A stretch of 64,000 nucleotides of DNA, taken from Caldilineaceae bacterium. GTDB taxonomy: Bacteria; Chloroflexota; Anaerolineae; Caldilineales; Caldilineaceae. The first letter of the stretch is position 1; each line of letters opens with the position of its first letter. Below are positions 1 to 64,000 of this stretch, piece after piece. The notes below the pieces were generated by a model, which had not been told where the DNA came from, ran no database searches, and was given only the letters and a program-made list of their open reading frames with translations. The DNA lies in assembly GCA_022821545.1 (NCBI GenBank), contig JAJEDJ010000043.1, forward strand, positions 1 to 64,000, in the 5' to 3' direction. The position numbers and the translations under genes are program-made.

Positions 1-2
1 TG

Positions 3-773
3 GACGGCGACCTCAGCGCCGCCAACAGCAACGCCATCTCCAACAACGTCAAAATGGCGCTCGAGGCCTACCGCCGCGCCGAAGAGGTCATGGAGAAAGA
101 ACGCGCCGAAGAAGTCCGGGCCGCGGCCGCCGAACACCTCGGCGTGCCCGCCAACCTCGACGTCCTCGAAGAGGCCGACCGCATCTATGCCCAGCTTGAG
201 CGCCGCCGCGCCGAGGCCCTCGTCGAACAGGGCTTTGCCCGCTTCACCGAACCGGCCGGCCCCGGCCAGCCCCCCCAGGTCCTCCTCAACAAGAAAGGTC
301 AGACTCGCTTCGGCCACCTTTACTTTGAAAACAGGCAGCAGATGTTGGAAGGAATAGAGGACACTCTGGTTCAATTCCAGATCGATGGGCCTGACGTTCC
401 CGAGATTCCCGATCTTCCCGTGTTCACCAACATGTTGAATGATCTGCAACTGGATATCGAAGACACGCAGTCCCAAATGGCGCAGCAGAGCGCCGAGGCC
501 CCGTTCGACCCCCTGACCGGTCGGGCATTCACCAAACTCCCGGCCTGCGTGACGGTCAGCCCCACGCGCGACGACTACCACTACTGCCTCAACGACCCGC
601 ACGAAGCCCTGGCGGAGCAGCTCGAATATATCGAAGAGGTGCATCACAGGATTAAAGAGACCTCTGAGATGGAAGAGTACAAACGCAGGCTGGCAAAGCA
701 GGAAAAGGAGAAAAGAGACCGGGCATACTTTGATGCCCGTCTCAAGGCCGCAGGGCAAGCTGACAAATCTTAA
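3..773 (+). CDS. Unrecognised protein, C-terminal part (5' end outside window)
   Basis: The reading frame is open from the first bases of the window, and the first ATG (position 54) lies inside an uninterrupted frame, so the true start is probably upstream. The visible part is about 256 residues, with an Ala/Glu/Arg-rich helical N-terminal half and a very charged C-terminal helix (KRRLAKQEKEKRDRAYFDARL) that could form a coiled coil. There is no signal peptide, membrane segment or catalytic motif I recognise. Third positions are strongly GC-biased, as in the neighbouring genes, and this supports real coding. No function is proposed. Confidence 0.7.
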   Translation, partial: DGDLSAANSNAISNNVKMALEAYRRAEEVMEKERAEEVRAAAAEHLGVPANLDVLEEADRIYAQLERRRAEALVEQGFARFTEPAGPGQPPQVLLNKKGQTRFGHLYFENRQQMLEGIEDTLVQFQIDGPDVPEIPDLPVFTNMLNDLQLDIEDTQSQMAQQSAEAPFDPLTGRAFTKLPACVTVSPTRDDYHYCLNDPHEALAEQLEYIEEVHHRIKETSEMEEYKRRLAKQEKEKRDRAYFDARLKAAGQADKS

Positions 774-792
774 CTGTCGGCCCTTAGCGGCC

Positions 793-822
793 AGCCCTGT
801 CCCCCCCGGCTGCGACAGGGCT
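793..822. other. Hairpin after the first gene
   Basis: AGCCCTGTC (793-801) and GACAGGGCT (814-822) form a perfect 9-bp stem with a 12-nt loop, 20 bases after the stop of the first gene. No T-run follows on the + strand, so it is only a possible terminator or 3'-end stabiliser. Confidence 0.5.
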
Positions 823-879
823 AACAAACAAATAATATATAAAATAAATCTGCGCCCACCGGCCAGCCGCTGTATACCC

Positions 880-1090
880 CTGCCCGCAACCCGCCCCCAA
901 AACCGCAAATCCACCCCAATCTCCCCCAAAATCGCCCAAATCCGCACCCGAACCCCCCTCGCGCCCCCCAGCCCCCGCGCAAAACCCCCCGCCGCCCCTC
1001 CCCAACCCACAAAAGCGCCCCCATCCACCCCCAACCCGCCCCCACCCCCCCAATTCCCCCCCAAACTCTCACACTCTCTCACACAACGCC
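880..1090. other. C-tract-rich, G-poor spacer with G-quadruplex potential on the minus strand
   Basis: This part of the 482-bp gap between the first two genes consists of C-runs separated by short A/T spacers, with very few G on the + strand. From 1028 to 1062 the C-runs are C5-C3-C5-C7-C7 with spacers of 1 to 4 bases, so the minus strand meets the usual G3+N1-7 quadruplex consensus. Open frames here translate to Pro-rich filler and are artefacts of composition. Confidence 0.7.
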
Positions 1091-1130
1091 CCCAAATCGC
1101 CGCAGCACTAAAAACTGAAAACCAGCAACT

Positions 1131-1158
1131 AAAAACTGCCCTTCCAAAAACTGCCCTT
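1131..1158 (+). repeat. 13-bp direct repeat
   Basis: AAAAACTGCCCTT occurs at 1131-1143 and again at 1146-1158, and a related CTAAAAACTGAAAA lies just upstream. This is a short tandem duplication at the end of the C-rich spacer with no evident function. Confidence 0.6.
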
Positions 1159-1164
1159 CGACGC

Positions 1165-1180
1165 CGTTGGACATCCAACG
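1165..1180. promoter_or_regulatory. 16-bp palindrome upstream of the first operon, possible operator
   Basis: CGTTGGA (1165-1171) and TCCAACG (1174-1180) are perfect inverted arms around a CA centre, about 75 bp upstream of the hydroxyacid dehydrogenase start. The spacing suits a dimeric repressor site, but I see no convincing -35/-10 pair beside it and cannot name a regulator. Confidence 0.35.
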
Positions 1181-1255
1181 CATAAACATTTATCATGCCA
1201 GCGAAGGCACACACCCAACCCCGCAACTGATGGACACACCCGAAATGACACGCAT

Positions 1256-2287
1256 ATGAGATCGATAATCTGCGTCCATGAACGTTTTGACGCCGTATGG
1301 CCGTTTGCTGCAGACTACTGGCAGAAGCGCTGGCAAGGCGACTATTGCGAACTATACCGTACGCTCGAGCCGGATGCGCGTGCCCCGCGCCTGGTGCCGG
1401 ACCCCGCCGCAGTGCAGCGGCTGGTCCTCCTCGGCCTCCCCGCCGCCGCCGAGGACCTGGCCCCCTTTACCTCCCTTGAAGAATGCTTCCACAGTGCCCG
1501 CTCCGACCTGCCGGCAGACGGCCTCGACAGGGCGGCGTCTCGCGGCGTCCGCATCATTCCTCATCGCGTTGACGTATACTGGGGACAGTCGGTGGCTGAG
1601 TACGGGCTCTGTCTGACTCTTTGCGGGCTGCGCCGCATTCCCCAGTCTCACGCAGCCATGATCGAGAGCCTTGAACCCTGGAAGCACAGTCCTGAAGTGG
1701 GCAGACCCGGCGCGAAAGGCGTTCAGTACGCCGATGATTCGCGCTTTGCCGGCGGCACGCTCGCAGGCAAACGCGTACGCGTTGTCGGCGCCGGCAATAT
1801 CGGCGCCCGCTACGCATCCTGGTGTTCGGCCATGGGCGCAGACGTCGCCATTTGGGACCCCTTCGCCCCCGATGCGACATTTGCCGCGGCCGCTGCAAAA
1901 CGCTGCTTTCATCTGCCCGAGCTGGTGAAGGATGCCGAGATCTTCACGCCCATGCTTCCTCTGAAGGAAGATACGCGCCGGTTGATCGGCAAGGACCTCA
2001 TCGACGCCTTGCCGCACGGATGCCTGGTCGTACAGGTAACGCGGGCCCTCATCTGCGATACCGGGGCGCTCTATCGCCGCGTCCTGAACGATGAACTGGC
2101 CCTGGCCGCCGATGTCTTTGATGTCGAGCCCGTTTCGTTGGAATCCCCCCTGCTTGGACGTCACAACGTCGTCCATACACCGCACAATGCCGGTCGCACC
2201 AAAGACGCCAACCTGGCCTGGGTCGACGATCAGATTGCTCGCTTCAAGCCTCGTTCACAGGAGTCGGCGCACGGTTCAAGCCGCTGA
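1256..2287 (+). CDS. D-isomer-specific 2-hydroxyacid dehydrogenase
   Basis: 343 residues, the usual length for NAD(P)-dependent D-2-hydroxyacid dehydrogenases, which interconvert 2-keto acids and D-2-hydroxy acids in the cytoplasm. The C-terminal half carries the Rossmann motif VVGAGNIG with an acidic residue following (AIWDPF). The catalytic triad is visible: Arg in QVTRALI, Glu in DVFDVEP and His in HTPHNAG. The usual HTPHxGG/AG ending has Asn here. The N-terminal substrate domain is divergent, so substrate and direction cannot be assigned. It is the first gene of a + strand run, and only 11 bases separate it from the fusion gene downstream. Confidence 0.88.
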   Translation: MRSIICVHERFDAVWPFAADYWQKRWQGDYCELYRTLEPDARAPRLVPDPAAVQRLVLLGLPAAAEDLAPFTSLEECFHSARSDLPADGLDRAASRGVRIIPHRVDVYWGQSVAEYGLCLTLCGLRRIPQSHAAMIESLEPWKHSPEVGRPGAKGVQYADDSRFAGGTLAGKRVRVVGAGNIGARYASWCSAMGADVAIWDPFAPDATFAAAAAKRCFHLPELVKDAEIFTPMLPLKEDTRRLIGKDLIDALPHGCLVVQVTRALICDTGALYRRVLNDELALAADVFDVEPVSLESPLLGRHNVVHTPHNAGRTKDANLAWVDDQIARFKPRSQESAHGSSR

Positions 2288-2298
2288 CGGAAGGAGAA

Positions 2299-4461
2299 AT
2301 GAGACCGGTGGAATCCGAACGACTCGCCTCATTGGCCGCCAGCTTGCAAAACGACTTCTCGGCACACGTCGGGCGCGGCGAAGAAGAGGCCGCCGAACTG
2401 GACCGGGTGCGGAATGCGCTGCGTGAATCCCTCGACCTGGGCATCTTCTCGCGGCAGGGCATCGAATGGTACCGGAGCGCCTACGTCGAAACCTTCCTCT
2501 TCATGTACGACACCGCCTTCTACGATCGCAAGGCCGGGCGATACCGTATCGACGAAATCCTGGACGACGGCGAGCGCGAGTTCGGCGGCTACGACATTAT
2601 CCTCCTCTGGCAGTCTTACCCCCGCCTCGGAATCGACGACCGCAACCAGATCGACTACTACCGCGACATGCCGGGCGGCCTGCGGGGGCTGCGCGAGGTT
2701 GTCGACCGCGCCCACGCGCGCGGCGTGCGCGTCTTCGTCAACTACAACCCCTGGGACATCGGCACGCGCCGCGAACCCGGCGCGCCCCCCTATACCGACA
2801 AGAGGGGCTACCGCGGCAATTTCCCGGACTCAGGCGCGCCCGCGGTGGCCGACGCCGAAGCCCTGGGCGCAGTGATCAGGGAGATCGGCGCCGACGGTGT
2901 CTTCCTGGATACGATGGCCTCGGACGACCCGGGCTTCCTGGCGCCAATGGAGCGGGCCAACCCCAACATTGTGTTCAACCCGGAAGCGGTGCCCCCCACA
3001 CAGGCTCTTTCCTCGATCGCGGGCAGCTGGCTGCAGCGCAAAACGGTAGTGCCGCCCGACCTGATGACGATTCGCTGGGTGGAACCGCGCTTCTCTTTTC
3101 GCGCCATAGACCGCAACGCTCACGAACACAGCGACATCATCCAAAAGGCCTTCTTCCACGGCTGCGGCCAGGTCGTGTGGGAAAACATCTTCGGTTGGTG
3201 GAACCCCTGGCCTGAAGCGGACCGCGTGCTGCTGCGGCGCTGTGTGCGGTTGCTGCGCCGCTTCAGCGACGCGTTCCAGGACCGCGACTGGCAGCCCTAC
3301 GTGGCTACGCAAGTAGAAGGTGTTTTCGCGCACCGCTGGCACAGCCGCGAACTGACCGTGCATACGCTGATCAACGAAACCGGCGCTGCCGTCGACGGCC
3401 CCGTGCTGAGGGCGCCGGCAACTGCGCCCGACGGCCGCCCCATGCGCCACTACGACCTCTGGCGCGGCGCCGAGATCCAGCCGGGGCGGCAAGGGGATGC
3501 CCACCTGCTTTCTACTACCATGTCCAGCGGTGAGGCAGGATGTATCGTCTCCGCGCCCGGAGGCGTTGAGGTCGACCTGGGCTCCGGCCCTGCGCAGCCC
3601 CTACGCGACCGCGCTGCCGCCATCGACCGCAAACGACTGACACTTGCCGATCTGTCACTGCGTCCGGTCGAGCCTTCCGCTCTGGTAGCCCCGGGGGAGG
3701 AACCGGAGGAAATGTGCCGCGTCCCCGCGGGCCCCGTCAACTTCGGTGTACAACACAACAACCGGACCGTGATGGAGGGGGCATGTTACGACAAGATCGA
3801 CCAGCTCTGGGACAAGTATCATCCCCGGCGCCTTATCGACCTTCCCGAATACTGGATCGATCTCACCGAGGTTACAAACGCCTCCTACCTGGACTTCCTC
3901 GAACAGTCCCGCTACCTGCCGCACGATCTCACCAACTTTCTGCGCCACTGGCACAAGCCTGCCGGCAGCGAGCAGGAGCCCTGGCGCTGGTCGCCGCCTG
4001 AAGGCAAGGAGCGGCATCCGGTCATCTGGGTCGACCTGGACGATGCTCGCGCCTACGCTGTCTGGGCCGGAAAAAGACTGCCCCGCGAAGAGGAGTGGCA
4101 TAAGGCCGCAGGCTTTTCCGTCTGGCCTTGGGGCGACGGCTTCGACCCGTCTCTTTGTAACAGCGGCAGTGACGACACCACGCCGGTCGACCGCTTCCCC
4201 GGCGGCGCCAGCCAGTTCGGCTGCCTCGACTTGGCCGGCAACGTGTGGGAGTGGACCGAAAGCGAACGCGACGACGGCCACACGCGCTACGCCATCATCC
4301 GCGGCGGCAGCTACCTTAAAGTTGAAGGCAGCATCTGGTACAACGCCAGCGGCGCGCAGCCCAACGACTGCCACGAAAAGATACTCCTGATGTACCCCGG
4401 TTTGGACCGCTGCGGCACCGTCGGCTTCCGCTGCGTCAAGGACGTTGCGCCGGTTGCTTAG
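2299..4461 (+). CDS. Fusion: glycosidase-like TIM barrel plus SUMF1/FGE-sulfatase domain
   Basis: 720 residues in two parts. Residues about 60-300 resemble an amylase/alpha-galactosidase-type barrel: strand FLFMYD, the segment RGVRVFVNYNPWD, then DGVFLDTM (Asp204, in nucleophile position) and a following FNPEA (Glu229). Residues about 470-715 are a clear SUMF1/EgtB/PvdO domain: AYAVWAGKRLPREEEW, LAGNVWEWTES, IRGGSY and a terminal GFRC. The paired active-site cysteines of true formylglycine-generating enzymes are not evident, so sulfatase activation is unlikely. An SD-like AGGAG at 2292-2296 sits only 2 nt from ATG 2299. GTG 2308 has better spacing and may be the real start. No signal peptide is seen, so the protein is probably cytoplasmic. 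The barrel assignment is weaker than the SUMF1 one. Confidence 0.8.
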   Translation: MRPVESERLASLAASLQNDFSAHVGRGEEEAAELDRVRNALRESLDLGIFSRQGIEWYRSAYVETFLFMYDTAFYDRKAGRYRIDEILDDGEREFGGYDIILLWQSYPRLGIDDRNQIDYYRDMPGGLRGLREVVDRAHARGVRVFVNYNPWDIGTRREPGAPPYTDKRGYRGNFPDSGAPAVADAEALGAVIREIGADGVFLDTMASDDPGFLAPMERANPNIVFNPEAVPPTQALSSIAGSWLQRKTVVPPDLMTIRWVEPRFSFRAIDRNAHEHSDIIQKAFFHGCGQVVWENIFGWWNPWPEADRVLLRRCVRLLRRFSDAFQDRDWQPYVATQVEGVFAHRWHSRELTVHTLINETGAAVDGPVLRAPATAPDGRPMRHYDLWRGAEIQPGRQGDAHLLSTTMSSGEAGCIVSAPGGVEVDLGSGPAQPLRDRAAAIDRKRLTLADLSLRPVEPSALVAPGEEPEEMCRVPAGPVNFGVQHNNRTVMEGACYDKIDQLWDKYHPRRLIDLPEYWIDLTEVTNASYLDFLEQSRYLPHDLTNFLRHWHKPAGSEQEPWRWSPPEGKERHPVIWVDLDDARAYAVWAGKRLPREEEWHKAAGFSVWPWGDGFDPSLCNSGSDDTTPVDRFPGGASQFGCLDLAGNVWEWTESERDDGHTRYAIIRGGSYLKVEGSIWYNASGAQPNDCHEKILLMYPGLDRCGTVGFRCVKDVAPVA

Positions 4462-4520
4462 ACGGTTGAGGGAAGGGCAGCCCGGCATCGCGCCGGTATC
4501 AGTTGAGTCAAGGAACGAAG

Positions 4521-5390
4521 ATGACAACCGATCTGACATCTACAGAGCGCATGACGCAGCTCAGGCAAAATGGCTTCTGCATCATTGAAGATGTGGCTGA
4601 CGAATGGCTCCTGAACCGGACGCGGGCCTGTGTAGACAAGGCCCTGGCCGAAGTTGACCCCGAACGGCTGGAAAGAGCAAAGGCGGCCGGCAGCCTCATC
4701 GACTCCAACAACTACCCGGAGCTGGCCGACCTCATCGGCAATCCCCGCGCCCTCGCCGAACTCGACCGCATGGGCCTCAAGGAGATCAAATTCTGGAAGG
4801 CCGTGATCATCAGCAAGCCGCCGGGCGGACCGCGGCTCTACTGGCACCAGGACTGCCTCATGTGGCAGGACCCGCGCGCCTACAGCGACCGGTCGCCCAT
4901 GATCTTTCTCATGTACTACCTGGAGGACACGACGCGCCGGAACGGCTGCCTGCGCCTTCTCCCCGGCACACACCGCCGCCGCCACCTCCTCCACGACATG
5001 GGCGAGGCGCACACCCGCGAGATCAACCGCATCGACGACCCGGACGACCCGCGCTTTCTCGACTACCCCGGCGAAGTAGACGTGCCGGTCAAGGCCGGTG
5101 ATGTCGTGGTCGGCGACGCCCGCATGTTCCACTCCGCCCACGCCAACCTGTCAGACGAAAAACGCACCGTGATCACCATCTGGTTTCACCCCTTCTTCTC
5201 CGACCTGCTGGAGCCGACGCAGAGCTGGATCCACGACTTCATGCACAGACAGCACGCCGGCTGGCCGCAGGACGCCCTCGCAAAAATCGAGCCGCTCATC
5301 CCCGACTACCGCGGCGCCGTCGAGCCTATGCAGCAAAACCGCACGCCCGACGCCCGCCTCCGCTGGCCCGACGCCGCGCCCGCCGCATAA
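4521..5390 (+). CDS. Phytanoyl-CoA dioxygenase (PhyH) family oxygenase
   Basis: 289 residues. Members are Fe(II)/2-oxoglutarate-dependent hydroxylases acting on small organic substrates. The metal triad is recognisable: YWHQD supplies His and Asp, and MFHSAHANLS supplies the distal His. The RTVI segment after it fits the 2-oxoglutarate-binding position. ATG 4521 is chosen over an in-frame TTG at 4503 because AAGGA lies 6 nt upstream of the ATG. The gene follows the SUMF1 fusion and precedes a propeller/epimerase block in the same direction, suggesting one catabolic operon. The substrate is unknown; many bacterial PhyH proteins act on non-lipid compounds. Confidence 0.87.
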   Translation: MTTDLTSTERMTQLRQNGFCIIEDVADEWLLNRTRACVDKALAEVDPERLERAKAAGSLIDSNNYPELADLIGNPRALAELDRMGLKEIKFWKAVIISKPPGGPRLYWHQDCLMWQDPRAYSDRSPMIFLMYYLEDTTRRNGCLRLLPGTHRRRHLLHDMGEAHTREINRIDDPDDPRFLDYPGEVDVPVKAGDVVVGDARMFHSAHANLSDEKRTVITIWFHPFFSDLLEPTQSWIHDFMHRQHAGWPQDALAKIEPLIPDYRGAVEPMQQNRTPDARLRWPDAAPAA

Positions 5391-5447
5391 AGAGTAAACA
5401 ACCGCGCTCCGCCTGAACCGCGAGCCAGCATGGGAGGACAACCGATC

Positions 5448-6344
5448 ATGACAGTTGGATATGGCGACTTTCGCTACGAACTGGACGACTCCTGGCCGAC
5501 CCTGCCCGAAGGCTGGTCGCTCGGTTCGGTGCCCGATCTTGCGATCGATTCGCGTGATCGGGTATTTGTATTCTGCCGCCATAAGCATCCGGTGGTGGCG
5601 TTCGAGGCCGAGACCGGTAAATTCATCACCTCCTGGGGAGAGAATGAGTTCACCGAACCGCACGGCATCTTCATCGACGCCGACGACTTTGTCTGGGTCA
5701 CCGACCGCCAGGAACACGTCGTCACCAAGCACACGCAGCACGGCGAAAAGCTGCTCGAACTGGGCCGCCGCGGCTGGGCCATGATGACGGTCACGCCCTA
5801 CGGTACCACCCTGGACCCGCCCTTCAACATGCCTGCCGGCGTGGCCACCGCCAAGGACGGAACCATCTTCGCCGCCGACGGCTACGGCAACCGCCAAGTC
5901 CACCGCTTCTCCCCGCAGGGCGAGCTGGAGCTCTCCTGGGGAACCTCCGGCCTCGAGCCGGGCCAGTTCGCGCTGGTGCATAACATCGGCATCGACACGC
6001 AGGGCCGCGTTCTGATCTGCGACCGCGAGGCCAATCGCATCCAGCTCTTCGATCGCGACGGAAACTACATCACCATGTTTGAAGACGTCCACAGGCCGGG
6101 CGACGTCTACTGCAGCCCCGACCAGTTCGTCTACGTCGCCGAGCAGGGCAGCGCCATGGGCAGGGGGCCTCTCCCCTGCGGCGTCTCCATCTTCCATGAA
6201 TCTGGCGAGTTGGTTTGCCGCTTCCGCGGCCCTGAAACCGGCCTGCGCATGCCGCATGGCATCTGGTGCGACTCGAAGGGAAACATCTTCGTGGCCGAAC
6301 TGGGCGATGAAGGCAACCGCGCCCGCAAATTTGTCAGAATCTGA
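5448..6344 (+). CDS. NHL-type six-bladed beta-propeller protein (copy 1)
   Basis: 298 residues of repeated propeller blades, e.g. DLAIDSRDRVFVFCR, GIFIDADDFVWVTD, GVATAKDGTIFAADG, NIGIDTQGRVLICD and GIWCDSKGNIFVAE. The pattern matches NHL repeats and the peptidyl-alpha-hydroxyglycine alpha-amidating lyase-like group. No signal peptide is present, so it is probably cytoplasmic. ATG 5448 is preferred to ATG 5430 because GGAGGA (5432-5437) is then correctly spaced, and because copy 2 starts at the equivalent place. A close paralogue of the same length lies at 8266. The function is not known; a lactonase- or lyase-type role on the product of the neighbouring enzymes is possible. Confidence 0.82.
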   Translation: MTVGYGDFRYELDDSWPTLPEGWSLGSVPDLAIDSRDRVFVFCRHKHPVVAFEAETGKFITSWGENEFTEPHGIFIDADDFVWVTDRQEHVVTKHTQHGEKLLELGRRGWAMMTVTPYGTTLDPPFNMPAGVATAKDGTIFAADGYGNRQVHRFSPQGELELSWGTSGLEPGQFALVHNIGIDTQGRVLICDREANRIQLFDRDGNYITMFEDVHRPGDVYCSPDQFVYVAEQGSAMGRGPLPCGVSIFHESGELVCRFRGPETGLRMPHGIWCDSKGNIFVAELGDEGNRARKFVRI

Positions 6345-6463
6345 AAGAGAACTGATCTGGAACTGGATCTGTCCGGACGCCGCGAGAACTGCATACCTGT
6401 CATTACGACATCTGAAACCGAACTTCACAACCAAAACACGAAACGCCCTCCAGGAGACAATAA

Positions 6464-7255
6464 ATGAAAATACTTATCACCGGTATCAGCGGCACGATCG
6501 GCAGCCTGCTGGCGCCTGAACTCGCCCGCGACCACGATGTCCACGGAATCGACCTGCGCCCTTCCGAATGGCCGAACTTTACACAGGCCGACCTCTGCGA
6601 CCCGGACGCGCTGCCGCCCGTCTTTGAAGACGTGGATGTGGTCCTGCACCTCGCCGCCGACCCCCGCCACGAGGTCGAAATCGGCTGGGAGGAGCTCACC
6701 AACCCAAACCTGATCGCCACCGCTCGCATGTACGACGCCGCCCATGACGCCGGCGTGCGCCGCGTCATCTTCGCAAGTTCAATGCATACCATGGGTGGCT
6801 ATGAGTTCGACGAACCCTACTCGTCCATCGTCTCCGGCCGCCTGGACGGCCTCGACCCGGCCTCTATTCCCCTGGTCACGGGAGATGCCCCGGCCAGGCC
6901 GGACAGCCGCTACGGCGCGACCAAGATATTCGGCGAGTCCCTCGGCCGCTACTACACCGAAGGCGGCAACATCGACCGCCCCGACGAGCGCCCCATGGAG
7001 GTCATCTGCATCCGTCTCGGCACCTTGCCCCGCTCCAACCGGCCCGAAAAGGACCACCGCTCGCTCGTGAGCTGGTTCAGCAAGCGCGACGCCGTCGGCT
7101 TCTTCCGCGCCTGCGTTGAACAGCCCGGCATCAGCTACGAGATCATCTACGGCGCCTCCAACAATACGTGGAAGATCTATGACACGCCCTACGCCTACAA
7201 TCTCTTGAATTTCGCTCCCGCAGACGACGCCCTGGAACACTGGGGCAAGGCCTAA
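6464..7255 (+). CDS. NAD-dependent epimerase/dehydratase, extended SDR (copy 1)
   Basis: 263 residues. The N-terminal motif TGISGTIG is the GxxGxxG nucleotide-binding loop, followed by an acidic residue in GIDLRPSEW that favours NAD. The catalytic elements are FASSM (Ser) and YGATK (Tyr and Lys). It is shorter than typical sugar-nucleotide epimerases (310-350 residues) and resembles uronate dehydrogenase-type SDRs (hexuronate to aldarolactone), which is a plausible but unproven role. The adjacent propeller could then act as a lactonase. A close copy follows at 7423. Confidence 0.85.
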   Translation: MKILITGISGTIGSLLAPELARDHDVHGIDLRPSEWPNFTQADLCDPDALPPVFEDVDVVLHLAADPRHEVEIGWEELTNPNLIATARMYDAAHDAGVRRVIFASSMHTMGGYEFDEPYSSIVSGRLDGLDPASIPLVTGDAPARPDSRYGATKIFGESLGRYYTEGGNIDRPDERPMEVICIRLGTLPRSNRPEKDHRSLVSWFSKRDAVGFFRACVEQPGISYEIIYGASNNTWKIYDTPYAYNLLNFAPADDALEHWGKA

Positions 7256-7366
7256 CCCAAGGACTGTGCCGGGCCGTCTCGTACGGAACTGCGCCGGAAA
7301 CGAATGCATGGCTCTGTCGAGCCGATAACTGACTGCGCGGTGTTGGATTCGGCATTTTTGGGAAGT

Positions 7367-7394
7367 TTGACATCGCCTACTGCCTATGGATAAT
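7367..7394 (+). promoter_or_regulatory. Sigma-70-like promoter before epimerase copy 2
   Basis: TTGACA at 7367-7372 and GATAAT at 7389-7394 are separated by 16 nt and lie about 30 nt upstream of the second epimerase. The -35 box is perfect and the -10 box matches five of six. It would give the second half of the duplication its own transcription start. Confidence 0.6.
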
Positions 7395-7422
7395 ACACGC
7401 ACAATCCCGTCAGGAGTCATTC

Positions 7423-8214
7423 GTGAAAATTCTCATCACCGGCATCACCGGTACGATCGGCACTTTCCTGGCGCCTGAACTTGGTCGCGACCACGAGGTC
7501 TACGGCATCGACCTGCGCCCCTCGGACTGGCCCAACGCCACCCAGGCCGACCTCTGCGACCCGGACGCGCTGCCTCCCGTCTTCGAAGGCATGGACGTCG
7601 TCATCCATCTGGCCGCAGACCCCCGCCATGAGGTCGAAATCGGCTGGGATGTGCTGACCAACCCCAACCTGATCGCCACCGCCCGCATGTATGACGCCGC
7701 CCACGACGCCGGCGTACGCCGCGTGATTTTCGCCAGCTCCATGCACGCCATGGGCGGTTACGAGTTCGACGAGCCCTACCTCTCCATCGTGTCCGGCCGC
7801 CTTGACGGCCTCGACCCGGCCTCCATCCCCCTCGTCAAGGGCGAAGACCCGGGCCGGCCGGACAGCCGCTACGGCGCCACCAAGATATTCGGCGAGTCCC
7901 TCGGCCGCTACTACACCGAGGGCGGCAACATCGACCGCCCCGACGAGCGCCCCATGGAGGTCATCTGCGTCCGCCTTGGCACGCTGCCCCCTTGGAACGC
8001 CCCCGGCCGCGACTACCGTTCGCTGGTAAGCTGGTTCAGCCACCGCGACGCAATCGGCTTCTTCCGCGCCTGCGTTGAACGCCCCAACATCAACTACGAG
8101 ATCATCTACGGCGCGTCCAACAATAAGTGGAAGATCTACGACACGCCTTACGCCTGGAAACTCCTGGATTTCATGCCCGTCGACAGCGCCGAAGACCACT
8201 GGCGCAAGGAGTAA
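7423..8214 (+). CDS. NAD-dependent epimerase/dehydratase, extended SDR (copy 2)
   Basis: 263 residues, exactly the length of copy 1 and roughly 85% identical by eye. It keeps the TGITGTIG dinucleotide loop and the YGATK active site. It begins at GTG with CAGGAG about 6-10 nt upstream. Differences from copy 1 cluster in the last third (around GTLPPWNAPGRDYR and the C-terminal tail), the part that usually shapes the substrate pocket. Sub-functionalisation on a related substrate is therefore possible. The gene lies directly before propeller copy 2, probably in one transcript from the promoter at 7367. Confidence 0.85.
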   Translation: MKILITGITGTIGTFLAPELGRDHEVYGIDLRPSDWPNATQADLCDPDALPPVFEGMDVVIHLAADPRHEVEIGWDVLTNPNLIATARMYDAAHDAGVRRVIFASSMHAMGGYEFDEPYLSIVSGRLDGLDPASIPLVKGEDPGRPDSRYGATKIFGESLGRYYTEGGNIDRPDERPMEVICVRLGTLPPWNAPGRDYRSLVSWFSHRDAIGFFRACVERPNINYEIIYGASNNKWKIYDTPYAWKLLDFMPVDSAEDHWRKE

Positions 8215-8265
8215 CCTTAACTCCTGCGCGCCGCACTTGCACGCAACATAGGAGGACAGTTGACT

Positions 8266-9162
8266 ATGACAGTTGGATATGGCGACTTCCGCTACGAACT
8301 GGACGACTCCTGGCCGTCAGTGCCCGAAGGCTGGTCGCTCGGTTCTGTGCCCGACGTGGCGATCGATTCCCGCGACCGCGTCTTCGTCTTCTGCCGCCAC
8401 AAACACCCCGTCGTCGCCTTTGAGGCCGAAACCGGGAAATTCATCACCTCCTGGGGCGAGGGAGAGTTCACCGAGCCGCACGGAATCTTCATCGACGCCG
8501 AAGACCACGTATGGGTCACTGACCGCCAGGAACACGTCGTCACCAAGCACACCCAGCACGGCGAGAAGCTGCTTGAGCTGGGCCGCCGCGGCTGGGCCAT
8601 GATGACGGTGACGCCCTACGGCACCACCCTGGACCCGCCCTTCAACATGCCGGCCGGCGTGGCCATCTCCAGCGACGGCAGCATCTTCACCGCTGACGGC
8701 TACGGCAACCGCCAGGTCCACCGCTTCTCCGCAGAGGGCGGGCTGGAAATCTCCTGGGGGACCTCCGGCATAGAGCCGGGCCAGTTCGCCCTCGTACACA
8801 ACATCGGCATCGACACGCAGGACCGGGTCCTGATCTGTGATCGGGAGTCCAGCCGCATCCAGTTCTTCGACCGCGAAGGCGAATTCATCACGATGTGGGA
8901 AGACGTGAACGGCCCCGGCGACGTCTACTGTAGCCCCGACCAGCTGGTCTACGTGGCCGAGCAGGGCGGCTCGTTGGGCAAAGGGCCCGCGCCGATCGGC
9001 GTCTCGATCTTCCACGAATCGGGCGAGCTCGTCGGCCGCTTCCGCGGCGAGGAAACCGGCCTGTCGATGCCGCACGGCATCTGGTGCGACTCGAAGGGAA
9101 ACATCTTTGTGGCGGAGCTGGGAACCGAAGGCAACAAGGCCCGCAAGTTCGTCAAGGTTTAG
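8266..9162 (+). CDS. NHL-type six-bladed beta-propeller protein (copy 2)
   Basis: 298 residues, the same length as the propeller at 5448 and about 85% identical by eye, with all blades conserved (VAIDSRDRVFVFCR, GIFIDAEDHVWVTD, GIWCDSKGNIFVAE). GGAGGA at 8251-8256 is 9 nt from ATG 8266 and only 3 nt from an in-frame TTG at 8260, so ATG 8266 is the start. The gene ends 100 bp before the binding protein of the Opp-type importer, linking the enzymes to transport. Its function is as uncertain as that of copy 1. Confidence 0.82.
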   Translation: MTVGYGDFRYELDDSWPSVPEGWSLGSVPDVAIDSRDRVFVFCRHKHPVVAFEAETGKFITSWGEGEFTEPHGIFIDAEDHVWVTDRQEHVVTKHTQHGEKLLELGRRGWAMMTVTPYGTTLDPPFNMPAGVAISSDGSIFTADGYGNRQVHRFSAEGGLEISWGTSGIEPGQFALVHNIGIDTQDRVLICDRESSRIQFFDREGEFITMWEDVNGPGDVYCSPDQLVYVAEQGGSLGKGPAPIGVSIFHESGELVGRFRGEETGLSMPHGIWCDSKGNIFVAELGTEGNKARKFVKV

Positions 9163-9262
9163 CGGGGAAAACGCATACACTTCTCTCCAGACGATAAACC
9201 AGAGGCAAATCCATCCAGTTGACCCCCAGAAGTTCTCTCATTTCCACAAAGGAGGGAAAGAG

Positions 9263-11347
9263 ATGAAACAGACCAGGTTTTCGTGGCTGTTGGGAATCGT
9301 GATGGTTGTAGCCCTTGTGCTCTCGGCCTGTGGTGCCCCAGCCGCGCAAGAAGCCCCGGCAGAGGAGGCCGCCGCCCCCGCTGCCGCCGAGGAAGAGGCC
9401 GCCGGGCCGGCCGAACTGCCCCAAATCGTCCCGATCGAAGGGCCGGAAGTGATCCTCGACCCGGCCATGTTCCCCACCGAGTTCAGTGAAGCGCCGATGC
9501 TGGCCGAGATGGTGGCCGCTGGCGACCTGCCGCCGGTAGCGGAGCGGCTGCCCGATCCCGAAGACATCTACGTCATCAAGCCGCTGAATGAGATCGGCAA
9601 GTACGGCGGCACGTGGCGGCGCGGCTTCACCGGACCCGCCGATGGCGAGAATCTGATGCGCATCAACTCCTCGTCCCGTCTGCTCACCTGGGACTACTCG
9701 GCCTCCAGGATCATCCCCAGCCTGATCAAACACTGGGAGATCAACGAGGACCACACCACCTACACGCTCCATCTGCGCCGCGGCGCCAAGTGGTCTGACG
9801 GCCACCCCTTCACCGCCGATGACATCCTCTTCTGGTACGAGGATGTCGCGCTGAACGAGGAGATCTGGCCCACCCCGCCCACTGAGATGGTAATCGGCGG
9901 CGAAGTCGGCCTGCTGGAAAAGATCGACGACTTCACGGTGCGCTGGACATTCTCCTCCCCTTATCCGCTGTTCCTGGACATCCTCGCCGGTGACAACGTT
10001 GTCGGCGTCGGCCCGGACACGCAGGGCGGATCAAACGGCGGCGGTTACATGGCCAAGCATTACATGAGCCAGTTCCTGCCCGCGTACTCCTCCGAAGCCG
10101 AAGTGACGGCCATGGCCGAGGCCGAAGGTTTCGACAGCTGGCTGGAGATGTTCACCTACAAGGGCTACCTGCCGCAAAACCCCGACCTGCCGACGATGGG
10201 GCCGTGGAAGACGGTTACGCCGGTCAATGAAGCAATCTGGTCCGAGGTCCGCAACCCCTACTACTGGGCCGTCGACACAGAGGGCAACCAGCTCCCCTAC
10301 ATCGACGAGATCGTGGTTACGCTGGCGCAGGATCGCGAGGTGCTGGTGCTGCGAGCCATCGCCGGCGAGTATGACCACCAGGCCCGCCACATCTCAATTT
10401 CAGCGCTTCCGGTCTTCTTGGAAAACATGGAGGAGGGCAACTACCGGATCGACATGGGCCGGGCCTTTTACCACAACAACGTTGTGAGCTTCAATCACAG
10501 CTACGACGGCGACGCTGAAATCCAGAAGTGGATCCAGAACCGCGATTTCCGCCGCGCGCTATCGATGGGCATCCGGCGCGATCAGATAAACGAGGCCATC
10601 TTCCTCGGTCTGGGCGTGCCTGGCTCGGCCATGATTGCCGCCAGCCTGCCTTCGACGCCGGGTGAGGAGTACGTGACCAAGTGGGCCACCTATGACCCTG
10701 ACCAGGCCAACGCGCTGCTGGATTCGATCGGGCTTGACGCCAAGGACGACGATGGCTGGCGTCTGCGCACCGACGGCTCCGGTGAGCGCCTGCGCATCGA
10801 ACTTGCCGCTGCCGCCGCCATCGGGTGGGACTGGGACGGCATGTTCGAAATGATCAAGGACCACTGGACTGCCATTGGCATCTGGGCCGACCTCAAGATC
10901 CAGGAACGCAGCCTCTTCGAAACCGAATCACGCGCCAACAATCATCAACTCGCAGTCTGGTCGAACGGCGGCTCTTCGGCTCTCTGGCTCTATCCGCGTC
11001 ACGTTCTGCCGGTAAATCTTGTCGAAGCCTACATGGGCCCCGACATCGCTCGCTGGTACAACAGTAACGGCGAGGAAGGCATGGCGCCGCCCTATCCCGA
11101 AATGGAGCGAGCGCTCGATCTGTTCCGCCAGGGCTACAGCGTTGGCAGCGAAGAACGCAACAAACTCGCCCAGGAGATCTGGTCGCTCGTCGTCGATGAG
11201 GTCTGGCAGATCGGCACAGTCGGCCAGGGCGCCGGCATCGCCATCACCAGCAACAACATGGGCAATGTCCCGCGCAGGCAGTGCCCGGCGCAGCACTGCC
11301 GCACGCCCGCAACCAGCCATCCACCCACCTACTACTTTATCGAGTAG
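9263..11347 (+). CDS. Family-5 (Opp/Dpp-type) solute-binding lipoprotein
   Basis: 694 residues. The signal peptide ends in the lipobox LSAC with Cys23, so the mature protein is a lipid-anchored extracytoplasmic receptor. An Ala/Glu/Pro-rich linker of about 40 residues follows. The family-5 fold is recognised from YTLHLRRGAKWSDGHPFTAD, typical of oligopeptide/nickel/opine-binding proteins. The start at ATG 9263 has GGAGGG at 9251-9256; an upstream in-frame ATG at 9107 lies inside the propeller gene and is rejected. The C-terminal RTPATSHPPTYYF matches the usual end of this family, so the gene looks intact. The ligand is unknown, and the flanking oxidoreductases make a sugar-acid or glycoside ligand as likely as a peptide. 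Confidence 0.9.
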   Translation: MKQTRFSWLLGIVMVVALVLSACGAPAAQEAPAEEAAAPAAAEEEAAGPAELPQIVPIEGPEVILDPAMFPTEFSEAPMLAEMVAAGDLPPVAERLPDPEDIYVIKPLNEIGKYGGTWRRGFTGPADGENLMRINSSSRLLTWDYSASRIIPSLIKHWEINEDHTTYTLHLRRGAKWSDGHPFTADDILFWYEDVALNEEIWPTPPTEMVIGGEVGLLEKIDDFTVRWTFSSPYPLFLDILAGDNVVGVGPDTQGGSNGGGYMAKHYMSQFLPAYSSEAEVTAMAEAEGFDSWLEMFTYKGYLPQNPDLPTMGPWKTVTPVNEAIWSEVRNPYYWAVDTEGNQLPYIDEIVVTLAQDREVLVLRAIAGEYDHQARHISISALPVFLENMEEGNYRIDMGRAFYHNNVVSFNHSYDGDAEIQKWIQNRDFRRALSMGIRRDQINEAIFLGLGVPGSAMIAASLPSTPGEEYVTKWATYDPDQANALLDSIGLDAKDDDGWRLRTDGSGERLRIELAAAAAIGWDWDGMFEMIKDHWTAIGIWADLKIQERSLFETESRANNHQLAVWSNGGSSALWLYPRHVLPVNLVEAYMGPDIARWYNSNGEEGMAPPYPEMERALDLFRQGYSVGSEERNKLAQEIWSLVVDEVWQIGTVGQGAGIAITSNNMGNVPRRQCPAQHCRTPATSHPPTYYFIE

Positions 11348-11395
11348 TTACTTCAAGTAGCAGTTACTCTAAGGAGTAGTCTGGTCTGAAACTCA

Positions 11396-11432
11396 GGCCT
11401 GTGGTCAGGGGTCGCCCCCCTGGCCGCAGGCC
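11396..11432 (+). promoter_or_regulatory. Intercistronic hairpin between binding protein and permease
   Basis: Arms 11396-11411 and 11417-11432 pair over 16 bp (two of them G-U wobbles) around a 5-nt loop. No T-run follows, so it is more likely an mRNA 3'-end stabiliser or partial terminator than a full terminator. Comparable hairpins follow the other three binding-protein genes in this window. Confidence 0.65.
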
Positions 11433-11452
11433 CATGACCGCCGGAGCGCCCC

Positions 11453-12445
11453 ATGCTCGCCTATGCAGCCCGCCGACTCGTCCTCGCCATCTTCACCCTG
11501 TGGACGGTCACGGTGCTCTCGTTTGTCATCATCCAGTTGCCGCCCGGCGACTTTGTCGACGCCTACATGGCCCAGCTGTCTGCCACGCAGTCCAACGTCT
11601 CAGAGCAGCACTTCGAATCCCTGCGCCGCCAGTACGCGCTCGACAGACCGATGCACGAGCAGTACCTCAAGTGGATGAGCGGGGTCTTCAGGGGCGACTT
11701 CGGTACCTCGATGATGTGGCGCAAGTCAGTGCTCGACGTGATCGGCGACCGCCTCGCCATGACCATGGTCCTCTCACTGGGCGCGATTGTTTTGACCTGG
11801 GCCATCGCCCTGCCGATTGGCATCTACTCGGCCGTGCGCCAGTACTCGATCGGCGATTACGTCTTCACCTTCATTGGGTTCATCGGACTGGGGGTGCCCA
11901 GCTTCCTCCTCGCCCTTACACTGATGTATTTCGGTTTCACCCTCTTCGACTCGGACATCGGCGGGCTCTTCTCCCCCGAATACCAGTTGGAGCCGTGGAG
12001 TTGGGGCAAAGTGAAGGACCTGCTCTATCATCTTCCCCTTCCCGCCATCATCATCGGCCTGAGCGGGACCGCTGAACTGATCCGCGTTATGCGCGCCAAC
12101 TTGCTGGATGAACTGCGCAAACCCTACGTCATCACTGCCCGCGCCGCGGGCATGTCGGAGCGCAGCCTCGTACTCAAATACCCGGTGCGCGTGGCCCTCA
12201 ACCCGTTCGCCAGCACCGTCGGCTATCTCCTGCCCTATATCCTGTCGGGCAGCGTTATCGTCTCCGTCGTCCTGAGCCTGCCCACGCTTGGTCCGCTGCT
12301 CCTGGGCTCCCTCATCGCCCAGGACATGTTCCTGGCAGGGACAATCGTCATGATGCTCGGCGCCCTGACCGTCATCGGCACATTTTTGTCTGACCTGCTG
12401 CTGATGTGGATCGACCCGCGCATCCGTTTTGGCATGGTTCAGTAA
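11453..12445 (+). CDS. Opp/Dpp-type ABC permease, DppB-like
   Basis: 330 residues. The first membrane segment ends in the QLPPGDF motif typical of DppB/OppB permeases. Further hydrophobic segments follow, with the cytoplasmic loop VITARAAGMSERSLVLKYPV corresponding to the EAA motif that contacts the ATPases. A GGAG sequence lies about 7 nt before ATG. The gene forms the inner-membrane channel with the DppC-like protein encoded next. Confidence 0.92.
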   Translation: MLAYAARRLVLAIFTLWTVTVLSFVIIQLPPGDFVDAYMAQLSATQSNVSEQHFESLRRQYALDRPMHEQYLKWMSGVFRGDFGTSMMWRKSVLDVIGDRLAMTMVLSLGAIVLTWAIALPIGIYSAVRQYSIGDYVFTFIGFIGLGVPSFLLALTLMYFGFTLFDSDIGGLFSPEYQLEPWSWGKVKDLLYHLPLPAIIIGLSGTAELIRVMRANLLDELRKPYVITARAAGMSERSLVLKYPVRVALNPFASTVGYLLPYILSGSVIVSVVLSLPTLGPLLLGSLIAQDMFLAGTIVMMLGALTVIGTFLSDLLLMWIDPRIRFGMVQ

Positions 12446-12516
12446 CTGAAAACAATGGCGCGTGCCGGGGGGCCGGTTCCTTCCCGCCCGCACGTGCCGC
12501 GCATCACAGGTGAACT

Positions 12517-13635
12517 GTGGCCGAAGAACACACAATTGCCGACGGCGAGGAACGGATCTTCGTCGCCGGACAGATGCAACTGATGTGGTGGCGCTTCCGC
12601 AAGCACCGCGTGGCCGTGGCAGCTACCTTTGTCGTCGTCGCCTTCTATCTCGTCGTGCTGGGCGCCGACTTCCTGGCCTACACCAATCCCAACACGACCG
12701 AGGCATACCGGTCCCTGATGCCGCCCCAACCGGTTCGCTTCTTTGACAGCGGCAGGTTCAGCCCGCATGTCTACGCCGTAGCCGGTAAGCGGGATCTGAA
12801 GACCTTCAAGCGCGTCTACGTTGCCGACCCCGATCAGAAGCTGCCCGTCCGCCTATTTGTACGCGGCTACAAGTACAAGCTGCTCGGCTTTATCCCCACC
12901 GATCGCCATCTGATCGGCGTCGAGGGCGCTACGGCCGCGGAATCACTCTTCCTGCTTGGCACGGATGAGAAGGGGCGCGATGTATGGTCGCGCATGATGG
13001 TCGCGACACGCACCTCGCTCACAATAGGCCTGGTGGCGGTAGCGCTTAGCCTCGTGCTTGGCGTACTGCTGGGCGGGATTTCCGGCTTCTATGGCGGTCC
13101 GATCGACTCCGCTATCCAGCGCCTCATCGAGATATTGCGTTCGATTCCCACCATCCCGCTTTGGATGGGGATGGCGGCCGCCTTTCCCAGGGAGTGGAGC
13201 GTCGAGCAGATCTACTTTGCCATCACCATTGTCATCGCCTTGCGCGGCTGGACGGGGCTGGCGCGCGAGGTGCGCGGCCGCTTTCTCTCGCTGCGCGAGG
13301 AGGACTTTGTAACGGCCGCGGATTTGGCCGGTTGCAGCCGCAAGCGCATTATTTTCCGGCACATGATACCCTCATTCCAGAGCCATATCATCGCCGCCGC
13401 CACTTTGTCAGTCCCGGCCATGATCCTGGCGGAGACGGCGTTGAGCTATCTGGGATTGGGGCTGCGCCCACCGGCCATCAGCTGGGGCGTCATGCTTCAA
13501 CAGGCGCAGAACGTCGAGGCCGTCGCGCTATCGCCCTGGCTTCTGATCTCTGCCGTCCCCGTGATCGTTGTGACCCTGGCATTCAACTTCATGGGAGACG
13601 GTCTGCGGGACGCTGCCGACCCCTATGGCGTCTGA
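12517..13635 (+). CDS. Opp/Dpp-type ABC permease, DppC-like, with a large insert
   Basis: 372 residues, longer than the usual 280-310. After the first membrane helix (residues about 27-50) there is an extra, non-hydrophobic stretch of about 100 residues containing RDLKTFKRVYVADPDQK and the family motif LGTDEKGRDVWSRM. The remaining membrane segments and the EAA-like loop (DLAGCSRKRIIFRHMIPS) are normal. Translation probably starts at GTG 12517, immediately encoding MAEEHT. The insert probably faces outside and could contact the binding protein. Its 3' end overlaps the start of the ATPase gene. Confidence 0.9.
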   Translation: MAEEHTIADGEERIFVAGQMQLMWWRFRKHRVAVAATFVVVAFYLVVLGADFLAYTNPNTTEAYRSLMPPQPVRFFDSGRFSPHVYAVAGKRDLKTFKRVYVADPDQKLPVRLFVRGYKYKLLGFIPTDRHLIGVEGATAAESLFLLGTDEKGRDVWSRMMVATRTSLTIGLVAVALSLVLGVLLGGISGFYGGPIDSAIQRLIEILRSIPTIPLWMGMAAAFPREWSVEQIYFAITIVIALRGWTGLAREVRGRFLSLREEDFVTAADLAGCSRKRIIFRHMIPSFQSHIIAAATLSVPAMILAETALSYLGLGLRPPAISWGVMLQQAQNVEAVALSPWLLISAVPVIVVTLAFNFMGDGLRDAADPYGV

Positions 13636-14713
13636 GAAGGAAAATTTTCGAGAATGTCCTCCACCCCCCGCTGAATTCATGCAAGATGACCGCCAGCCGA
13701 TCCTGTCGGTACGCAATCTGAAAACGAGCTTCTTCACCGACGAAGGCATCGTCCGCGCCGTGGACGGCGCCAGCTTCGACGTTCACCTCGGCCAGACGCT
13801 CGGCATCGTCGGTGAGAGCGGCTGCGGCAAGAGCGTTACCGCGCTCTCCATTCTCGGCATCGTGCCCCGTCCCGGCCGCATCGTCGAAGGGGAAATCCTG
13901 CTGCGCCGCGAACCCGAAGACGGCCAGGCCCACGAGATCGCGCTGACCTCGCTTGGCGACAGCAGCAGGGAGATGCGTTCGATTCGCGGCGCCGAGATCG
14001 CGCTTGTCTTTCAGGAGCCGATGACCTCGCTCAGCCCCGTTCATACCATCGGCAACCAGATCATTGGCGCCGCCCGCCTGCACCGCAATCTCACCAGGCG
14101 GGAAGCCGGCGAGTTGGCGGTCGAGCTGCTCAGCCTGGTAGGCATCCCTCGCGCCGAGGCGGCCATTGACGCCTATCCATTCCAACTTAGCGGCGGCTTG
14201 CGCCAGCGCGCTCTGATCGCGCTCGCCCTGTCCTGCGAACCCAGAATCCTTATTGCCGACGAACCGACGACCGCCCTGGACGTGACCACACAGGCGCAGA
14301 TTCTCGATCTGCTGCGCTCCCTCCAGGAACAAAATGGAATGGCCATCATGCTGATCACCCACGACATGGGCGTGATCGCGGAGATGGCCGATCAAGTGGT
14401 GGTGATGTACCTGGGTCGGGTGGTGGAGGAAGGCCCCGTAGAAACGGTCTTTGGCGAATCGAAGCATCCCTATACACAGTCCCTGTTGCGCTCGATCCCC
14501 AGCATCCACTCCACACCCAAAGTGCAGCTGCCCACAATCACCGGGACCATCCCCCACCCCTATAACCGCCCGGCCGGATGTCCGTTTCATCCCCGCTGCC
14601 CGGACGTAATCCCGGGCGTCTGCGACAAGCACGAACCTGAGTTGCATTCGGTAGGAGATGAGCATTTGGTGAGCTGCTTCCTCTATCATCCGGTACCGGA
14701 GACCATCTCTTAG
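13625..14713 (+). CDS. ABC transporter ATPase, OppD/DppD-like
   Basis: 362 residues. The Walker A motif is GESGCGKS, the signature LSGGLRQRAL and the Walker B LIADEPTTALD. The C-terminal oligopeptide/dipeptide extension with clustered Cys (CPFHPRCPDVIPGVCDKHEP) is present, where OppD-type proteins usually bind an Fe-S cluster or metal. The listed ATG overlaps the permease stop by 11 bases; ATG 13679 (MQDDRQP) is an alternative start, and neither has a strong SD. It energises import together with the next gene product. Confidence 0.92.
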   Translation: MASEKENFRECPPPPAEFMQDDRQPILSVRNLKTSFFTDEGIVRAVDGASFDVHLGQTLGIVGESGCGKSVTALSILGIVPRPGRIVEGEILLRREPEDGQAHEIALTSLGDSSREMRSIRGAEIALVFQEPMTSLSPVHTIGNQIIGAARLHRNLTRREAGELAVELLSLVGIPRAEAAIDAYPFQLSGGLRQRALIALALSCEPRILIADEPTTALDVTTQAQILDLLRSLQEQNGMAIMLITHDMGVIAEMADQVVVMYLGRVVEEGPVETVFGESKHPYTQSLLRSIPSIHSTPKVQLPTITGTIPHPYNRPAGCPFHPRCPDVIPGVCDKHEPELHSVGDEHLVSCFLYHPVPETIS

Positions 14714-14765
14714 CGCTCGAGTTCGACAACCGGTCAACAGTTTCAGTGCGTAGACGATTGGCACT

Positions 14766-15809
14766 ATGGAAAACGAACAGGTACTGCTGGAAGTCAAAGG
14801 ACTGCGAAAGTTTTTCCCGATTCGGAAGGGCTTCTGGCAGCGGGCGGTTGGCCACGTCCGCGCCGTGGACGGCATCGACTTCCACGTCTACAAAGGAGAG
14901 ACCTTCGGCATTGTAGGCGAGAGCGGCTGCGGCAAGACGACCGCTTCCCGCTGCATCGTGCGCGCGCTTCAACCCACGGCTGGAGAGATCCATTTCCGCG
15001 TCAACGACGGAGAAATGACCGACGTCGCCAATCTGTCGAGGGACGAACTGCAGCCCTTGCGCCGGCACATGCAGATGATCTTCCAGGACCCCTTTTCCTC
15101 GCTGAACCCGCGCATGACCTTGTTCGACATAATCGGCGAACCCTTGCTCGTGAACGGGGTGGCGGACCGGCGGCAGCGCATCGAACGCGTAGAGGAGTTG
15201 CTCGCCCTGGTCGGACTGCGGCCCGAATTCCTGCAACGCTTCCCCCACGCCTTCAGCGGCGGCCAGCGCCAGCGCATCGGCATCGCCCGCGCTCTCGCCC
15301 TCAACCCGAGCCTGATTGTTGCCGACGAGCCGGTATCTGCCCTCGATGTATCGGTGCAGGCGCAGATACTGAACCTGCTGCTGGAGCTGCAGGAGCGCCT
15401 CGGCCTCACCTACCTCTTCGTGGCCCACGACCTCAGCGTCGTCAAGCACATCTGCGACCGCGTCGCCGTCATGTATGTCGGGCGCGTCGTCGAGACCGCC
15501 CAAACGCAGCAGCTCTTCGAATCACCCAAACACCCCTACACCGAAGCCCTGCTCTCCGCCGTTCCGCAGCCGGACCCGACCCTCCGTTCCCAGAGAATCA
15601 TCCTCGAGGGCGAAGTAGCCGACCCCGCCAACCCGCCGTCCGGCTGCTATTTCCATCCCCGCTGCCGCTACGCCGTCGACCTCTGCCGCGAACAGACCCC
15701 CGAACTGGAAGAAGTAGAGCCAGGTCACGCGGTAAGCTGCCACCGCGCCCTCGAACTGGACCTCGCCGGCACCCTGGACGCGCCCATTCCCCAGACCGCT
15801 CACTCGTAG
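14766..15809 (+). CDS. ABC transporter ATPase, OppF/DppF-like
   Basis: 347 residues. The Walker A is GESGCGKT, the signature [15 protein letters not shown] and the Walker [13 protein letters not shown]. The N-terminal [14 protein letters not shown] and the Cys-bearing tail [14 protein letters not shown] are typical of OppF. As the last gene of the run it completes a five-gene importer (receptor, two permeases, two ATPases). The second Opp-type system on the opposite strand has no ATPases, so these could serve both. Confidence 0.93.
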
Positions 15810-15922
15810 CCCCGGGAATTCTTAATTTTCAGTTTGACATAGTTGAATTCTGGTCGGCAGGTATCGCCTCACCGACGAGAGATTAGGAGCGAGGCTTTGT
15901 CTCGTGTCGCAGTACCAATTGC

Positions 15923-16918
15923 TCAGGCCTTCTGCGACCAGGCTTCATCGACCATCTGAAATACGTCTCTGGTCGGATTGTACCCCAGCATCCCTCGCGC
16001 CTTGGCAATGCTCAATTCCCAGTGGAGAACCTTGGAAACCGTTACCTCGACGTAGGGCCAGCCGGTCACTTTCGAAATGTATTTCACCAGTTGGTCGTGT
16101 GCAAAGGGTTGCGCCGCCATCAGGTGAAATACCTTGCCCACCGCGACCTCTTTTTCCAACAGAAGCGGCAAACCCTCGGCCAGGTTACGAGGGTCGTTTA
16201 CCATTTCGGTTCCAACGACTCCTTGCGAATCATAGGCGATCACAAGTCTTGGATCGCGAGGATCGAAATCTTCAAGATTCTCGACAGTCTCTTTTTCCTC
16301 TCGCGTAAGGCGGGCCTTTGACTTGAGGCTCGCCAGAAATCCGGGCACATACAGCTTGCCGGCCCAAATTGCTTCCGGACTCAAGAGCTCGTCACAGGAC
16401 TGTGTCACGCCAAACCGTGGGATGGTCACCGGCAATCCGCATCGCCTCATGTAGTTCCAGCACATGTCCTCGCACAGGATCTTGCTCATTCCATAGGGAT
16501 CGTCGTTGATTCGAGGATGTTCCTCATCAACAGGGAGATAGAGCGCGCCGTTGGGATTCCAATAAACATTGTCGGTGCTGGCCAGCACGAAACGTTTTAT
16601 CCGATCAGCGTAGGGGAGAACTGTTTCCAACAGATTATATGTGCCCACAACATTAGTTTCGAAGATCTCATCCGAAGTCCGACCTTGTGGCAAATGTGCC
16701 CCAAGGTGAAAAACGGCCTCAACATCCTCTACGGCAGGGCCGAGGCTGTCTCGTTCCGTAAGCGCTCCCTCTACGATCTCAACGCCCGGCTTCTCGACCC
16801 TTGCTCGCATTGGATCGTCCGGCATGACAAGGGCCTTCACAGAGTGGTCGCGGCATAGCAGCACATCGACCAGACAGCTGCCGATCCGACCGGTTGCGCC
16901 CGTCACAAGGATCTTCAT
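15923..16918 (-). CDS. NAD-dependent epimerase/dehydratase, extended SDR
   Basis: 331 residues from ATG 16918, which has GAGGAGCGAG about 7 nt upstream; a longer in-frame extension to 17053 has no homology-like sequence. The nucleotide loop is TGATGRIG and the active site YGMSK, with FVLAST supplying the Ser/Thr. The length fits classical sugar or sterol epimerase/dehydratases. It is the last gene of the minus-strand run after the second Opp-type importer, suggesting that it acts on the imported compound. It is only distantly related to the epimerase pair at 6.5-8.2 kb. Confidence 0.86.
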   Translation of the reverse strand: MKILVTGATGRIGSCLVDVLLCRDHSVKALVMPDDPMRARVEKPGVEIVEGALTERDSLGPAVEDVEAVFHLGAHLPQGRTSDEIFETNVVGTYNLLETVLPYADRIKRFVLASTDNVYWNPNGALYLPVDEEHPRINDDPYGMSKILCEDMCWNYMRRCGLPVTIPRFGVTQSCDELLSPEAIWAGKLYVPGFLASLKSKARLTREEKETVENLEDFDPRDPRLVIAYDSQGVVGTEMVNDPRNLAEGLPLLLEKEVAVGKVFHLMAAQPFAHDQLVKYISKVTGWPYVEVTVSKVLHWELSIAKARGMLGYNPTRDVFQMVDEAWSQKA

Positions 16919-16973
16919 AGTTCTCGCTCCTCTATCCAAAGAAAGGAATGCGTGACGCTCTCCTTTCAAGGTC

Positions 16974-17879
16974 TCATCGTTGGCGCAGAGTCGGGTCAAG
17001 CAGATCCCGGAGGCCATCGCCGAGCAGGTTGAAACCGAGCACTGAAATGGCAATAGCGATGCCGGGAAATACCGACATCTCCGGATGTGTGTTCAGATAC
17101 TTGCGTCCCCCGGCCAGTATCGCGCCCCACGAAGGGGCGGGAGGCTGCGCGCCGAACCCGAGGAAAGTCAGTGCCGCCTCGCTCAGAATCGTCCATGCCA
17201 ACCCTATCGTTATCTGGACAATCACCGGGGCGCTTGCGTTCGGCAGCAGATGGCGCATCATGACCCGCCAACTTGGCGCGCCGATAGCCCGCGCGCTTTC
17301 TATGTAAGGCAGTTGCGAGACAGCGATCACCGCGCCGCGCGTGACGCGGCAAAGAATAGGGACATAGATGACGGCAAGTGCGATGATCAGATTCTGCGTG
17401 GAGGGTCCAAGCAGCACAGAGATCGTCAGGGCCAGAAGAATGCCTGGAATCGCGAACATCAGATCGATGAATGCCATGATGCCGGTCTCCACCGGCCCGC
17501 GCAAGTACCCGGACGCCAGCCCGAGCAGAAGCCCGATTAGGCCGGACAGAGCCATCGACAGGAGCGCTACCAGCAGGCTGAACCGTCCCCCATATATGAT
17601 GCGGCTGTAGAGATCACGACCCAGATAGTCTGTGCCGAGGAAATGATCGGCACTTGGGTCGGCAAGCATCTGACTGAAATCTGCCTCAAAAGGGTCTTGG
17701 GTTGCGAAGACAGGGGCGAAGACTGACGTGATGATCAGAATCAAGGTGATGACAAAGCCCGCCGTAAACAAGCGATGGCGAACTGCTCGTTGAACGAAGC
17801 TGCGCAGCGCGTTTCTCGCCGCGAGCGACCGCTCCACTCCGGAATCATTCGTAGCGAATTCGTGGGTCGAGCTGGCCAT
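16974..17879 (-). CDS. Opp/Dpp-type ABC permease, DppC-like (second system)
   Basis: 301 residues. The motif LGTDYLGRDLYSRIIYG after the first membrane helix, five further hydrophobic segments and the EAA-like loop RAIGAPSWRVMMRHLLPN identify a DppC-type permease. The start is placed at ATG 17879; a TTG five codons upstream is the alternative. The 5' end overlaps the end of the DppB-like gene by 35 bp, implying translational coupling. No ATPase gene follows; the next gene is an epimerase. Confidence 0.9.
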   Translation of the reverse strand: MASSTHEFATNDSGVERSLAARNALRSFVQRAVRHRLFTAGFVITLILIITSVFAPVFATQDPFEADFSQMLADPSADHFLGTDYLGRDLYSRIIYGGRFSLLVALLSMALSGLIGLLLGLASGYLRGPVETGIMAFIDLMFAIPGILLALTISVLLGPSTQNLIIALAVIYVPILCRVTRGAVIAVSQLPYIESARAIGAPSWRVMMRHLLPNASAPVIVQITIGLAWTILSEAALTFLGFGAQPPAPSWGAILAGGRKYLNTHPEMSVFPGIAIAISVLGFNLLGDGLRDLLDPTLRQR

Positions 17880-18792
17880 AGAGTATATCCACAACGAGAT
17901 TCACAAAGACGAAGGCTGTCGAATATAAGATCAGAACACCCTGCAGCACCGGCAGATCCCGATTGAGCAGCGCGCGTACGGTTAACTGACCGAGCCCTGG
18001 TACGAAGAACATCTCTTCTATGAGTACCGTTCCCCCGAGCAGATAGCCCAGTTCCAGTCCGATAACAGTCACGATTGGAATTGCGGCATTCTTCAGTCCG
18101 TGCCGCCAGAGCACCTGCTGCGGATGAAGCCCCTTGGCGTGCGCAACTCTCATGTAATCCCGGTTGAGGACCTCAAGAACGGCTGATCGCACGACGCGCG
18201 TCATGACCGCTGCCAGAGGGAGCGCGAGGCTCAGGGACGGCATGATCATGTGCTGCAGATTCGTCCCCAAACCGTCGCTGATCGGCTTGTAGCCGGACGG
18301 CGGCAACCACTGCAGCCGCGCCGCCACGACCAGAATCAGAATAGTCGCGATCCAGAAGTTCGGGATCGAGATACCGAGCTGGCCGAATTGCATGGCCAGC
18401 AGGTCAACCCACGAACCGTTCCTGGCTGCCGCGACGATACCCAGCGGAATGGCTATGGAGAGTCCCAGAAGGATGGTCAGAGTTGCCAGTTCAACGGTTA
18501 CCGGAATTCGAGATTTGACCAGGTCCCACACTGGGTAGCCGCCCAACAGGGATTTGCCCATGTCTCCCCTAAGGAGATCCCTCAGCCAGTCGAAATATTG
18601 CACGTGAAGCGGCCGGTCAAGCCCAAGGAACTGGCGCATTTTGTCGGCCGCTTCCGACCCTGCGCCGACGGTATCGAGGAGGACGAGCACAACGTCTCCA
18701 GGAAGCGCGTGCATCAGCAGAAAGACCAGGGTCGCAACCGCCCACACTGTAAGTACAGCGCGAATCAGACGGCGACCTAGAAACTGCGACAT
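17845..18792 (-). CDS. Opp/Dpp-type ABC permease, DppB-like (second system)
   Basis: 315 residues with the characteristic MHALPGD motif after the first membrane segment and the cytoplasmic coupling loop YMRVAHAKGLHPQQVLWRHG. AGGAGG lies about 9 nt before the ATG. The gene is 153 bp downstream of the binding-protein gene, across a hairpin, and overlaps the DppC-like gene downstream. Confidence 0.92.
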   Translation of the reverse strand: MSQFLGRRLIRAVLTVWAVATLVFLLMHALPGDVVLVLLDTVGAGSEAADKMRQFLGLDRPLHVQYFDWLRDLLRGDMGKSLLGGYPVWDLVKSRIPVTVELATLTILLGLSIAIPLGIVAAARNGSWVDLLAMQFGQLGISIPNFWIATILILVVAARLQWLPPSGYKPISDGLGTNLQHMIMPSLSLALPLAAVMTRVVRSAVLEVLNRDYMRVAHAKGLHPQQVLWRHGLKNAAIPIVTVIGLELGYLLGGTVLIEEMFFVPGLGQLTVRALLNRDLPVLQGVLILYSTAFVFVNLVVDILYGQLDPRIRYE

Positions 18793-18888
18793 TCTATGTC
18801 GCCTCCTCTTTAGCGGTCAGTAAAAACAATATAGAGGGCAATTCAGGCGGACGTGCCAAATGCAGCGGAGATGATTGGCCGCCAAGAG

Positions 18889-18925
18889 GAGGACGCATTC
18901 CCACTTTTCTTGGAAATGCGTCCTC
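18889..18925 (-). promoter_or_regulatory. Intercistronic hairpin between binding protein and permease (second system)
   Basis: GAGGACGCATT (18889-18899) and AATGCGTCCTC (18915-18925) form a perfect 11-bp stem with a 15-nt loop that can extend further with one mismatch. It begins 21 bp after the binding-protein stop and has no T-run on the minus strand, as at the equivalent place in the other importers here. Confidence 0.65.
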
Positions 18926-18945
18926 ATGAACGGGACTGAACCCCG

Positions 18946-20550
18946 TTACCTGTCCAGCCATACATATTTCAGAAAGCGCACCGTGCCCAGGCCATCAACT
19001 TGGTAGTCCATGACATCCGGGTGCATTCCCATGCGATCGTCATAGGTAAAGAGGTAGATGAGAGGCCATCCCGCCTCATACCCAATGGTCAGTGCCTCTG
19101 TATAGAGTTCTCGGCGCCGGTCGGGGTCGGTTACCTTACGCGCCTCTTCGACCAGCACGTTGTACTCGGGAATGTTGAAATTAGGAGCAAAGCCGTGCGA
19201 CACGCCTTCCGGATGCATGATCCCGTAGAAGATATCGTCCGGACTCGAAGCGTAAAGGCCCTGCAAAGCTGCGGTAAACTCACCCTTGTAGACCTTTTCC
19301 ACCCACACAGCGTGGTCGGTGGCTAGCAGATTGAACTTTATCCCCAACTCGGCAGCGCTGATCTGGAGAATTTCGGCGATTTGTCCTTCATCCGAGGCTG
19401 CCCCGTAGAAGTTCAGATCTACCTCAAATCCGTCGGGATAGTTGGACTGGGCCAAATACTCCTTGGCCTTTTCGATGTCTGGCTCTTTGAAGTACTCGAT
19501 GCCGGTATAGTACTGGCTGTTCGGAGGCTGGGGGTCGCCCGCGAAGAAGCGATTGCAGCGGCCTGCGGTATAGACATCGCACATGACCTGCTTGTCAACC
19601 AGGTGCTGTAACGCTTTCAACACATTGGGATCGTTGAAGGGTTCCCTTCCTACATTGAAGGTGAACATGAAGAAAATGCCGGTGTCGCCGGTAAACAGCT
19701 TGTATTCCTGCTGGGTCAGAGATTCCCAGGAGGCGCCGGGCACCATCATGATGAAATCGACCGCATCAGAGGAAAGATTGGCCGCGCGTGCCGCGTCGTC
19801 GAGCAGGTAGGACATGCTGACTCCATCCAGGTAGGGCACGCCCTCCTCCCAATAGTTCTCATTCCTGACGAGCTCGGTTTTGACACCGGGCTCGAACTCC
19901 TGTAACTTGAAAGGCCCCGTGCCTATGTACTCGAACGGCTCTTTCTCGAATGTTCCCGCTGGCATGACTAGAACGGCCGGCCGACCAAGCACGTCGAGGA
20001 ATGGACTGTAGGGTTCTTTAAGGGTTACCTTGATAGTGTAGTCGTCAACAGCTTCGACGCTTGCAACCGGCGACAGCCAGCCCGCATACGCGGAGATCGA
20101 TTCATCCATCGCGTGTTCAAAGGAGTAGACGACGTCTTCGGATGTCATCTCTTTGCCGTTGTGGAACAGGACTCCTTTGCGCAAATTGAAGACATATTCG
20201 GTGTCGCTGACAGCCTCCCAGGACTCGGCAAGGGAAGCGTTGTTGTTGTATCCCGAATCCCAGTACAGCAGTCCTTCATAGATCTGGTGGAGAATGTTCC
20301 ACTCGGTCGCCCCGTGCAGTCGTCCGCCCCAGGGGTTGATCACGGTAGACGCCTGTGCCTGGCCGAACTTGAGGACTCCCCCGTATTTTGGTCCTCCTTT
20401 ATCGGCCGGAGCGGCCGCTTCCGATTCATCGGCGGCGGCCTGTTCAGCGCCGCTGTCCGCTGGGGCCGCAGGGGCACATGCGGCCAGCATGGCAAGCACC
20501 ACGATGAGTCCCAAAACCGTGGCGATGGCAGAAAGACTTCGCCTTCTCAT
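18946..20550 (-). CDS. Family-5 solute-binding lipoprotein (second system)
   Basis: 534 residues. The signal peptide ends in the lipobox LAAC with Cys25, followed by an Ala/Asp/Glu linker and the family-5 core (YVFNLRKGVLFHNGKEMTSED). AGGAGG precedes the ATG. It is closer to the classical dipeptide/nickel-binding size than the 694-residue protein at 9.3 kb and is not a recent copy of it. The ligand is unknown. It is the first gene of a minus-strand transcript: receptor, two permeases, epimerase. Confidence 0.92.
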   Translation of the reverse strand: MRRRSLSAIATVLGLIVVLAMLAACAPAAPADSGAEQAAADESEAAAPADKGGPKYGGVLKFGQAQASTVINPWGGRLHGATEWNILHQIYEGLLYWDSGYNNNASLAESWEAVSDTEYVFNLRKGVLFHNGKEMTSEDVVYSFEHAMDESISAYAGWLSPVASVEAVDDYTIKVTLKEPYSPFLDVLGRPAVLVMPAGTFEKEPFEYIGTGPFKLQEFEPGVKTELVRNENYWEEGVPYLDGVSMSYLLDDAARAANLSSDAVDFIMMVPGASWESLTQQEYKLFTGDTGIFFMFTFNVGREPFNDPNVLKALQHLVDKQVMCDVYTAGRCNRFFAGDPQPPNSQYYTGIEYFKEPDIEKAKEYLAQSNYPDGFEVDLNFYGAASDEGQIAEILQISAAELGIKFNLLATDHAVWVEKVYKGEFTAALQGLYASSPDDIFYGIMHPEGVSHGFAPNFNIPEYNVLVEEARKVTDPDRRRELYTEALTIGYEAGWPLIYLFTYDDRMGMHPDVMDYQVDGLGTVRFLKYVWLDR

Positions 20551-20622
20551 CTCTTGGCCTCCTGTTGTCTAACTTTGATTTGACGGTTGGAAACGTCGAT
20601 GCAGAAAACGTCAAGCAACTTA

Positions 20623-20652
20623 ATTTTATTTCATTTGAGACAAGTAGGTCAA
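20623..20652 (-). promoter_or_regulatory. Sigma-70-like promoter for the second Opp-type system
   Basis: On the minus strand TTGACC (20652-20647) and TAAAAT (20628-20623) are 18 nt apart, each matching five of six consensus bases. Transcription would begin near 20616, leaving a leader of about 65 nt before the binding-protein ATG. The surrounding DNA is AT-richer than the genes. Confidence 0.6.
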
Positions 20653-21004
20653 GTCTCTTTTTCGGAACGGCTTGCAGCGCGGTCGGGCCAAAACTGCGAA
20701 TGTTCATCCTAGGCAATTTCGTGCTGGGCCCGTGGCTCGAACAGCGCCCGCGCGCGGAAGAAGGGACGCGTGGGGCGACTTACTGAAACTGCAAGCCGCG
20801 CCCGGCAAGCCATGCCCTGCCCGCAAGCGGAAGAAAAACCAGGACGAACTGATTTAAACGAGAAGGCAACAAGCTACCTTAGGACGTTCTTTGGTTGAAA
20901 TGGCAGAAGGCCTGAGGGCATAGAGACGGGAGGGAGGGGAGAGGGGTCGAAGAGGGATCAGTCAGTTGGAAACCTGATTGCGGTGGCCAGCCCAACATGA
21001 ACCC
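20653..21004. other. Intergenic region without recognised genes
   Basis: These 352 bp lie between the 3' end of the Gfo/Idh gene and the promoter of the second Opp-type system. Open frames here have no plausible start signals or recognisable sequence, and I see no clear terminator. A regulatory site could be present but none stands out. Confidence 0.5.
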
Positions 21005-22078
21005 CTAGTCCCGGTAGGCCTTTATCATATCGATCAACAGGGCGATCTGTGCGCGACCTCCTTGGGCTGGCGTGCGCGGGGTCTTTCCATTCACAATACA
21101 GTCGTGAAAGTGAATCAGCTCCAGCTTGAACGCCTCCTCGTAAGAGGCGGTGGTCGTCGACTCGCGGAAATGTTTCCCATCCATCCTCCACTCCTCGACA
21201 ACAGTAGCGGCGTTTTTCAGAAACGGGCTGGGAAAGACGATCGACACAATACTATCCGGCGCGTAAACCGTCATCGTCTCGTCGAAGACGCGCAGGTTCC
21301 GAACTGAAGCCGTGTCCAGCAGACAGCGCAGATTGTTCGGATAGACCAGGATCGACGCGAAGGCCCCGCCCCCGTCCCAGATTTCGGTGGATACGACACG
21401 CTCCGGCAGCCCGAAAGCGCCGTCCAGAATGTAGACGTCGTGAATCGACAGACCCAGCATCTTGCCGTAGGCGCGCATGACCGCTTCGGGTTGGGCGCCG
21501 ATCGCCCGTTGCAGGCTTTCCTGGTGGCGTTGCTGCATCCTGTCCTTCTCGTGCGCGTCGACGTCATCGACGCGTACAATGTCATAGTGTTCCAGGAAAA
21601 AATCGTTGGGGCCAATGATGTCATACAGCCGGATCAGACTCGGGTCCTTCATCTGCCGGATGCGTTCGCGGCCGGCCACGTAGCCGGGATCGTATATCTT
21701 GTGGTGGCCGAGCATGGCGACGCGGCCGCTCTGTGCCTGTGCATCCAGGAGTTCATCGGCTTCATCCAGGTTGTTGCACATCGGCTTCTCGATGAAGACG
21801 TGCTTGCCCGCCAGCAGCGCATCCGTCGCCGGGCGGGCATGGTCGCGCGTCAGCACCATAACCGCATCCAGGTCGGCCCGTTCCAGCATCTGACGATAGT
21901 CGGAAAATGTGTGCCGGATACCGTACCTGGCCGCGACGGCCTGCACCGTACCGGGGGAAAGGTCGCACAGGGCCGCGACCTCGAAAAGCTCTGGCAGTTC
22001 AGACAGGTGCGGCAAGTGCATCACCTGTGCGACCATGCCTGTACCGATCAACCCGATTCTGACTGGCTTGTTGCCCAC
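21005..22078 (-). CDS. Gfo/Idh/MocA family oxidoreductase
   Basis: 357 residues starting at GTG with AGGAG 7 nt upstream. The N-terminal Rossmann loop is GLIGTGMVAQ and the EKP motif (FIEKPM) holds the catalytic-site Lys. The C-terminal half is the usual alpha/beta substrate domain, with DDVDAHEKDRMQQRHQES as a less typical insertion. Members oxidise or reduce sugars, inositols and related polyols with NAD(P). It is the last gene of the seven-gene catabolic run. Confidence 0.87.
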   Translation of the reverse strand: MGNKPVRIGLIGTGMVAQVMHLPHLSELPELFEVAALCDLSPGTVQAVAARYGIRHTFSDYRQMLERADLDAVMVLTRDHARPATDALLAGKHVFIEKPMCNNLDEADELLDAQAQSGRVAMLGHHKIYDPGYVAGRERIRQMKDPSLIRLYDIIGPNDFFLEHYDIVRVDDVDAHEKDRMQQRHQESLQRAIGAQPEAVMRAYGKMLGLSIHDVYILDGAFGLPERVVSTEIWDGGGAFASILVYPNNLRCLLDTASVRNLRVFDETMTVYAPDSIVSIVFPSPFLKNAATVVEEWRMDGKHFRESTTTASYEEAFKLELIHFHDCIVNGKTPRTPAQGGRAQIALLIDMIKAYRD

Positions 22079-22169
22079 GGTTTGACTCCTTCACACGTCA
22101 AGTCTGCGCCGCTTTCAAACAACGCCGCGCATCGTGATCGAGTTCCTGAAAGTAGAGATCCAGCCGGTC

Positions 22170-23387
22170 TCAGAGAGTGGCCAGAAACGCTTCAACGCTG
22201 AGATCAGCCGGAATCCGGTCGAAATAGTAACGCGTCTCCTCACCCTGGAAACCGGGCGTCCACTGATCTTCATCAGCCTGCAGCAGATCGTCAACGAACT
22301 TAAAGCGCGCCCACAGCGCGCCGGCTTCCTGCCGGCTGAAGCGGTCGGCGAGTGGCCTGCCCCACTGAAGGGTCATTGGATGGATGCTCTCGGCCCACAA
22401 CCGCTCCTGCTCCGGCAGGCTGTCAAACTCCGGGCTCTTGAGGTGATGAATGCGCTTGGCGCTCTTGCTCAGAAAAATCGTGGAAAGGAGGCCGCCTTTT
22501 TCGCCGCGCCCAGGATGGAGCCTGCCCAGAGCGGCCTTGAATGCCGTGCCGTTGCCGTCAATTGCAGCGCGCAGCGCCGCCTCGGTCTGCTCGAACTTCT
22601 GCCTGCTGCGCCCGTTCCAGCGGTGAAATGATTCTTGCGACGCAGGAGACAGATGTTCAAGGTAGGGCAGGTCCTTGTGCGTGGTGTACTCCGAGAAGCC
22701 GCCATGAATCGTGCGCCGCATCTTGGCGTTGTAGCGGCTGCCCCAGTGGAGCAGGGGCAGGATATAGGCCACGCCGTCACCAGCCGCCAGATGCGTCTGG
22801 ACGGCGCCGGGCACAGGCGTACGAGCGTCATCGTTCATCGCCGCATTCTCCTCGGCGGTGTTGAGACGGGCATGGCTGCCGGGCACGACCCAGAGAACGT
22901 CGTCGTCGTATAGCGGCAGATTCCATTGCACGTAGCGCGGCCCGTTCTCAATAATGTCGTCGGCATAGCCTTGCAGCGGCGCCGTGTGGGGCGGATAGAA
23001 GTCGCGGTGCCAGCCGCGATGACCGCCTGTTTCGTGGTCGCGTACCGGGTTGCACATCAGCATCATTTCCGTGACGGCCGCGTCGTCCACGCCCAGCAAA
23101 CGGCTGCTGACCCCTTGCGTGTTCTCGTGCAGCCAGATCTCGACCGCGTCTACAGTCTGCGCATCGATCTGGCCGGCCAGCAAACCCAGATTGAGGCGCG
23201 GCTGGGCATTCGTCTCCCAGGCGCCGCCGGGCGGGTCATCCGGCCCCCGCTCGCGCGCCCAGATCACCCTCTGCCGCTCCACAAGCCTTTCATAGGCCCG
23301 CCGCAGGCCGTCCAGCTCTTGCGGGGGGATGACCTGCCGCAGGATCACATAACCCTCTTCCAGAAACTGATCGCGGCTGAATTCCAT
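22170..23387 (-). CDS. PhyH family dioxygenase, long form
   Basis: 405 residues, longer than typical PhyH proteins (270-300). The metal motif is GWHRDF (His, Asp) with VVPGSHARL following; a distal His candidate is in RRTIHGGFSEY. The C-terminal 120 residues, after the oxygenase core, carry no motif I recognise and make this member unusual. It is expected to be an Fe(II)/2-oxoglutarate-dependent hydroxylase. The position between PIG-L and Gfo/Idh genes suggests a step in degradation of the same compound. Confidence 0.82.
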   Translation of the reverse strand: MEFSRDQFLEEGYVILRQVIPPQELDGLRRAYERLVERQRVIWARERGPDDPPGGAWETNAQPRLNLGLLAGQIDAQTVDAVEIWLHENTQGVSSRLLGVDDAAVTEMMLMCNPVRDHETGGHRGWHRDFYPPHTAPLQGYADDIIENGPRYVQWNLPLYDDDVLWVVPGSHARLNTAEENAAMNDDARTPVPGAVQTHLAAGDGVAYILPLLHWGSRYNAKMRRTIHGGFSEYTTHKDLPYLEHLSPASQESFHRWNGRSRQKFEQTEAALRAAIDGNGTAFKAALGRLHPGRGEKGGLLSTIFLSKSAKRIHHLKSPEFDSLPEQERLWAESIHPMTLQWGRPLADRFSRQEAGALWARFKFVDDLLQADEDQWTPGFQGEETRYYFDRIPADLSVEAFLATL

Positions 23388-23489
23388 GGCTGTTTCCCCT
23401 TAGTTCTCTGCGACGAATCCCAAGTTTGCGCCGGGGCCGGCGGGGCCTGCGCCTTGGACAGGCGGCGATTGCCCCGCGCCTGGAATGTT

Positions 23490-24353
23490 TCAGTCAACCG
23501 GCACGCGATAGGAAGTCTCTTCGATCCGCTCGTGGTCGGAAGATCGTGCATTGATCATCGCGCGCTCCGTTACCGGCAGATAGTAATGGGTCTCCGCGTG
23601 CAGCGAGATAAACCCCTCCGCATAGGCGACACCGCCGGACATGCCGAAAGCGCCGTCGCTCGTCTCGATGCGTTTACGCGCATAGGCCCCGCCATAGCCC
23701 TGGCTCACAAGACAGTCCAGGGCAGCCAGCTTCTTGTCCACCACGTCGGTGATGTCGATAAAGACGTCGTTGTAATACCCTCCTTCGGATTGCCACACAC
23801 TGCGGGGGATCGCGGCTGCGCCGGTTCCGAAGAAGAAGACCTGGGCGGCCTTGTGGGGAGGATTGCGGTCGCCCGGGTCTACGCCGCTTGCCAGGGCCAT
23901 GGCATGCAGAACGATCTGCCCGGCGATAGCGTGCGCGTTGGTCAGTCCGTCGCCCTCCTTGGGGAAATGTGTCAAGACCAGGTCCGGCTTCAGCTGGCGA
24001 AACAGGCGCGCCAGCCGCCTGACAGCCTCGTCGGTGACGAGAAGAACGGCATCATCGGCGCCGAAAAAGTAGACGTCTTCGACGCCCAGCAGGTTGCAGG
24101 CCTTACGGGCTTCTTCAGCCTTGACGTCGGAACGCTCGGCCATGAGGGAGGCCAGTTCAGCGGCGGGCGGCACTTCGGCGGCGTGGTGCATCTCATCGCT
24201 GATGACTTTGTCATGGACGCGCGCGCCGTGCGTGAGGACGACACAGCCGACATAGTCGCCGCGCGCCGCGTGATGGGCCATCGTCCCGCCGGACTGATCG
24301 AAGATGTCGGCGGGATGGGCGCCGACCGATAGAATGCGTAGCGACTCGGACAT
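23490..24353 (-). CDS. PIG-L family (LmbE-like) deacetylase with variant metal motif
   Basis: 287 residues from ATG 24353, which has AGGAGG 9 nt upstream; the longer in-frame extension to 24521 is rejected. PIG-L enzymes are zinc-dependent N-deacetylases of GlcNAc-type substrates. The first metal motif, normally HPDD(E), reads AHPADIFDQ here, so one acidic residue is replaced by Ala. The later DLVLTHFPKEGDGLTNAHAI segment supplies the expected His residues. The enzyme may use a different metal arrangement or act on another amide. Neighbouring oxidases fit a pathway that releases and oxidises an amine. Confidence 0.8.
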   Translation of the reverse strand: MSESLRILSVGAHPADIFDQSGGTMAHHAARGDYVGCVVLTHGARVHDKVISDEMHHAAEVPPAAELASLMAERSDVKAEEARKACNLLGVEDVYFFGADDAVLLVTDEAVRRLARLFRQLKPDLVLTHFPKEGDGLTNAHAIAGQIVLHAMALASGVDPGDRNPPHKAAQVFFFGTGAAAIPRSVWQSEGGYYNDVFIDITDVVDKKLAALDCLVSQGYGGAYARKRIETSDGAFGMSGGVAYAEGFISLHAETHYYLPVTERAMINARSSDHERIEETSYRVPVD

Positions 24354-24662
24354 GGGTCTGGCCTCCTGATTGTCTTTGGGAACTCTGTGTACCCATAAGT
24401 ATAGCCTAGGTACCCCTTTGGGAGTGAGACCCTGAAACAGGTCGTGAAGGACACTCCCGTCCCGGCTGCTGCTTTCCTCACAGCCGTGCCTTCCCCCGCG
24501 CAGGCTTGACGCCAAACGCAACGCCCGTCCGGGGGCAGACCTAGCGCGTCCAAAAAGGCTCGGATGTGGTCAGCGTTTTCTCTGCGTCAGATCTTTTTCT
24601 GCGCCCTTTCAGGTCAGCTGCCCGGCGAAAGGCTTGGACGCAACCGCGGGTCATGCCTCACT
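24354..24662. other. Intergenic region without recognised genes
   Basis: These 309 bp separate the flavoprotein and PIG-L genes of the same minus-strand run. There is a palindromic CCTAGG with flanking GTACCC repeats near 24395-24415 and a TATACT-like sequence on the minus strand, but no matching -35 box. An internal promoter is possible but not demonstrated. Confidence 0.4.
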
Positions 24663-25784
24663 TCAAGCCGCCTTCTCGAACCGGTCCGGCCGGAATCGGT
24701 CGACGGGGAAATCGGTCGTCCCATCTGCGGCCAGGTCGGCGAGGATCTTTCCCACAAGAGTCGAGAATTTGAAGCCGTGCCCGGAGAATCCGGCGGCGAC
24801 CAGCACGTTCGGATTGCTTGGGTGGGCGCCGATGACGAAGTCCCGGTCGGGCGTGTTGGTATACATGCAGGTCGCGCCCTTGACGTAGCTGAAACCGGCG
24901 CCGGGCATAATGGTCTCGAGCCATTCTTGGAGGTCATCCCGCTTACCCGGTTCGAGCTGTCGATCGACCTGGTCAGGCGATGTTTCAATGCCGAGGCTGT
25001 CGTCGGCGGTCTTTACGCCCGGGCCATAGTCGGGAAAGCCGTAGTATTTGGTGTCCATGTCTCCAAAGACCGGCAGGCGGCCCGGCTTGTAGGGAGCGCG
25101 GTGCTTGGGCCGGAAGTAGAATTCCTGCTGGCGCGTCACGCGTAACGGGAGCGCAAGATCTTCGAGGAGCTCGGGAGCCCACGGGCCGGGAGAAATGATC
25201 AGCCTGTCGCAGCGAAACCGGCCGGCAGAGGTTTCGAGCAGGGGCGTATCCTTGCTGATATCGACGCGGTGGACGCGGACCTGCTCATGGATAGTCGCGC
25301 CGCGGCGTTGCGCCTGTTTCAGGTGCTCCAGGATACAGCGGCCAACGTTCAATAGACCGGCCTGGTCGGTAAAGCAGGTGACCGTATCCTGGGGGAGACG
25401 CAGCGCAGGGTAGCGGTCGGCAACTTCCCGGGGCGTCGGGCGTTCTATGGGCCTTCGGAGGGCCTCCATCGCTTCGATACTTCGTTCGATATCTCTGTTG
25501 CCGGGGCGAGCGAAGTAGAGCAGGCCCGTGAACTGCATCAGCTTCTCGGCGGCGAGGGAATCGAGCTCCTGCCAGAGTGGAATGGCCGCTTCTGCGAGTT
25601 CTACGTAGAGCGGATGTGGATAGATGTTGCGGAAAATCCTGGAAAAGCCATGTGAACTGCCGAGGGCGTGGCCGATCTGGAACTGTTCAATCCCGCCGGC
25701 AGGCACGCCGCGTCGGGCAAGGTGATAGAGGGCCGCACTTCCCATGGCGCCCAGGCCAACGACGAGGATTTTTGCGTGGCGCAT
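24663..25784 (-). CDS. FAD-dependent amine oxidase, sarcosine oxidase/MTOX-like
   Basis: 373 residues, close to monomeric sarcosine oxidase and N-methyltryptophan oxidase (about 385). The N-terminal FAD motif is VVGLGAMGSAALYHLARRG, followed by SSHGFSRIFR. Late in the protein GATCMYTNTPDRDFVIG contains the Cys that carries covalent FAD in this family. ATG 25784 gives the normal N-terminus; the longer in-frame extension to 26024 does not. The enzyme should oxidise a secondary or N-methyl amine to the imine with production of H2O2. The neighbouring BKACE gene makes a betaine- or carnitine-like substrate conceivable. Confidence 0.87.
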   Translation of the reverse strand: MRHAKILVVGLGAMGSAALYHLARRGVPAGGIEQFQIGHALGSSHGFSRIFRNIYPHPLYVELAEAAIPLWQELDSLAAEKLMQFTGLLYFARPGNRDIERSIEAMEALRRPIERPTPREVADRYPALRLPQDTVTCFTDQAGLLNVGRCILEHLKQAQRRGATIHEQVRVHRVDISKDTPLLETSAGRFRCDRLIISPGPWAPELLEDLALPLRVTRQQEFYFRPKHRAPYKPGRLPVFGDMDTKYYGFPDYGPGVKTADDSLGIETSPDQVDRQLEPGKRDDLQEWLETIMPGAGFSYVKGATCMYTNTPDRDFVIGAHPSNPNVLVAAGFSGHGFKFSTLVGKILADLAADGTTDFPVDRFRPDRFEKAA

Positions 25785-25863
25785 GTTATTTGGCTCCGAA
25801 AGATGGGAATGATTGGGTTCCTGGCCGTTGGGCATCGCCTGCGAAACGGCAAGCGCTGCCCGC

Positions 25864-26808
25864 TCAACTGTCGATGCCCAGCATCCGGCGCGTCTCGTCG
25901 ATGGTGGCAACGCCCCGACCCAGATCGTTGGCGATGCGCGCAATCCGCGCCACCATCTGCGCGTTGCTCTGTGCCAGCTCGCCGCGCTGGTAGTGGATAC
26001 AGTCCTCCAGCCCGGTGCGAACATGGCCCCCCAGCAGCATCGCCATCACATTCACCTGGATCTCTTCCAGCCCCAGCGCGCACGTCTGGAACAGAGAATC
26101 CTCGGGCAGGTTGCGCACCATGTAGAGAAAACTGTCCATGCTCGTGTTGATACCGCTCTGCTGCCCGAAGACCAGTTGCAGGAAGTAGGGCTTGTCCAGG
26201 GCGTCGCGCTGGATCAGATAGTCCAGGATGTCGAGATGACCGGGGTGGTAGAGGAACACCTGCGGCTTGATGCCCCGTTCCCGCAGACGGTGAGCCGTGC
26301 GTTCGGAGTCGTCAAAGGTGGCGAGCGTGACTTTGCCCGGCCCGCTGCCGCCGCCCGTGTAGGCTGCGCCGCCGCGAAAGGTCATCGGGCCGGGATTGAA
26401 GGCCATGATATCCGGACCGGCCTCGATCGGCGCAGATTTGTAATGATGTGCCGTGCCGACAAAATCGCTGCCCTCGGTGGTAAGGTCTGCGAAACCCTGC
26501 GAATTGTCCACCAGGATCTGGGGCGCCCTGGCGCGCATCAGATCATTAATCTCGCGATAGCGGTCGGCATCGTGGGATGCCTGGGTGGGGTCGTCCGCCT
26601 GACGTGCGTGAATGTGAATGATCGTCGCGCCTGCTGCAAAGACCTCGGCAGCAGCATCGGCCTGTTCCTCGGCGGTCACCGGCACGGCCGGATTGTCGCT
26701 CTTCTGATACCCGCCCGTCACGACCGCACTGATGATCACAGGCGGCATGCCCTCGCTGATCCGTCTGACATACTCGCGTTGGTTCGTGTAATCCCAGGTG
26801 ACGTCCAT
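25864..26808 (-). CDS. Beta-keto acid cleavage enzyme (BKACE, DUF849)
   Basis: 314 residues. These zinc enzymes condense a beta-keto acid with acetyl-CoA and cleave it to acetoacetate and a new CoA ester; known members use 3-keto-5-aminohexanoate or 3-dehydrocarnitine. The zinc site is visible as IIHIHAR and, near the end, GGHVRTGLED; the N-terminal IISAVVTGG is typical. The gene lies 11 bp downstream of the alcohol dehydrogenase, a strong sign of co-transcription. The SDR or the alcohol dehydrogenase could make the beta-keto acid it cleaves. Confidence 0.88.
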   Translation of the reverse strand: MDVTWDYTNQREYVRRISEGMPPVIISAVVTGGYQKSDNPAVPVTAEEQADAAAEVFAAGATIIHIHARQADDPTQASHDADRYREINDLMRARAPQILVDNSQGFADLTTEGSDFVGTAHHYKSAPIEAGPDIMAFNPGPMTFRGGAAYTGGGSGPGKVTLATFDDSERTAHRLRERGIKPQVFLYHPGHLDILDYLIQRDALDKPYFLQLVFGQQSGINTSMDSFLYMVRNLPEDSLFQTCALGLEEIQVNVMAMLLGGHVRTGLEDCIHYQRGELAQSNAQMVARIARIANDLGRGVATIDETRRMLGIDS

Positions 26809-26819
26809 GTCAACGATCC

Positions 26820-27908
26820 TCAGTTCGGTACGATCACGCCCTTGATAAAGCCGTCCAGCTTGATTTCACCCCCGGCCGCAAGCACTGCCGTTTCCGCCTC
26901 CTCCAGGGTGAAATGATGTGTGACCATCCTCTCGATTGGATAGCGTCGCGACTCAACAATTTTGATGGCGGCCTGCACCGCGGGCGTATCGTGCGTATTC
27001 ACGCCCTGCACGCGCAGTTCCTTGATCGGGATCTTGCTTGGAACGACGGAAACCTCCCGCTCGCCGGTGTTCGAACCGACGACGACAACGCCCAGCGGCC
27101 GCGCCAGATCAAGCGCCAGCGGGAAAGAAGCGGTGGCGCCGGTGAGGTCCACGATTAAATCGGCCAGCACGCCATCGGTGAGCTCCAGCACCGCCTCGAC
27201 CGGGTCCTCGCGGTCGAGATTGACGATGTGCGTCGCGCCGAACTGCCGGGACAACTCGAAACGGTGCTCATCCTGACTCAGACCGAGCACAATGATCTGC
27301 GAGGCACCGGCCTCGTTGGCCGCCAGGATCGCGGCCAAGCCCTGTCCTCCCGGCCCGATGATCACGACGTTATCGCCGATCGCGGCCCCGCCCTTTGTGC
27401 GCACCCAACGAAGGCCGTTCCCGATGTTGGCGCATGTCATGGCCGCGGCCTCGGCAGGCACGTCCTCCGAAATGCGATGCACGCGCGAGTTCGGTGCCAG
27501 ATACATGTACTGGCTGTATGCGCCCCACAGGTGGGGCGGCACGCTGGAAGGCGTCGTTCCTCCGTAGCCCCGATGCTCTTTACAGAACCGATACTCGCCC
27601 AGCAAACACCAGCGGCAGTGCCCGCACCCGAAAAGGTGCTCAACGATGACGCGGTCGCCGACCTGCACGCCCCAGCGCGCGGCGGCCCGGCTCCCAATCT
27701 CCCCGATATGCCCGACAAGCTCATGCCCCATGATGAGCGGAAAGCGCCTCGGATCGGTCCAGTTGTAGATGCGGGGATCGCTGCCGCAGACGCCGCACAT
27801 TTCGACTTTCAGCAGGCCGTCGTCCTCGCCGGTGGCCGGCAGGTCGAAGGCCTGGATCTCCATCTTGCGCGTTGTTAAGACGACCGCGGCGCTCACTCTT
27901 CTCGACAA
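26820..27908 (-). CDS. Zinc-dependent medium-chain alcohol dehydrogenase
   Basis: 362 residues. The catalytic-zinc Cys is in MCGVCGSD and the next ligand in GHELVGHIGEIG. The structural-zinc lobe CGHCRWCLLGEYRFC is complete, and the nucleotide-binding loop is IIGPGGQGLAAI. It belongs with sorbitol/threonine dehydrogenase-type enzymes. TTG 27908 is used because GGTGAGG lies 5 nt upstream; GTG 27896 is an alternative that would fit family alignments. Its product probably feeds the BKACE encoded 11 bp downstream. Confidence 0.87.
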   Translation of the reverse strand: MSRRVSAAVVLTTRKMEIQAFDLPATGEDDGLLKVEMCGVCGSDPRIYNWTDPRRFPLIMGHELVGHIGEIGSRAAARWGVQVGDRVIVEHLFGCGHCRWCLLGEYRFCKEHRGYGGTTPSSVPPHLWGAYSQYMYLAPNSRVHRISEDVPAEAAAMTCANIGNGLRWVRTKGGAAIGDNVVIIGPGGQGLAAILAANEAGASQIIVLGLSQDEHRFELSRQFGATHIVNLDREDPVEAVLELTDGVLADLIVDLTGATASFPLALDLARPLGVVVVGSNTGEREVSVVPSKIPIKELRVQGVNTHDTPAVQAAIKIVESRRYPIERMVTHHFTLEEAETAVLAAGGEIKLDGFIKGVIVPN

Positions 27909-27950
27909 GACAGCCTCACCCTTCGCCGTGAAAAAGCGTCCAAATGGCAG

Positions 27951-28754
27951 TTAAGGCGCGAATCCGCAGGTCAGGCCGCCGTCGACGAGCAGATTGACGC
28001 CGGTGATATATTTGGCCTCGTCGGAAGCCAGGAACAGGGCCGCATAGGCGACATCCCAGGCATCCCCCATCCTTTTCATCGGGCAGAGGTTGTCGCGCTG
28101 CCGGATCATTTCTTCGACGCCCTCGTCGGAATAGGCGTCCTGGAGGCCTTGTGTGATGAAGGGCGTGTTCATCAGGCCGGGCAAGACGCAGTTCGCCCGT
28201 ATGCCCTTTTGCGCATACTGCATCGCGATATTCTGCGTCAACTGGTTGATGGCCCCCTTGGAGGCGTTGTAGGAGACACTCGGATAGCCGGTGTAGCGAA
28301 TACCGGCTATGGAAGAGATGTTGACGACAGCCCCGCCCCCCTGCTTCTCCATGTGCGGGATACAGAACTTGCAGGTCAGGAACATCCCTTTCACATTAAC
28401 AGCCATCAGCCGGTCCCAATTTTCTTCGCTGATCTCGACCGGTCCGCCGACCTCGATAATGCCGACGTTATTATGCAGGATGTCGATCCTGCCGTAGGTC
28501 TCGATGCATGCCTCGGCCATCTCCTCAACGGCCTGGGAATCGGTCACATCGGCCTTGAAGGCGGTACATTCTCCCCCCTCCCGCTCGATGATGGCCTTCG
28601 TCTCAGCGGCGGCATCCGGGTTATAGTCAACGAGAAAGACCCTGGCCCCCTCACGGGCATAAAGTACCGCCGCCGCCTTCCCGTTTCCCCAGCCGGGCCC
28701 CACAGAGCCGGCCCCGGTGACGAGAGCAACTTTTCCCTTAACGCGATCTGTCAT
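27951..28754 (-). CDS. Short-chain dehydrogenase/reductase
   Basis: 267 residues, a classical SDR. The glycine-rich loop is extended (TGAGSVGPGWGNGKA instead of TGxxxGxG), as in one recognisable subgroup. NNVG, the Ser in NISSIAG and YNASK complete the active site. The Asp in FLVDYN after the second strand favours NAD. It is the promoter-proximal gene of the catabolic run, with GAGGGA before its ATG. The likely reaction is oxidation of a secondary alcohol, perhaps a beta-hydroxy acid, ahead of BKACE cleavage. Confidence 0.88.
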   Translation of the reverse strand: MTDRVKGKVALVTGAGSVGPGWGNGKAAAVLYAREGARVFLVDYNPDAAAETKAIIEREGGECTAFKADVTDSQAVEEMAEACIETYGRIDILHNNVGIIEVGGPVEISEENWDRLMAVNVKGMFLTCKFCIPHMEKQGGGAVVNISSIAGIRYTGYPSVSYNASKGAINQLTQNIAMQYAQKGIRANCVLPGLMNTPFITQGLQDAYSDEGVEEMIRQRDNLCPMKRMGDAWDVAYAALFLASDEAKYITGVNLLVDGGLTCGFAP

Positions 28755-29011
28755 CAGTCCCTCACATGTGGTTTTATCGGACGCTGTAACTACAGTCTCA
28801 AAGAGCTCATAGAGTCAGAACCGGCTGTATCCGGCGCCTCGCGAAATGGCTTCGGATGGACGCTTGCGGCAGTCAGGGGCGCGGCTGCAACTCGCAGCCA
28901 TTTGCTATAGCCTGGGGCTGCTTCCGTTTTGGACGAGGGGCTGTTGAACCAGCAGGTCCCACAGCAGTCTGAGCCGCCGTTTGGCATTGTGAGCAGTTCC
29001 TTTCCAATAGG
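28755..29011. other. Upstream region of the catabolic run
   Basis: 257 bp between the SDR start and the terminator of the lipoprotein gene. The minus strand has a weak TTGAGA / TAAAAC pair close to the gene, but the 19-nt spacing and imperfect match leave it doubtful. No other feature was recognised. Confidence 0.35.
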
Positions 29012-29051
29012 AAAAGGGCGAAAGCGCATAGACAGACGCTTTCGCCCTTTT
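29012..29051 (-). terminator. Rho-independent terminator, usable in both directions
   Basis: A perfect 15-bp stem (29012-29026 with 29037-29051; core GGGCGAAAGCG) with a 10-nt loop, flanked by A-runs and T-runs on either side. It starts about 30 bp after the stop of the lipoprotein gene and separates it from the catabolic run. Confidence 0.88.
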
Positions 29052-29081
29052 TGCAGTTCAGATGAAGCGCCGGCAGGAAAA

Positions 29082-31562
29082 CTACTCCTGATTCAACTCC
29101 GCGGTTACGTCCAAATGGGCTCCCACGATCAGGGGAAGGAACTCCTCTGCGAACAGGGTCGAAATGTTCGGATCCGCCAGGATTTTGGCGACATCTTGCG
29201 GAAGGAACGGCCCCGCCAAGTCCAGCGTACGCAGGATCGAAGGCGAATCATAGTGAATGGTGAGGAGGACTTCCTCGTCGGCGACCACATTCAACTGGTT
29301 AGCCGAGGAGGTCAACTCCAACTCCGAGACCTGGAGGCCATCGTAAAGGATCGAGGCGATGTTTGGAGGCAGCGAGGGCAAGCTTACACCGTTCTCCTGG
29401 AAGACGCTGGCAGGAACGCCGCCGACCGACCGAATCTCTGAACCGTCCAGCATGAGCCTGAGCGCAAGGACGGGCCGGTACTCGGCATCGATATCGGGCA
29501 GTTCCATGCGGACGGCGGTTACGTCGAATGCGGGCGGCACGTCAATTTCGGCAGCCCCATCTGCTGCGGGAATCGAGAGGGCGACGCCGATATCCGTTTT
29601 CTGAAGGAATCCAATTCCTACGTCGAGCACGCCGGGGGGGACGGGAAGTAGCTCACCCACGACGCGCTGGACTGTCGCCATTGACTGATCCGTCCACGAA
29701 ATGACGGGCAGATGGCCGCCGTTCGAGGCCAGATAGAGGCTGGCGTCGATGATGTTCAGGTCCAGCCTTTGGATGCCCAGGGCCTGCATATCGGTAATGA
29801 AGCGCGGCTGCAGGATGGACTGATCTCCCAAAGGGATACCCATCAAGGCGAGCGAGCCGTCCGCCTTGACTTCGACGGGAAGTGAGTCCAGTTTGGTTTC
29901 AGGAGCTTCCTGACCCGCCAGGGCCAGCTGCACATCCAAGCCCGAAGAAAGGACCGGAGGCAGGTGAGGCAGATACTCGTCTATCGTACCAATGAATGCG
30001 ATCCTGTCCGACAGTGAGGATACCACGACCAGGAGACGGTTGAGAGCCGCTTCATCGTACTGCAATGTCAGCAGGCTGCCGGCATCCCCCACCAGGTCAA
30101 TGCCGCCGGCGGAAGTCGTCAACTGAAGCGAGTCCGATCCTACGCCGCCGACGATATTCATTACCAGCGGCGGCAGGCTGACAGGCGGGACCAGGGCGGC
30201 GAGGTCCGCGAGTGAAAGCCCCAGCGCTGACTGAACAAAGCCATCCCTGTCGATGGCCGCGCCGATCTGCAACGCCGGTTCCATCCCTTCGGGCGCCGCC
30301 GCGAAGTTGGGGGCCGAAACGTCGAAATCAGGGCTGAATGCCGCGGCGTCGGCTCCCGGCAGATCCAGAGAGAGGCCGACATTCGTTTTTGCGAGCAGAC
30401 TGCGCAGAACCGTGAGGCCGGCGTCCACCATGCCGGGCGACACGCCCATAAGGTCAACGGCAATATCACCGATTGTGTCCAGCGACGTATCGGTCCACAG
30501 AATTGAAGGCAGAGGCTCCTGATTGAGCGCCAGGTACAGACCTTCGGCCTGAATGCTCAGATCCAGTCTTTGCGCATTGGTAGCGCTAAGAATGTCAAGC
30601 AGATTGGAGGGCAGAAGGGAGCCCGTTCCCAGTGGAATGCCCCACGCGCCCAACGAGCCGTCGCCGCCGACAGTGACCGGAATCGTAGGCAGCTGCGTAT
30701 CAGCGGTCGGTACACCGGTGAAGGAGACGATTACGTCCAGGTCTGCACCGGGCAGCCTGGGAATGACTTCGCCGATCATGCCTCCCATGGACGGGTCGAC
30801 GAAGGCGCTGACGATCGGCATGAGGTTATTCAGGCGCTTGGTATCGTAAGCGAGACCGGGCAGGGCCGTACTGTCCAGCGCGAGATCGATGCCGTTGGGC
30901 TGCGTGGCGAGAGAGAACTGCTGGACGCCCAGCGCGTTCAAGATCTGGAGAGCCAGCGGCGGAAGTTCTACGCCAAGCGATGCCCCCAAAGCCTGCTCGA
31001 TTTCCGCCAAGGGGATACCTTCGAAGGAGGCCTGGCCGTTTGCGTCGAAGGCCAGACTGGCAAACTGAAGGGGCCCAATCGTCGTTTCGGCTGCGCTTTC
31101 TGCGGAAACCAGCTCTTCGCCCTGCCAGCGGGGAATGTCCTGGCCGGCGGTGGGCAGTATTATAATTGCGCCCAAGCCAACCCGCCGCAACCAGGTGAGA
31201 GCGTCAGCGCCCTGCGCGGCCCCGGGAACATTGGCCAGAACGCGACCCACAAGTTCGGCTGATTCATCACTCCATTTGAGGTAGGGTAGAGGCTCTCCGT
31301 TTGCGTGGAGAAAGACACCGTGGTAGCCGATGCGGACCTCCAGAACGTCGACACCTGCAGCGGCGAACTGATCCAACATCGGTTGCTGAAGAATCGGGGC
31401 TGCAGGGAAGCCAAGCACAGTGCCAAAGCCGTTGCCGTCAACTCTGATAGGAACGGACGGGAGGTTCAGCCAGGTAGAGCCGCCGTCACCGCCGCCATTG
31501 CAGGCGCCAAGTGCCAGAATAAAGACCAGGATAATGATAAATTTGCGGAGTAAGGCCGGCAC
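29082..31562 (-). CDS. Large lipoprotein built from three two-part repeat modules, family unknown
   Basis: 826 residues. The signal peptide ends in the lipobox LGAC with Cys21, so it is a surface lipoprotein. The mature part is three modules of roughly 265 residues. Each has an A half (LPSVPIRVDGNG / LPTIPVTVGGDG / LDSLPVEVKADG, then a PLPYLKWSDES / PLPSILWTDTS / HLPVISWTDQS segment) and a B half (ELPPLALQILNALG / SLPPLVMNIVGG / SLPPNIASILYDG, then LAYDTKRLNNL / LQYDEAALNRL / IHYDSPSILRTL). The third module ends the protein. No enzyme motif is visible. Alternating beta-strand and short-helix patterning suggests a binding or scaffold role. It begins at GTG with AAGGAGG 6 nt upstream and has its own promoter and terminator. 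Confidence 0.85.
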   Translation of the reverse strand: MPALLRKFIIILVFILALGACNGGGDGGSTWLNLPSVPIRVDGNGFGTVLGFPAAPILQQPMLDQFAAAGVDVLEVRIGYHGVFLHANGEPLPYLKWSDESAELVGRVLANVPGAAQGADALTWLRRVGLGAIIILPTAGQDIPRWQGEELVSAESAAETTIGPLQFASLAFDANGQASFEGIPLAEIEQALGASLGVELPPLALQILNALGVQQFSLATQPNGIDLALDSTALPGLAYDTKRLNNLMPIVSAFVDPSMGGMIGEVIPRLPGADLDVIVSFTGVPTADTQLPTIPVTVGGDGSLGAWGIPLGTGSLLPSNLLDILSATNAQRLDLSIQAEGLYLALNQEPLPSILWTDTSLDTIGDIAVDLMGVSPGMVDAGLTVLRSLLAKTNVGLSLDLPGADAAAFSPDFDVSAPNFAAAPEGMEPALQIGAAIDRDGFVQSALGLSLADLAALVPPVSLPPLVMNIVGGVGSDSLQLTTSAGGIDLVGDAGSLLTLQYDEAALNRLLVVVSSLSDRIAFIGTIDEYLPHLPPVLSSGLDVQLALAGQEAPETKLDSLPVEVKADGSLALMGIPLGDQSILQPRFITDMQALGIQRLDLNIIDASLYLASNGGHLPVISWTDQSMATVQRVVGELLPVPPGVLDVGIGFLQKTDIGVALSIPAADGAAEIDVPPAFDVTAVRMELPDIDAEYRPVLALRLMLDGSEIRSVGGVPASVFQENGVSLPSLPPNIASILYDGLQVSELELTSSANQLNVVADEEVLLTIHYDSPSILRTLDLAGPFLPQDVAKILADPNISTLFAEEFLPLIVGAHLDVTAELNQE

Positions 31563-31651
31563 GAGCCGCCTCCTTTTGGGTGCGAAGCAATAAAATGCAG
31601 ATAGAAACCTACGGCGCGCCGCAGGCGCGTCAGGCGAACACTGTTGGCACT

Positions 31652-31680
31652 GTTATATCACGATTTATTCGGAAAGACAA
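31652..31680 (-). promoter_or_regulatory. Sigma-70-like promoter for the repeat lipoprotein
   Basis: On the minus strand TTGTCT (31680-31675) and TATAAC (31657-31652) are 17 nt apart. Transcription would start near 31645, leaving a leader of about 80 nt before the GTG start. Confidence 0.55.
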
Positions 31681-32012
31681 TGCCGAAAGTTGCACTCTGG
31701 TCGTACTTGAACAGAGGTTAGGCTTTATGCCCTGACGGCCCGCCGTCTGACTGGTCAAGACGGTCGATATGCAATGATGTCGGGCACCGTCATAGGCTAC
31801 CTACATCTTACAATAGGTTACAGAGAGAGACAAAACCGGCATTTGAGACACGGATAGACGCCCCGGCTCCAGAGTGAGGGCGAAAGAGCGACATTATCCG
31901 TGCTCAATTCGTACTCAATTCGTACTCGTTGTCGCCCATTCTGGCTAACGACGAAGCCTTGGGCAGTTCGAGGGGCTGGAACTGCAGTGGTTAGTGGCCA
32001 GAACTGCAGGGG
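31681..32012. other. Intergenic region with short direct repeats
   Basis: 332 bp between the murE-type gene and the lipoprotein promoter. It holds tandem copies of TCAATTCGTACTC near 31901-31929 and of GAACTGCAG near 31978-32008, and a small GACGG/CCGTC hairpin near 31735-31748. No gene or clear terminator was seen. Confidence 0.45.
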
Positions 32013-33797
32013 TCAGCGCGATGGGGGCGTGCGAGAGATTTGGGGGGATTTGCGCTGGGGCGAGGAGAGAGCGGAGAGCATCGCTTCTTGCTCGTTCCAG
32101 GGGTACTCAGTCTCGCCATAGCACATACTGCGTTCGTGGCCCTTGCCAAACGAGGCCACGACATCGCCGGCACGCGCCATCTCCACGGCGAAGCGGATCG
32201 CGCCGGCGCGATCGGGAACAACGGCGTAGCGGGGAGAGGGGGCCTGCGGTTGCGTCCCAGTCTGCCCGGGGCTTTCGTCACGGTTGGGCGCCTGCTCGCC
32301 TTCGCCTGCAGCGGCGCCTTCGACAATGTCCCGCACGCCGGCCGCGATCTCCCTGTTTATCTCCTCCAGATCTTCAGTCCGGGGATCTTCCGCGGTGATG
32401 ACGGTAAAGTCGGCCAGCCGCCCGCTCACCTGTCCCATCAGCCGCCGTTTGCCCCGATCTCGCAGGCCCGCGCAGCCAAAGACGGCGATCAATCTGCCGC
32501 CGCCATTGCCGGAAGCTCCGGCTACCAGCGGGCGCAGTGTTTCCAACGCCCGTTCCAGGCTGGCAGGCGAATGGGCGAAGTCCACCACAGCCAGAAAGTC
32601 CTGCCCGCAGTCAATACGCTGCATGCGCCCCAGGACAGCGGAGAGAGAGGCAACACCCTTTCGAATCTGTTCGGGCGGGATACCCAGCGCAAGAGCCGCT
32701 GCAGCCGCGCACAGTATATTCGACACATTGAACTCGCCAATCAGCCGGGTTTCCAGCGGCACAGCTCCGCCCGGCCAGACCAGTTCAAAGCGGGTGGCTT
32801 CAGGCAGATACTGGATGCGGCGGGCATAAACGTCAGCGGTCGGATCAGCTACACTATATGTATAAGCGCTGACGCCGGCTGCGGGGTTGCGGGCGCTCTC
32901 TTCAGCCAGCGCCTCTCGCAAAGGCTGGCAACTGCTGTCATCCAGGTTGAAAACAGCGACGCGGGGCACACCCGGCTTGCGCTCGGAATGAAAGAGGCTG
33001 CGGAAGAGCAGGAACTTCGCTTCCCGGTACGCTTCGAACGAGCCGTGAATGTCAAGATGCTCGTGGGTGATGTTCGTGAGCGCGGCCACGTCATAGTCAA
33101 CGGCCGCCACCCGTTTCTGATCCAGACCGAAACTGGTGCTCTCGACCACGGCGTAACGGCAGCCCGCAGAACGCATCTGCGCCAGAAACGCCTGCACGGT
33201 GGGCGCTTCGGGCGTCGTCACGTGCAGCCCGGTCTCCTGTTCAATGCCGGCGATGCGGGCGCCGACAGTTGTTATGACACCGACAGCGGCGCTGCGGCTG
33301 AGAATCGCCTCCAGCAGCGAGCAGGTCGTCGTCTTGCCGTCAGTGCCAGTGACCCCGATGACGGTTTGATCGCGGCTGGGGAAACCGTAAAGGGCTGCGC
33401 TGAGCCAGGCGAGGGCTTCGCGGCCATCAGTCACCTGTATATAAGGTGTGCCGGCGTGCTGCGGCCACCAGTTGAGCTCTTCCAGCCGGGCCAAAGGGAG
33501 ACTGCCCACTACAGCCGCGGCGCCGGCGGCAACGGCCTGGGAAATAAAGCGGTGCCCGTCCTGCTGCAGGCCCTCGACCGCAACAAACAGCGTATGCGCG
33601 TCCACCTCCCGGCTGTCCTCTGAAATGCGGCGCACGTTAACCGCCGGCACGGCCGCGTCTCCGGGGACGCGCAGACTCTGCGGGAGCGTTGCCAGCAGGC
33701 TTGCCAGCTCCTGGGCTTTACCGTTCGCCGCCATGGGAAGCCCAGCGGCGGCGACTTCGGTCACCGATTCAGCAGTTTTTGGGGCACTCGCCGTCAT
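32013..33797 (-). CDS. murE: MurE-type UDP-MurNAc-dipeptide amino acid ligase
   Basis: 594 residues, longer than typical MurE (about 490). It adds the third amino acid of the peptidoglycan stem peptide with ATP in the cytoplasm. Seen: P-loop GVTGTDGKTTT at about 148-158, HVTTPE at 192-197, NITHEHLDIHGSFEAYREAK with the carbamylated Lys261, VDFAHSPASLERAL and GKGHE. The substrate motif, DNPR in meso-Dap enzymes, reads EDPR (470-473), so the third residue may differ. A Gly/Pro/Gln-rich stretch (about 491-521) interrupts the C-terminal domain, and the first 50 residues are an extra disordered segment. Its ATG overlaps the stop of the upstream gene (ATGA). Confidence 0.87.
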   Translation of the reverse strand: MTASAPKTAESVTEVAAAGLPMAANGKAQELASLLATLPQSLRVPGDAAVPAVNVRRISEDSREVDAHTLFVAVEGLQQDGHRFISQAVAAGAAAVVGSLPLARLEELNWWPQHAGTPYIQVTDGREALAWLSAALYGFPSRDQTVIGVTGTDGKTTTCSLLEAILSRSAAVGVITTVGARIAGIEQETGLHVTTPEAPTVQAFLAQMRSAGCRYAVVESTSFGLDQKRVAAVDYDVAALTNITHEHLDIHGSFEAYREAKFLLFRSLFHSERKPGVPRVAVFNLDDSSCQPLREALAEESARNPAAGVSAYTYSVADPTADVYARRIQYLPEATRFELVWPGGAVPLETRLIGEFNVSNILCAAAAALALGIPPEQIRKGVASLSAVLGRMQRIDCGQDFLAVVDFAHSPASLERALETLRPLVAGASGNGGGRLIAVFGCAGLRDRGKRRLMGQVSGRLADFTVITAEDPRTEDLEEINREIAAGVRDIVEGAAAGEGEQAPNRDESPGQTGTQPQAPSPRYAVVPDRAGAIRFAVEMARAGDVVASFGKGHERSMCYGETEYPWNEQEAMLSALSSPQRKSPQISRTPPSR

Positions 33798-35695
33798 AAC
33801 TCTTCATTTCCGGAGCCTCCGTCGCGTGCAACCGAAACGCCGGCAACCAGAAGCAGCAGGAAGAAGACCGCCGCGCCGCCAATCCAGATCGGCGGTATCT
33901 GCGCCAGCCTTTCGTTGACGTTGCCTGCACTCACAGAGGTAGCCGTCGGCGCGGGCTGGTCTCCGGCCTCCGAAGCAGTCGGTGTGCTTGTTGGCGGGTC
34001 CTCAGTCGGAGGGGTGGGCGCCGGCGTGCCGGGGTCACTGGATGCGGGACCGGGCGTCGCGGACGGCTGATCGCCCTCCGGCGTCTCTGCGGGCGCATCG
34101 GGGTCCGGCGTCGGGACCGGCGTACATTCGACCGGCACTGGATCGGTTGACGATTCAGGACCGGGCGTCCCGGCGGCCGCCGGGGTTTCCGCGGGGACAT
34201 TGGGATCCGGCGTCGCGGTCACCGTGCTCGCGGCCGTCGGGGCCACTGTCGGTGCCACAGTCGGGGCATTCGGATCCGGAGCAGCGGTAGCAGTGCCGGC
34301 GGCTGCCGGCGTTTCAACAGGCAAGTGCATCGCGATAGGCGTACACTCGACCGCCGGCGCAGCGGGATCGGGCGTTGCGGCCGGCGCATTGGGATCCGGC
34401 GTTGCGGTCGGCGTCGCGGGCTCCTGCGTTGCGGCCGGCGTGCCTGGTGTTGCCGGTGTTTCCGCGGGGGCGCTTGGGTCAGGCGTAGCTGTGACCGTGG
34501 GCGTCGGCGGCGGTGTGGACGTGTCGGACGGAGCCGGCGTTTCCGTGGCCGCCGGCGCCACAGTTGGTGATGGCGTCGGCACTCTGGCCAGCTCGGCGGG
34601 ATTGATGGGCGTTATGCGGGCCGAAGAGAGAAAACTGACACCGCTGTCAATCGTTCGCAGCACGCCGTCCTGCTCCGTGCCCGCGTAGGTGACGCCGACA
34701 AATGTAGATGAAGAGGCCAGCCGGAAAACCGGGTTGGTATAGGGGACGCCATTGACGGTCACCCGCGTCCAGTCCGGCAGGCTCTGGGACCAGAGTCCCA
34801 CATTCGTGCCGACGACTACCTCCTGTCCGCTAACGGCGAGGTCGTAGATGACAACGCCGGCCGGGAAGGAGGGGTCCTGAATCCAGTTGTAGCCATCGTC
34901 GCTCAGGTAAAGGCCTGAAGCGAAAGTACCCACATACAGGCGGCCGTCCAGAATCGTCATTCCGCGCGCGATGATACCTGCCGGCAGGTCGACACGCTGC
35001 CAGAATGCGGCGTCCGCGGTGAGACGCCAGACGCCGTCGTGGGTGCCCGCATAGAGCGCGCCGTCCTTATCTGCAAATGCGCGCACGCGCAGGGCGCTCC
35101 CGGTGAGGCCTTCGCCGTACCATTCCCAGCTCAGGCCGCCGTCAAAGCTGCGTATGACACCGTCGTAACGGGTACCCGCATAGAAGACGGTCCGCCCGTC
35201 TTCTATGCGGGTGAAAAGGCGGCCGATGCCGCTATTGGGCGTAAGCACCTGATTGATCGATTCTTCCTGCCGCCAGATCAAGCCGCCGTCTTCGCTTATG
35301 AAGAGGTTCCCGACCCCGCCGTCCGCGGCCAGAACACGGTTACCATCCTGCGGATCGAAACGAATGGAGGCGACAGATGTATCGGGCGGCAGGTCGACGC
35401 CAACGCGGCTCCACGTGTGCCCCCCGTCCGTGCTGCGATAGATACCGGCCGGCACCGGCACGTTGAGCGTGCCGGCCACCACGATGCCGGCATCATCCGG
35501 TGACACATCGAGACCGATGATGCTATTCGAAAAGGGCACAAAGCCTGACTGGGCAAATATCTGCCCGCCGGCCAGGGTTATCAGGAGCGTCAGAACAGTG
35601 AATGTCAACCAGAGACGCGGCAGGGCCCGGGGCGTCGAAGTCTCCCTGCCATTGCGGCGTCTGCCGCCCAGTTTTTGCTGGTGACCAGCGTGCAT
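33794..35695 (-). CDS. Surface-anchored BNR/Ycf48-like beta-propeller with Pro/Thr stalk
   Basis: 633 residues from ATG 35695, which has GGAGG 4 nt upstream; a TTG four codons earlier is rejected. An N-terminal hydrophobic segment and FAQS cleavage-like site are followed by a propeller with Asp-box repeats (STDGGHTW, SEDGGLIW, SFDGGLSW, SDDGYNW). About 220 residues of Pro/Thr/Ala repeats (many ATPDPxAP) form a stalk, and the C-terminus has one membrane helix (WIGGAAVFFLLLLVAGVSVA) with a short cytoplasmic tail. The protein should stand on the outside of the membrane. It overlaps the murE-type gene by 4 bp, suggesting joint expression. The function is unknown, perhaps wall-associated sensing or binding. 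Confidence 0.82.
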   Translation of the reverse strand: MHAGHQQKLGGRRRNGRETSTPRALPRLWLTFTVLTLLITLAGGQIFAQSGFVPFSNSIIGLDVSPDDAGIVVAGTLNVPVPAGIYRSTDGGHTWSRVGVDLPPDTSVASIRFDPQDGNRVLAADGGVGNLFISEDGGLIWRQEESINQVLTPNSGIGRLFTRIEDGRTVFYAGTRYDGVIRSFDGGLSWEWYGEGLTGSALRVRAFADKDGALYAGTHDGVWRLTADAAFWQRVDLPAGIIARGMTILDGRLYVGTFASGLYLSDDGYNWIQDPSFPAGVVIYDLAVSGQEVVVGTNVGLWSQSLPDWTRVTVNGVPYTNPVFRLASSSTFVGVTYAGTEQDGVLRTIDSGVSFLSSARITPINPAELARVPTPSPTVAPAATETPAPSDTSTPPPTPTVTATPDPSAPAETPATPGTPAATQEPATPTATPDPNAPAATPDPAAPAVECTPIAMHLPVETPAAAGTATAAPDPNAPTVAPTVAPTAASTVTATPDPNVPAETPAAAGTPGPESSTDPVPVECTPVPTPDPDAPAETPEGDQPSATPGPASSDPGTPAPTPPTEDPPTSTPTASEAGDQPAPTATSVSAGNVNERLAQIPPIWIGGAAVFFLLLLVAGVSVARDGGSGNEEL

Positions 35696-35733
35696 AGAGC
35701 CTCCCAATGGGGCGCCGGAGAGGAAGTGAAAGA

Positions 35734-35761
35734 ATTATACGCCAGACAAATTGTAGCACAA
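35734..35761 (-). promoter_or_regulatory. Promoter for the propeller-murE pair
   Basis: A perfect TATAAT lies on the minus strand at 35739-35734, with TTGTGC (35761-35756) 16 nt upstream. The predicted start is near 35727, about 30 nt before the ATG. The -35 box is weak. Confidence 0.55.
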
Positions 35762-35971
35762 AGGCACCCGTTTCTGCGGAACCGATCTGTTGAAGCGGTT
35801 GGCCGCGGGGGAGATGACTTCCGAAAACTCACCATTCAGCGCCCGCTTTGTGGATTCTGCCCGGTTGCAAGTTATCATGTATGTCCTTATCCTTCTGCAT
35901 GAATTACCTGCGTCCGCCCAATGGTACGGGCGGTCGATCAAACCAGTCGCAACCCGTAAAAGGAGAGAGAA

Positions 35972-37879
35972 ATGCAAAGCCCGGCACGGCGCGCAATCCT
36001 GATCGGTATGGACGGCGCGGCCATGGAACTGGTGATGAATATGGTAAACGGGGGCCACATGCCCCATCTTGGCAAACTGATAGAAAAGGGTGTGTACCGG
36101 CCCATGATCGGTGTTTTCCCCACCCTGACGCCGCCGGGCTGGACTGCCACATCGACCGGCGCATGGCCGGGGAACCACGGCGTGATGGACTTCAACATCC
36201 GCAAGCTGGGCGCTCAACTCGATGAGACCGTCTGGGGCGTCAACACGGAGCTGTCGCGAGCGGAATATCTTTGGAACACGGTCGAGCGGGCGGGGGGCAG
36301 GCCCTTGCTGGTCAAATGGGAGATGTCCTGGCCCCCGACAGTAACCAGCGGCGTTCAGGTGGAGGGCACCGGCCCCGGCGTCTCCAACCATCACCAGATC
36401 GCCGGTTATCACCTGTTCGTCGCCGGCAAATGGGAGCGCCGCACGATCGGCGGGCAGCGCGACCCGGAGACCCTGGACCCCAGCGCGCTGCAAACCGGCT
36501 CCGACGTCGATCCCGTGACGATCAGCGAAGCCCGAAACTGGACAAATCCGCCGCCTTCAAGCCGCCCGCCCAAAGAGGTGGAACTGACAATACAACCCCT
36601 GGCGCGCGGCCGCGATTTCATGTTGCGGGGCGAAAAGGGCACGCCCAAGACCTTTCACGGGCTGATCTACGCCTCCGGAGACGACGGCTACGACCGGGTG
36701 CGCGTCTGCCGGGCGCGCGACGGGGACAGCGCGGTTACTGAACTGGGGATGGGAGATTGGAGCGACTGGTGGCTGGACCAGTTCGAGATCGATGCCGAGG
36801 AGATCAGCGGTTACGTGCGGATGAAGCTGGTCAACCTCAGCGCCGAGGCCGACGCTTTCGAGCTGTTCGTACCCCAGATCTGGCCGGCGGGCGGCTACAC
36901 GATGCCACTTGAAGCGGCCGATGAGATCGACCAGCACGTGGGCAACTTCCTGCAGAATCCCGCCCGAGACGCCCTGGGCATCATGGACGACGACACCTAC
37001 TTCGAGCTTCTGGACTTTCACCACGAACGGCTGGCCGACGTGGCCGACTATCTCACCACCAGCCGCGACGACTGGACGATGCTCTTCATCGAAACGCATG
37101 CATCCGACTACACAAGCCACTTTTTCCTCGGCCAGGCCGAAGCGTTCAGCGGCGCCGACGCGGAGACCCAGCAGCGCTGCCTGGATGGCGTGATCCGCAC
37201 CTACAGCTCCATCGATAGCATGATCGGTCGCGTCGCGGCCATCGCCGACGAGGAGACGCTCATCTGTCTCGTCTCAGATCACGGCGGCACGCCCAACCAG
37301 TACCGGGCGATAGAGATCGATGAGGTTCTGGAAGAGGCGGGTTTTCTGGTCTACAAGGAAGAAGACGGGAAGCGGACAGTGGACTGGTCACGCACGCGGG
37401 CCGCGTCAGTGGGCCTGGTACATGTGTTCATCAATCTGGAGGGACGCGAGCCGGAAGGGATCGTGCCGCCAGCCGACTATAAGGACACGCAGCTCGAAAT
37501 CATCGCAGCGCTGCACGCCTACACGGACCCCGCCACCGGCCGCCATCCGTTCGCGCTGGCGCTGACGCGCGAGGACGCCGAGATGGTCAACCTCTGGGGC
37601 GACACCACGGGAGACGTGGTCTACGCGCTGCGGCCGGAATTCGACGGCGCACACGGCAAACAGCTGCCTTCGGTCAGCTTTGGCATCGCCGGACAGCATT
37701 GCACCTTTGTCCTGTCCGGTCCGGGCGTCAAGGAGGGGCTGGCGCTGAGAGGGCAGGTGCGGGCGGTCGACGTAGCCCCAACCCTATGTTACCTGCTGGG
37801 GTTGCCCATGCCCCGCGACGTGGAAGGTGGGGTCGTATACGAGGCGCTCACCGATCCCGACTGGCACCTCAAGGAGTGA
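35972..37879 (+). CDS. Alkaline-phosphatase-superfamily phosphodiesterase/nucleotide pyrophosphatase
   Basis: 635 residues. The metal-binding and nucleophile region is ILIGMDGAAM...FPTLTPPGWTATSTG, with a Thr nucleophile as in nucleotide pyrophosphatase/phosphodiesterases. Later motifs are ETHASDYTSHFF and CLVSDHGGTPN, the second metal cluster. A segment of about 200 residues between them lacks family motifs. AAGGAGAG precedes the ATG. No signal peptide is evident, so it is predicted to be cytoplasmic. It should hydrolyse a phosphodiester or pyrophosphate bond with two metal ions; the substrate is unknown. Confidence 0.85.
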   Translation: MQSPARRAILIGMDGAAMELVMNMVNGGHMPHLGKLIEKGVYRPMIGVFPTLTPPGWTATSTGAWPGNHGVMDFNIRKLGAQLDETVWGVNTELSRAEYLWNTVERAGGRPLLVKWEMSWPPTVTSGVQVEGTGPGVSNHHQIAGYHLFVAGKWERRTIGGQRDPETLDPSALQTGSDVDPVTISEARNWTNPPPSSRPPKEVELTIQPLARGRDFMLRGEKGTPKTFHGLIYASGDDGYDRVRVCRARDGDSAVTELGMGDWSDWWLDQFEIDAEEISGYVRMKLVNLSAEADAFELFVPQIWPAGGYTMPLEAADEIDQHVGNFLQNPARDALGIMDDDTYFELLDFHHERLADVADYLTTSRDDWTMLFIETHASDYTSHFFLGQAEAFSGADAETQQRCLDGVIRTYSSIDSMIGRVAAIADEETLICLVSDHGGTPNQYRAIEIDEVLEEAGFLVYKEEDGKRTVDWSRTRAASVGLVHVFINLEGREPEGIVPPADYKDTQLEIIAALHAYTDPATGRHPFALALTREDAEMVNLWGDTTGDVVYALRPEFDGAHGKQLPSVSFGIAGQHCTFVLSGPGVKEGLALRGQVRAVDVAPTLCYLLGLPMPRDVEGGVVYEALTDPDWHLKE

Positions 37880-37920
37880 AAGGAGCCTGGGGAGGAGGGC
37901 GTCCAGCCTTTCTCCCCGGT

Positions 37921-38334
37921 TCAATAGTCGTCCTCGTCAATCTCCCCGGCCGGCATTTCAATATCGACGACCTCCCCCTGGTCGTCGATAATCACCCGAA
38001 AACCCATCATGCCCAGCCACTGCCGCGACTGCTCGGGGATTGCCTGACCGACCGCCTGGTCGATGTTGTCAATGGAAGATTCCACCGCGGCCTTGGTAAA
38101 GATGTCGTCTTTGCCCATCAAATCCAACACGCCGGTCACGGCCAGGTCTCGATGCGCGTCCACTTGACCCTTCAGGAATTCGAGCACCTGCCGGTCCACC
38201 TTCGCGGCGTCGATGTGGCGCAGAAAGCCGTCCTCGTCGACGACGTAGCAGGCGCGCTCGCCCACATGTTTCACCTGGGCCGCATTTCGGCGTTCATCGA
38301 ACACAAGCCCTTCAAACATCGCCGAATTTGCCAA
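37921..38334 (-). CDS. Conserved-looking hypothetical protein, acidic C-terminus
   Basis: 137 residues. It starts at TTG 38334 with GGAG 6 nt upstream; ATG 38319 lacks any SD. The sequence mixes a small beta-rich N-terminus (ACYVVDEDGFLRHIDAAKVD), a helix-rich middle and a strongly acidic tail ending EIDEDDY. There is no signal peptide or membrane segment and no catalytic motif. It lies convergent to the phosphodiesterase gene and alone in its transcript. Function unknown. Confidence 0.65.
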   Translation of the reverse strand: MANSAMFEGLVFDERRNAAQVKHVGERACYVVDEDGFLRHIDAAKVDRQVLEFLKGQVDAHRDLAVTGVLDLMGKDDIFTKAAVESSIDNIDQAVGQAIPEQSRQWLGMMGFRVIIDDQGEVVDIEMPAGEIDEDDY

Positions 38335-38480
38335 GGTACTCTCCGATCACAGTTCTCAAAAACCCGATAACGTTGCGGATACGGTCCTGGGCAAGGCAGT
38401 TCGGTCTGACTGCCAGACCGCAATCCGGAGGCCCTGCCAAGTCCTACGCCGCGGCCGCCAACAAAGTTTCTCCGGGGCCT

Positions 38481-39260
38481 TTACATCAGCGCCGCCCGGC
38501 TCTCGAGAAACTCGCGGCTGCGACGGACACTTGCGACCGGCTCTTCAGGCAGATCGTGTTCAACCACGTAACAGCTGGCGCCGGCCGCACGGCAGGCAGG
38601 GATGAGCGCGTCCCAGTCCAGCGTGCCGTAGCCGACGTCGGCCAGGCCCATCTGGTCCTCGTTCTCCCCCGCGGGCGCGAGGTCTTTGGCATGAATGAAC
38701 GGACAGCGGCCCGCGTATTTTTGCACCAGCTCCAGGGGACGGGCGCCGCCATCGGTGATCCAGGCCAGGTCCGGCTCCCAGAACAGATTCTGCTCGTCGG
38801 CGTTCGCCAGCACCCATTCCAGCGCGCGTGCGCCGTCAAACTCCTCCATTTCGAAAGCGTGGTTATGGTAGCCCAGCCGCATTCCCTCATCGCGACAGCG
38901 GCGTCCCAGCTCGTCGAGCGTCTTGCCGAAGGCGCGCCACGCCTCCGCGGTTGCCGCCGCGCGCACTTCGGGGTCAGGCATGGGGAGAATGAGGCAGTCG
39001 TTTCCGACCGCCCTGTGAAAGGCCACTGTACCGGCGAAGTCTTCAGCCAGAGCTTGATAAGGTACGTGGGCCGACACAGCCTGCAAACCATGACGGTCCA
39101 AGACCGCCTTCGCCTGCTCGCCGGTATGATCCGGCAGAAAGATCAGTTCGACTCCCTGGTATCCGGCCGCAGCGGCGGCGGCGGCGATCTCCGCAAAACT
39201 GTCGGACAGGTGACGCAGACTGTACAGCTGTACAGCGATGGTTGGCTTTGCGTTGCTCAT
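38481..39260 (-). CDS. Sugar phosphate isomerase/epimerase (xylose isomerase-like TIM barrel)
   Basis: 259 residues. VQLYSLR at the start, GYQGVELIF, GYHNHAFEME with the metal-binding His, WEPDLAWI and the late FIHAKD are typical of the IolE/xylose-isomerase-like barrel group. Members act on inosose, hydroxypyruvate or sugars with a divalent metal. The start is ATG 39260, with GGAGA 8 nt upstream inside the helicase gene, whose stop it overlaps by 4 bp (ATGA). Coupling to a DNA helicase looks accidental. The substrate is not assignable. Confidence 0.86.
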   Translation of the reverse strand: MSNAKPTIAVQLYSLRHLSDSFAEIAAAAAAAGYQGVELIFLPDHTGEQAKAVLDRHGLQAVSAHVPYQALAEDFAGTVAFHRAVGNDCLILPMPDPEVRAAATAEAWRAFGKTLDELGRRCRDEGMRLGYHNHAFEMEEFDGARALEWVLANADEQNLFWEPDLAWITDGGARPLELVQKYAGRCPFIHAKDLAPAGENEDQMGLADVGYGTLDWDALIPACRAAGASCYVVEHDLPEEPVASVRRSREFLESRAALM

Positions 39261-41734
39261 GCAGATGTCTCCCATTCCTTCGCACGCCGCAGACGTTCGG
39301 ACAGCCCGCTGTAACGCCGGGCCACCTTGTCATTGCCTACGGCCATGTCGATCGCTCTCGGTTGTCCTACCAACACGACCAGGCGCTTTGCGCGCGTGAC
39401 GGCCGTGTATAAGAGATTTCGCTGAAGTAACATGTAGTGGCTGGTGAGCAGTGGGATAACGACGGCCGGGAATTCACTTCCCTGGCTCTTGTGTACGCTG
39501 ATGGCATAGGCATGCACAAGCTCGTCCAACTCCATGAATTCGTAGCCAACAGGGCGCCCGTCGATTTCGACCGTTACCCGCTGTTCGATCAGGTCGACAT
39601 CTTTAATATAACCCATATCGCCGTTGAACACATCTTTGTCATAGTTATTTCGCAGCTGCATCACCCGGTCCCCTGTCCGGTAGACGCGGTCGCCGCCGCC
39701 GCACTCGGCTTTGTCCGGTCCGGGCGGATTGAGCGCCTGCCTGATCATCCCATTGAGCGCCGCGACTCCTGCCGCGCCCCTATGCATCGGGCTGAGAACC
39801 TGAATGCCCCGGGAGGGAACGGCGAAACGACGCGGGATGCGTTCATTGACAAGCTCCACACAGAGCTGGGCGGCACGCTCAGGTTCCTCCGTGCGGAACA
39901 GGAAAAAGTCGTCGGCCTCGGCGTGCGCTGCGCTGGCCGACCGTGTCAGAACCGGCATCCGGCCGCGGTTTATGCGATGGGCATTCTCGACGATATAGCT
40001 GCCGGCCGATTGCCGAAAGATCCTGTCCAGCCGCACCACGGCTGCGCCGGAGCGGGCGCCTGAGTTCGAAGCGAGCCGCGTCTCCTCACCCTCCCCCTCA
40101 ACTACTGCGATAACGTCACGCAGCACATTGCCAGCCCCCACGCTCGGCAGCTGGTCGATGTCACCGACCAGCAGCAGGGACATCCCCGGAGGGACGGCCT
40201 TGAGCAGATGATTCGTGAGTATGAGGTCCAGCATGGAGGACTCGTCCACGATCAGCAGGTCGCCATTGAGCGGATGCTCCTCGTTGCGCTTGAAGGAGAT
40301 GCCTGCAGCCGGCTGCACCTGCAGCAGTCTGTGGACCGTCTTCGCAGTCCGGCCGGTAGCCTCTGCGAGCCTCTTTGCCGCGCGTCCGGTTGGCGCAGCC
40401 AGGACCGCGTCGACGCCGGCCTCCTCGCACAGGTCGATGATGGTGCGGACAACGGTCGTTTTGCCTGTGCCTGGCCCCCCGGTCAGCACGGTCAGCCGGT
40501 TGGTCAGTGCAGTCCGTACAGCCTCCCGCTGGCGCGCGGCAAGACGCAGGGGGCCGTGTTCAAGGCTTGCACTCTCTTCGAACTGGGCGAGTTTGCGTTC
40601 CCAGTCCATTGTCCGAAAAGAGTCAAGCGCGCTCGCGGCGTGTCCGCGCGCGAACGGGGCGCCGGCCCCTTCCTGCATCAGCCGACCCATCCGGTTGCTG
40701 ACGCCCACTTCGCCGTAGTACATGGGCGTCAGATAGACCGCCTGCCCGCCCTGAAGCAGGTCTTCCAACTGCTGAGGGGCCGGCGGTTCGCCGGCCGCGC
40801 GGTCCTGCGGCAGCAGGGGCAAGGGGCGCGGACTCGAAGGTTCAAAAATCCCGGCCAGCGCCCAGTGCAGCGCTTCAGCCTCCTCGCCAGGCCCGGACGC
40901 CAACTTGACGCGGTCGGCCCCTTTCAAATGCAGCAGCCCGGCCGCCACCTCTTCCTTCCCCACATTCAGCAGATCGGCGGCCTTCGCGATCAACTCCCCG
41001 CTTGGCAAGTAGACATGGCCCTCGTCCGCAGCCCGGTTGAGGGCGAATTCGACACCTGCGGCGATGCGCTCGGGCGCGTCAGCGGCGGTTCCCAGGGCCC
41101 GGCCAATCCTGTCCGCGGTCAGAAAACCGATGCCAAAGATATCCTCGGAAAGGCGGTAAGGATTTCGCTGCACAGTTTCGATCGCACTGTCGCCGTACCG
41201 TTTGTAGATCTTCGCGGCCAAGCCGCCGCTCACGCCGTGGCCGCTCAGAAAGATCATCACCTCCTTAATCGCTTTCTTCTCGACCCAGCCGGCAATTATC
41301 AATGAAACTCTCTTACGGCCGACACCACCCACTTCGGAAAGACGCTGGGGATCGTTGTCGATGACTTCCAGCGTTTCCACGCCAAAGTGGTCGACGATGC
41401 GCTTGGCTGTGACGGGGCCGACCCCTTTGATCAGGCCGCTGCCAAGATATCTTTCGATGCCTGCCACGGTCGCCGGCAGCACGGAACGCATCTCGTCGAC
41501 GGCAAACTGCCTGCCATACTGCGGATGGATTTGCCAGCGCCCGCGCAGCTCCACGGCCTCGCCCACACCGACGCCGACCATCGTACCGACGACCGACGCA
41601 TCCTTTTGCCAGTGGGGCGGTTGAGACGTATCGTTCTCCGCCGCCAGGCTGGCGACGGTATAGCCGTTTTCTTCGTTATGAAAGGTGATGCGTTCGATAA
41701 CGCCGCGCAGAATTTCTTGCGTTTCGCCGCTCAT
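39257..41734 (-). CDS. recD2: RecD2-type ATP-dependent DNA helicase
   Basis: 825 residues from ATG 41734 (MSGETQEILRG); upstream in-frame sequence to 41830 is unlikely to be translated. RecD2 enzymes are 5'-3' superfamily 1B helicases working outside RecBCD. The N-terminal region has OB-like and helix-hairpin-helix parts (GPVTAKRIVDHFG, GVGRKRVSLI). The motor has Walker A TGGPGTGKTT, motif II LLIVDESSMLD, motif III GDIDQLPSVGAG and a C-terminal VHKSQGSEFPAVVIP. It is slightly longer than typical RecD2 because of a loop after the N-terminal domain. It is divergently transcribed from the antiporter gene. Confidence 0.9.
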   Translation of the reverse strand: MSGETQEILRGVIERITFHNEENGYTVASLAAENDTSQPPHWQKDASVVGTMVGVGVGEAVELRGRWQIHPQYGRQFAVDEMRSVLPATVAGIERYLGSGLIKGVGPVTAKRIVDHFGVETLEVIDNDPQRLSEVGGVGRKRVSLIIAGWVEKKAIKEVMIFLSGHGVSGGLAAKIYKRYGDSAIETVQRNPYRLSEDIFGIGFLTADRIGRALGTAADAPERIAAGVEFALNRAADEGHVYLPSGELIAKAADLLNVGKEEVAAGLLHLKGADRVKLASGPGEEAEALHWALAGIFEPSSPRPLPLLPQDRAAGEPPAPQQLEDLLQGGQAVYLTPMYYGEVGVSNRMGRLMQEGAGAPFARGHAASALDSFRTMDWERKLAQFEESASLEHGPLRLAARQREAVRTALTNRLTVLTGGPGTGKTTVVRTIIDLCEEAGVDAVLAAPTGRAAKRLAEATGRTAKTVHRLLQVQPAAGISFKRNEEHPLNGDLLIVDESSMLDLILTNHLLKAVPPGMSLLLVGDIDQLPSVGAGNVLRDVIAVVEGEGEETRLASNSGARSGAAVVRLDRIFRQSAGSYIVENAHRINRGRMPVLTRSASAAHAEADDFFLFRTEEPERAAQLCVELVNERIPRRFAVPSRGIQVLSPMHRGAAGVAALNGMIRQALNPPGPDKAECGGGDRVYRTGDRVMQLRNNYDKDVFNGDMGYIKDVDLIEQRVTVEIDGRPVGYEFMELDELVHAYAISVHKSQGSEFPAVVIPLLTSHYMLLQRNLLYTAVTRAKRLVVLVGQPRAIDMAVGNDKVARRYSGLSERLRRAKEWETSA

Positions 41735-41909
41735 GGATGTTAGGGTAACAGAATGGCATAGCCCTATCAAACCGCGCCCACTGAAGCCGCGGGCCCCGCG
41801 GGACAGCTCCACAGGGTAGTGGAAGCGCATTTCACCGGCCCCCTTTACAGATTAAATTCGGAAGCAAAACCGGAAGCAAGACCGGAATCAGGACCAGCGC
41901 GAATTCCCT

Positions 41910-43832
41910 ATGGAAGAGATCGCAGGATCGTTTACGCCCCTCCTAATCGTCATCTCCCTGGCATTCATCGTGCCGCTGCTGCTCACGCGCTTCGAGCGGC
42001 TGCGGCTGCCGATCGTGGTCGGCGAAATCCTGGCGGGAATCGTGGTAGGCAGCAGCGGTTTCGGCTGGGTGACCCACGAAGACCAGCTGCTCACGCTCCT
42101 GGCCGAGTTCGGCTTTGTCTTTCTGATGTTCCTGGCCGGCATGGAGATCGACTTCGCCAATCTGAACGTTGAGCTGCCCGGCGTCGCCCGCGCCGGCGGC
42201 GCAGGCACAGGCCTCACGCCGGCGGAGGGCCGCGACCGCCGCAGCTTCGGCCCGCTTTCCATCGGCCTGATGGGCTTCATTCTGACCCTGACACTTTCCG
42301 CCGTGGTCGGCTTTGCGCTGTTGCAGGTGGGCCTGGTCAGCAGTCCCTGGATGATGGCGCTGATCATGTCGACAACGTCGCTGGGCGTCGTCATGCCTGT
42401 GCTCAAGGAGCAGGAGCTCATCCGCGGGCGCTTCGGGCAGACCATCCTGATCGCGGCCCTCGTCGCCGACTTCGCCACTATGCTCCTGATCACCGTGGTC
42501 ATCGCCACGATTTCGCACGGACTGACCCTCGACATTCTTCTGATCAGCCTGCTCTTCGTCGTCTTCTTCCTTCTCTACCGGCTGGGAATCGTTTCTCTGA
42601 ACCGGTTCGAGTCGTTGCGCCGCACGCTGGAGGACCTCAGCCACACGACCGCCCGCATCAAGATCCGGGGCGCATTTACGATCATGCTGCTGTTTGTTGT
42701 GCTGGCCGAAGCGCTGGGCGCGGAGATCATTCTGGGCGCATTCATCGCCGGGGCGATGCTGTCTCTGCTCTCCACCCGTGAAGACCTGGAGGCGATGCAC
42801 CAGTTGGAGGCGGTCGGCTTCGGCTTCTTCATCCCTATCTTTTTCATCATGGTAGGTGTGGACTTCAATCTGGGCGCCCTGACCGGATCCAGCGATGCAT
42901 TGATTCTGCTGCCGTTCCTGGTACTGGCCGCCTTTCTGGTCAAACTTCTGCCGGCTCTCCTGTTCCGCGTGCTATTCAGCTGGCGCGAAACCTTTTCAGC
43001 CGGCTTTCTTCTGTCGTCGCGCCTTTCCCTGATCGTGGCGGCCTCGGCCATCGGCCTGAACCTGGGGATCATAAGCGAATCGGTAAACACGATGATCATC
43101 CTGGTTGCCATCGTTACCGTCACGGCCGCCCCCTTGATCTTCAACCGCATCGTACCGCGCACCATGGCGGCTACGCTGCGGCCTATCGTTGTGTTTGGCG
43201 CCGAAAGGCTGGGACTCCAGGTCGCTGAACAGCTGACGGGCCACCACGAGCAGGTCGTTCTGGTCGACACAGATGAAAGTCTGATTGCCAGGGCCCGGCA
43301 ACAGACCTCCGAAGGCATAGAGGTCCTGCACGCCAGTATCGACGATGAAGAGGAGGAACTTGCCGGGCGCCTCGATCTCGCAGAAACGGTGGTCGTCACT
43401 CTCAGCGACACAGACCGCAACCGGCACGTTTGCCACGTGGCGCGCACGCGCTACGGCATCGACCACATTGTGACCCTTGTACGGGAAACGAACCGGCTTG
43501 TGGAGTTCGAAACACTTAACGTGACTGTTTTCAACCCTTCGCTGGACCAGGCCGCACTCCTCAGCCTGCTGGCGCGCAATCCGGACATCTACGAACTGCT
43601 GACTCGTACCGACGACAATAAGGAAGTGTCGGAAGTCTGGGTACACAATCACGATTACGGCGACAAGGCGCTGCGCGAGCTGCAGCTTCCGGGCGACGTA
43701 CTCATCCTCTCGATCCGACGCGCCGGGGAGTTCATCGTGCCGCGCGGAAATACGCAGCTGGAATACGGAGACCACCTGACGCTGGTCGGAACATTCGACC
43801 ATCTGCATGAGGCGCGGGCGCTCTTTGGTTGA
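41910..43832 (+). CDS. Kef/CPA2-type cation:proton antiporter with TrkA-N and TrkA-C domains
   Basis: 640 residues. About 12 hydrophobic segments fill residues 1-400, with the CPA2 features RLPIVVGEILAGIVVG and EIILGAFIAGAMLS. A TrkA-N nucleotide-binding domain follows (PIVVFGAERLGLQVAEQL, in which the usual GxGxxG loop is altered to GAERLG, then VVLVDTDE). A TrkA-C domain ends the protein (LPGDVLILSIRRAGEFIVPRG). This is the KefB/KefC architecture of K+ efflux or Na+/H+ exchange in the inner membrane. The altered loop makes NAD(H) gating uncertain. Confidence 0.9.
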   Translation: MEEIAGSFTPLLIVISLAFIVPLLLTRFERLRLPIVVGEILAGIVVGSSGFGWVTHEDQLLTLLAEFGFVFLMFLAGMEIDFANLNVELPGVARAGGAGTGLTPAEGRDRRSFGPLSIGLMGFILTLTLSAVVGFALLQVGLVSSPWMMALIMSTTSLGVVMPVLKEQELIRGRFGQTILIAALVADFATMLLITVVIATISHGLTLDILLISLLFVVFFLLYRLGIVSLNRFESLRRTLEDLSHTTARIKIRGAFTIMLLFVVLAEALGAEIILGAFIAGAMLSLLSTREDLEAMHQLEAVGFGFFIPIFFIMVGVDFNLGALTGSSDALILLPFLVLAAFLVKLLPALLFRVLFSWRETFSAGFLLSSRLSLIVAASAIGLNLGIISESVNTMIILVAIVTVTAAPLIFNRIVPRTMAATLRPIVVFGAERLGLQVAEQLTGHHEQVVLVDTDESLIARARQQTSEGIEVLHASIDDEEEELAGRLDLAETVVVTLSDTDRNRHVCHVARTRYGIDHIVTLVRETNRLVEFETLNVTVFNPSLDQAALLSLLARNPDIYELLTRTDDNKEVSEVWVHNHDYGDKALRELQLPGDVLILSIRRAGEFIVPRGNTQLEYGDHLTLVGTFDHLHEARALFG

Positions 43833-44005
43833 GCCCAAAACGCGGGCAGGAAGAAACAGTTGCCTCAGCCGCGTTGCTTGCAGCACGTTGCGCGTCGCGT
43901 GAAGGCAGGCCGGAGAGCCGTTGCGCCAAATTGTGAAGCGCGTGCGAAGTGTCGTGGTTTCAAACTGAATTTACGTTAGCTGCCGGGTTGGCATCGGAGT
44001 TTGTT

Positions 44006-44515
44006 TCAAGGGGGAGCGGCGCGTTCCCCCCGGCTGATCTGCTGCCAGCGGGCGTGGGCGTTGCGAATGACTCGCAGCGTCTCCTCTTCCATCGGCAGGC
44101 CGTCCAGATTCGCGACCGACACCCAGGCGACGTCATCAACGTCGTCGGCCGCCGCGACTTCGCCGCCGCGGTAATGGGCCCAGAAGTCGATCACGACATA
44201 GTGATAGCGAATGCGTCCGTTCGCGTCGCGATGAATGGGCTCGAACAGGTCGACCAGATCAACGATTTCGATCTCAGCGCCAGTCTCCTCCAGCACCTCA
44301 CGAGCAACGCCGGCCCGCACGGGCTCGCCCAGATCCAGCAGGCCGCCGGGCAATGCCCACATTCCCTGCGAGGGCGGGCGTCCCCGTTCAACCATAAGGA
44401 TACGTCCATCGCCGTCGACCACGACAGCAGCCACGGCCACCAGCGGCGCCGGCGGATACTCGCGGCTGATAGTAACGGGAAAGGTCTCGTGCGGCGGGCC
44501 TTCGGTGCTGCGCAT
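44006..44515 (-). CDS. NUDIX hydrolase
   Basis: 169 residues. The Nudix box is complete: GGLLDLGEP, then REVLEETGAEI in GX5EX7REVxEExGU spacing. The enzyme hydrolyses a nucleoside-diphosphate-linked compound with Mg2+. ATG 44515 lies 2 nt after the stop of the HAD gene; a longer in-frame extension within that gene is not used. The HAD and NUDIX products may cooperate in nucleotide or metabolite clean-up. Substrate not assignable. Confidence 0.86.
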   Translation of the reverse strand: MRSTEGPPHETFPVTISREYPPAPLVAVAAVVVDGDGRILMVERGRPPSQGMWALPGGLLDLGEPVRAGVAREVLEETGAEIEIVDLVDLFEPIHRDANGRIRYHYVVIDFWAHYRGGEVAAADDVDDVAWVSVANLDGLPMEEETLRVIRNAHARWQQISRGERAAPP

Positions 44516-44517
44516 GC

Positions 44518-45312
44518 TCAACACCACGTTTCGATGAGGGCGGGCAGTTCGGACAGCTTCTCTATGACCGCGTCCGGCTTGATGCTGTCCACCAACCGCT
44601 GGTCCTCGGCCAGCGGGATCATGCGGCAATGAACGGTGAGCGCGCCGATCTCCTGACCGCCGGCGACGTCATGCTTGAGGCTGTCGCCGACACAGACCAA
44701 CTCATACGGCTCGGCGTCCCAACGATTGAGGACGGCAGCGTAGATCTCTTTCTCCGGTTTGCGCCACTCCACCGCCGCGCTGCTCAGGCAGACGTCCAGG
44801 TAGGCGCGCAGGCCGGTATAGTCGACAATGCGCTGGAAGATGCGATCGCTGGCGTAGTTGGCGATCAGGGCCAGCGGGAAACCGTCGCTGCGCAGCTGCC
44901 GGAGCAGTTCGATCGCGCCCGGCATCGGCTCCCAGGCCGTCATCTCCGGCGCGTAAAAGAGATCGACCGCACGGCGCAGGACCTCCTCATTCATGCGTGA
45001 GGCCGGATAGCCGACGAACTGCAAAAGGAAACTCAAGGTGTCGTCGGCGGTGTGTTCCTCCCGCTCGTCGTCCGATTTCGTCTCGGCGAAGATGCGCGCC
45101 TCAACAAGGTGCTCCGAAATCTCGTCGGGCAGGTCGGTCATCCCCGTCGAACGCATGTAGTCGACCGCTGTCTGGGCGCCCGCGTTCATCAGCTCATCCA
45201 GAGGTTTGTTGAGCCGGGCGAGCGTATTGTCAAAGTCGAAGACCAACCCCTGCACCAGTTTGCGCGGTCGAATTTGCGCGGGTTCGCCGGTAAAGAACTG
45301 TTTATGAGCCAT
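44518..45312 (-). CDS. HAD-superfamily hydrolase
   Basis: 264 residues. Motif I is VFDFDNTLARL (two Asp), motif II lies around ALIANYAS, the Lys of motif III is in EWRKPEKEIY, and motif IV is VCVGDSLKHDVAGG. A helical cap domain sits between motifs I and II (residues about 40-120), as in phosphoglycolate phosphatase-type or haloacid dehalogenase-type enzymes. The product dephosphorylates a small metabolite. It is co-transcribed with the NUDIX gene. Confidence 0.87.
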   Translation of the reverse strand: MAHKQFFTGEPAQIRPRKLVQGLVFDFDNTLARLNKPLDELMNAGAQTAVDYMRSTGMTDLPDEISEHLVEARIFAETKSDDEREEHTADDTLSFLLQFVGYPASRMNEEVLRRAVDLFYAPEMTAWEPMPGAIELLRQLRSDGFPLALIANYASDRIFQRIVDYTGLRAYLDVCLSSAAVEWRKPEKEIYAAVLNRWDAEPYELVCVGDSLKHDVAGGQEIGALTVHCRMIPLAEDQRLVDSIKPDAVIEKLSELPALIETWC

Positions 45313-45395
45313 TTCACAATGCGAATCGAGTAGACGGGTTGACGGCGGGCCCGGTCCTGTTCCAGGACCACGCTCCTCTGCCTTTCACGCGCATA

Positions 45396-45425
45396 AGTAT
45401 GCGGATGGACGCCCCTGTATGTCAA
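45396..45425 (-). promoter_or_regulatory. Sigma-70-like promoter for the HAD-NUDIX pair
   Basis: On the minus strand TTGACA (45425-45420) and CATACT (45401-45396) are 18 nt apart, giving a leader of about 75 nt. In the leader GGTCCTG (45353-45359) and CAGGACC (45363-45369) form a 7-bp hairpin. Confidence 0.55.
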
Positions 45426-45729
45426 GTCGGAGCGTCTCCAGCGCAGGGCATAGGCATCATTTTGGGAAAGACCTTTCAGGAGATAGTCAGTTTGGCAATG
45501 AGTAGATATGGGGTCCGGGCGTTCAAGCGGAGGGCGACCCACGGGACGTTTGAGGTGTGGATCGATCTGTTTCTTTTCTTCCTTCTCAAGCTTTGTCGGT
45601 TTTCCTTTTTGAAGTCATTTCAGAAGCGCTTTTCGCCTAGCGTTTTGAGGCGGCGCGCAGGATGACGCTATCTGTCCCGGCTGCGGATGCCTGCGGTTTC
45701 ATAGCAATGACCCTTTTTATCTCCTGCAC
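45426..45729. other. Intergenic region without recognised genes
   Basis: About 300 bp between the HAD promoter and the 3' end of the prephenate dehydratase gene. A 108-codon open frame across it on the + strand has no SD and no recognisable sequence. A weak CGCCT/AGGCG hairpin near 45635-45652 could end pheA transcription, but no T-run supports it. Confidence 0.4.
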
Positions 45730-46587
45730 CTAAGCCTGCAACATTACCTTCTGTGCGTATCGATCCTCAATGGGTTGAACTGCCGCGGGATAGCTACCCA
45801 ACATCTTGACAAACGCCGCATGGTTGACCAGACCAAGAATAGCGGCGCCACAGTCGGGCTCTCGCCAGTGGCCTTCGACGTCCATATAAAATACATACTG
45901 CCACGGATAATCGCGGCGCGGGCGGCTCACCAATCTGAGAAGCTTGATTTTGCGGTCGGCAAATTCCCGGATGCAGGTTGACAACCCGTCTGGGTTGTGC
46001 GGCGTGGCAAAGACGATAGATGTCTTGGCATTTTGTGTCTGCCCCATTTCGCCTTTTCCGATGACTACGAAGCGTGTATAGTTGTAGCTCATGTCTTCAA
46101 TGTTCCGCTGGACGATCTCCAGGCCATAAATCTCTGCGGCCAGAGAACTGGCAATTACGCCCACATTCGGCTCCGGGCGCGCCGCCAGATCTTTGGCGCT
46201 GCCGGCTGTATTATACCAGGGAACGGCCTCGAGACAGTTGCGGTTGAGAAAACCTTCGCACTGCGACAAAGCCTGAGGATGGCTGCGTACCTGCTTGATT
46301 TTGTCGCCATTGCCAGGAGCCGTCAGCAAGTTGAGTTGCACGCGCAAAATGATTTCACCCTGAATTCGCAGGTCATGGTTCAACAACAGATCGCTGGCCT
46401 TGTTGATGCTGCCGGCGGCGGAGTTCTCCACCGGTACGACTCCCAATGCGGCGCGATCGTCGTCCAGAGATGAAAAGAGTTCTTCAAACGTCTTACAGGA
46501 CACGGTGTGGGCCCCGGCCCCGAACTGTTGATGGCCTGCTTGTTCGGAAAATGAGCCATGCTCCCCTTGAAATGCGATCACCGTCAT
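45730..46587 (-). CDS. pheA: Prephenate dehydratase
   Basis: 285 residues from ATG 46587, which has AGGAGG 9 nt upstream. The enzyme converts prephenate to phenylpyruvate in phenylalanine synthesis. Seen: N-terminal [28 protein letters not shown], the catalytic TRF motif in [10 protein letters not shown], and a C-terminal ACT domain ([21 protein letters not shown]...LRLVSRP) expected to bind phenylalanine as feedback inhibitor. There is no chorismate mutase domain. The gene lies downstream of the ThDP enzyme with 155 bp between, so it may have its own promoter and leader. Confidence 0.93.
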
Positions 46588-46640
46588 CAGACCACTCCTC
46601 CTATCAATAAACCACAAGAAGATAAGGCCTTAAGAACGCG

Positions 46641-46689
46641 AAACCGCCGTTCTCCGCTGGATTGTGACAGCGCTGCGAGGCGGCGGTTT
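46641..46689 (-). promoter_or_regulatory. Hairpin in the pheA leader
   Basis: AAACCGCCG (46641-46649) and CGGCGGTTT (46681-46689) are perfect inverted arms with a 31-nt loop that itself contains the palindrome CAGCGCTG; a TAAGGCCTTA palindrome lies at 46623-46632. It may be the terminator of the ThDP gene or part of a pheA leader. No T-box motif, T-run or Phe-rich leader peptide was seen. Confidence 0.45.
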
Positions 46690-46742
46690 GCGCCAGAATC
46701 AGCAATACGGATGCGCTGTGCGAATATCCGGGAATGTCATCT

Positions 46743-48371
46743 TCAGATCACGACCTCGGCGGGATACAAACCCCGCCAGGGCCCAGGCATCTCTGCGACC
46801 GGCACTTCGATTACAACAGGCAGGTCTGCCGCGTAAGCATCGGTCAGCGCGTCACGCAGGCTGTCGGCGGAGTGTACGCGGACCCCCAATGCGCCGAAGG
46901 ACTCTGCCAGGGCAACAAAGTCGGGATTCACCAGGTCCGAGGAGATGATGCGGCCGGCGTAGAGCTCTTTCTGCATGCGGCGCACGTTGCCAAATGCTCC
47001 ATCGTTGAAGACGACCGAAACGGTGTTAATGCCATGCTGCACCGCGGTGGCTAGTTCGGTTGCGCAAAAAAGGAAGCCGCCGTCGCCGCTGATCGAGAGG
47101 ACCGATCGATCGGGAGCCGCTACCTTTGCGCCGAGTGCGGTGGGGAGGCCCCAGCCCAAGGTCGCCTGATAGTTGGGGGTAAGGAATGTACGCGGGTGGT
47201 ATACGGGCATTGCCAGAATACTGGCATAACCGACCTGCGTAATCTCATCGACAAAGATGCCGTCATCCGGCAAAGTGTCGCGGATAGCGCGAACGAAGTC
47301 CGTCTGGGGTTGGAACGAGTCAAAAAGATCTTCCATCTCCTTGTGCAGAGCAAGCATTTCAGCCACGCGCGAAGGCCTCGGTCGATTGTAGCGTGCCAGG
47401 GCTGGCAGCAGGGCGCGCAGGGCATCCTTGCTGTCGGCCGCGACCGTCACCTCCACAGGGGTTATCAGGTCTGACTCCCTAGCCGCGATATCGATGCGTA
47501 TCAGAGAGAGATGGTCGGGGCGCTTCCACTGAATAAACGGCTTGGTCAGTCGTGTTCCGATGGCGATGGCCAGGTCGGCCTGTTCCCAGAGGGGTTCGCC
47601 GGCTGCGTAGGTGTGACTGAACGGATGACGGCTGGAAAGGATGCCGCGCCCGCGACCGCTGGCGACGACAGGCGCCTGGAGGGCTTCGGCCAGTGCGCGG
47701 ACCTCTTCGCCCGCGTTCATTGCGCCGCCACCGACGAATATCACGGGGTTGCGCGCCTTTCCCATAAGCCGGGCTGCCTCTTCGATGGCGTCGGTATCCA
47801 CGGTGGGTCGTCGCACGGCCAGGGGTAGTGGATCGTCGCTCATCTCCGCCTTGCCGGCGAAGACGTTCAAGGGCACCTCCAGCCCGACGGGCCGCGGGCG
47901 GCCTGAACGCATTTCGCTGAGCGCCGTAGCCAACAGTTGCGGGAGTTCGCCGGGGCTTTCGGCGCGGCGCGCCCACTTGGTCAGCGAACGCATAACAACC
48001 AACTGATCCGGGATCTCGTGCAACATTCCGTAACCGCGGCCGATCTGGTCCTGATGGATCTGGCCGGCGAGGCAGAGAACGGGCGCATTTGTGGCGTGGG
48101 CGGTTGCGAGCGCGGCGGTGGTGTTAAGGAATCCGGGGCCGGGGACGACGACATAGACGCCGGTCTTTCCAGAGGCGAGCGCGTAGCCGAGGGCCATGTA
48201 GGCCGCTCCCTGCTCATGGCGCGAATGGATATGGCATATCTGGTCGCCGGCATCGTAAACGGCGTTGTAGAAGTGGTCGTTCTGCACGCCGGGTAGGCCG
48301 AAAATCGTGTCGATGCCGTGGGAGAGAAGGCCTTGGACAAGCGCTTCGCCGCCGGTACGGATGGTGTTCAT
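46743..48371 (-). CDS. ThDP-dependent enzyme of the acetolactate synthase family
   Basis: 542 residues from ATG 48371, preceded by GAAAGGG. The N-terminal domain has the activating Glu in HIHSRHEQGAAYMALGYA. The central domain matches the family, and the C-terminal GDGGFLFCATELATAVQHG followed by NDGAFGN is the ThDP/Mg2+-binding motif. It resembles acetolactate synthase, benzoylformate decarboxylase and glyoxylate carboligase relatives, so decarboxylation or ligation of a 2-keto acid is likely, but the exact reaction is open. No small regulatory subunit gene is adjacent, which argues against a biosynthetic acetolactate synthase. Confidence 0.86.
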   Translation of the reverse strand: MNTIRTGGEALVQGLLSHGIDTIFGLPGVQNDHFYNAVYDAGDQICHIHSRHEQGAAYMALGYALASGKTGVYVVVPGPGFLNTTAALATAHATNAPVLCLAGQIHQDQIGRGYGMLHEIPDQLVVMRSLTKWARRAESPGELPQLLATALSEMRSGRPRPVGLEVPLNVFAGKAEMSDDPLPLAVRRPTVDTDAIEEAARLMGKARNPVIFVGGGAMNAGEEVRALAEALQAPVVASGRGRGILSSRHPFSHTYAAGEPLWEQADLAIAIGTRLTKPFIQWKRPDHLSLIRIDIAARESDLITPVEVTVAADSKDALRALLPALARYNRPRPSRVAEMLALHKEMEDLFDSFQPQTDFVRAIRDTLPDDGIFVDEITQVGYASILAMPVYHPRTFLTPNYQATLGWGLPTALGAKVAAPDRSVLSISGDGGFLFCATELATAVQHGINTVSVVFNDGAFGNVRRMQKELYAGRIISSDLVNPDFVALAESFGALGVRVHSADSLRDALTDAYAADLPVVIEVPVAEMPGPWRGLYPAEVVI

Positions 48372-48596
48372 TGACAACCCTTTCGGACGTGTGGGCCAGG
48401 GCCCGTTGACATTTCGTTCGGGCTGGATAAGGGAAGCGGCAAGTCTCTTTGGCTACTTGGGACACCTCCGTGTAGAATTGCTCGTTCTTACTTCTTTGGT
48501 GGTCCTCTTGTTCAATGGTTGGGCGTCGCGTCTCTCATTAGAGGGCGGGCTTGGTTGTAAATTGAGCCCTTTTGTCCTTCATTGTTATTCCCTCTC

Positions 48597-48784
48597 TAAG
48601 ATAAGGGGACTATATCACAAAATAATATCGTAGGGATAGTTTCCCCAGGAAGATTGTATCTAAATTGGATGAAAATGTTGACATGCGCCGTAAGATAAGG
48701 GAACTGTATCACAAAGTAATATCATAGGGATAGTTTCCCCAGGGAGATTGTATCTGAATTGGATGGAAATGTTGACATGTGCCG
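48597..48784. repeat. 94-bp tandem direct repeat, AT-rich
   Basis: Two exactly adjacent copies of 94 bp (48597-48690 and 48691-48784) differ at about eight positions, all transitions. Each begins TAAGATAAGG, contains AGGGATAGTTTCCCC and ends with GTTGACATG(C/T)GCCG. Within each copy a GGGGACTAT-type segment is nearly inverted to ATAGTTTCCCC. The repeat is AT-rich compared with its surroundings and ends about 55 bp before the transposase remnant. The preceding 225 bp (48372-48596) hold only the upstream region of the ThDP gene. Confidence 0.88.
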
Positions 48785-48838
48785 ATAGAAGAAGCTGACA
48801 GGATAGTGAGTTCACGACCTGATAGGGGGAGGGAACTC

Positions 48839-49048
48839 ATGACGGAAATGAAGGCGTCTTCTTTAGTTGAGCACTTTGCGGGATTGGAAGACCCGCGTAT
48901 TGAACGGACGCAGCTTCATCAGTTGACAAAGGGACAACTGCTGGCAGTAGATGGGAAAACGGTACGCCGTTCGCACGATCAAGCCCGACAGAAGAGGCCA
49001 TTGCATTTAGTCAGTGTCTGGTCTGCAGCGGGAGTCCGAGCTGGCTGC
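48839..49048 (+). pseudogene. Transposase remnant, ISAs1 family
   Basis: About 70 codons match ISAs1-type transposases in two pieces. The N-terminal LVEHFAGLEDPRIERTQLH is joined directly to LAVDGKTVRRSHDQARQK and PLHLVSVWSAA, which normally lie much further along the protein. The piece between and everything after are missing, so this is a decayed element with an internal deletion. GGGGGAGGGA precedes the ATG. The frame continues into the following gene as noise. Confidence 0.8.
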
Positions 49049-49166
49049 ACTTACCTGGCAACGGTAGGGGACAGTGCCGGTCCGTGCTATACTCCGCTTT
49101 GGCTCGCAATGTACTGCATTCCATCGAAACTCCTGATACACACCTATCAAATCCTTACAACTGACC

Positions 49167-50054
49167 ATGCCATACTCATTCCAGATCGGTTCCATACCCT
49201 GCCACATCGTCAGCGACGGCCGCCAGCTGGTGGACGGCGGCGGCTTCTTTGGTCTCGTGCCACGTGTTCTGTGGGAGCGCGTCATCCGCCCCGACGACAA
49301 GAACCGCATCCCTGTGCAGATGCGGTCGCTGCTCATCCAATCATCGGCCGGCCTGATCCTGGTCGACACCGGCCAGGGCGACAAGATCAGCGCCAAGGAG
49401 AGGCGCATCTTCGGCATGGACGACGGCAACCGGAGACTCGCCGCAGACCTGCACAGCGCCGGCTTCAGCCCGGAGGATGTCGATATCGTGCTGATGACGC
49501 ACCTGCACGCGGACCATGCCGGCGGTTGCACCCACTGGAGCGATCCCGCCGATCCCGAGAGCGAGGCCGTCCCCTCCTTCCCCAACGCCCGCTATCTCAT
49601 CCAGCGGCTTGAGATGGCGGAAGCGGCCTTCCCCAACGAACGCACGCGCGGCACCTACTTCCCCGACAACTGGGAGCCCCTGCGCCGCACGGGCCAGCTG
49701 GAGCTCGTTGACGGCGATCAGGCCCTGGCGAGGGGCGTCCGTACGGCAACAGTGCCAGGGCATACGGCGAGCATCCAAGTCGTATGGGTAGAGGACGGCG
49801 GCGAATCGCTCCTCTTCCTGGGGGACGCTTGCAGCTGGGCGGCGCACCTGGACCGGCTGGCGTGGGTGCCTTCCTTCGATCTCGACCCGATGCGGAGCAT
49901 CGAGGGCAAGCGCAATCTACGCAGAGAGGCTGAGGAGAAGGAGGCGTTGCTCGTGTTCCAGCACGACGGGCAGGTTGTGACCGGACGGTTGCGGGCGGGC
50001 GCGCGCGGGCCTGTGGTTGAGCCTGTGATTACGGAGGAGGCTTGGCCGGAGTGA
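49167..50054 (+). CDS. Metallo-beta-lactamase-fold hydrolase (copy 1)
   Basis: 295 residues. The metal site THLHADHAGG is complete, as are LVDTGQGD upstream, PGHTASIQVV and FLGDACSWAAH. It resembles lactonase/hydrolase members that open small lactones or esters rather than true beta-lactamases; no signal peptide is present. No SD is visible before ATG 49167, and the gene begins only about 120 bp after the transposase remnant, so its original promoter may have been replaced. A close paralogue follows. Confidence 0.87.
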   Translation: MPYSFQIGSIPCHIVSDGRQLVDGGGFFGLVPRVLWERVIRPDDKNRIPVQMRSLLIQSSAGLILVDTGQGDKISAKERRIFGMDDGNRRLAADLHSAGFSPEDVDIVLMTHLHADHAGGCTHWSDPADPESEAVPSFPNARYLIQRLEMAEAAFPNERTRGTYFPDNWEPLRRTGQLELVDGDQALARGVRTATVPGHTASIQVVWVEDGGESLLFLGDACSWAAHLDRLAWVPSFDLDPMRSIEGKRNLRREAEEKEALLVFQHDGQVVTGRLRAGARGPVVEPVITEEAWPE

Positions 50055-50146
50055 TGTCAGGCTGAAGGTGGGAAGTGTCCGATGGAGGGACCGGCTTTCA
50101 GACTGATTCACAGATTTTCAGGCAGACTTATGGTGAGGACTAACCA

Positions 50147-51040
50147 ATGCCATACTCATTTCAGGTCGGTTCCATCCCGTGTCATATCGTCAGCGACGGC
50201 CAACAGCTGATCGACGGGGGAAGTTTTTTTGGTCTCGTACCGCGTGTTCTGTGGGAGCGGATCATCAGCCCGGACGAGAAGAACCGGATCCCGGCTCAGA
50301 TGCGCTGCCTGCTCGTTCAGTCGCCGGCGGGGTTGATCCTGGTGGACACGGGCCAGGGGGACAAGATTTCCGCCGAGTACCGGCGAAGTTTCGGCATGGA
50401 TGACAGCAACCTGCGGCTGGAGGCGGATATGCGCCGGGTCGGTTTCGGCCCGGAGGATGTCGATATCGTGCTGCTGACGCATTTGCACGCCGACCACTGC
50501 GGCGGCAATACGCGCAGGAGCGACCCCGCGGACCCGGAGAGCGAGGTTGTCCCCACCTTCCCGAACGCCCGCTACCTGATCCAGCGCCTGGAGATGGCCG
50601 AGGCGACTTTCCCCAATGAACGGACGCGCGGACATTACTTTCCCGAAAACTGGGAGCCGCTGCGCAGTTCGGGCCAACTGGAGATTGTGGACGGGGACCA
50701 GGAGCTGGCCGCGGGTGTGCGCTCGGTTACGGCGCCTGGACATACGGGGAGCATGCAGGTGGTGTGGGTGGAAGAAGGGGGTGAGTCGCTCCTGTTCCTG
50801 GGGGACGCGTGCAGCTGGGCGGCGCACATGGAACGGCTGGCATGGGTACCGGCATTTGATCTGGAACCGATGCGCAGCATCGAGGGTAAACGCAATCTGC
50901 GCCGGCAGGCGGAGGAGAAGGAGGCGCTATTGGTGTTCCAGCATGACAGCCAGGTTGTGACAGGACGGTTGCGCCCCAGCGAGCACGGGGCCGTCGTGGA
51001 GCCGGAGATTACGGAGGAGGCTTGGCCTGACGGAAGCTAA
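50147..51040 (+). CDS. Metallo-beta-lactamase-fold hydrolase (copy 2)
   Basis: 297 residues, about 80% identical to copy 1 by eye and colinear over the full length. The metal site reads THLHADHCGG, with PGHTGSMQVV and FLGDACSWAAH. GGTGAGGAC about 8 nt before ATG gives it a better ribosome site than copy 1. The pair probably arose by tandem duplication. The same remarks on substrate apply: a small lactone or ester is plausible, not proven. Confidence 0.87.
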   Translation: MPYSFQVGSIPCHIVSDGQQLIDGGSFFGLVPRVLWERIISPDEKNRIPAQMRCLLVQSPAGLILVDTGQGDKISAEYRRSFGMDDSNLRLEADMRRVGFGPEDVDIVLLTHLHADHCGGNTRRSDPADPESEVVPTFPNARYLIQRLEMAEATFPNERTRGHYFPENWEPLRSSGQLEIVDGDQELAAGVRSVTAPGHTGSMQVVWVEEGGESLLFLGDACSWAAHMERLAWVPAFDLEPMRSIEGKRNLRRQAEEKEALLVFQHDSQVVTGRLRPSEHGAVVEPEITEEAWPDGS

Positions 51041-51219
51041 CTACAGTCACAGGATGGCACTGAATGCACTTGTCGGCACAGATCGGCTACTTATTGGGAG
51101 TATCATTTTCCATCATAGTATTCGTTATCGTAACCTTAGCGACCTTAACTTGAAAAAACGACAAGACTAACAATTCCATTTCGAATCACTCTGCGTTACT
51201 CAACTAGGAAAAGACCCTA

Positions 51220-51648
51220 GTGAACGCACCCCAAATCGTTGTAGATACAAATGTGCTTATTGCCGCCCTCCGTTCTCGACGAGGAGCGGCGTACCGGCTA
51301 CTGATGCTTGTCGGCAGAGGACTGTTCGATGTCAACCTTTCGGTTTCGCTTTTTGCCGAGTATGAGGCTGTTGCAAAACGGATGCTTGACCAGACGGCAT
51401 TGACAGAGCAAGAACTCGAAGAAATTCTGGACTACCTGTGTGCTGTTTCAAACAAAAGAAGTGTATTTTATCTGTGGCGTCCATTTTTACAAGATCCCGG
51501 AGATGACATGGTACTTGAATTAGCGGTCGCCGCGCGAGTACAATACATTGTGACGTACAATAAAAGAGACTTCAGGGGCAGTGAAGAATTCGGGTTCCAA
51601 GTTGTGACCCCGAAAGAGTTCCTTGACCAAATAGGACAGCTACGATGA
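51220..51648 (+). CDS. PIN-domain ribonuclease toxin
   Basis: 142 residues starting at GTG with AGGA about 9 nt upstream. VVDTNVLIAAL at the N-terminus supplies the first catalytic Asp; acidic residues in LFAEYEAVAKR and the late DPGDDMVLELAVAA, with YIVTYNKRDF following, complete the PIN active site. It belongs with the putative-toxin PIN family (TIGR00305-like) rather than classical VapC. The gene is AT-richer than its neighbours, as mobile toxin-antitoxin loci often are. It overlaps the antitoxin gene. Confidence 0.86.
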   Translation: MNAPQIVVDTNVLIAALRSRRGAAYRLLMLVGRGLFDVNLSVSLFAEYEAVAKRMLDQTALTEQELEEILDYLCAVSNKRSVFYLWRPFLQDPGDDMVLELAVAARVQYIVTYNKRDFRGSEEFGFQVVTPKEFLDQIGQLR

Positions 51649-51884
51649 CAACAATAAGTCTATCCATTCCTGAATCACTTCACTCTACTGTCCTTGATAT
51701 AGTCGAACGCGAAGGCATGTCCATTGAACAGTTCATAACTTTGGCTATGGCTGAGAAAGCATCGGCGATTGCAACCGAGGCCTATCTTGAGGCGCGTGCG
51801 AATCAAGGGAGCAGGGAGAAGTTCCTTGCAGCCATGTCGAAAGTGGAGGACATAGACCCGCCAGATGAGAGGGATCGACTGTAG
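51645..51884 (+). CDS. Ribbon-helix-helix antitoxin
   Basis: 79 residues. The N-terminal strand TTISLSIPESLHSTVLDIVEREGMS plus IEQFITLAMAEKAS is a ribbon-helix-helix DNA-binding pattern; the acidic C-terminal half (KVEDIDPPDERDRL) would cover the toxin. Its ATG overlaps the toxin stop by four bases (ATGA). The toxin-first order is the reverse of most VapBC loci. It would neutralise the PIN protein and repress the pair. Confidence 0.78.
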   Translation: MTTISLSIPESLHSTVLDIVEREGMSIEQFITLAMAEKASAIATEAYLEARANQGSREKFLAAMSKVEDIDPPDERDRL

Positions 51885-51930
51885 TGCCCTTGTCCGCTCG
51901 GCCTTTTCTGAGTAGGGCTTTGCCGCACCT

Positions 51931-53172
51931 TCAATCCGCCGACCCCGCAGCCGGCGCCATCGGCAGAGCAGTGGCAATGCGCGTGCGCAAAAATACGGCG
52001 CACAGGGCGGCGAACAGGGGCATCACCGCGACAACGTGCATGACGCCCGAAAGAGTGTAGTAATCAGCGATAGGGCCGGCCAAGCCCATCCCCAACGCGC
52101 CTGAGGCGAAGGTAAAGCCGAGGATGGCGCCGCTGGCCAACCCCTGCCTGTTCGGCAAAAACCTCTGGGCCATGACAACCAGAATACTGTGGGGAATACC
52201 TACGAGGAAACCGGCGGCGAAGGCCAGCGGGAAGAACACCCAATCGTGTACGATATCGAGCATCAGCCAGGAGAAAGGCGTTGCGGCCAGAAGCGACCAC
52301 AGTAGAATCTTGGGTTGATCATAGCGATCGCCGAGAACGCCGCCCGTCATGGAGCCGAGGGCGATGGCCACACTGGGGACGCCGACCATAAAGCCGAACT
52401 GCGTCGGCGTAAAACCCAGGTCGGCGAAGTACTTGGGTAGAAGACCATAAAAGATCTGGTGAACTGAAGCCCGCAGCGCCACCAGCACGGCAAAGGCCAC
52501 CAGCGCCACCCAGCGCCTGTTAGATTGTGCAGCGCGGTCTGACCCAGAGCGAGCGCGCGCGACTCGTCGTTGCAGGCGCCGCCGCTGCTCTAATGTAGCG
52601 GGCGGCGGCGGTTCCTCCTCGACTCGCACCAGCGGCTTGCGCAGGCCAATGGCCATCCACACCACGAACGGAAGCGTCGCGATTGCCATGATGCGGGGGC
52701 CGAGCATCCAGATCTCTTCCAACAGGACGCCCGCAATCATCGGCCCTAACGCCAGCCCCATCTGCCCCAGCAGGAAGAAGACTGATGTCCCCGTCGTTGC
52801 CCTGTGGCCGCCGGCCGCGCCCGCGTTCATCGCGCCCTGGGGATGGAACGCGCCGCTGCCCAGCGAGGCGACCGTCATCAGCGTGATCAGCGTGAAGTAG
52901 TTCTGCGAGAAGGTGGCCGCGTAGTAGAAGACTGCGGTCCACAACAGCCCGACCGCACCGAGCCAGCGCCCTCCGAAACGGTCGGCGAGCACGCCGAAAA
53001 AGGGCTGGGTGAGCGAGCCCATCAGCGCGTAGGCCATCCCTCCCAGCCCGATCTGCGCATTTGTTATATTGAAAGGCACGGCAAGAACGGCCAGGATCAT
53101 GGCAATCGAAGCGTTCAGGATATCGATTGCCATGTGGCCGAACGACACGGCGCTGAGCCGTCTGAGATTCAT
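51931..53172 (-). CDS. Major facilitator superfamily transporter
   Basis: 413 residues with 12 predicted membrane segments and a charged central loop (about 190-215: VEEEPPPPATLEQRRRLQRR). The MFS loop signature is visible as GVLADRFGGRW and, in the second half, GGVLGDRYDQPK. ATG 53172 has GGGA 8 nt upstream; GTG 53178 is an alternative. It resembles the fosmidomycin-resistance/multidrug group by size and loops, but the substrate cannot be assigned. It is divergent from the family-1 importer and shares its control region. Confidence 0.87.
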   Translation of the reverse strand: MNLRRLSAVSFGHMAIDILNASIAMILAVLAVPFNITNAQIGLGGMAYALMGSLTQPFFGVLADRFGGRWLGAVGLLWTAVFYYAATFSQNYFTLITLMTVASLGSGAFHPQGAMNAGAAGGHRATTGTSVFFLLGQMGLALGPMIAGVLLEEIWMLGPRIMAIATLPFVVWMAIGLRKPLVRVEEEPPPPATLEQRRRLQRRVARARSGSDRAAQSNRRWVALVAFAVLVALRASVHQIFYGLLPKYFADLGFTPTQFGFMVGVPSVAIALGSMTGGVLGDRYDQPKILLWSLLAATPFSWLMLDIVHDWVFFPLAFAAGFLVGIPHSILVVMAQRFLPNRQGLASGAILGFTFASGALGMGLAGPIADYYTLSGVMHVVAVMPLFAALCAVFLRTRIATALPMAPAAGSAD

Positions 53173-53194
53173 GCGCACTTTCCCGGCAGAGGAA

Positions 53195-53208
53195 GTAAAC
53201 CGGTTTAC
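53195..53208. promoter_or_regulatory. LacI/GalR-type operator-like palindrome
   Basis: GTAAACCGGTTTAC is a perfect 14-bp palindrome with the central CG and AAACCGGTTT core typical of LacI-family operators. It lies downstream of the predicted MFS start, in the roadblock position, and about 95-105 bp upstream of the importer's -35 box. The regulator is not in the window. Confidence 0.6.
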
Positions 53209-53240
53209 CTGTCGGCAGGTTATCCCGGGCGTCTAGCGCA

Positions 53241-53269
53241 ATTCTATCAGCACCTGCGCCCGTTATCAA
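53241..53269 (-). promoter_or_regulatory. Sigma-70-like promoter for the MFS gene
   Basis: On the minus strand TTGATA (53269-53264) and TAGAAT (53246-53241) are 17 nt apart, each five of six bases. The transcript would start near 53234 and run through the palindrome at 53195-53208. Confidence 0.65.
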
Positions 53270-53301
53270 AGCGGAACCGGACAGTTAATGACAAGAACGG
53301 T

Positions 53302-53329
53302 TTGACAGATCCCTGCTTAATGCTATACT
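53302..53329 (+). promoter_or_regulatory. Strong sigma-70-like promoter for the family-1 importer
   Basis: A perfect TTGACA (53302-53307) is 16 nt from TATACT (53324-53329), and TGC before the -10 box makes it an extended -10. The leader to the binding-protein ATG is about 100 nt. This is the best-matching promoter in the window. Confidence 0.75.
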
Positions 53330-53435
53330 GCCCATCGTGCCCCGACCTCAACTTGGAGAAGCAGTTCCCAGACAGATTTCCACGGAATAATTCCACTTCC
53401 CATTGGCATCCAAATAAGACTCTCAGGAGGAAAAG

Positions 53436-54776
53436 ATGCACAAGACAAGTCGTCGCCAATTTCTCAAGGTGAGCGCCGGCATGGGCGCACTCACCATGTT
53501 GGCCGCCTGTGCCCCCGTTGCAACAGATATGGATGCAGGCATGGCCGACGCAATGGAAGAACCGATCGATCTCGTCGTCTGGTATCAGGATTGGGACGGC
53601 GCCAACCGCATCATGGGATGGGTCCAGCCCGAGTTTGAGAAGGAACATGAGAATGTCAACGTCGATCTCCAGGCCATCGGCTACGGCGACCTGCTCAACA
53701 AGATGCTGCCTTCAATCGCCTCCGGCACCGAAGGCGACGTCATGATGATGTACACCGACTGGGTGGTCGCCACCGACATCACGCGTGTCTTCCTCGACAT
53801 CACCGACGCCGCCGGCGGCGCTGCCGATCTGGAAGAAAAGATGTGGCCGGCCGCCTTCCAGGCCGTCGAAGTGCCGGGCAACAAGGTCTACTATCTGCCG
53901 TGGCTGGCCGGCATCCGCGGCGCAGCCATGACCGTCAACATGGACCACTGCGCCGAAGCGGGCGTCGATTACCTCAACTTCGGGACGTACGAAGAGGTGG
54001 TCGATGCCGGCATTGCCATGACGCAGACGAACGAAGAGGGCAAAGTCACCCGCTCAGGTTACTCGATCGCCAGCTCCCAATATCAGTTGTTGTGGACCCT
54101 GATCTGGCAGCTGGGCGGGGACTTCTTCGACAAGGAGACCGGCGTCTGGTCCCACGACAGCGATGTGGGCGCAGCCGCCGCCCAGATCCTGCACGACATC
54201 TACCATGTCCACCAGACCGTCGACTTTGAGCTGTTTACGAGCGAATACGAGGCCTGTACGCAGCAGCTCGTCTCGATCTGGGGAAACGGCGCCTGGACCA
54301 TGAGCGTCATGACCGACGTGGCCGACGTGCCGGCCGACAACATCGTCACGCCGCCGCTCGCAAACGCGGTCGAGTATATACTCTACCCGCAGCATGTGGC
54401 AGGTTATGGGCTTTCCAAGCGGCTGGCGGAGGACTCCGCCAAGCTGGATGCCGCCATTGACTTTGCCCTGCTGATCGTCAGCAACGGCGCGCTGCTGCAG
54501 GCGCTTGACTTCTACTCCGGCGTTGTCCCCTCCAAGGGCGTTTACAACGACCCCGGCATCGGCGACGTAAAGTACGGCCTGGTCTCGAAGCGCGTGGCCG
54601 AGGGCATGTGGCCCCACGCCCGCTATCCCCAGGACCACGTGGCCCAGCAAGGACCGGCCTCGGCCGAGTTCGACCGCGCCATGCGGCAGGAAATCAGCAT
54701 CCAGGAGGCGCTGTCCAACATGGACGCCTACCTGCAGGAACAGGAAGATCAGGCCAGAGAACGTCTGGCAGCCTGA
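53436..54776 (+). CDS. Family-1 (sugar-type) solute-binding lipoprotein, Tat-exported
   Basis: 446 residues. The N-terminus combines a twin-arginine motif (SRRQFLK) with the lipobox LAAC at Cys25, so the protein is probably exported folded and lipid-anchored. The mature part shows the family-1 pattern, e.g. VWYQDWDGANRI and TDWVVATDITRVFLDI. AGGAGG precedes the ATG. It is the receptor for the two permeases downstream and is clearly paralogous to the protein at 62.5 kb (shared IGYGDLL and TDWVVATD segments). The ligand is probably a carbohydrate or polyol, but this is inferred from the family only. Confidence 0.91.
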   Translation: MHKTSRRQFLKVSAGMGALTMLAACAPVATDMDAGMADAMEEPIDLVVWYQDWDGANRIMGWVQPEFEKEHENVNVDLQAIGYGDLLNKMLPSIASGTEGDVMMMYTDWVVATDITRVFLDITDAAGGAADLEEKMWPAAFQAVEVPGNKVYYLPWLAGIRGAAMTVNMDHCAEAGVDYLNFGTYEEVVDAGIAMTQTNEEGKVTRSGYSIASSQYQLLWTLIWQLGGDFFDKETGVWSHDSDVGAAAAQILHDIYHVHQTVDFELFTSEYEACTQQLVSIWGNGAWTMSVMTDVADVPADNIVTPPLANAVEYILYPQHVAGYGLSKRLAEDSAKLDAAIDFALLIVSNGALLQALDFYSGVVPSKGVYNDPGIGDVKYGLVSKRVAEGMWPHARYPQDHVAQQGPASAEFDRAMRQEISIQEALSNMDAYLQEQEDQARERLAA

Positions 54777-54798
54777 CCTCACGGAATGAAGTCTGAAA

Positions 54799-54828
54799 GG
54801 GCGCCGCGTACCCGGGTACGCGGCGCCC
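54799..54828 (+). promoter_or_regulatory. Perfect 30-bp palindrome between binding protein and permease
   Basis: GGGCGCCGCGTACCC and its exact reverse complement lie back to back. In RNA this gives a very stable stem with a minimal loop of four to six bases. It begins 22 bp after the binding-protein stop, 22 bp before the permease start, and has no T-run. Confidence 0.7.
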
Positions 54829-54850
54829 GCAAACCAGCGGAAACAAGAGC

Positions 54851-55798
54851 ATGACTACGTTGCAGGATCACCCCGTCTCCGGTGGTCAGACGTTGCCCCA
54901 ACTTCCCAGCGCACGCCGTGACAGCGTCTGGCGGCGCTTCCGCCGCGCCAGCCCATTCGCGCTCATCTATTCCGGCGCCATCCTGATCTTCTATACCATA
55001 ATCTTCATCATCCCGTTCGGCACCGGCATCTGGCTCGCGTTCCAGAACTGGGACTTCATCACCAATCCCAAGTTTGTCGGCCTGCGCAACTTCACCAAGG
55101 CCTTTACCGACCAGTACTTCTGGCAAGCCCTGGAAAAGACGCTCCTCTTCTCGGTGGTCGAAATCAGCCTCGGCCTCACGATCGCGCTGCTCTTCGCCCT
55201 TGCCCTGAGCCAGATCCTGGGCAAATGGCAGAACATCTATCTCTCGCTCTACTACCTGCCTGTGATCACGCCCTTGGTGGTCTCCCTCTACCTCTGGCGC
55301 TGGCTCTACCGTCCCACCGGCGGCGCCTTCAACACGCTGCTCAGCAGCGTCGGCCTGCCCGAGCAGCCCTTCCTGGCCAGCCCGCAGCAGGCCCTCTGGG
55401 CGATCACCGTCGTTATCATCTGGGCCCACCTGGGCACGGGCATCGTCCTCTTTCTCGCCGGCATTAACGACGTGCCGGAAAGCCTGTTCGAAGCGGCCCG
55501 CCTCGACGGCGCTGGCTTCTGGCAGTCCTTTTTCCGCATCACACTGCCGCTGATTCGACCGGTACTGGTCTACCAGATGGTCGTCAGCGTGATCGGGACA
55601 GTGCAGATGTTCGAGGCTTTCTTTCTGATCCCGGGCCCGGGATTCAGCACACGCACGCTGGCCCTCTACACGTACGAGTTGGGTTTCCGCGCGCTCAATC
55701 TCGGGTACGGGGCCGCGGTTTCGCTGATCATTTTTATGATGCTGCTGGGCGCGACCGTCTTCCAACTCCGCCGCTGGCGGATTGAGTGGGAGCATTGA
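54851..55798 (+). CDS. Sugar ABC permease, MalF-like
   Basis: 315 residues with six membrane segments. The coupling loop EAARLDGAGFWQSFFRITLPLIRP is the EAA motif of carbohydrate permeases. The N-terminus (residues 1-30) is cytoplasmic and basic. It pairs with the MalG-like protein encoded 6 bp downstream to form the channel. Confidence 0.92.
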   Translation: MTTLQDHPVSGGQTLPQLPSARRDSVWRRFRRASPFALIYSGAILIFYTIIFIIPFGTGIWLAFQNWDFITNPKFVGLRNFTKAFTDQYFWQALEKTLLFSVVEISLGLTIALLFALALSQILGKWQNIYLSLYYLPVITPLVVSLYLWRWLYRPTGGAFNTLLSSVGLPEQPFLASPQQALWAITVVIIWAHLGTGIVLFLAGINDVPESLFEAARLDGAGFWQSFFRITLPLIRPVLVYQMVVSVIGTVQMFEAFFLIPGPGFSTRTLALYTYELGFRALNLGYGAAVSLIIFMMLLGATVFQLRRWRIEWEH

Positions 55799-55804
55799 TG
55801 CCAC

Positions 55805-56698
55805 ATGGCCGGAACTGCTGACTCCAGAACTCTGCACACTCCAATCTCCCCCTTCCGCCGCTGGCTCATCTCGGGCAGGTGGACAAAGGCGGTGGTATTC
55901 CTGATCCTGGCGTTTTTCAGCTTCGCCATGTTCTACCCCTTCATCTGGCTGCTCTTCTCCTCCTTCAAGACCGGCGCCGACATCGTGCGCCTGCCCGTCT
56001 CGCTCCTGCCCCAGAAGTGGACTCTGAGCGCCTATCTGATGGTGATGGATCCCACGAGAGCCAACCTGCCGATCGCCTACGTCAACAGCATTATCGTCAC
56101 GTCCGGCACGGTCATCAGCGTACTGATCACATCCTCCATGGGCGGCTTCATATTCGCCCGCCTCGAGTTCCCCGGCCGCGACTACCTCTTCTACTTTGTG
56201 CTCTCCACCACTATGGTGCCCTTTCTCACTCTCCTGATCCCCCTCTACATCGTCATGCGTGAGCTGAACCTGCTCAACTCGCTGTGGGGCGTGTGGGTAC
56301 CGAGCATCTTCTCCTCGTTCGGCGTCTTCCTCTGCCGTCAGTTCGTCTACGGCATCCCCCGCGAGCTCTACGACGCCGCCAAAATCGACGGCAGCGGCGA
56401 CTTCGGCATCTACCGCAACATCATCCTGCCCCTGACCAAGCCGATCCTCTCCGCCCTGGCGATTTTCGTCTTCCTCGGCGCCTTCAACGCCTACCTCTGG
56501 CCCCTCGTTATCCTCAACGAGGAAAAGAAGCTGACACTTCCTCTCATCATCGCGCGCATGGCCAACCGCTTCGGCGGCACCGACTACCAGGCCGTGATGG
56601 CCGGCTCCGTCCTCGTCTCCATCCCGCCCCTCATCGTCTTCCTCATCTTCCAGAAAAACTTCGTGCGCGGCATTGCGTTGACCGGCCTCAAAGGCTGA
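55805..56698 (+). CDS. Sugar ABC permease, MalG-like
   Basis: 297 residues. It has six membrane segments and the EAA-like loop YDAAKIDGSGDFGIYRNIILPLTKP, with the MalG-type segment SSMGGFIFARLEFPGRD before it. No sugar-type ATPase gene follows. Carbohydrate importers of this type often use one shared ATPase encoded elsewhere. Confidence 0.92.
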   Translation: MAGTADSRTLHTPISPFRRWLISGRWTKAVVFLILAFFSFAMFYPFIWLLFSSFKTGADIVRLPVSLLPQKWTLSAYLMVMDPTRANLPIAYVNSIIVTSGTVISVLITSSMGGFIFARLEFPGRDYLFYFVLSTTMVPFLTLLIPLYIVMRELNLLNSLWGVWVPSIFSSFGVFLCRQFVYGIPRELYDAAKIDGSGDFGIYRNIILPLTKPILSALAIFVFLGAFNAYLWPLVILNEEKKLTLPLIIARMANRFGGTDYQAVMAGSVLVSIPPLIVFLIFQKNFVRGIALTGLKG

Positions 56699-56832
56699 CC
56701 CGACACCCCTACCTAAGCCAGCATCGCCATCGCTCTCCTCGCATTCGTGCGGTCACGCCTTCGGCCCTTCCTTGTGCAGGGGCCGCGTCCCCACAACGCG
56801 TCCCTCCGTCTTCCCACCGCGTCGACTTTTCC

Positions 56833-57039
56833 TCACCATTTGCCGAGCCATTTGACGACGGGGACGATGAGCCACTTTTGCAGTACCTTTGTCAGCCAGC
56901 CGAGGAAGGTCACGACTAATACCAGGGCGATAACGGCTTCGAAAGGGAGCAAGTAGAGTAACTGAAACCACGAGAGAACTTCCTCGCCAGTCATCCACTC
57001 CACGAAAAGTATGAGTGCGATTAGCGCCACTATGCTCAC
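56833..57039 (-). CDS. Small two-helix membrane protein, possible
   Basis: 68 residues starting at GTG with AGGGTG 5 nt upstream. Two hydrophobic segments (IVALIALILFVEWM and LLPFEAVIALVLVVTFLGWL) are followed by a basic, amphipathic tail. No other gene covers this 477-bp gap, and the minus-strand composition is protein-like. The small size and lack of a recognised family make it uncertain. Confidence 0.5.
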   Translation of the reverse strand: MSIVALIALILFVEWMTGEEVLSWFQLLYLLPFEAVIALVLVVTFLGWLTKVLQKWLIVPVVKWLGKW

Positions 57040-57175
57040 CGCACCCTGCCGCCGCTACGCCCCGGCATGGCCGAGATTGACAAGATATGACCGAATCCGG
57101 TTAATATGACCGGCGCCGCCGTTAGCAAGGAGCGCAACAGGGCAAAGAAGCCTGCTCGCCGCCCAGGGGGAGAGC

Positions 57176-58072
57176 ATGAAACGCAAAATCGCCGTCGTAA
57201 TTGTGGCCGCGTTCGTCATCGCGATCGTTTTCGGCGCCTCCCGCCTCCAGGCCCAGGGCGCGCTTACCCTCGAGGCGCTGGCCGAGCGCATCAATCTCCT
57301 CTTCACAGGCCAGGATGAGATGACCGAACGGCTCGCCTCGCTCGAAGCAGCGGTCGCGGCCAGGAACTGGCTGGCCGGCATTCCCATCCAGCCCGAAAAC
57401 CGCTGCACGCCCTACGAGTCCGACGACTACCGCTATCCGCAGAGCCTTGAAGCGCAGATTGTGGCGGAGACGGGGGGCAGCTTCTACAGCCCCTACACCG
57501 GCGAGACCTTCAGCTGGGCCGACGAGGTCGACATCGAGCACATTGTCGCCCGCAGCGAAGCCCACGACAGCGGCCTCTGCGCCGCCGACATCTTCACCCG
57601 CCTCGCCTTCGCTAGCGACCCCCTCAACCTGACCTTCGCCTCGCCCCAACTGAATCGCGATCAGAAGGTGGCCAAGGACGTCGCCGAATGGCTGCCCGAC
57701 GTGAACCAATGCTGGTTCGTCAACCGCGTCGTTGCCGTCAAGCGCCGCTACGGTCTCTCAATGGATCCGCGAGAAGCCGAAGCCGCCCTCGCGGTCCTCA
57801 ACGCCTGCCCTTCATTCGCCATGCAGATCATCGCCCCCGCCGAGGAAGAGCCTGCCGCCGCCCCAGAAGATAGATCCACATCGAACGCCGAATCCGACCA
57901 GGACCCGGGTCCCCAAGTAGAAGGCGACCCCCTGGACCTGTACGACGACAACAACAACGGCCGCATCACCTGCGCTGAAGCCCGGCGCCACGGCATCGCG
58001 CCCGTCCGCAGCAATCATCCCGCATATCCCTTTATGCGCGACGCTGATGGGGACGGGGTCGTGTGTGAATAG
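57176..58072 (+). CDS. Secreted HNH (DUF1524-like) nuclease with Excalibur domain
   Basis: 298 residues. A signal peptide (KRKIAVVIVAAFVIAIVFGASRLQAQ) is followed by a coiled-coil-like segment. The nuclease core has DIEHIVARSEAHD and LNLTFASPQLNRDQK with the His and Asn of the beta-beta-alpha metal fold, as in DUF1524/GmrSD-like HNH proteins. A Pro/Glu/Ala linker leads to a C-terminal Excalibur-type calcium domain (DNNNGRITCAEARRHG...DADGDGVVCE) with paired Cys. GGGGGAGAGC precedes the ATG. The likely role is degradation of extracellular DNA for nutrients or defence. Confidence 0.85.
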   Translation: MKRKIAVVIVAAFVIAIVFGASRLQAQGALTLEALAERINLLFTGQDEMTERLASLEAAVAARNWLAGIPIQPENRCTPYESDDYRYPQSLEAQIVAETGGSFYSPYTGETFSWADEVDIEHIVARSEAHDSGLCAADIFTRLAFASDPLNLTFASPQLNRDQKVAKDVAEWLPDVNQCWFVNRVVAVKRRYGLSMDPREAEAALAVLNACPSFAMQIIAPAEEEPAAAPEDRSTSNAESDQDPGPQVEGDPLDLYDDNNNGRITCAEARRHGIAPVRSNHPAYPFMRDADGDGVVCE

Positions 58073-58112
58073 GCGCGTTCTTGGCCGCACGCCTGTGCGA
58101 CTTTGATCCTGC

Positions 58113-58141
58113 TTGACAGTTCCCCCGCTTTCCACTATTCT
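58113..58141 (+). promoter_or_regulatory. Sigma-70-like promoter upstream of the Gfo/Idh pair
   Basis: A perfect TTGACA (58113-58118) and TATTCT (58136-58141) are 17 nt apart. The distance to the first gene is about 300 bp, so the transcript would have a long untranslated leader. Confidence 0.65.
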
Positions 58142-58451
58142 TTTCCGAAACCAGACCCATCAGTGTCCGAATGGCTCGCAGCAGGGTCCTCCGGTCCCAC
58201 TTGGGCTGTCCCGCACATCTGCTTTGAGCACATTTCGGTAATGGAAACTATCGCGCGCCGTTTTCGATAAACTTCTCCACCGCCCACTTCACATCTAATT
58301 GATTGCAACCCGCACAACAGAATGCCGCTCGTTGCAGTCAGAATCCTCGCTATGCCACCCAGCGGCCGGGAGAAGACTTGCGAACCTTTTTCAGAACATA
58401 AGCCGCACACAGGACTGCCGTGCGGCCTCTCCCTGTAAGGAGGCGTAACAG
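58142..58451 (+). promoter_or_regulatory. Long leader before the Gfo/Idh pair
   Basis: About 310 bp between the promoter and the ATG. A 7-bp hairpin, GCCGCAC (58402-58408) with GTGCGGC (58420-58426), ends 10 nt before the strong ribosome site AAGGAGG (58437-58443). No known riboswitch class was recognised. A 91-codon frame on the minus strand (58135-58410) is not convincing. Confidence 0.4.
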
Positions 58452-59510
58452 ATGAACGGTTCTCCCATCCGCCTCGGCATCATCGGCATGGGTCCCGCCA
58501 ACATGGCCTCAACCATGACTATGCTCCAGGATGAGCCGGACCTTCGCTACACGATCACCGCCGCCTGCGCCCGCCGCCCCGACGTGCTCGAACAGGCTGC
58601 CCGCCAGTTCAACATCCCCTACTGGAGCACCGACTACCGCGACATTGTCGGCCGCGACGACGTAGACGTCGTCTGCGTCTACTCGCCCGACGCCCTCCAC
58701 GCCGAGTCCTGCATCGGCGCTCTCGAAAACGGCAAGCACGTCATGTGTACAAAGCCGATGGTCACCACCCTGGAGGACGCCAGAAAACTGGTCGACCTCG
58801 TGCGCGAGACCGGCGCCAAGTTTCTCGTGGGCCAGACAATGCGCTTTGACCGCCAGTTCCTCGCCGCCAAAAAGATCTACGAAGACGGGCAGCTGGGGGA
58901 CCTGATCGCCCTCGAAAGCTTCTACCTGCACGACATGCGGCCCATATACGACTTCACGCCCTGGCGTCTGACCATGCCCCAGGACTTCATGTTCGGCGGC
59001 TGCGTACACAGCATCGACATCATCCGCGCCTTCGGCGGCGACATTAGAAGGGTCCACGCCATTGCCAACAAGGGCGGCCTCACGCCCGACTACCCCATCC
59101 AGGACAATTTTTTCATCAACGCCGAATTCACCTCCGGTGTGATCGGCCGCGTATCCGGCCTCTACGGCATCGTCCATCCCCCCCTGCCGATGATGCAGTA
59201 CGGCGTTTACGGCACAAAGGGCAGCCTCCAGGGCGAGTACACCGACAACGAGCCCGGCGAAATCCGCGTCGTTCTCGACGAAAAGATCGAGGAGGTTGAG
59301 ACGACCCCTTACGACGCCGAGACCGATCTGAGCGCCTACGGACACGGCGCCACGGTCATCCGCTACATGCGCCACTTCCAGGACTGTCTCGATAACGACA
59401 AGGACCCCTCCCCCGGCGTCCTCGACGGCGCCAAATCGGTGGCCGCCGGCGTCGCCGCCTGGGAATCAATCCGCAGCGGCAACGCCGTCGACGTCTTCAA
59501 CGATTTCTGA
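58452..59510 (+). CDS. Gfo/Idh/MocA family oxidoreductase
   Basis: 352 residues with AAGGAGG 8 nt before ATG. The Rossmann loop is GIIGMGPANMAS; the usual EKP motif reads CTKPM, keeping the Lys but not the Glu. FGGCVHSIDIIRAFGG holds the active-site Asp and His. Members oxidise sugars or polyols with NAD(P). It forms a two-gene unit with the next oxidoreductase and sits between two sugar importers, so it probably acts on an imported sugar or inositol. Confidence 0.88.
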   Translation: MNGSPIRLGIIGMGPANMASTMTMLQDEPDLRYTITAACARRPDVLEQAARQFNIPYWSTDYRDIVGRDDVDVVCVYSPDALHAESCIGALENGKHVMCTKPMVTTLEDARKLVDLVRETGAKFLVGQTMRFDRQFLAAKKIYEDGQLGDLIALESFYLHDMRPIYDFTPWRLTMPQDFMFGGCVHSIDIIRAFGGDIRRVHAIANKGGLTPDYPIQDNFFINAEFTSGVIGRVSGLYGIVHPPLPMMQYGVYGTKGSLQGEYTDNEPGEIRVVLDEKIEEVETTPYDAETDLSAYGHGATVIRYMRHFQDCLDNDKDPSPGVLDGAKSVAAGVAAWESIRSGNAVDVFNDF

Positions 59511-59584
59511 ACGGTTTTTCGTTTTTCCAGTCGCATCGCCCAACATGGCTCGTCGCCCAACATAGCACGGAGGAAGAAAACAGG

Positions 59585-60604
59585 ATGCCGCCAGTGAAAT
59601 TCCTAATCTGCGGTTCAGGGGGAGCCGGCCTCCACTGCGCCCATGTCGCCGCTGCCGACGGCCGCGGCGAAATCGTCGGGCTCTTCGATCCCGTGGGCGC
59701 GCAGCTCGAAGAAGCCCTCGACAAGTACCCCAATGCCGCGGCCGGCGCCAACTACGAGAAGCTCCTCGACGAAACAGACCCGGACGTCGTCGTCGTCGCC
59801 GGGCCCGACCATCTGCACGCAGAGCAAACCATCACGGCCCTCGAACACGGCTGCCACGCGCTCGTCGAGAAACCGTTCGCCACCAGCGTCGCCGACGCCC
59901 GCCGCATGATCGAGGTCGAGGAGCGCACCGGCCTGCACGTCATGACCGACCAGACCATGCGCTACGTTTACCCCTGGCGCGAGATGGTGCTGGCGACCAA
60001 GGCGGGCGAAATCGGCGAACCGTTCTTCATCCAGGGCGACTATATCCACGACATGACCGCTTGGTACCGGCCTCAAGGCCGCCATCATACGCCCTGGCGC
60101 ATCGATTCCGAGAACCCGCAGAACATCCTCCTAGGCGGCGGCATCCACCCCATCGACCTCATGCTGTGGGCGGTCGATTCGCCGGTCGAAGAGGTTTCCA
60201 TGTACAGCAGCGCGCGCTGCGTCCCCGAGTTTCCCAGCGAGGACTGTTACATATTGATCATGCGCTTTGCCAATGGCGTACTGGGCAAATGTCACGTGAC
60301 CAGCGGCTGTGCGGGGCCCACCTGGCATGGCTTTTTCGAAAGCTACGGCCTGACCGGCACTCTGAAGGAAGGCAGCCTCTACCGCCGCGACGAGGAGCCC
60401 GTTGCGCTGGAGGATACGTCTACCGGCAATGTGGTGGGAGGTCACGGCTGGGCCGGTTCGGTGGTGGCCTTTCTCGACCTGTTGGAGGGGAAGGCCGAAA
60501 ACCCGATCACGTCAAAAGCCGGGGCGAACAACGTCGCCGTCTGCGAAGCGGGACTTATCTCGGCGCAGACGGGGCGGTCAGAAAAAGTGGAATGGTTCTA
60601 CTAG
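59585..60604 (+). CDS. Gfo/Idh/MocA family oxidoreductase
   Basis: 339 residues. The dinucleotide loop is CGSGGAGLHCA, the EKP motif ALVEKPF and the substrate-domain motif GGGIHPIDLMLW. It is related to the preceding enzyme but only distantly, so the two genes are not a recent duplication. The CGGAGGAAG sequence upstream serves as ribosome site. Sequential action on one sugar (e.g. keto and alcohol steps) would explain the pairing, but this is inference. Confidence 0.88.
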   Translation: MPPVKFLICGSGGAGLHCAHVAAADGRGEIVGLFDPVGAQLEEALDKYPNAAAGANYEKLLDETDPDVVVVAGPDHLHAEQTITALEHGCHALVEKPFATSVADARRMIEVEERTGLHVMTDQTMRYVYPWREMVLATKAGEIGEPFFIQGDYIHDMTAWYRPQGRHHTPWRIDSENPQNILLGGGIHPIDLMLWAVDSPVEEVSMYSSARCVPEFPSEDCYILIMRFANGVLGKCHVTSGCAGPTWHGFFESYGLTGTLKEGSLYRRDEEPVALEDTSTGNVVGGHGWAGSVVAFLDLLEGKAENPITSKAGANNVAVCEAGLISAQTGRSEKVEWFY

Positions 60605-60705
60605 GGCGGAACGCGGCAGGCCAGGCTCCGGTTCAGGCCGTTGCTCCAGCTCTTCACTGAATGCTTTGCATAGCCGAGTCTGGGCGTCAGGCGGAGGTCT
60701 TTAAT

Positions 60706-62403
60706 TTGATCCAACGCGCCACATTCACTCTTGTATTCTTCACGGCGTTCCTGCTATTGGCTGCCTCCGGCCGCACCGCCGGCGCCCAGTCCGAAGCTGA
60801 GGCAACGCCAACGCCGCAGTCCGAAACCGAAGCAGCGCCAGCGCCGCAGGCCCGCCTGACCGTTCAAGGAGAAAACATCGCTTCCATTGGAACGGTAGAT
60901 GCCTCTGCAAGGAATCCCTATCTGGAGAACCTGCATGACGGCGACATAACAACAATGTGGACTGCACAGGGGTTCGCGCCGCAATGGCTCTCAATTGAGT
61001 TCGATGAATTCCACCTGGTAAGCAAAGTCGAGCTGGTTGTTACGCAGAGCGAAGCTGGCTTGACGACGCATGAACTCTGGTTGGGAGATGATTCTCACAC
61101 GACGACCCCCTATAAACGATTTGACAATTTTTATACCGAGGACGGGCAGGTCCTCGAAGTCATCGTAGATCCTCCGCGTCGCATAAATCGGGTCTACATC
61201 CTGACCAGACAGAGTAAGGGCTGGGTCGGATGGTTCGAAGTCAGAGTATTCAACGCCATTGAGTTCAGCGAGTGGGAACTTAACGAGGCGGCCTCCGGGT
61301 TTGAGCTGCCTGTACAAGCAACGCATGCCGGCGATGGCAGCGGCCGGCTCTTTGTCGTCGAACACAAAGGGCGGATTCGCATCCTCAAGAATGGCGCAAT
61401 AAACGATGAACCCTTTTTGGATATCTCAGACCGTGTGAAATGTTGCGGAGAACAGGGGCTTTACAATGTCGTTTTTCCTCCAACATATACCGACAACCGG
61501 CATTTCTACGTGAGTTATACAAGTCCCGAGGAGACCGTCATAAGTCGGTTCATGACCACATCCAATCCCGACATTGCCGATCCGGACAGTGAGGAGATCC
61601 TGCTTACCATCCCGCAACCGCATCCGAGTCACAACGGCGGCTCCATGTCCTTCAGTCCCACTGACGGCTACCTCTACATCGGCAGTGGCGACGGCGGCGG
61701 TGGCGGCGGCAATTGGCTGAACCCGCAGATTCCCGGCAACTTGATGGGCAAACTCCTGCGCATCGACGTGGAATCCGGCGTAAATCCCTACGCCATCCCC
61801 CCAAGCAATCCCTTTGCAGGCGTTGAAGGATACCGCCCGGAAATCTGGGCTATGGGACTGCGCAATCCCTGGGGATTAGCCTTTGACCGGCAGACCGGCG
61901 CGCTCTACATCCCCGACGCCGGCGGAGTAAAGAAAGAGGAGGTCAACTTTCAGGAAGCCGATAGCGTTGGAGGGGAAAACTACGGGTATAGTCTCTGGGA
62001 GGGAAACGACTGCAGCTGGTCCTGCGATGTAGACAACCTGGCCTACCCCGTATCCGTCTATGACCATGGACAAGGGAAATGCGTCGTTGTCGGCGGCGCC
62101 GTCATCTCGTCGATCTTCGTATACGCCGATTTCTGCAAGGGCAGCATCTGGGGATTGCAGCGAAAGGGAGACAGGTGGCAAAGTACCCTTCTCATAGAAG
62201 CAGGTACGGCAATAAGCAGCATCGGCTCTGACGAAACGGGCAATCTCTACGCGACCGGTTATGCTCTCGGCAAGATTTTTCAGCTCGTCCCAGAGGTAAA
62301 CGCGCCGGACAGCGTCAACGAAGACAAAGCGGAAACCGAAGAAAATGGTGAGGAGGCAGCGGCCGGTACACCTGAAAACGCAGCCGGCGGAGAAAAGCCC
62401 TGA
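60706..62403 (+). CDS. Secreted sugar dehydrogenase-like propeller with N-terminal discoidin-like domain
   Basis: 565 residues from TTG 60706, with GGAGG (60693-60697) 8 nt upstream; the ATG at 60661 lacks an SD. A signal peptide ends near AQSEAE, then a short Thr/Pro/Glu repeat and a discoidin-like domain (NLHDGDITTMWTAQG...WLSIEFDEFHLVSKVELVV). From about residue 190 a glucose/sorbosone dehydrogenase (GSDH) propeller follows: FVVEHKGRIRIL, the catalytic His in PSHNGGSMSF, LYIGSGDGGGGG, GLRNPWGLAFDRQTG. GSDH proteins usually use PQQ to oxidise sugars outside the cell. The C-terminal Glu/Ala-rich tail is disordered. PQQ binding and substrate are inferred. Confidence 0.86.
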   Translation: MIQRATFTLVFFTAFLLLAASGRTAGAQSEAEATPTPQSETEAAPAPQARLTVQGENIASIGTVDASARNPYLENLHDGDITTMWTAQGFAPQWLSIEFDEFHLVSKVELVVTQSEAGLTTHELWLGDDSHTTTPYKRFDNFYTEDGQVLEVIVDPPRRINRVYILTRQSKGWVGWFEVRVFNAIEFSEWELNEAASGFELPVQATHAGDGSGRLFVVEHKGRIRILKNGAINDEPFLDISDRVKCCGEQGLYNVVFPPTYTDNRHFYVSYTSPEETVISRFMTTSNPDIADPDSEEILLTIPQPHPSHNGGSMSFSPTDGYLYIGSGDGGGGGGNWLNPQIPGNLMGKLLRIDVESGVNPYAIPPSNPFAGVEGYRPEIWAMGLRNPWGLAFDRQTGALYIPDAGGVKKEEVNFQEADSVGGENYGYSLWEGNDCSWSCDVDNLAYPVSVYDHGQGKCVVVGGAVISSIFVYADFCKGSIWGLQRKGDRWQSTLLIEAGTAISSIGSDETGNLYATGYALGKIFQLVPEVNAPDSVNEDKAETEENGEEAAAGTPENAAGGEKP

Positions 62404-62521
62404 CATAGAATGCCGTAGCATGCCGGTTGGCCGGGATAGTTCTCTTCCCAGTTAGCAAGGCACTTGTTGAATTGGATCAGTATTCCACTCATCAAAGCCC
62501 AAAAGGGCGAAAGGAAAACAG

Positions 62522-63892
62522 ATGATACAGCGCAACACCCAGCGCCACAATCTGAGTCGACGAAGTTTCCTGCAGCTTTCGTCAGCGGCAACCGCGGGCG
62601 CCGTGCTGGCTGCCTGCGCACCGGTCGGCAGCGACATGGCCGGCGGCGACATGGCCGACGACATGCCCGATCAGCTGGAAGCCGAAATCACCGTCTGGCA
62701 CCAGGACTGGGACGGCATGAACCGCATCCTGGCCTGGGCCACCGAGGCCTTCGCCGAGGTCGAACCCGGCGTAACCGTGAACACACAGCCAATTGGCTAC
62801 GGCGACCTGCTCGCCAAACTCCTCCCCTCCATCGCAGCCGGCAATGAGGGCGACATCAACTACCACTACACCGACTGGGTCGTCGCCACCGACGTATCCC
62901 AAGTCTTCCTCGAAATCACCGACCTGGCCGGCGGCCGCAACGCTCTCGAAGAACGGTTCTTCCCCGCCGCCTTCACCGCCGTCAACGCGCCCGAAGGCAA
63001 GGCCTACTACTATCCCTACATCTCCGGCCTCTCCGACTGCGTCCTCGTCCTCAACACCGACCACTTCTCGGAGGCCGGCGGCGACTGGACCCAGTGGAGC
63101 GACCTCGGCGCCGTCATCGACGACTGCCTCAAGGTCCGGCAGATCGACGACGACGGCAACATGACCCACGCCGCCTGGACGCTGACGGGGATGTTGGGCC
63201 TCTTCCCCCAGACCCTTATGTACCAGCTCGGGGGCGCGCCCTACGACGTGGAGACCGCCACCTTCACCTACAACAGCGAAGCAGGCATCGCCGCCCTTCA
63301 GTTCATGCACGACATCATCTACGAACACCGCCTTTTCGACTGGGACTTCATCGACAACGTGTGGCAGGACATGGCCAACGGCATCCTCTCCATGGAAGGC
63401 ATGGGCTCCTGGACCTATAGCGTCCTTGCCAACCAGTTCCCGCTCAATCTCGAAGCAGTGCCGATGCCCAGCCACCCGGACGCCGTCGAACGCATCCTCT
63501 GTCCCAGCCACATCGGCTCCTGGGCCCTCTCGCGGCGCCTCCGCGACGACTCCGACATGCTGAACGCCTCCATCGCGTTCATCGACATGATCATGAGCAC
63601 GGAAGGGCAGCTGCAGGCGATGGAGTTCTACTCCGGCAGTCTGATGAGTCCGGCCGTCTACGCCGACCCGCGAATCGAAGACACCAAGTACGGCGCCGTC
63701 TCCAAGAAATGCGCTCTCGGCGTCTGGCCCCACGCCCGCTACGCCGGTCACCACGTGGCCAACCCGGCCCCCGCCTGGCGCGAAGCCGAGAGAGCCCTCA
63801 CCGGCGAGATCTCCATCCAGGAGGCCGCTGAAAACATCGACGCCGAAATGCAGGGCCTCGAAGACACGGCCCTCGAACGGCTCAATGCCTGA
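62522..63892 (+). CDS. Family-1 solute-binding lipoprotein, Tat-exported (second importer)
   Basis: 456 residues. It has the Tat motif SRRSFLQ and the lipobox LAAC at Cys32, with AAAGGA 7 nt before ATG. The core matches the protein at 53.4 kb along its whole length, including VWHQDWDGMNRIL, IGYGDLLAKLLPSIAAG and YTDWVVATDVSQVFLEI. The two importers are therefore paralogous but not recent copies. The first codons of the next gene follow at 63980. Confidence 0.9.
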   Translation: MIQRNTQRHNLSRRSFLQLSSAATAGAVLAACAPVGSDMAGGDMADDMPDQLEAEITVWHQDWDGMNRILAWATEAFAEVEPGVTVNTQPIGYGDLLAKLLPSIAAGNEGDINYHYTDWVVATDVSQVFLEITDLAGGRNALEERFFPAAFTAVNAPEGKAYYYPYISGLSDCVLVLNTDHFSEAGGDWTQWSDLGAVIDDCLKVRQIDDDGNMTHAAWTLTGMLGLFPQTLMYQLGGAPYDVETATFTYNSEAGIAALQFMHDIIYEHRLFDWDFIDNVWQDMANGILSMEGMGSWTYSVLANQFPLNLEAVPMPSHPDAVERILCPSHIGSWALSRRLRDDSDMLNASIAFIDMIMSTEGQLQAMEFYSGSLMSPAVYADPRIEDTKYGAVSKKCALGVWPHARYAGHHVANPAPAWREAERALTGEISIQEAAENIDAEMQGLEDTALERLNA

Positions 63893-63903
63893 TCTTGCGC
63901 GGC

Positions 63904-63936
63904 GGGCGGGGACGGTCCTACCGGGCCGTCCCGCCC
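63904..63936 (+). promoter_or_regulatory. Intercistronic hairpin after the second family-1 binding protein
   Basis: Arms 63904-63918 and 63923-63936 (GGGCGGGG.ACGG... with ...CCGTCCCGCCC) form a stem of about 14 bp with one bulged G, one wobble and a 4-nt loop. No T-run follows. This is the same arrangement as after the other three binding-protein genes. Confidence 0.65.
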
Positions 63937-63979
63937 AGCCGCCCGACCCGTTGCCAAAACTCTGAAGGGGAAGGCAGCC

Positions 63980-64000
63980 ATGGCAGTCACAGCAGGGTCA
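63980..64000 (+). CDS. Start of the next gene, probably a sugar permease (partial)
   Basis: ATG 63980 follows GGGGAAGG by about 6 nt, and seven codons (MAVTAGS) are visible before the window ends. The position after a family-1 binding protein and its hairpin predicts a MalF-like permease, as in the first importer. The sequence itself is too short to show this. Confidence 0.5.

Follow-up and report, generated by a model that had tools for sequence, protein, structure and literature searches.

Strong hairpins follow most solute-binding protein genes in the genome of a Caldilineaceae bacterium

Our analysis of the genome of a Caldilineaceae bacterium revealed that about four-fifths of the genes encoding solute-binding proteins (SBPs), the nutrient-catching part of ABC importers, have a strong hairpin directly behind them. 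This arrangement is real and genome-wide, and both the structures and their association with SBP genes are observed directly.

Four SBP genes and their hairpins in the window

The window, i.e., the whole stretch of 64,000 nt that was analyzed, harbors exactly four SBP genes according to Pfam, two of the SBP_bac_5 family and two of SBP_bac_1/8, and genome-wide family searches placed no further members of these families inside it. The first gene (SBP_bac_5, 9263 to 11347, plus strand; Pfam 2.2e-57 and gene call), whose open frame may begin at 9107, is followed 48 nt past its stop by hairpin 1 (11396 to 11432, plus strand), a 16-bp stem that includes G-U pairs and carries the loop TCGCC. The best 44-nt window of this hairpin folds at -35.8 kcal/mol versus -16.9 in shuffles, and the next gene encodes a BPD_transp_1 permease (Pfam; 11453 to 12445, plus strand). 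On the minus strand, the second SBP_bac_5 gene (18946 to 20550; Pfam 7.2e-80) is followed after 20 nt by hairpin 2 (18889 to 18925), a 15-bp stem with a 7-nt loop (-25.6 kcal/mol versus -14.4 in shuffles), and then by a BPD_transp_1 permease gene (Pfam; 17845 to 18792). The third SBP gene (SBP_bac_1/8, 53436 to 54776, plus strand; Pfam) encodes a protein with a TAT signal and has orthologues in genomes of the same genus. Hairpin 3 (54799 to 54828, plus strand) lies 22 nt past its stop and constitutes a perfect 30-bp palindrome at the DNA level, which in RNA corresponds to a 13-bp stem and a CCGG loop; a BPD_transp_1 permease gene follows (Pfam; 54851 to 55798, plus strand). Finally, the SBP_bac_8/1 gene at 62522 to 63892 (plus strand; Pfam) precedes hairpin 4 (63899 to 63942, plus strand; 18 pairs). 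While the BPD_transp_1 permeases of the other three SBPs lie within the window, the permease gene behind the fourth one is located at the window edge and probably starts at the ATG at 63980, although our caller placed its start at 64067.

Tested against dinucleotide shuffles, the four whole gaps yielded folding z scores of -4.35, -3.27, -4.47, and -3.80, in agreement with the earlier note on this DNA, which claimed a strong hairpin after each of the four SBP genes. The positions that it gave were accurate for the first three hairpins; the fourth is larger than claimed, and 63904 to 63936 represents its inner part. None of the four window hairpins carries a T-run. A few ordinary gaps of the window also contain a strong hairpin, but these are exceptions. 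One of them follows the gene at 29082 to 31562 (minus strand), which encodes a large predicted lipoprotein and not an SBP. This 16-bp hairpin (29012 to 29051, minus strand; AAAAGGGCGAAAGCG...CGCTTTCGCCCTTTT) equals the SBP hairpins in strength and resembles a two-way terminator, with an A-tract on one side and a T-tract on the other.

Genome-wide association with SBP genes

The assembly comprises 4.87 Mb in 58 contigs, in which we located 57 places matching PF00496 (SBP_bac_5) and 83 matching PF01547/PF13416. With about 140 SBP genes in these two families, the genome is very rich in transporters. For comparison of the gaps, we sampled 1.26 Mb, consisting of the stretches around all of these SBPs and ten 20-kb control stretches, and obtained 1067 genes with our own codon-usage caller, the starts of which are approximate given the simplicity of the caller; SBPs and permeases were then marked among them. 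Gaps of at least 30 nt were considered, and a structure was regarded as strong if its best 44-nt window reached -20 kcal/mol or lower. Stems were counted from 11 net bp upward, with loops of up to 10 nt only, and long-loop structures are therefore missed by this metric.

Strong structures were found in 105 of the 128 SBP gaps and in 61 of the 481 other same-strand gaps (odds ratio, 31; Fisher P = 7e-51); since SBPs are paralogues, the loci are not fully independent, but their hairpins are. About 18% of SBP gaps thus lack a strong structure. Stems of at least 11 bp occurred in 79/128 SBP gaps (62%) versus 34/481 other same-strand gaps (7%; Fisher P = 4e-38). Stems of this length were present in 61 of the 96 gaps between an SBP and a permease gene but in none of 60 permease-permease gaps; genome-wide, 83 of the 96 SBP-permease gaps contained a structure at or below -20 kcal/mol. 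The claim of the earlier note that two transporter families share the arrangement was also borne out and extends to some SBPs of other families, as 8 of 13 places matching PF13407 or PF13458 (one PF13407 match being weak) had a strong structure, mostly with stems of at least 11 bp.

As the window has a GC content of about 61% and gaps rich in GC fold fairly well in any case, strong folding could in principle be a mere consequence of base composition, of gap length, or of intergenic DNA being rich in GC. However, controls matched for gap length and GC reached -15.0 kcal/mol compared with -25.3 kcal/mol in SBP gaps, and stems were present in 8% versus 61%. The GC content of the gaps was nearly equal (0.586 in SBP gaps and 0.568 in others), and the median z against a gap's own shuffles was -4.25 for SBP gaps and -0.07 for other gaps. 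An artifact of GC or gap length is ruled out by the matched controls, and we assign this explanation a negligible probability. Equally strong hairpins in ordinary gaps had been named in the earlier note as grounds for refuting its reading; SBP gaps lay far above both shuffles and other gaps, and this refutation failed.

Two loci deserve separate mention. At L138 (G000, contig C38, 50843 to 52066), a TGA codon interrupts an SBP_bac_1 gene, and a structure of -33.7 kcal/mol still follows its 3′ part. At L158 (G000, contig C47, approximately 43585 to 44100), an open reading frame of 118 amino acids (MHYRETILWQKAMDAARETYRL...) is situated between an SBP_bac_5 gene and its permease gene, with a hairpin on either side; the encoded protein presumably resembles the four-helix-bundle family of the 23S intervening-sequence type.

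Selection on RNA pairing

The stems start at a median of about 20 nt past the SBP stop, just beyond the footprint of a terminating ribosome. Their 5′ arm is rich in purines, and the tail is pyrimidine rich and devoid of T-runs. In our stem search, G-U pairs and A-C mismatches were given the same score; nevertheless, the SBP stems contained 73 G-U pairs versus 20 A-C mismatches, and 40 stems leaned toward G-U versus 9 toward A-C (P = 9e-6). Selection on a DNA palindrome would not predict such an excess, and it is therefore the transcribed strand that is selected as RNA.

The hairpins themselves are largely unrelated in sequence. Among 89 SBP hairpins, only 7 of approximately 3,900 pairs were similar at an E value of 1e-3 or lower, which, together with the lack of T-runs, agrees with what had been noted for the four window hairpins. 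A GAGGAGTGAG-like theme recurs in a minority of them. This theme and the perfect palindrome of hairpin 3 are what one would expect if the elements acted at the DNA level, as binding sites of a regulator, as cruciforms, or as mobile repeats of the REP/BIME type that had come to lie behind SBP genes, and REP elements indeed make up the malE-malF structure of E. coli. We nevertheless consider such a reading very improbable, given the scarcity of similar pairs, the strand dependence evident from the G-U excess and the purine-rich 5′ arm, and the absence of any match to Rfam elements in the window. REP-like repeats were ruled out, as no consensus exists across the hairpins.

Comparison of orthologous loci provided further evidence. 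The palindrome of hairpin 3 is kept in 14 of the 15 other same-genus orthologues found of the SBP encoded at 53436 to 54776. In the alignment of 15 rows, 99.5% of the cells are paired and three pairs are changed on both sides (C-G to U-A, A-U to G-C, and C-G to U-A); this covariation exceeds that of slid controls and of shuffles, of which 3 in 500 reach the same level. The sole exception, L194 (G020), is missing the gap. At this locus, a perfect 12-bp inverted repeat (CCGCCAGAGGCC-GCCAT-GGCCTCTGGCGG) is present approximately 90 nt past the SBP stop, within the aligned start of the permease gene. In two other genera, where the SBPs are 62 to 63% identical (L195 and L196), a structure of unrelated sequence occupies the site of hairpin 3 (a strong one in L195, one with a long loop in L196), which also speaks against a DNA-level element. 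Hairpin 4 is kept in ten orthologues, the alignment of which varies too little to prove covariation. For the orthologues of one further SBP (L218 to L233), the structures look weak in a 100-nt window, at least partly because in the genome studied here the hairpin of this SBP begins about 86 nt past the stop and is cut by that window. Collectively, the G-U excess, the covarying orthologous hairpins, and the unrelated hairpin sequences establish that the RNA structure is what selection keeps; selection on RNA pairing is thus a direct observation.

Probable mRNA protection, possible partial termination, and known systems

Tails with at least five T residues in 8 nt followed 11 of 89 SBP stems and, similarly, 8 of 90 other stems, and a stem with at least six T residues in 8 nt was found in none of 125 SBP gaps. 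Canonical terminators were ruled out, as T-runs at SBP stems do not exceed the level of other stems. Canonical intrinsic terminators, i.e., a stem plus a T-run, are nearly absent from this genome in general (2 of 102 convergent-facing gene ends), and between positions 50000 and 64000 they were not above shuffles. This lineage may end its transcripts with Rho, which is encoded in the genome, or without U-tracts.

The position of the SBP gene within the operon was informative. All nine SBPs that lie behind their permease and before an unrelated gene are followed by a structure at or below -20 kcal/mol, as opposed to 12 of 55 ordinary convergent gene ends, and only 4 of 13 standalone SBPs, with no permease neighbor on either side, had a strong structure. 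Independence from operon position is thus observed directly: the hairpin goes with the 3′ end of the SBP gene and must do more than act as a brake that lowers permease expression. The low frequency at convergent ends shows, in turn, that the hairpin is not the general terminator of the genome.

We consider it probable that the hairpins confer 3′ protection of the malE-malF type, blocking 3′ exonucleases and stabilizing the SBP mRNA such that SBP excess results. According to this model, a single mRNA would span the operon, and the SBP message would end in the hairpin, an RNA element lying between the cistrons. Upon cleavage, the permease portion would decay, 3′-to-5′ exonucleases such as PNPase would be halted by the hairpin, and the SBP segment would outlive the permease segment, resulting in an excess of SBP over permease. 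PNPase is encoded on contig C57 (E = 8e-283). Along with the stable hairpins of the SBP-permease gaps and the selection on RNA pairing, its presence supports the malE-malF analogy drawn in the earlier note.

The hairpins could instead act as partial internal terminators at which most polymerases stop after the SBP gene, the task of the U-tract being taken over by Rho or another factor. Partial termination has been published as the mechanism of SBP hairpins in cellulolytic Clostridia, where long stems of low U content still ended 20 to 96% of transcripts (PMC9045158). The missing U-tracts are no bar to it in a genome that encodes Rho and hardly uses U-tract terminators. However, removal of the U-tract from a Clostridial hairpin abolished termination entirely (PMC9045158), and convergent gene ends, where termination is needed, rarely carry such hairpins. 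We therefore regard termination as possible but rather unlikely and favor protection, although both could act together. With so many parallel loci, this genome is well suited to distinguishing protection of the mRNA from partial termination; a direct test case is offered by the SBPs located behind their permease.

The SBP hairpins are not confined to this lineage, although their density here is high. In breadth samples that were small and took the best-scoring SBPs, the other genera of the family had z below -3 at 11 of 14 single SBP loci, strong structures were present at 3 of 4 loci from the same class, and 9 of 25 loci from the rest of the phylum were strong, with z below -2 at 14. The SBP-DppB gaps of named genomes, mostly Pseudomonadota, were weaker against shuffles (z below -2 in 15 of 32), and the malE-malF, oppA-oppB, and dppA-dppB gaps of E. 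coli all scored as matches with the same metric. Thus, of the rule that the earlier note had proposed for this lineage, the genome-wide part stands, but its restriction to the lineage does not, since comparable structures are present in other parts of the phylum as well as in Pseudomonadota, E. coli, and Clostridia. The sampled SBP hairpins elsewhere in the phylum also lack U-tracts. It is a speculative and somewhat doubtful extension that phylum-wide U-less hairpins form a general 3′ cap that only binding-protein messages receive and that was repeatedly acquired wherever an SBP lies, amounting to an mRNA-stability code for one protein class. Our literature searches did not find such hairpins described for Chloroflexi.

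The principle, the arrangement, and both mechanisms have already been published for E. coli and Clostridia. The present analysis adds scale, statistics with matched controls, evidence from the RNA strand, covariation, independence from position, and the absence of U-tracts. The principle of SBP excess via an intergenic RNA hairpin would thereby extend to a lineage of uncultured type, in which a genome encodes about 140 SBPs and the hairpins arose repeatedly and independently, and the hairpin can serve as a cheap sequence mark of SBP-permease operons.

In E. coli, malE-malF carries a 3′ protective structure that leads to differential decay of the operon, and in malEFG and four other ABC operons the stabilized gene is always the SBP gene, with 3′ ends typically bounded by hairpins (PMC5927463). 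The arrangement described here is alike in that the SBP gene comes first, one or more strong hairpins lie right past its stop, the permease gene follows, and a U-tract is unnecessary. It differs in that related REP repeats form the E. coli structure, whereas unrelated single stems occur at most of the approximately 140 SBP loci here, and in that stabilization was measured in E. coli and is predicted here. REP/BIME elements are likewise intergenic palindromes, some of them after E. coli SBP genes, but the hairpins of this genome share no consensus. In cellulolytic Clostridia, SBP stem-loops act mainly as partial internal terminators and are present in 87.3% of 5′-SBP gaps over 50 bp, and the arrangement was suggested to be widespread (PMC9045158, Wu et al. 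2022). The genome-wide link to SBPs and the long, GC-rich stems of low U content are common to both systems. However, the Clostridial U-rich tracts are kept and needed for termination, while the T content of the tails here is about 31%, with few runs. Moreover, Clostridial SBPs at the 3′ end of a gene cluster seldom have a stem-loop (23.5%), in contrast to nine of nine SBPs behind their permease and before another gene in this bacterium.
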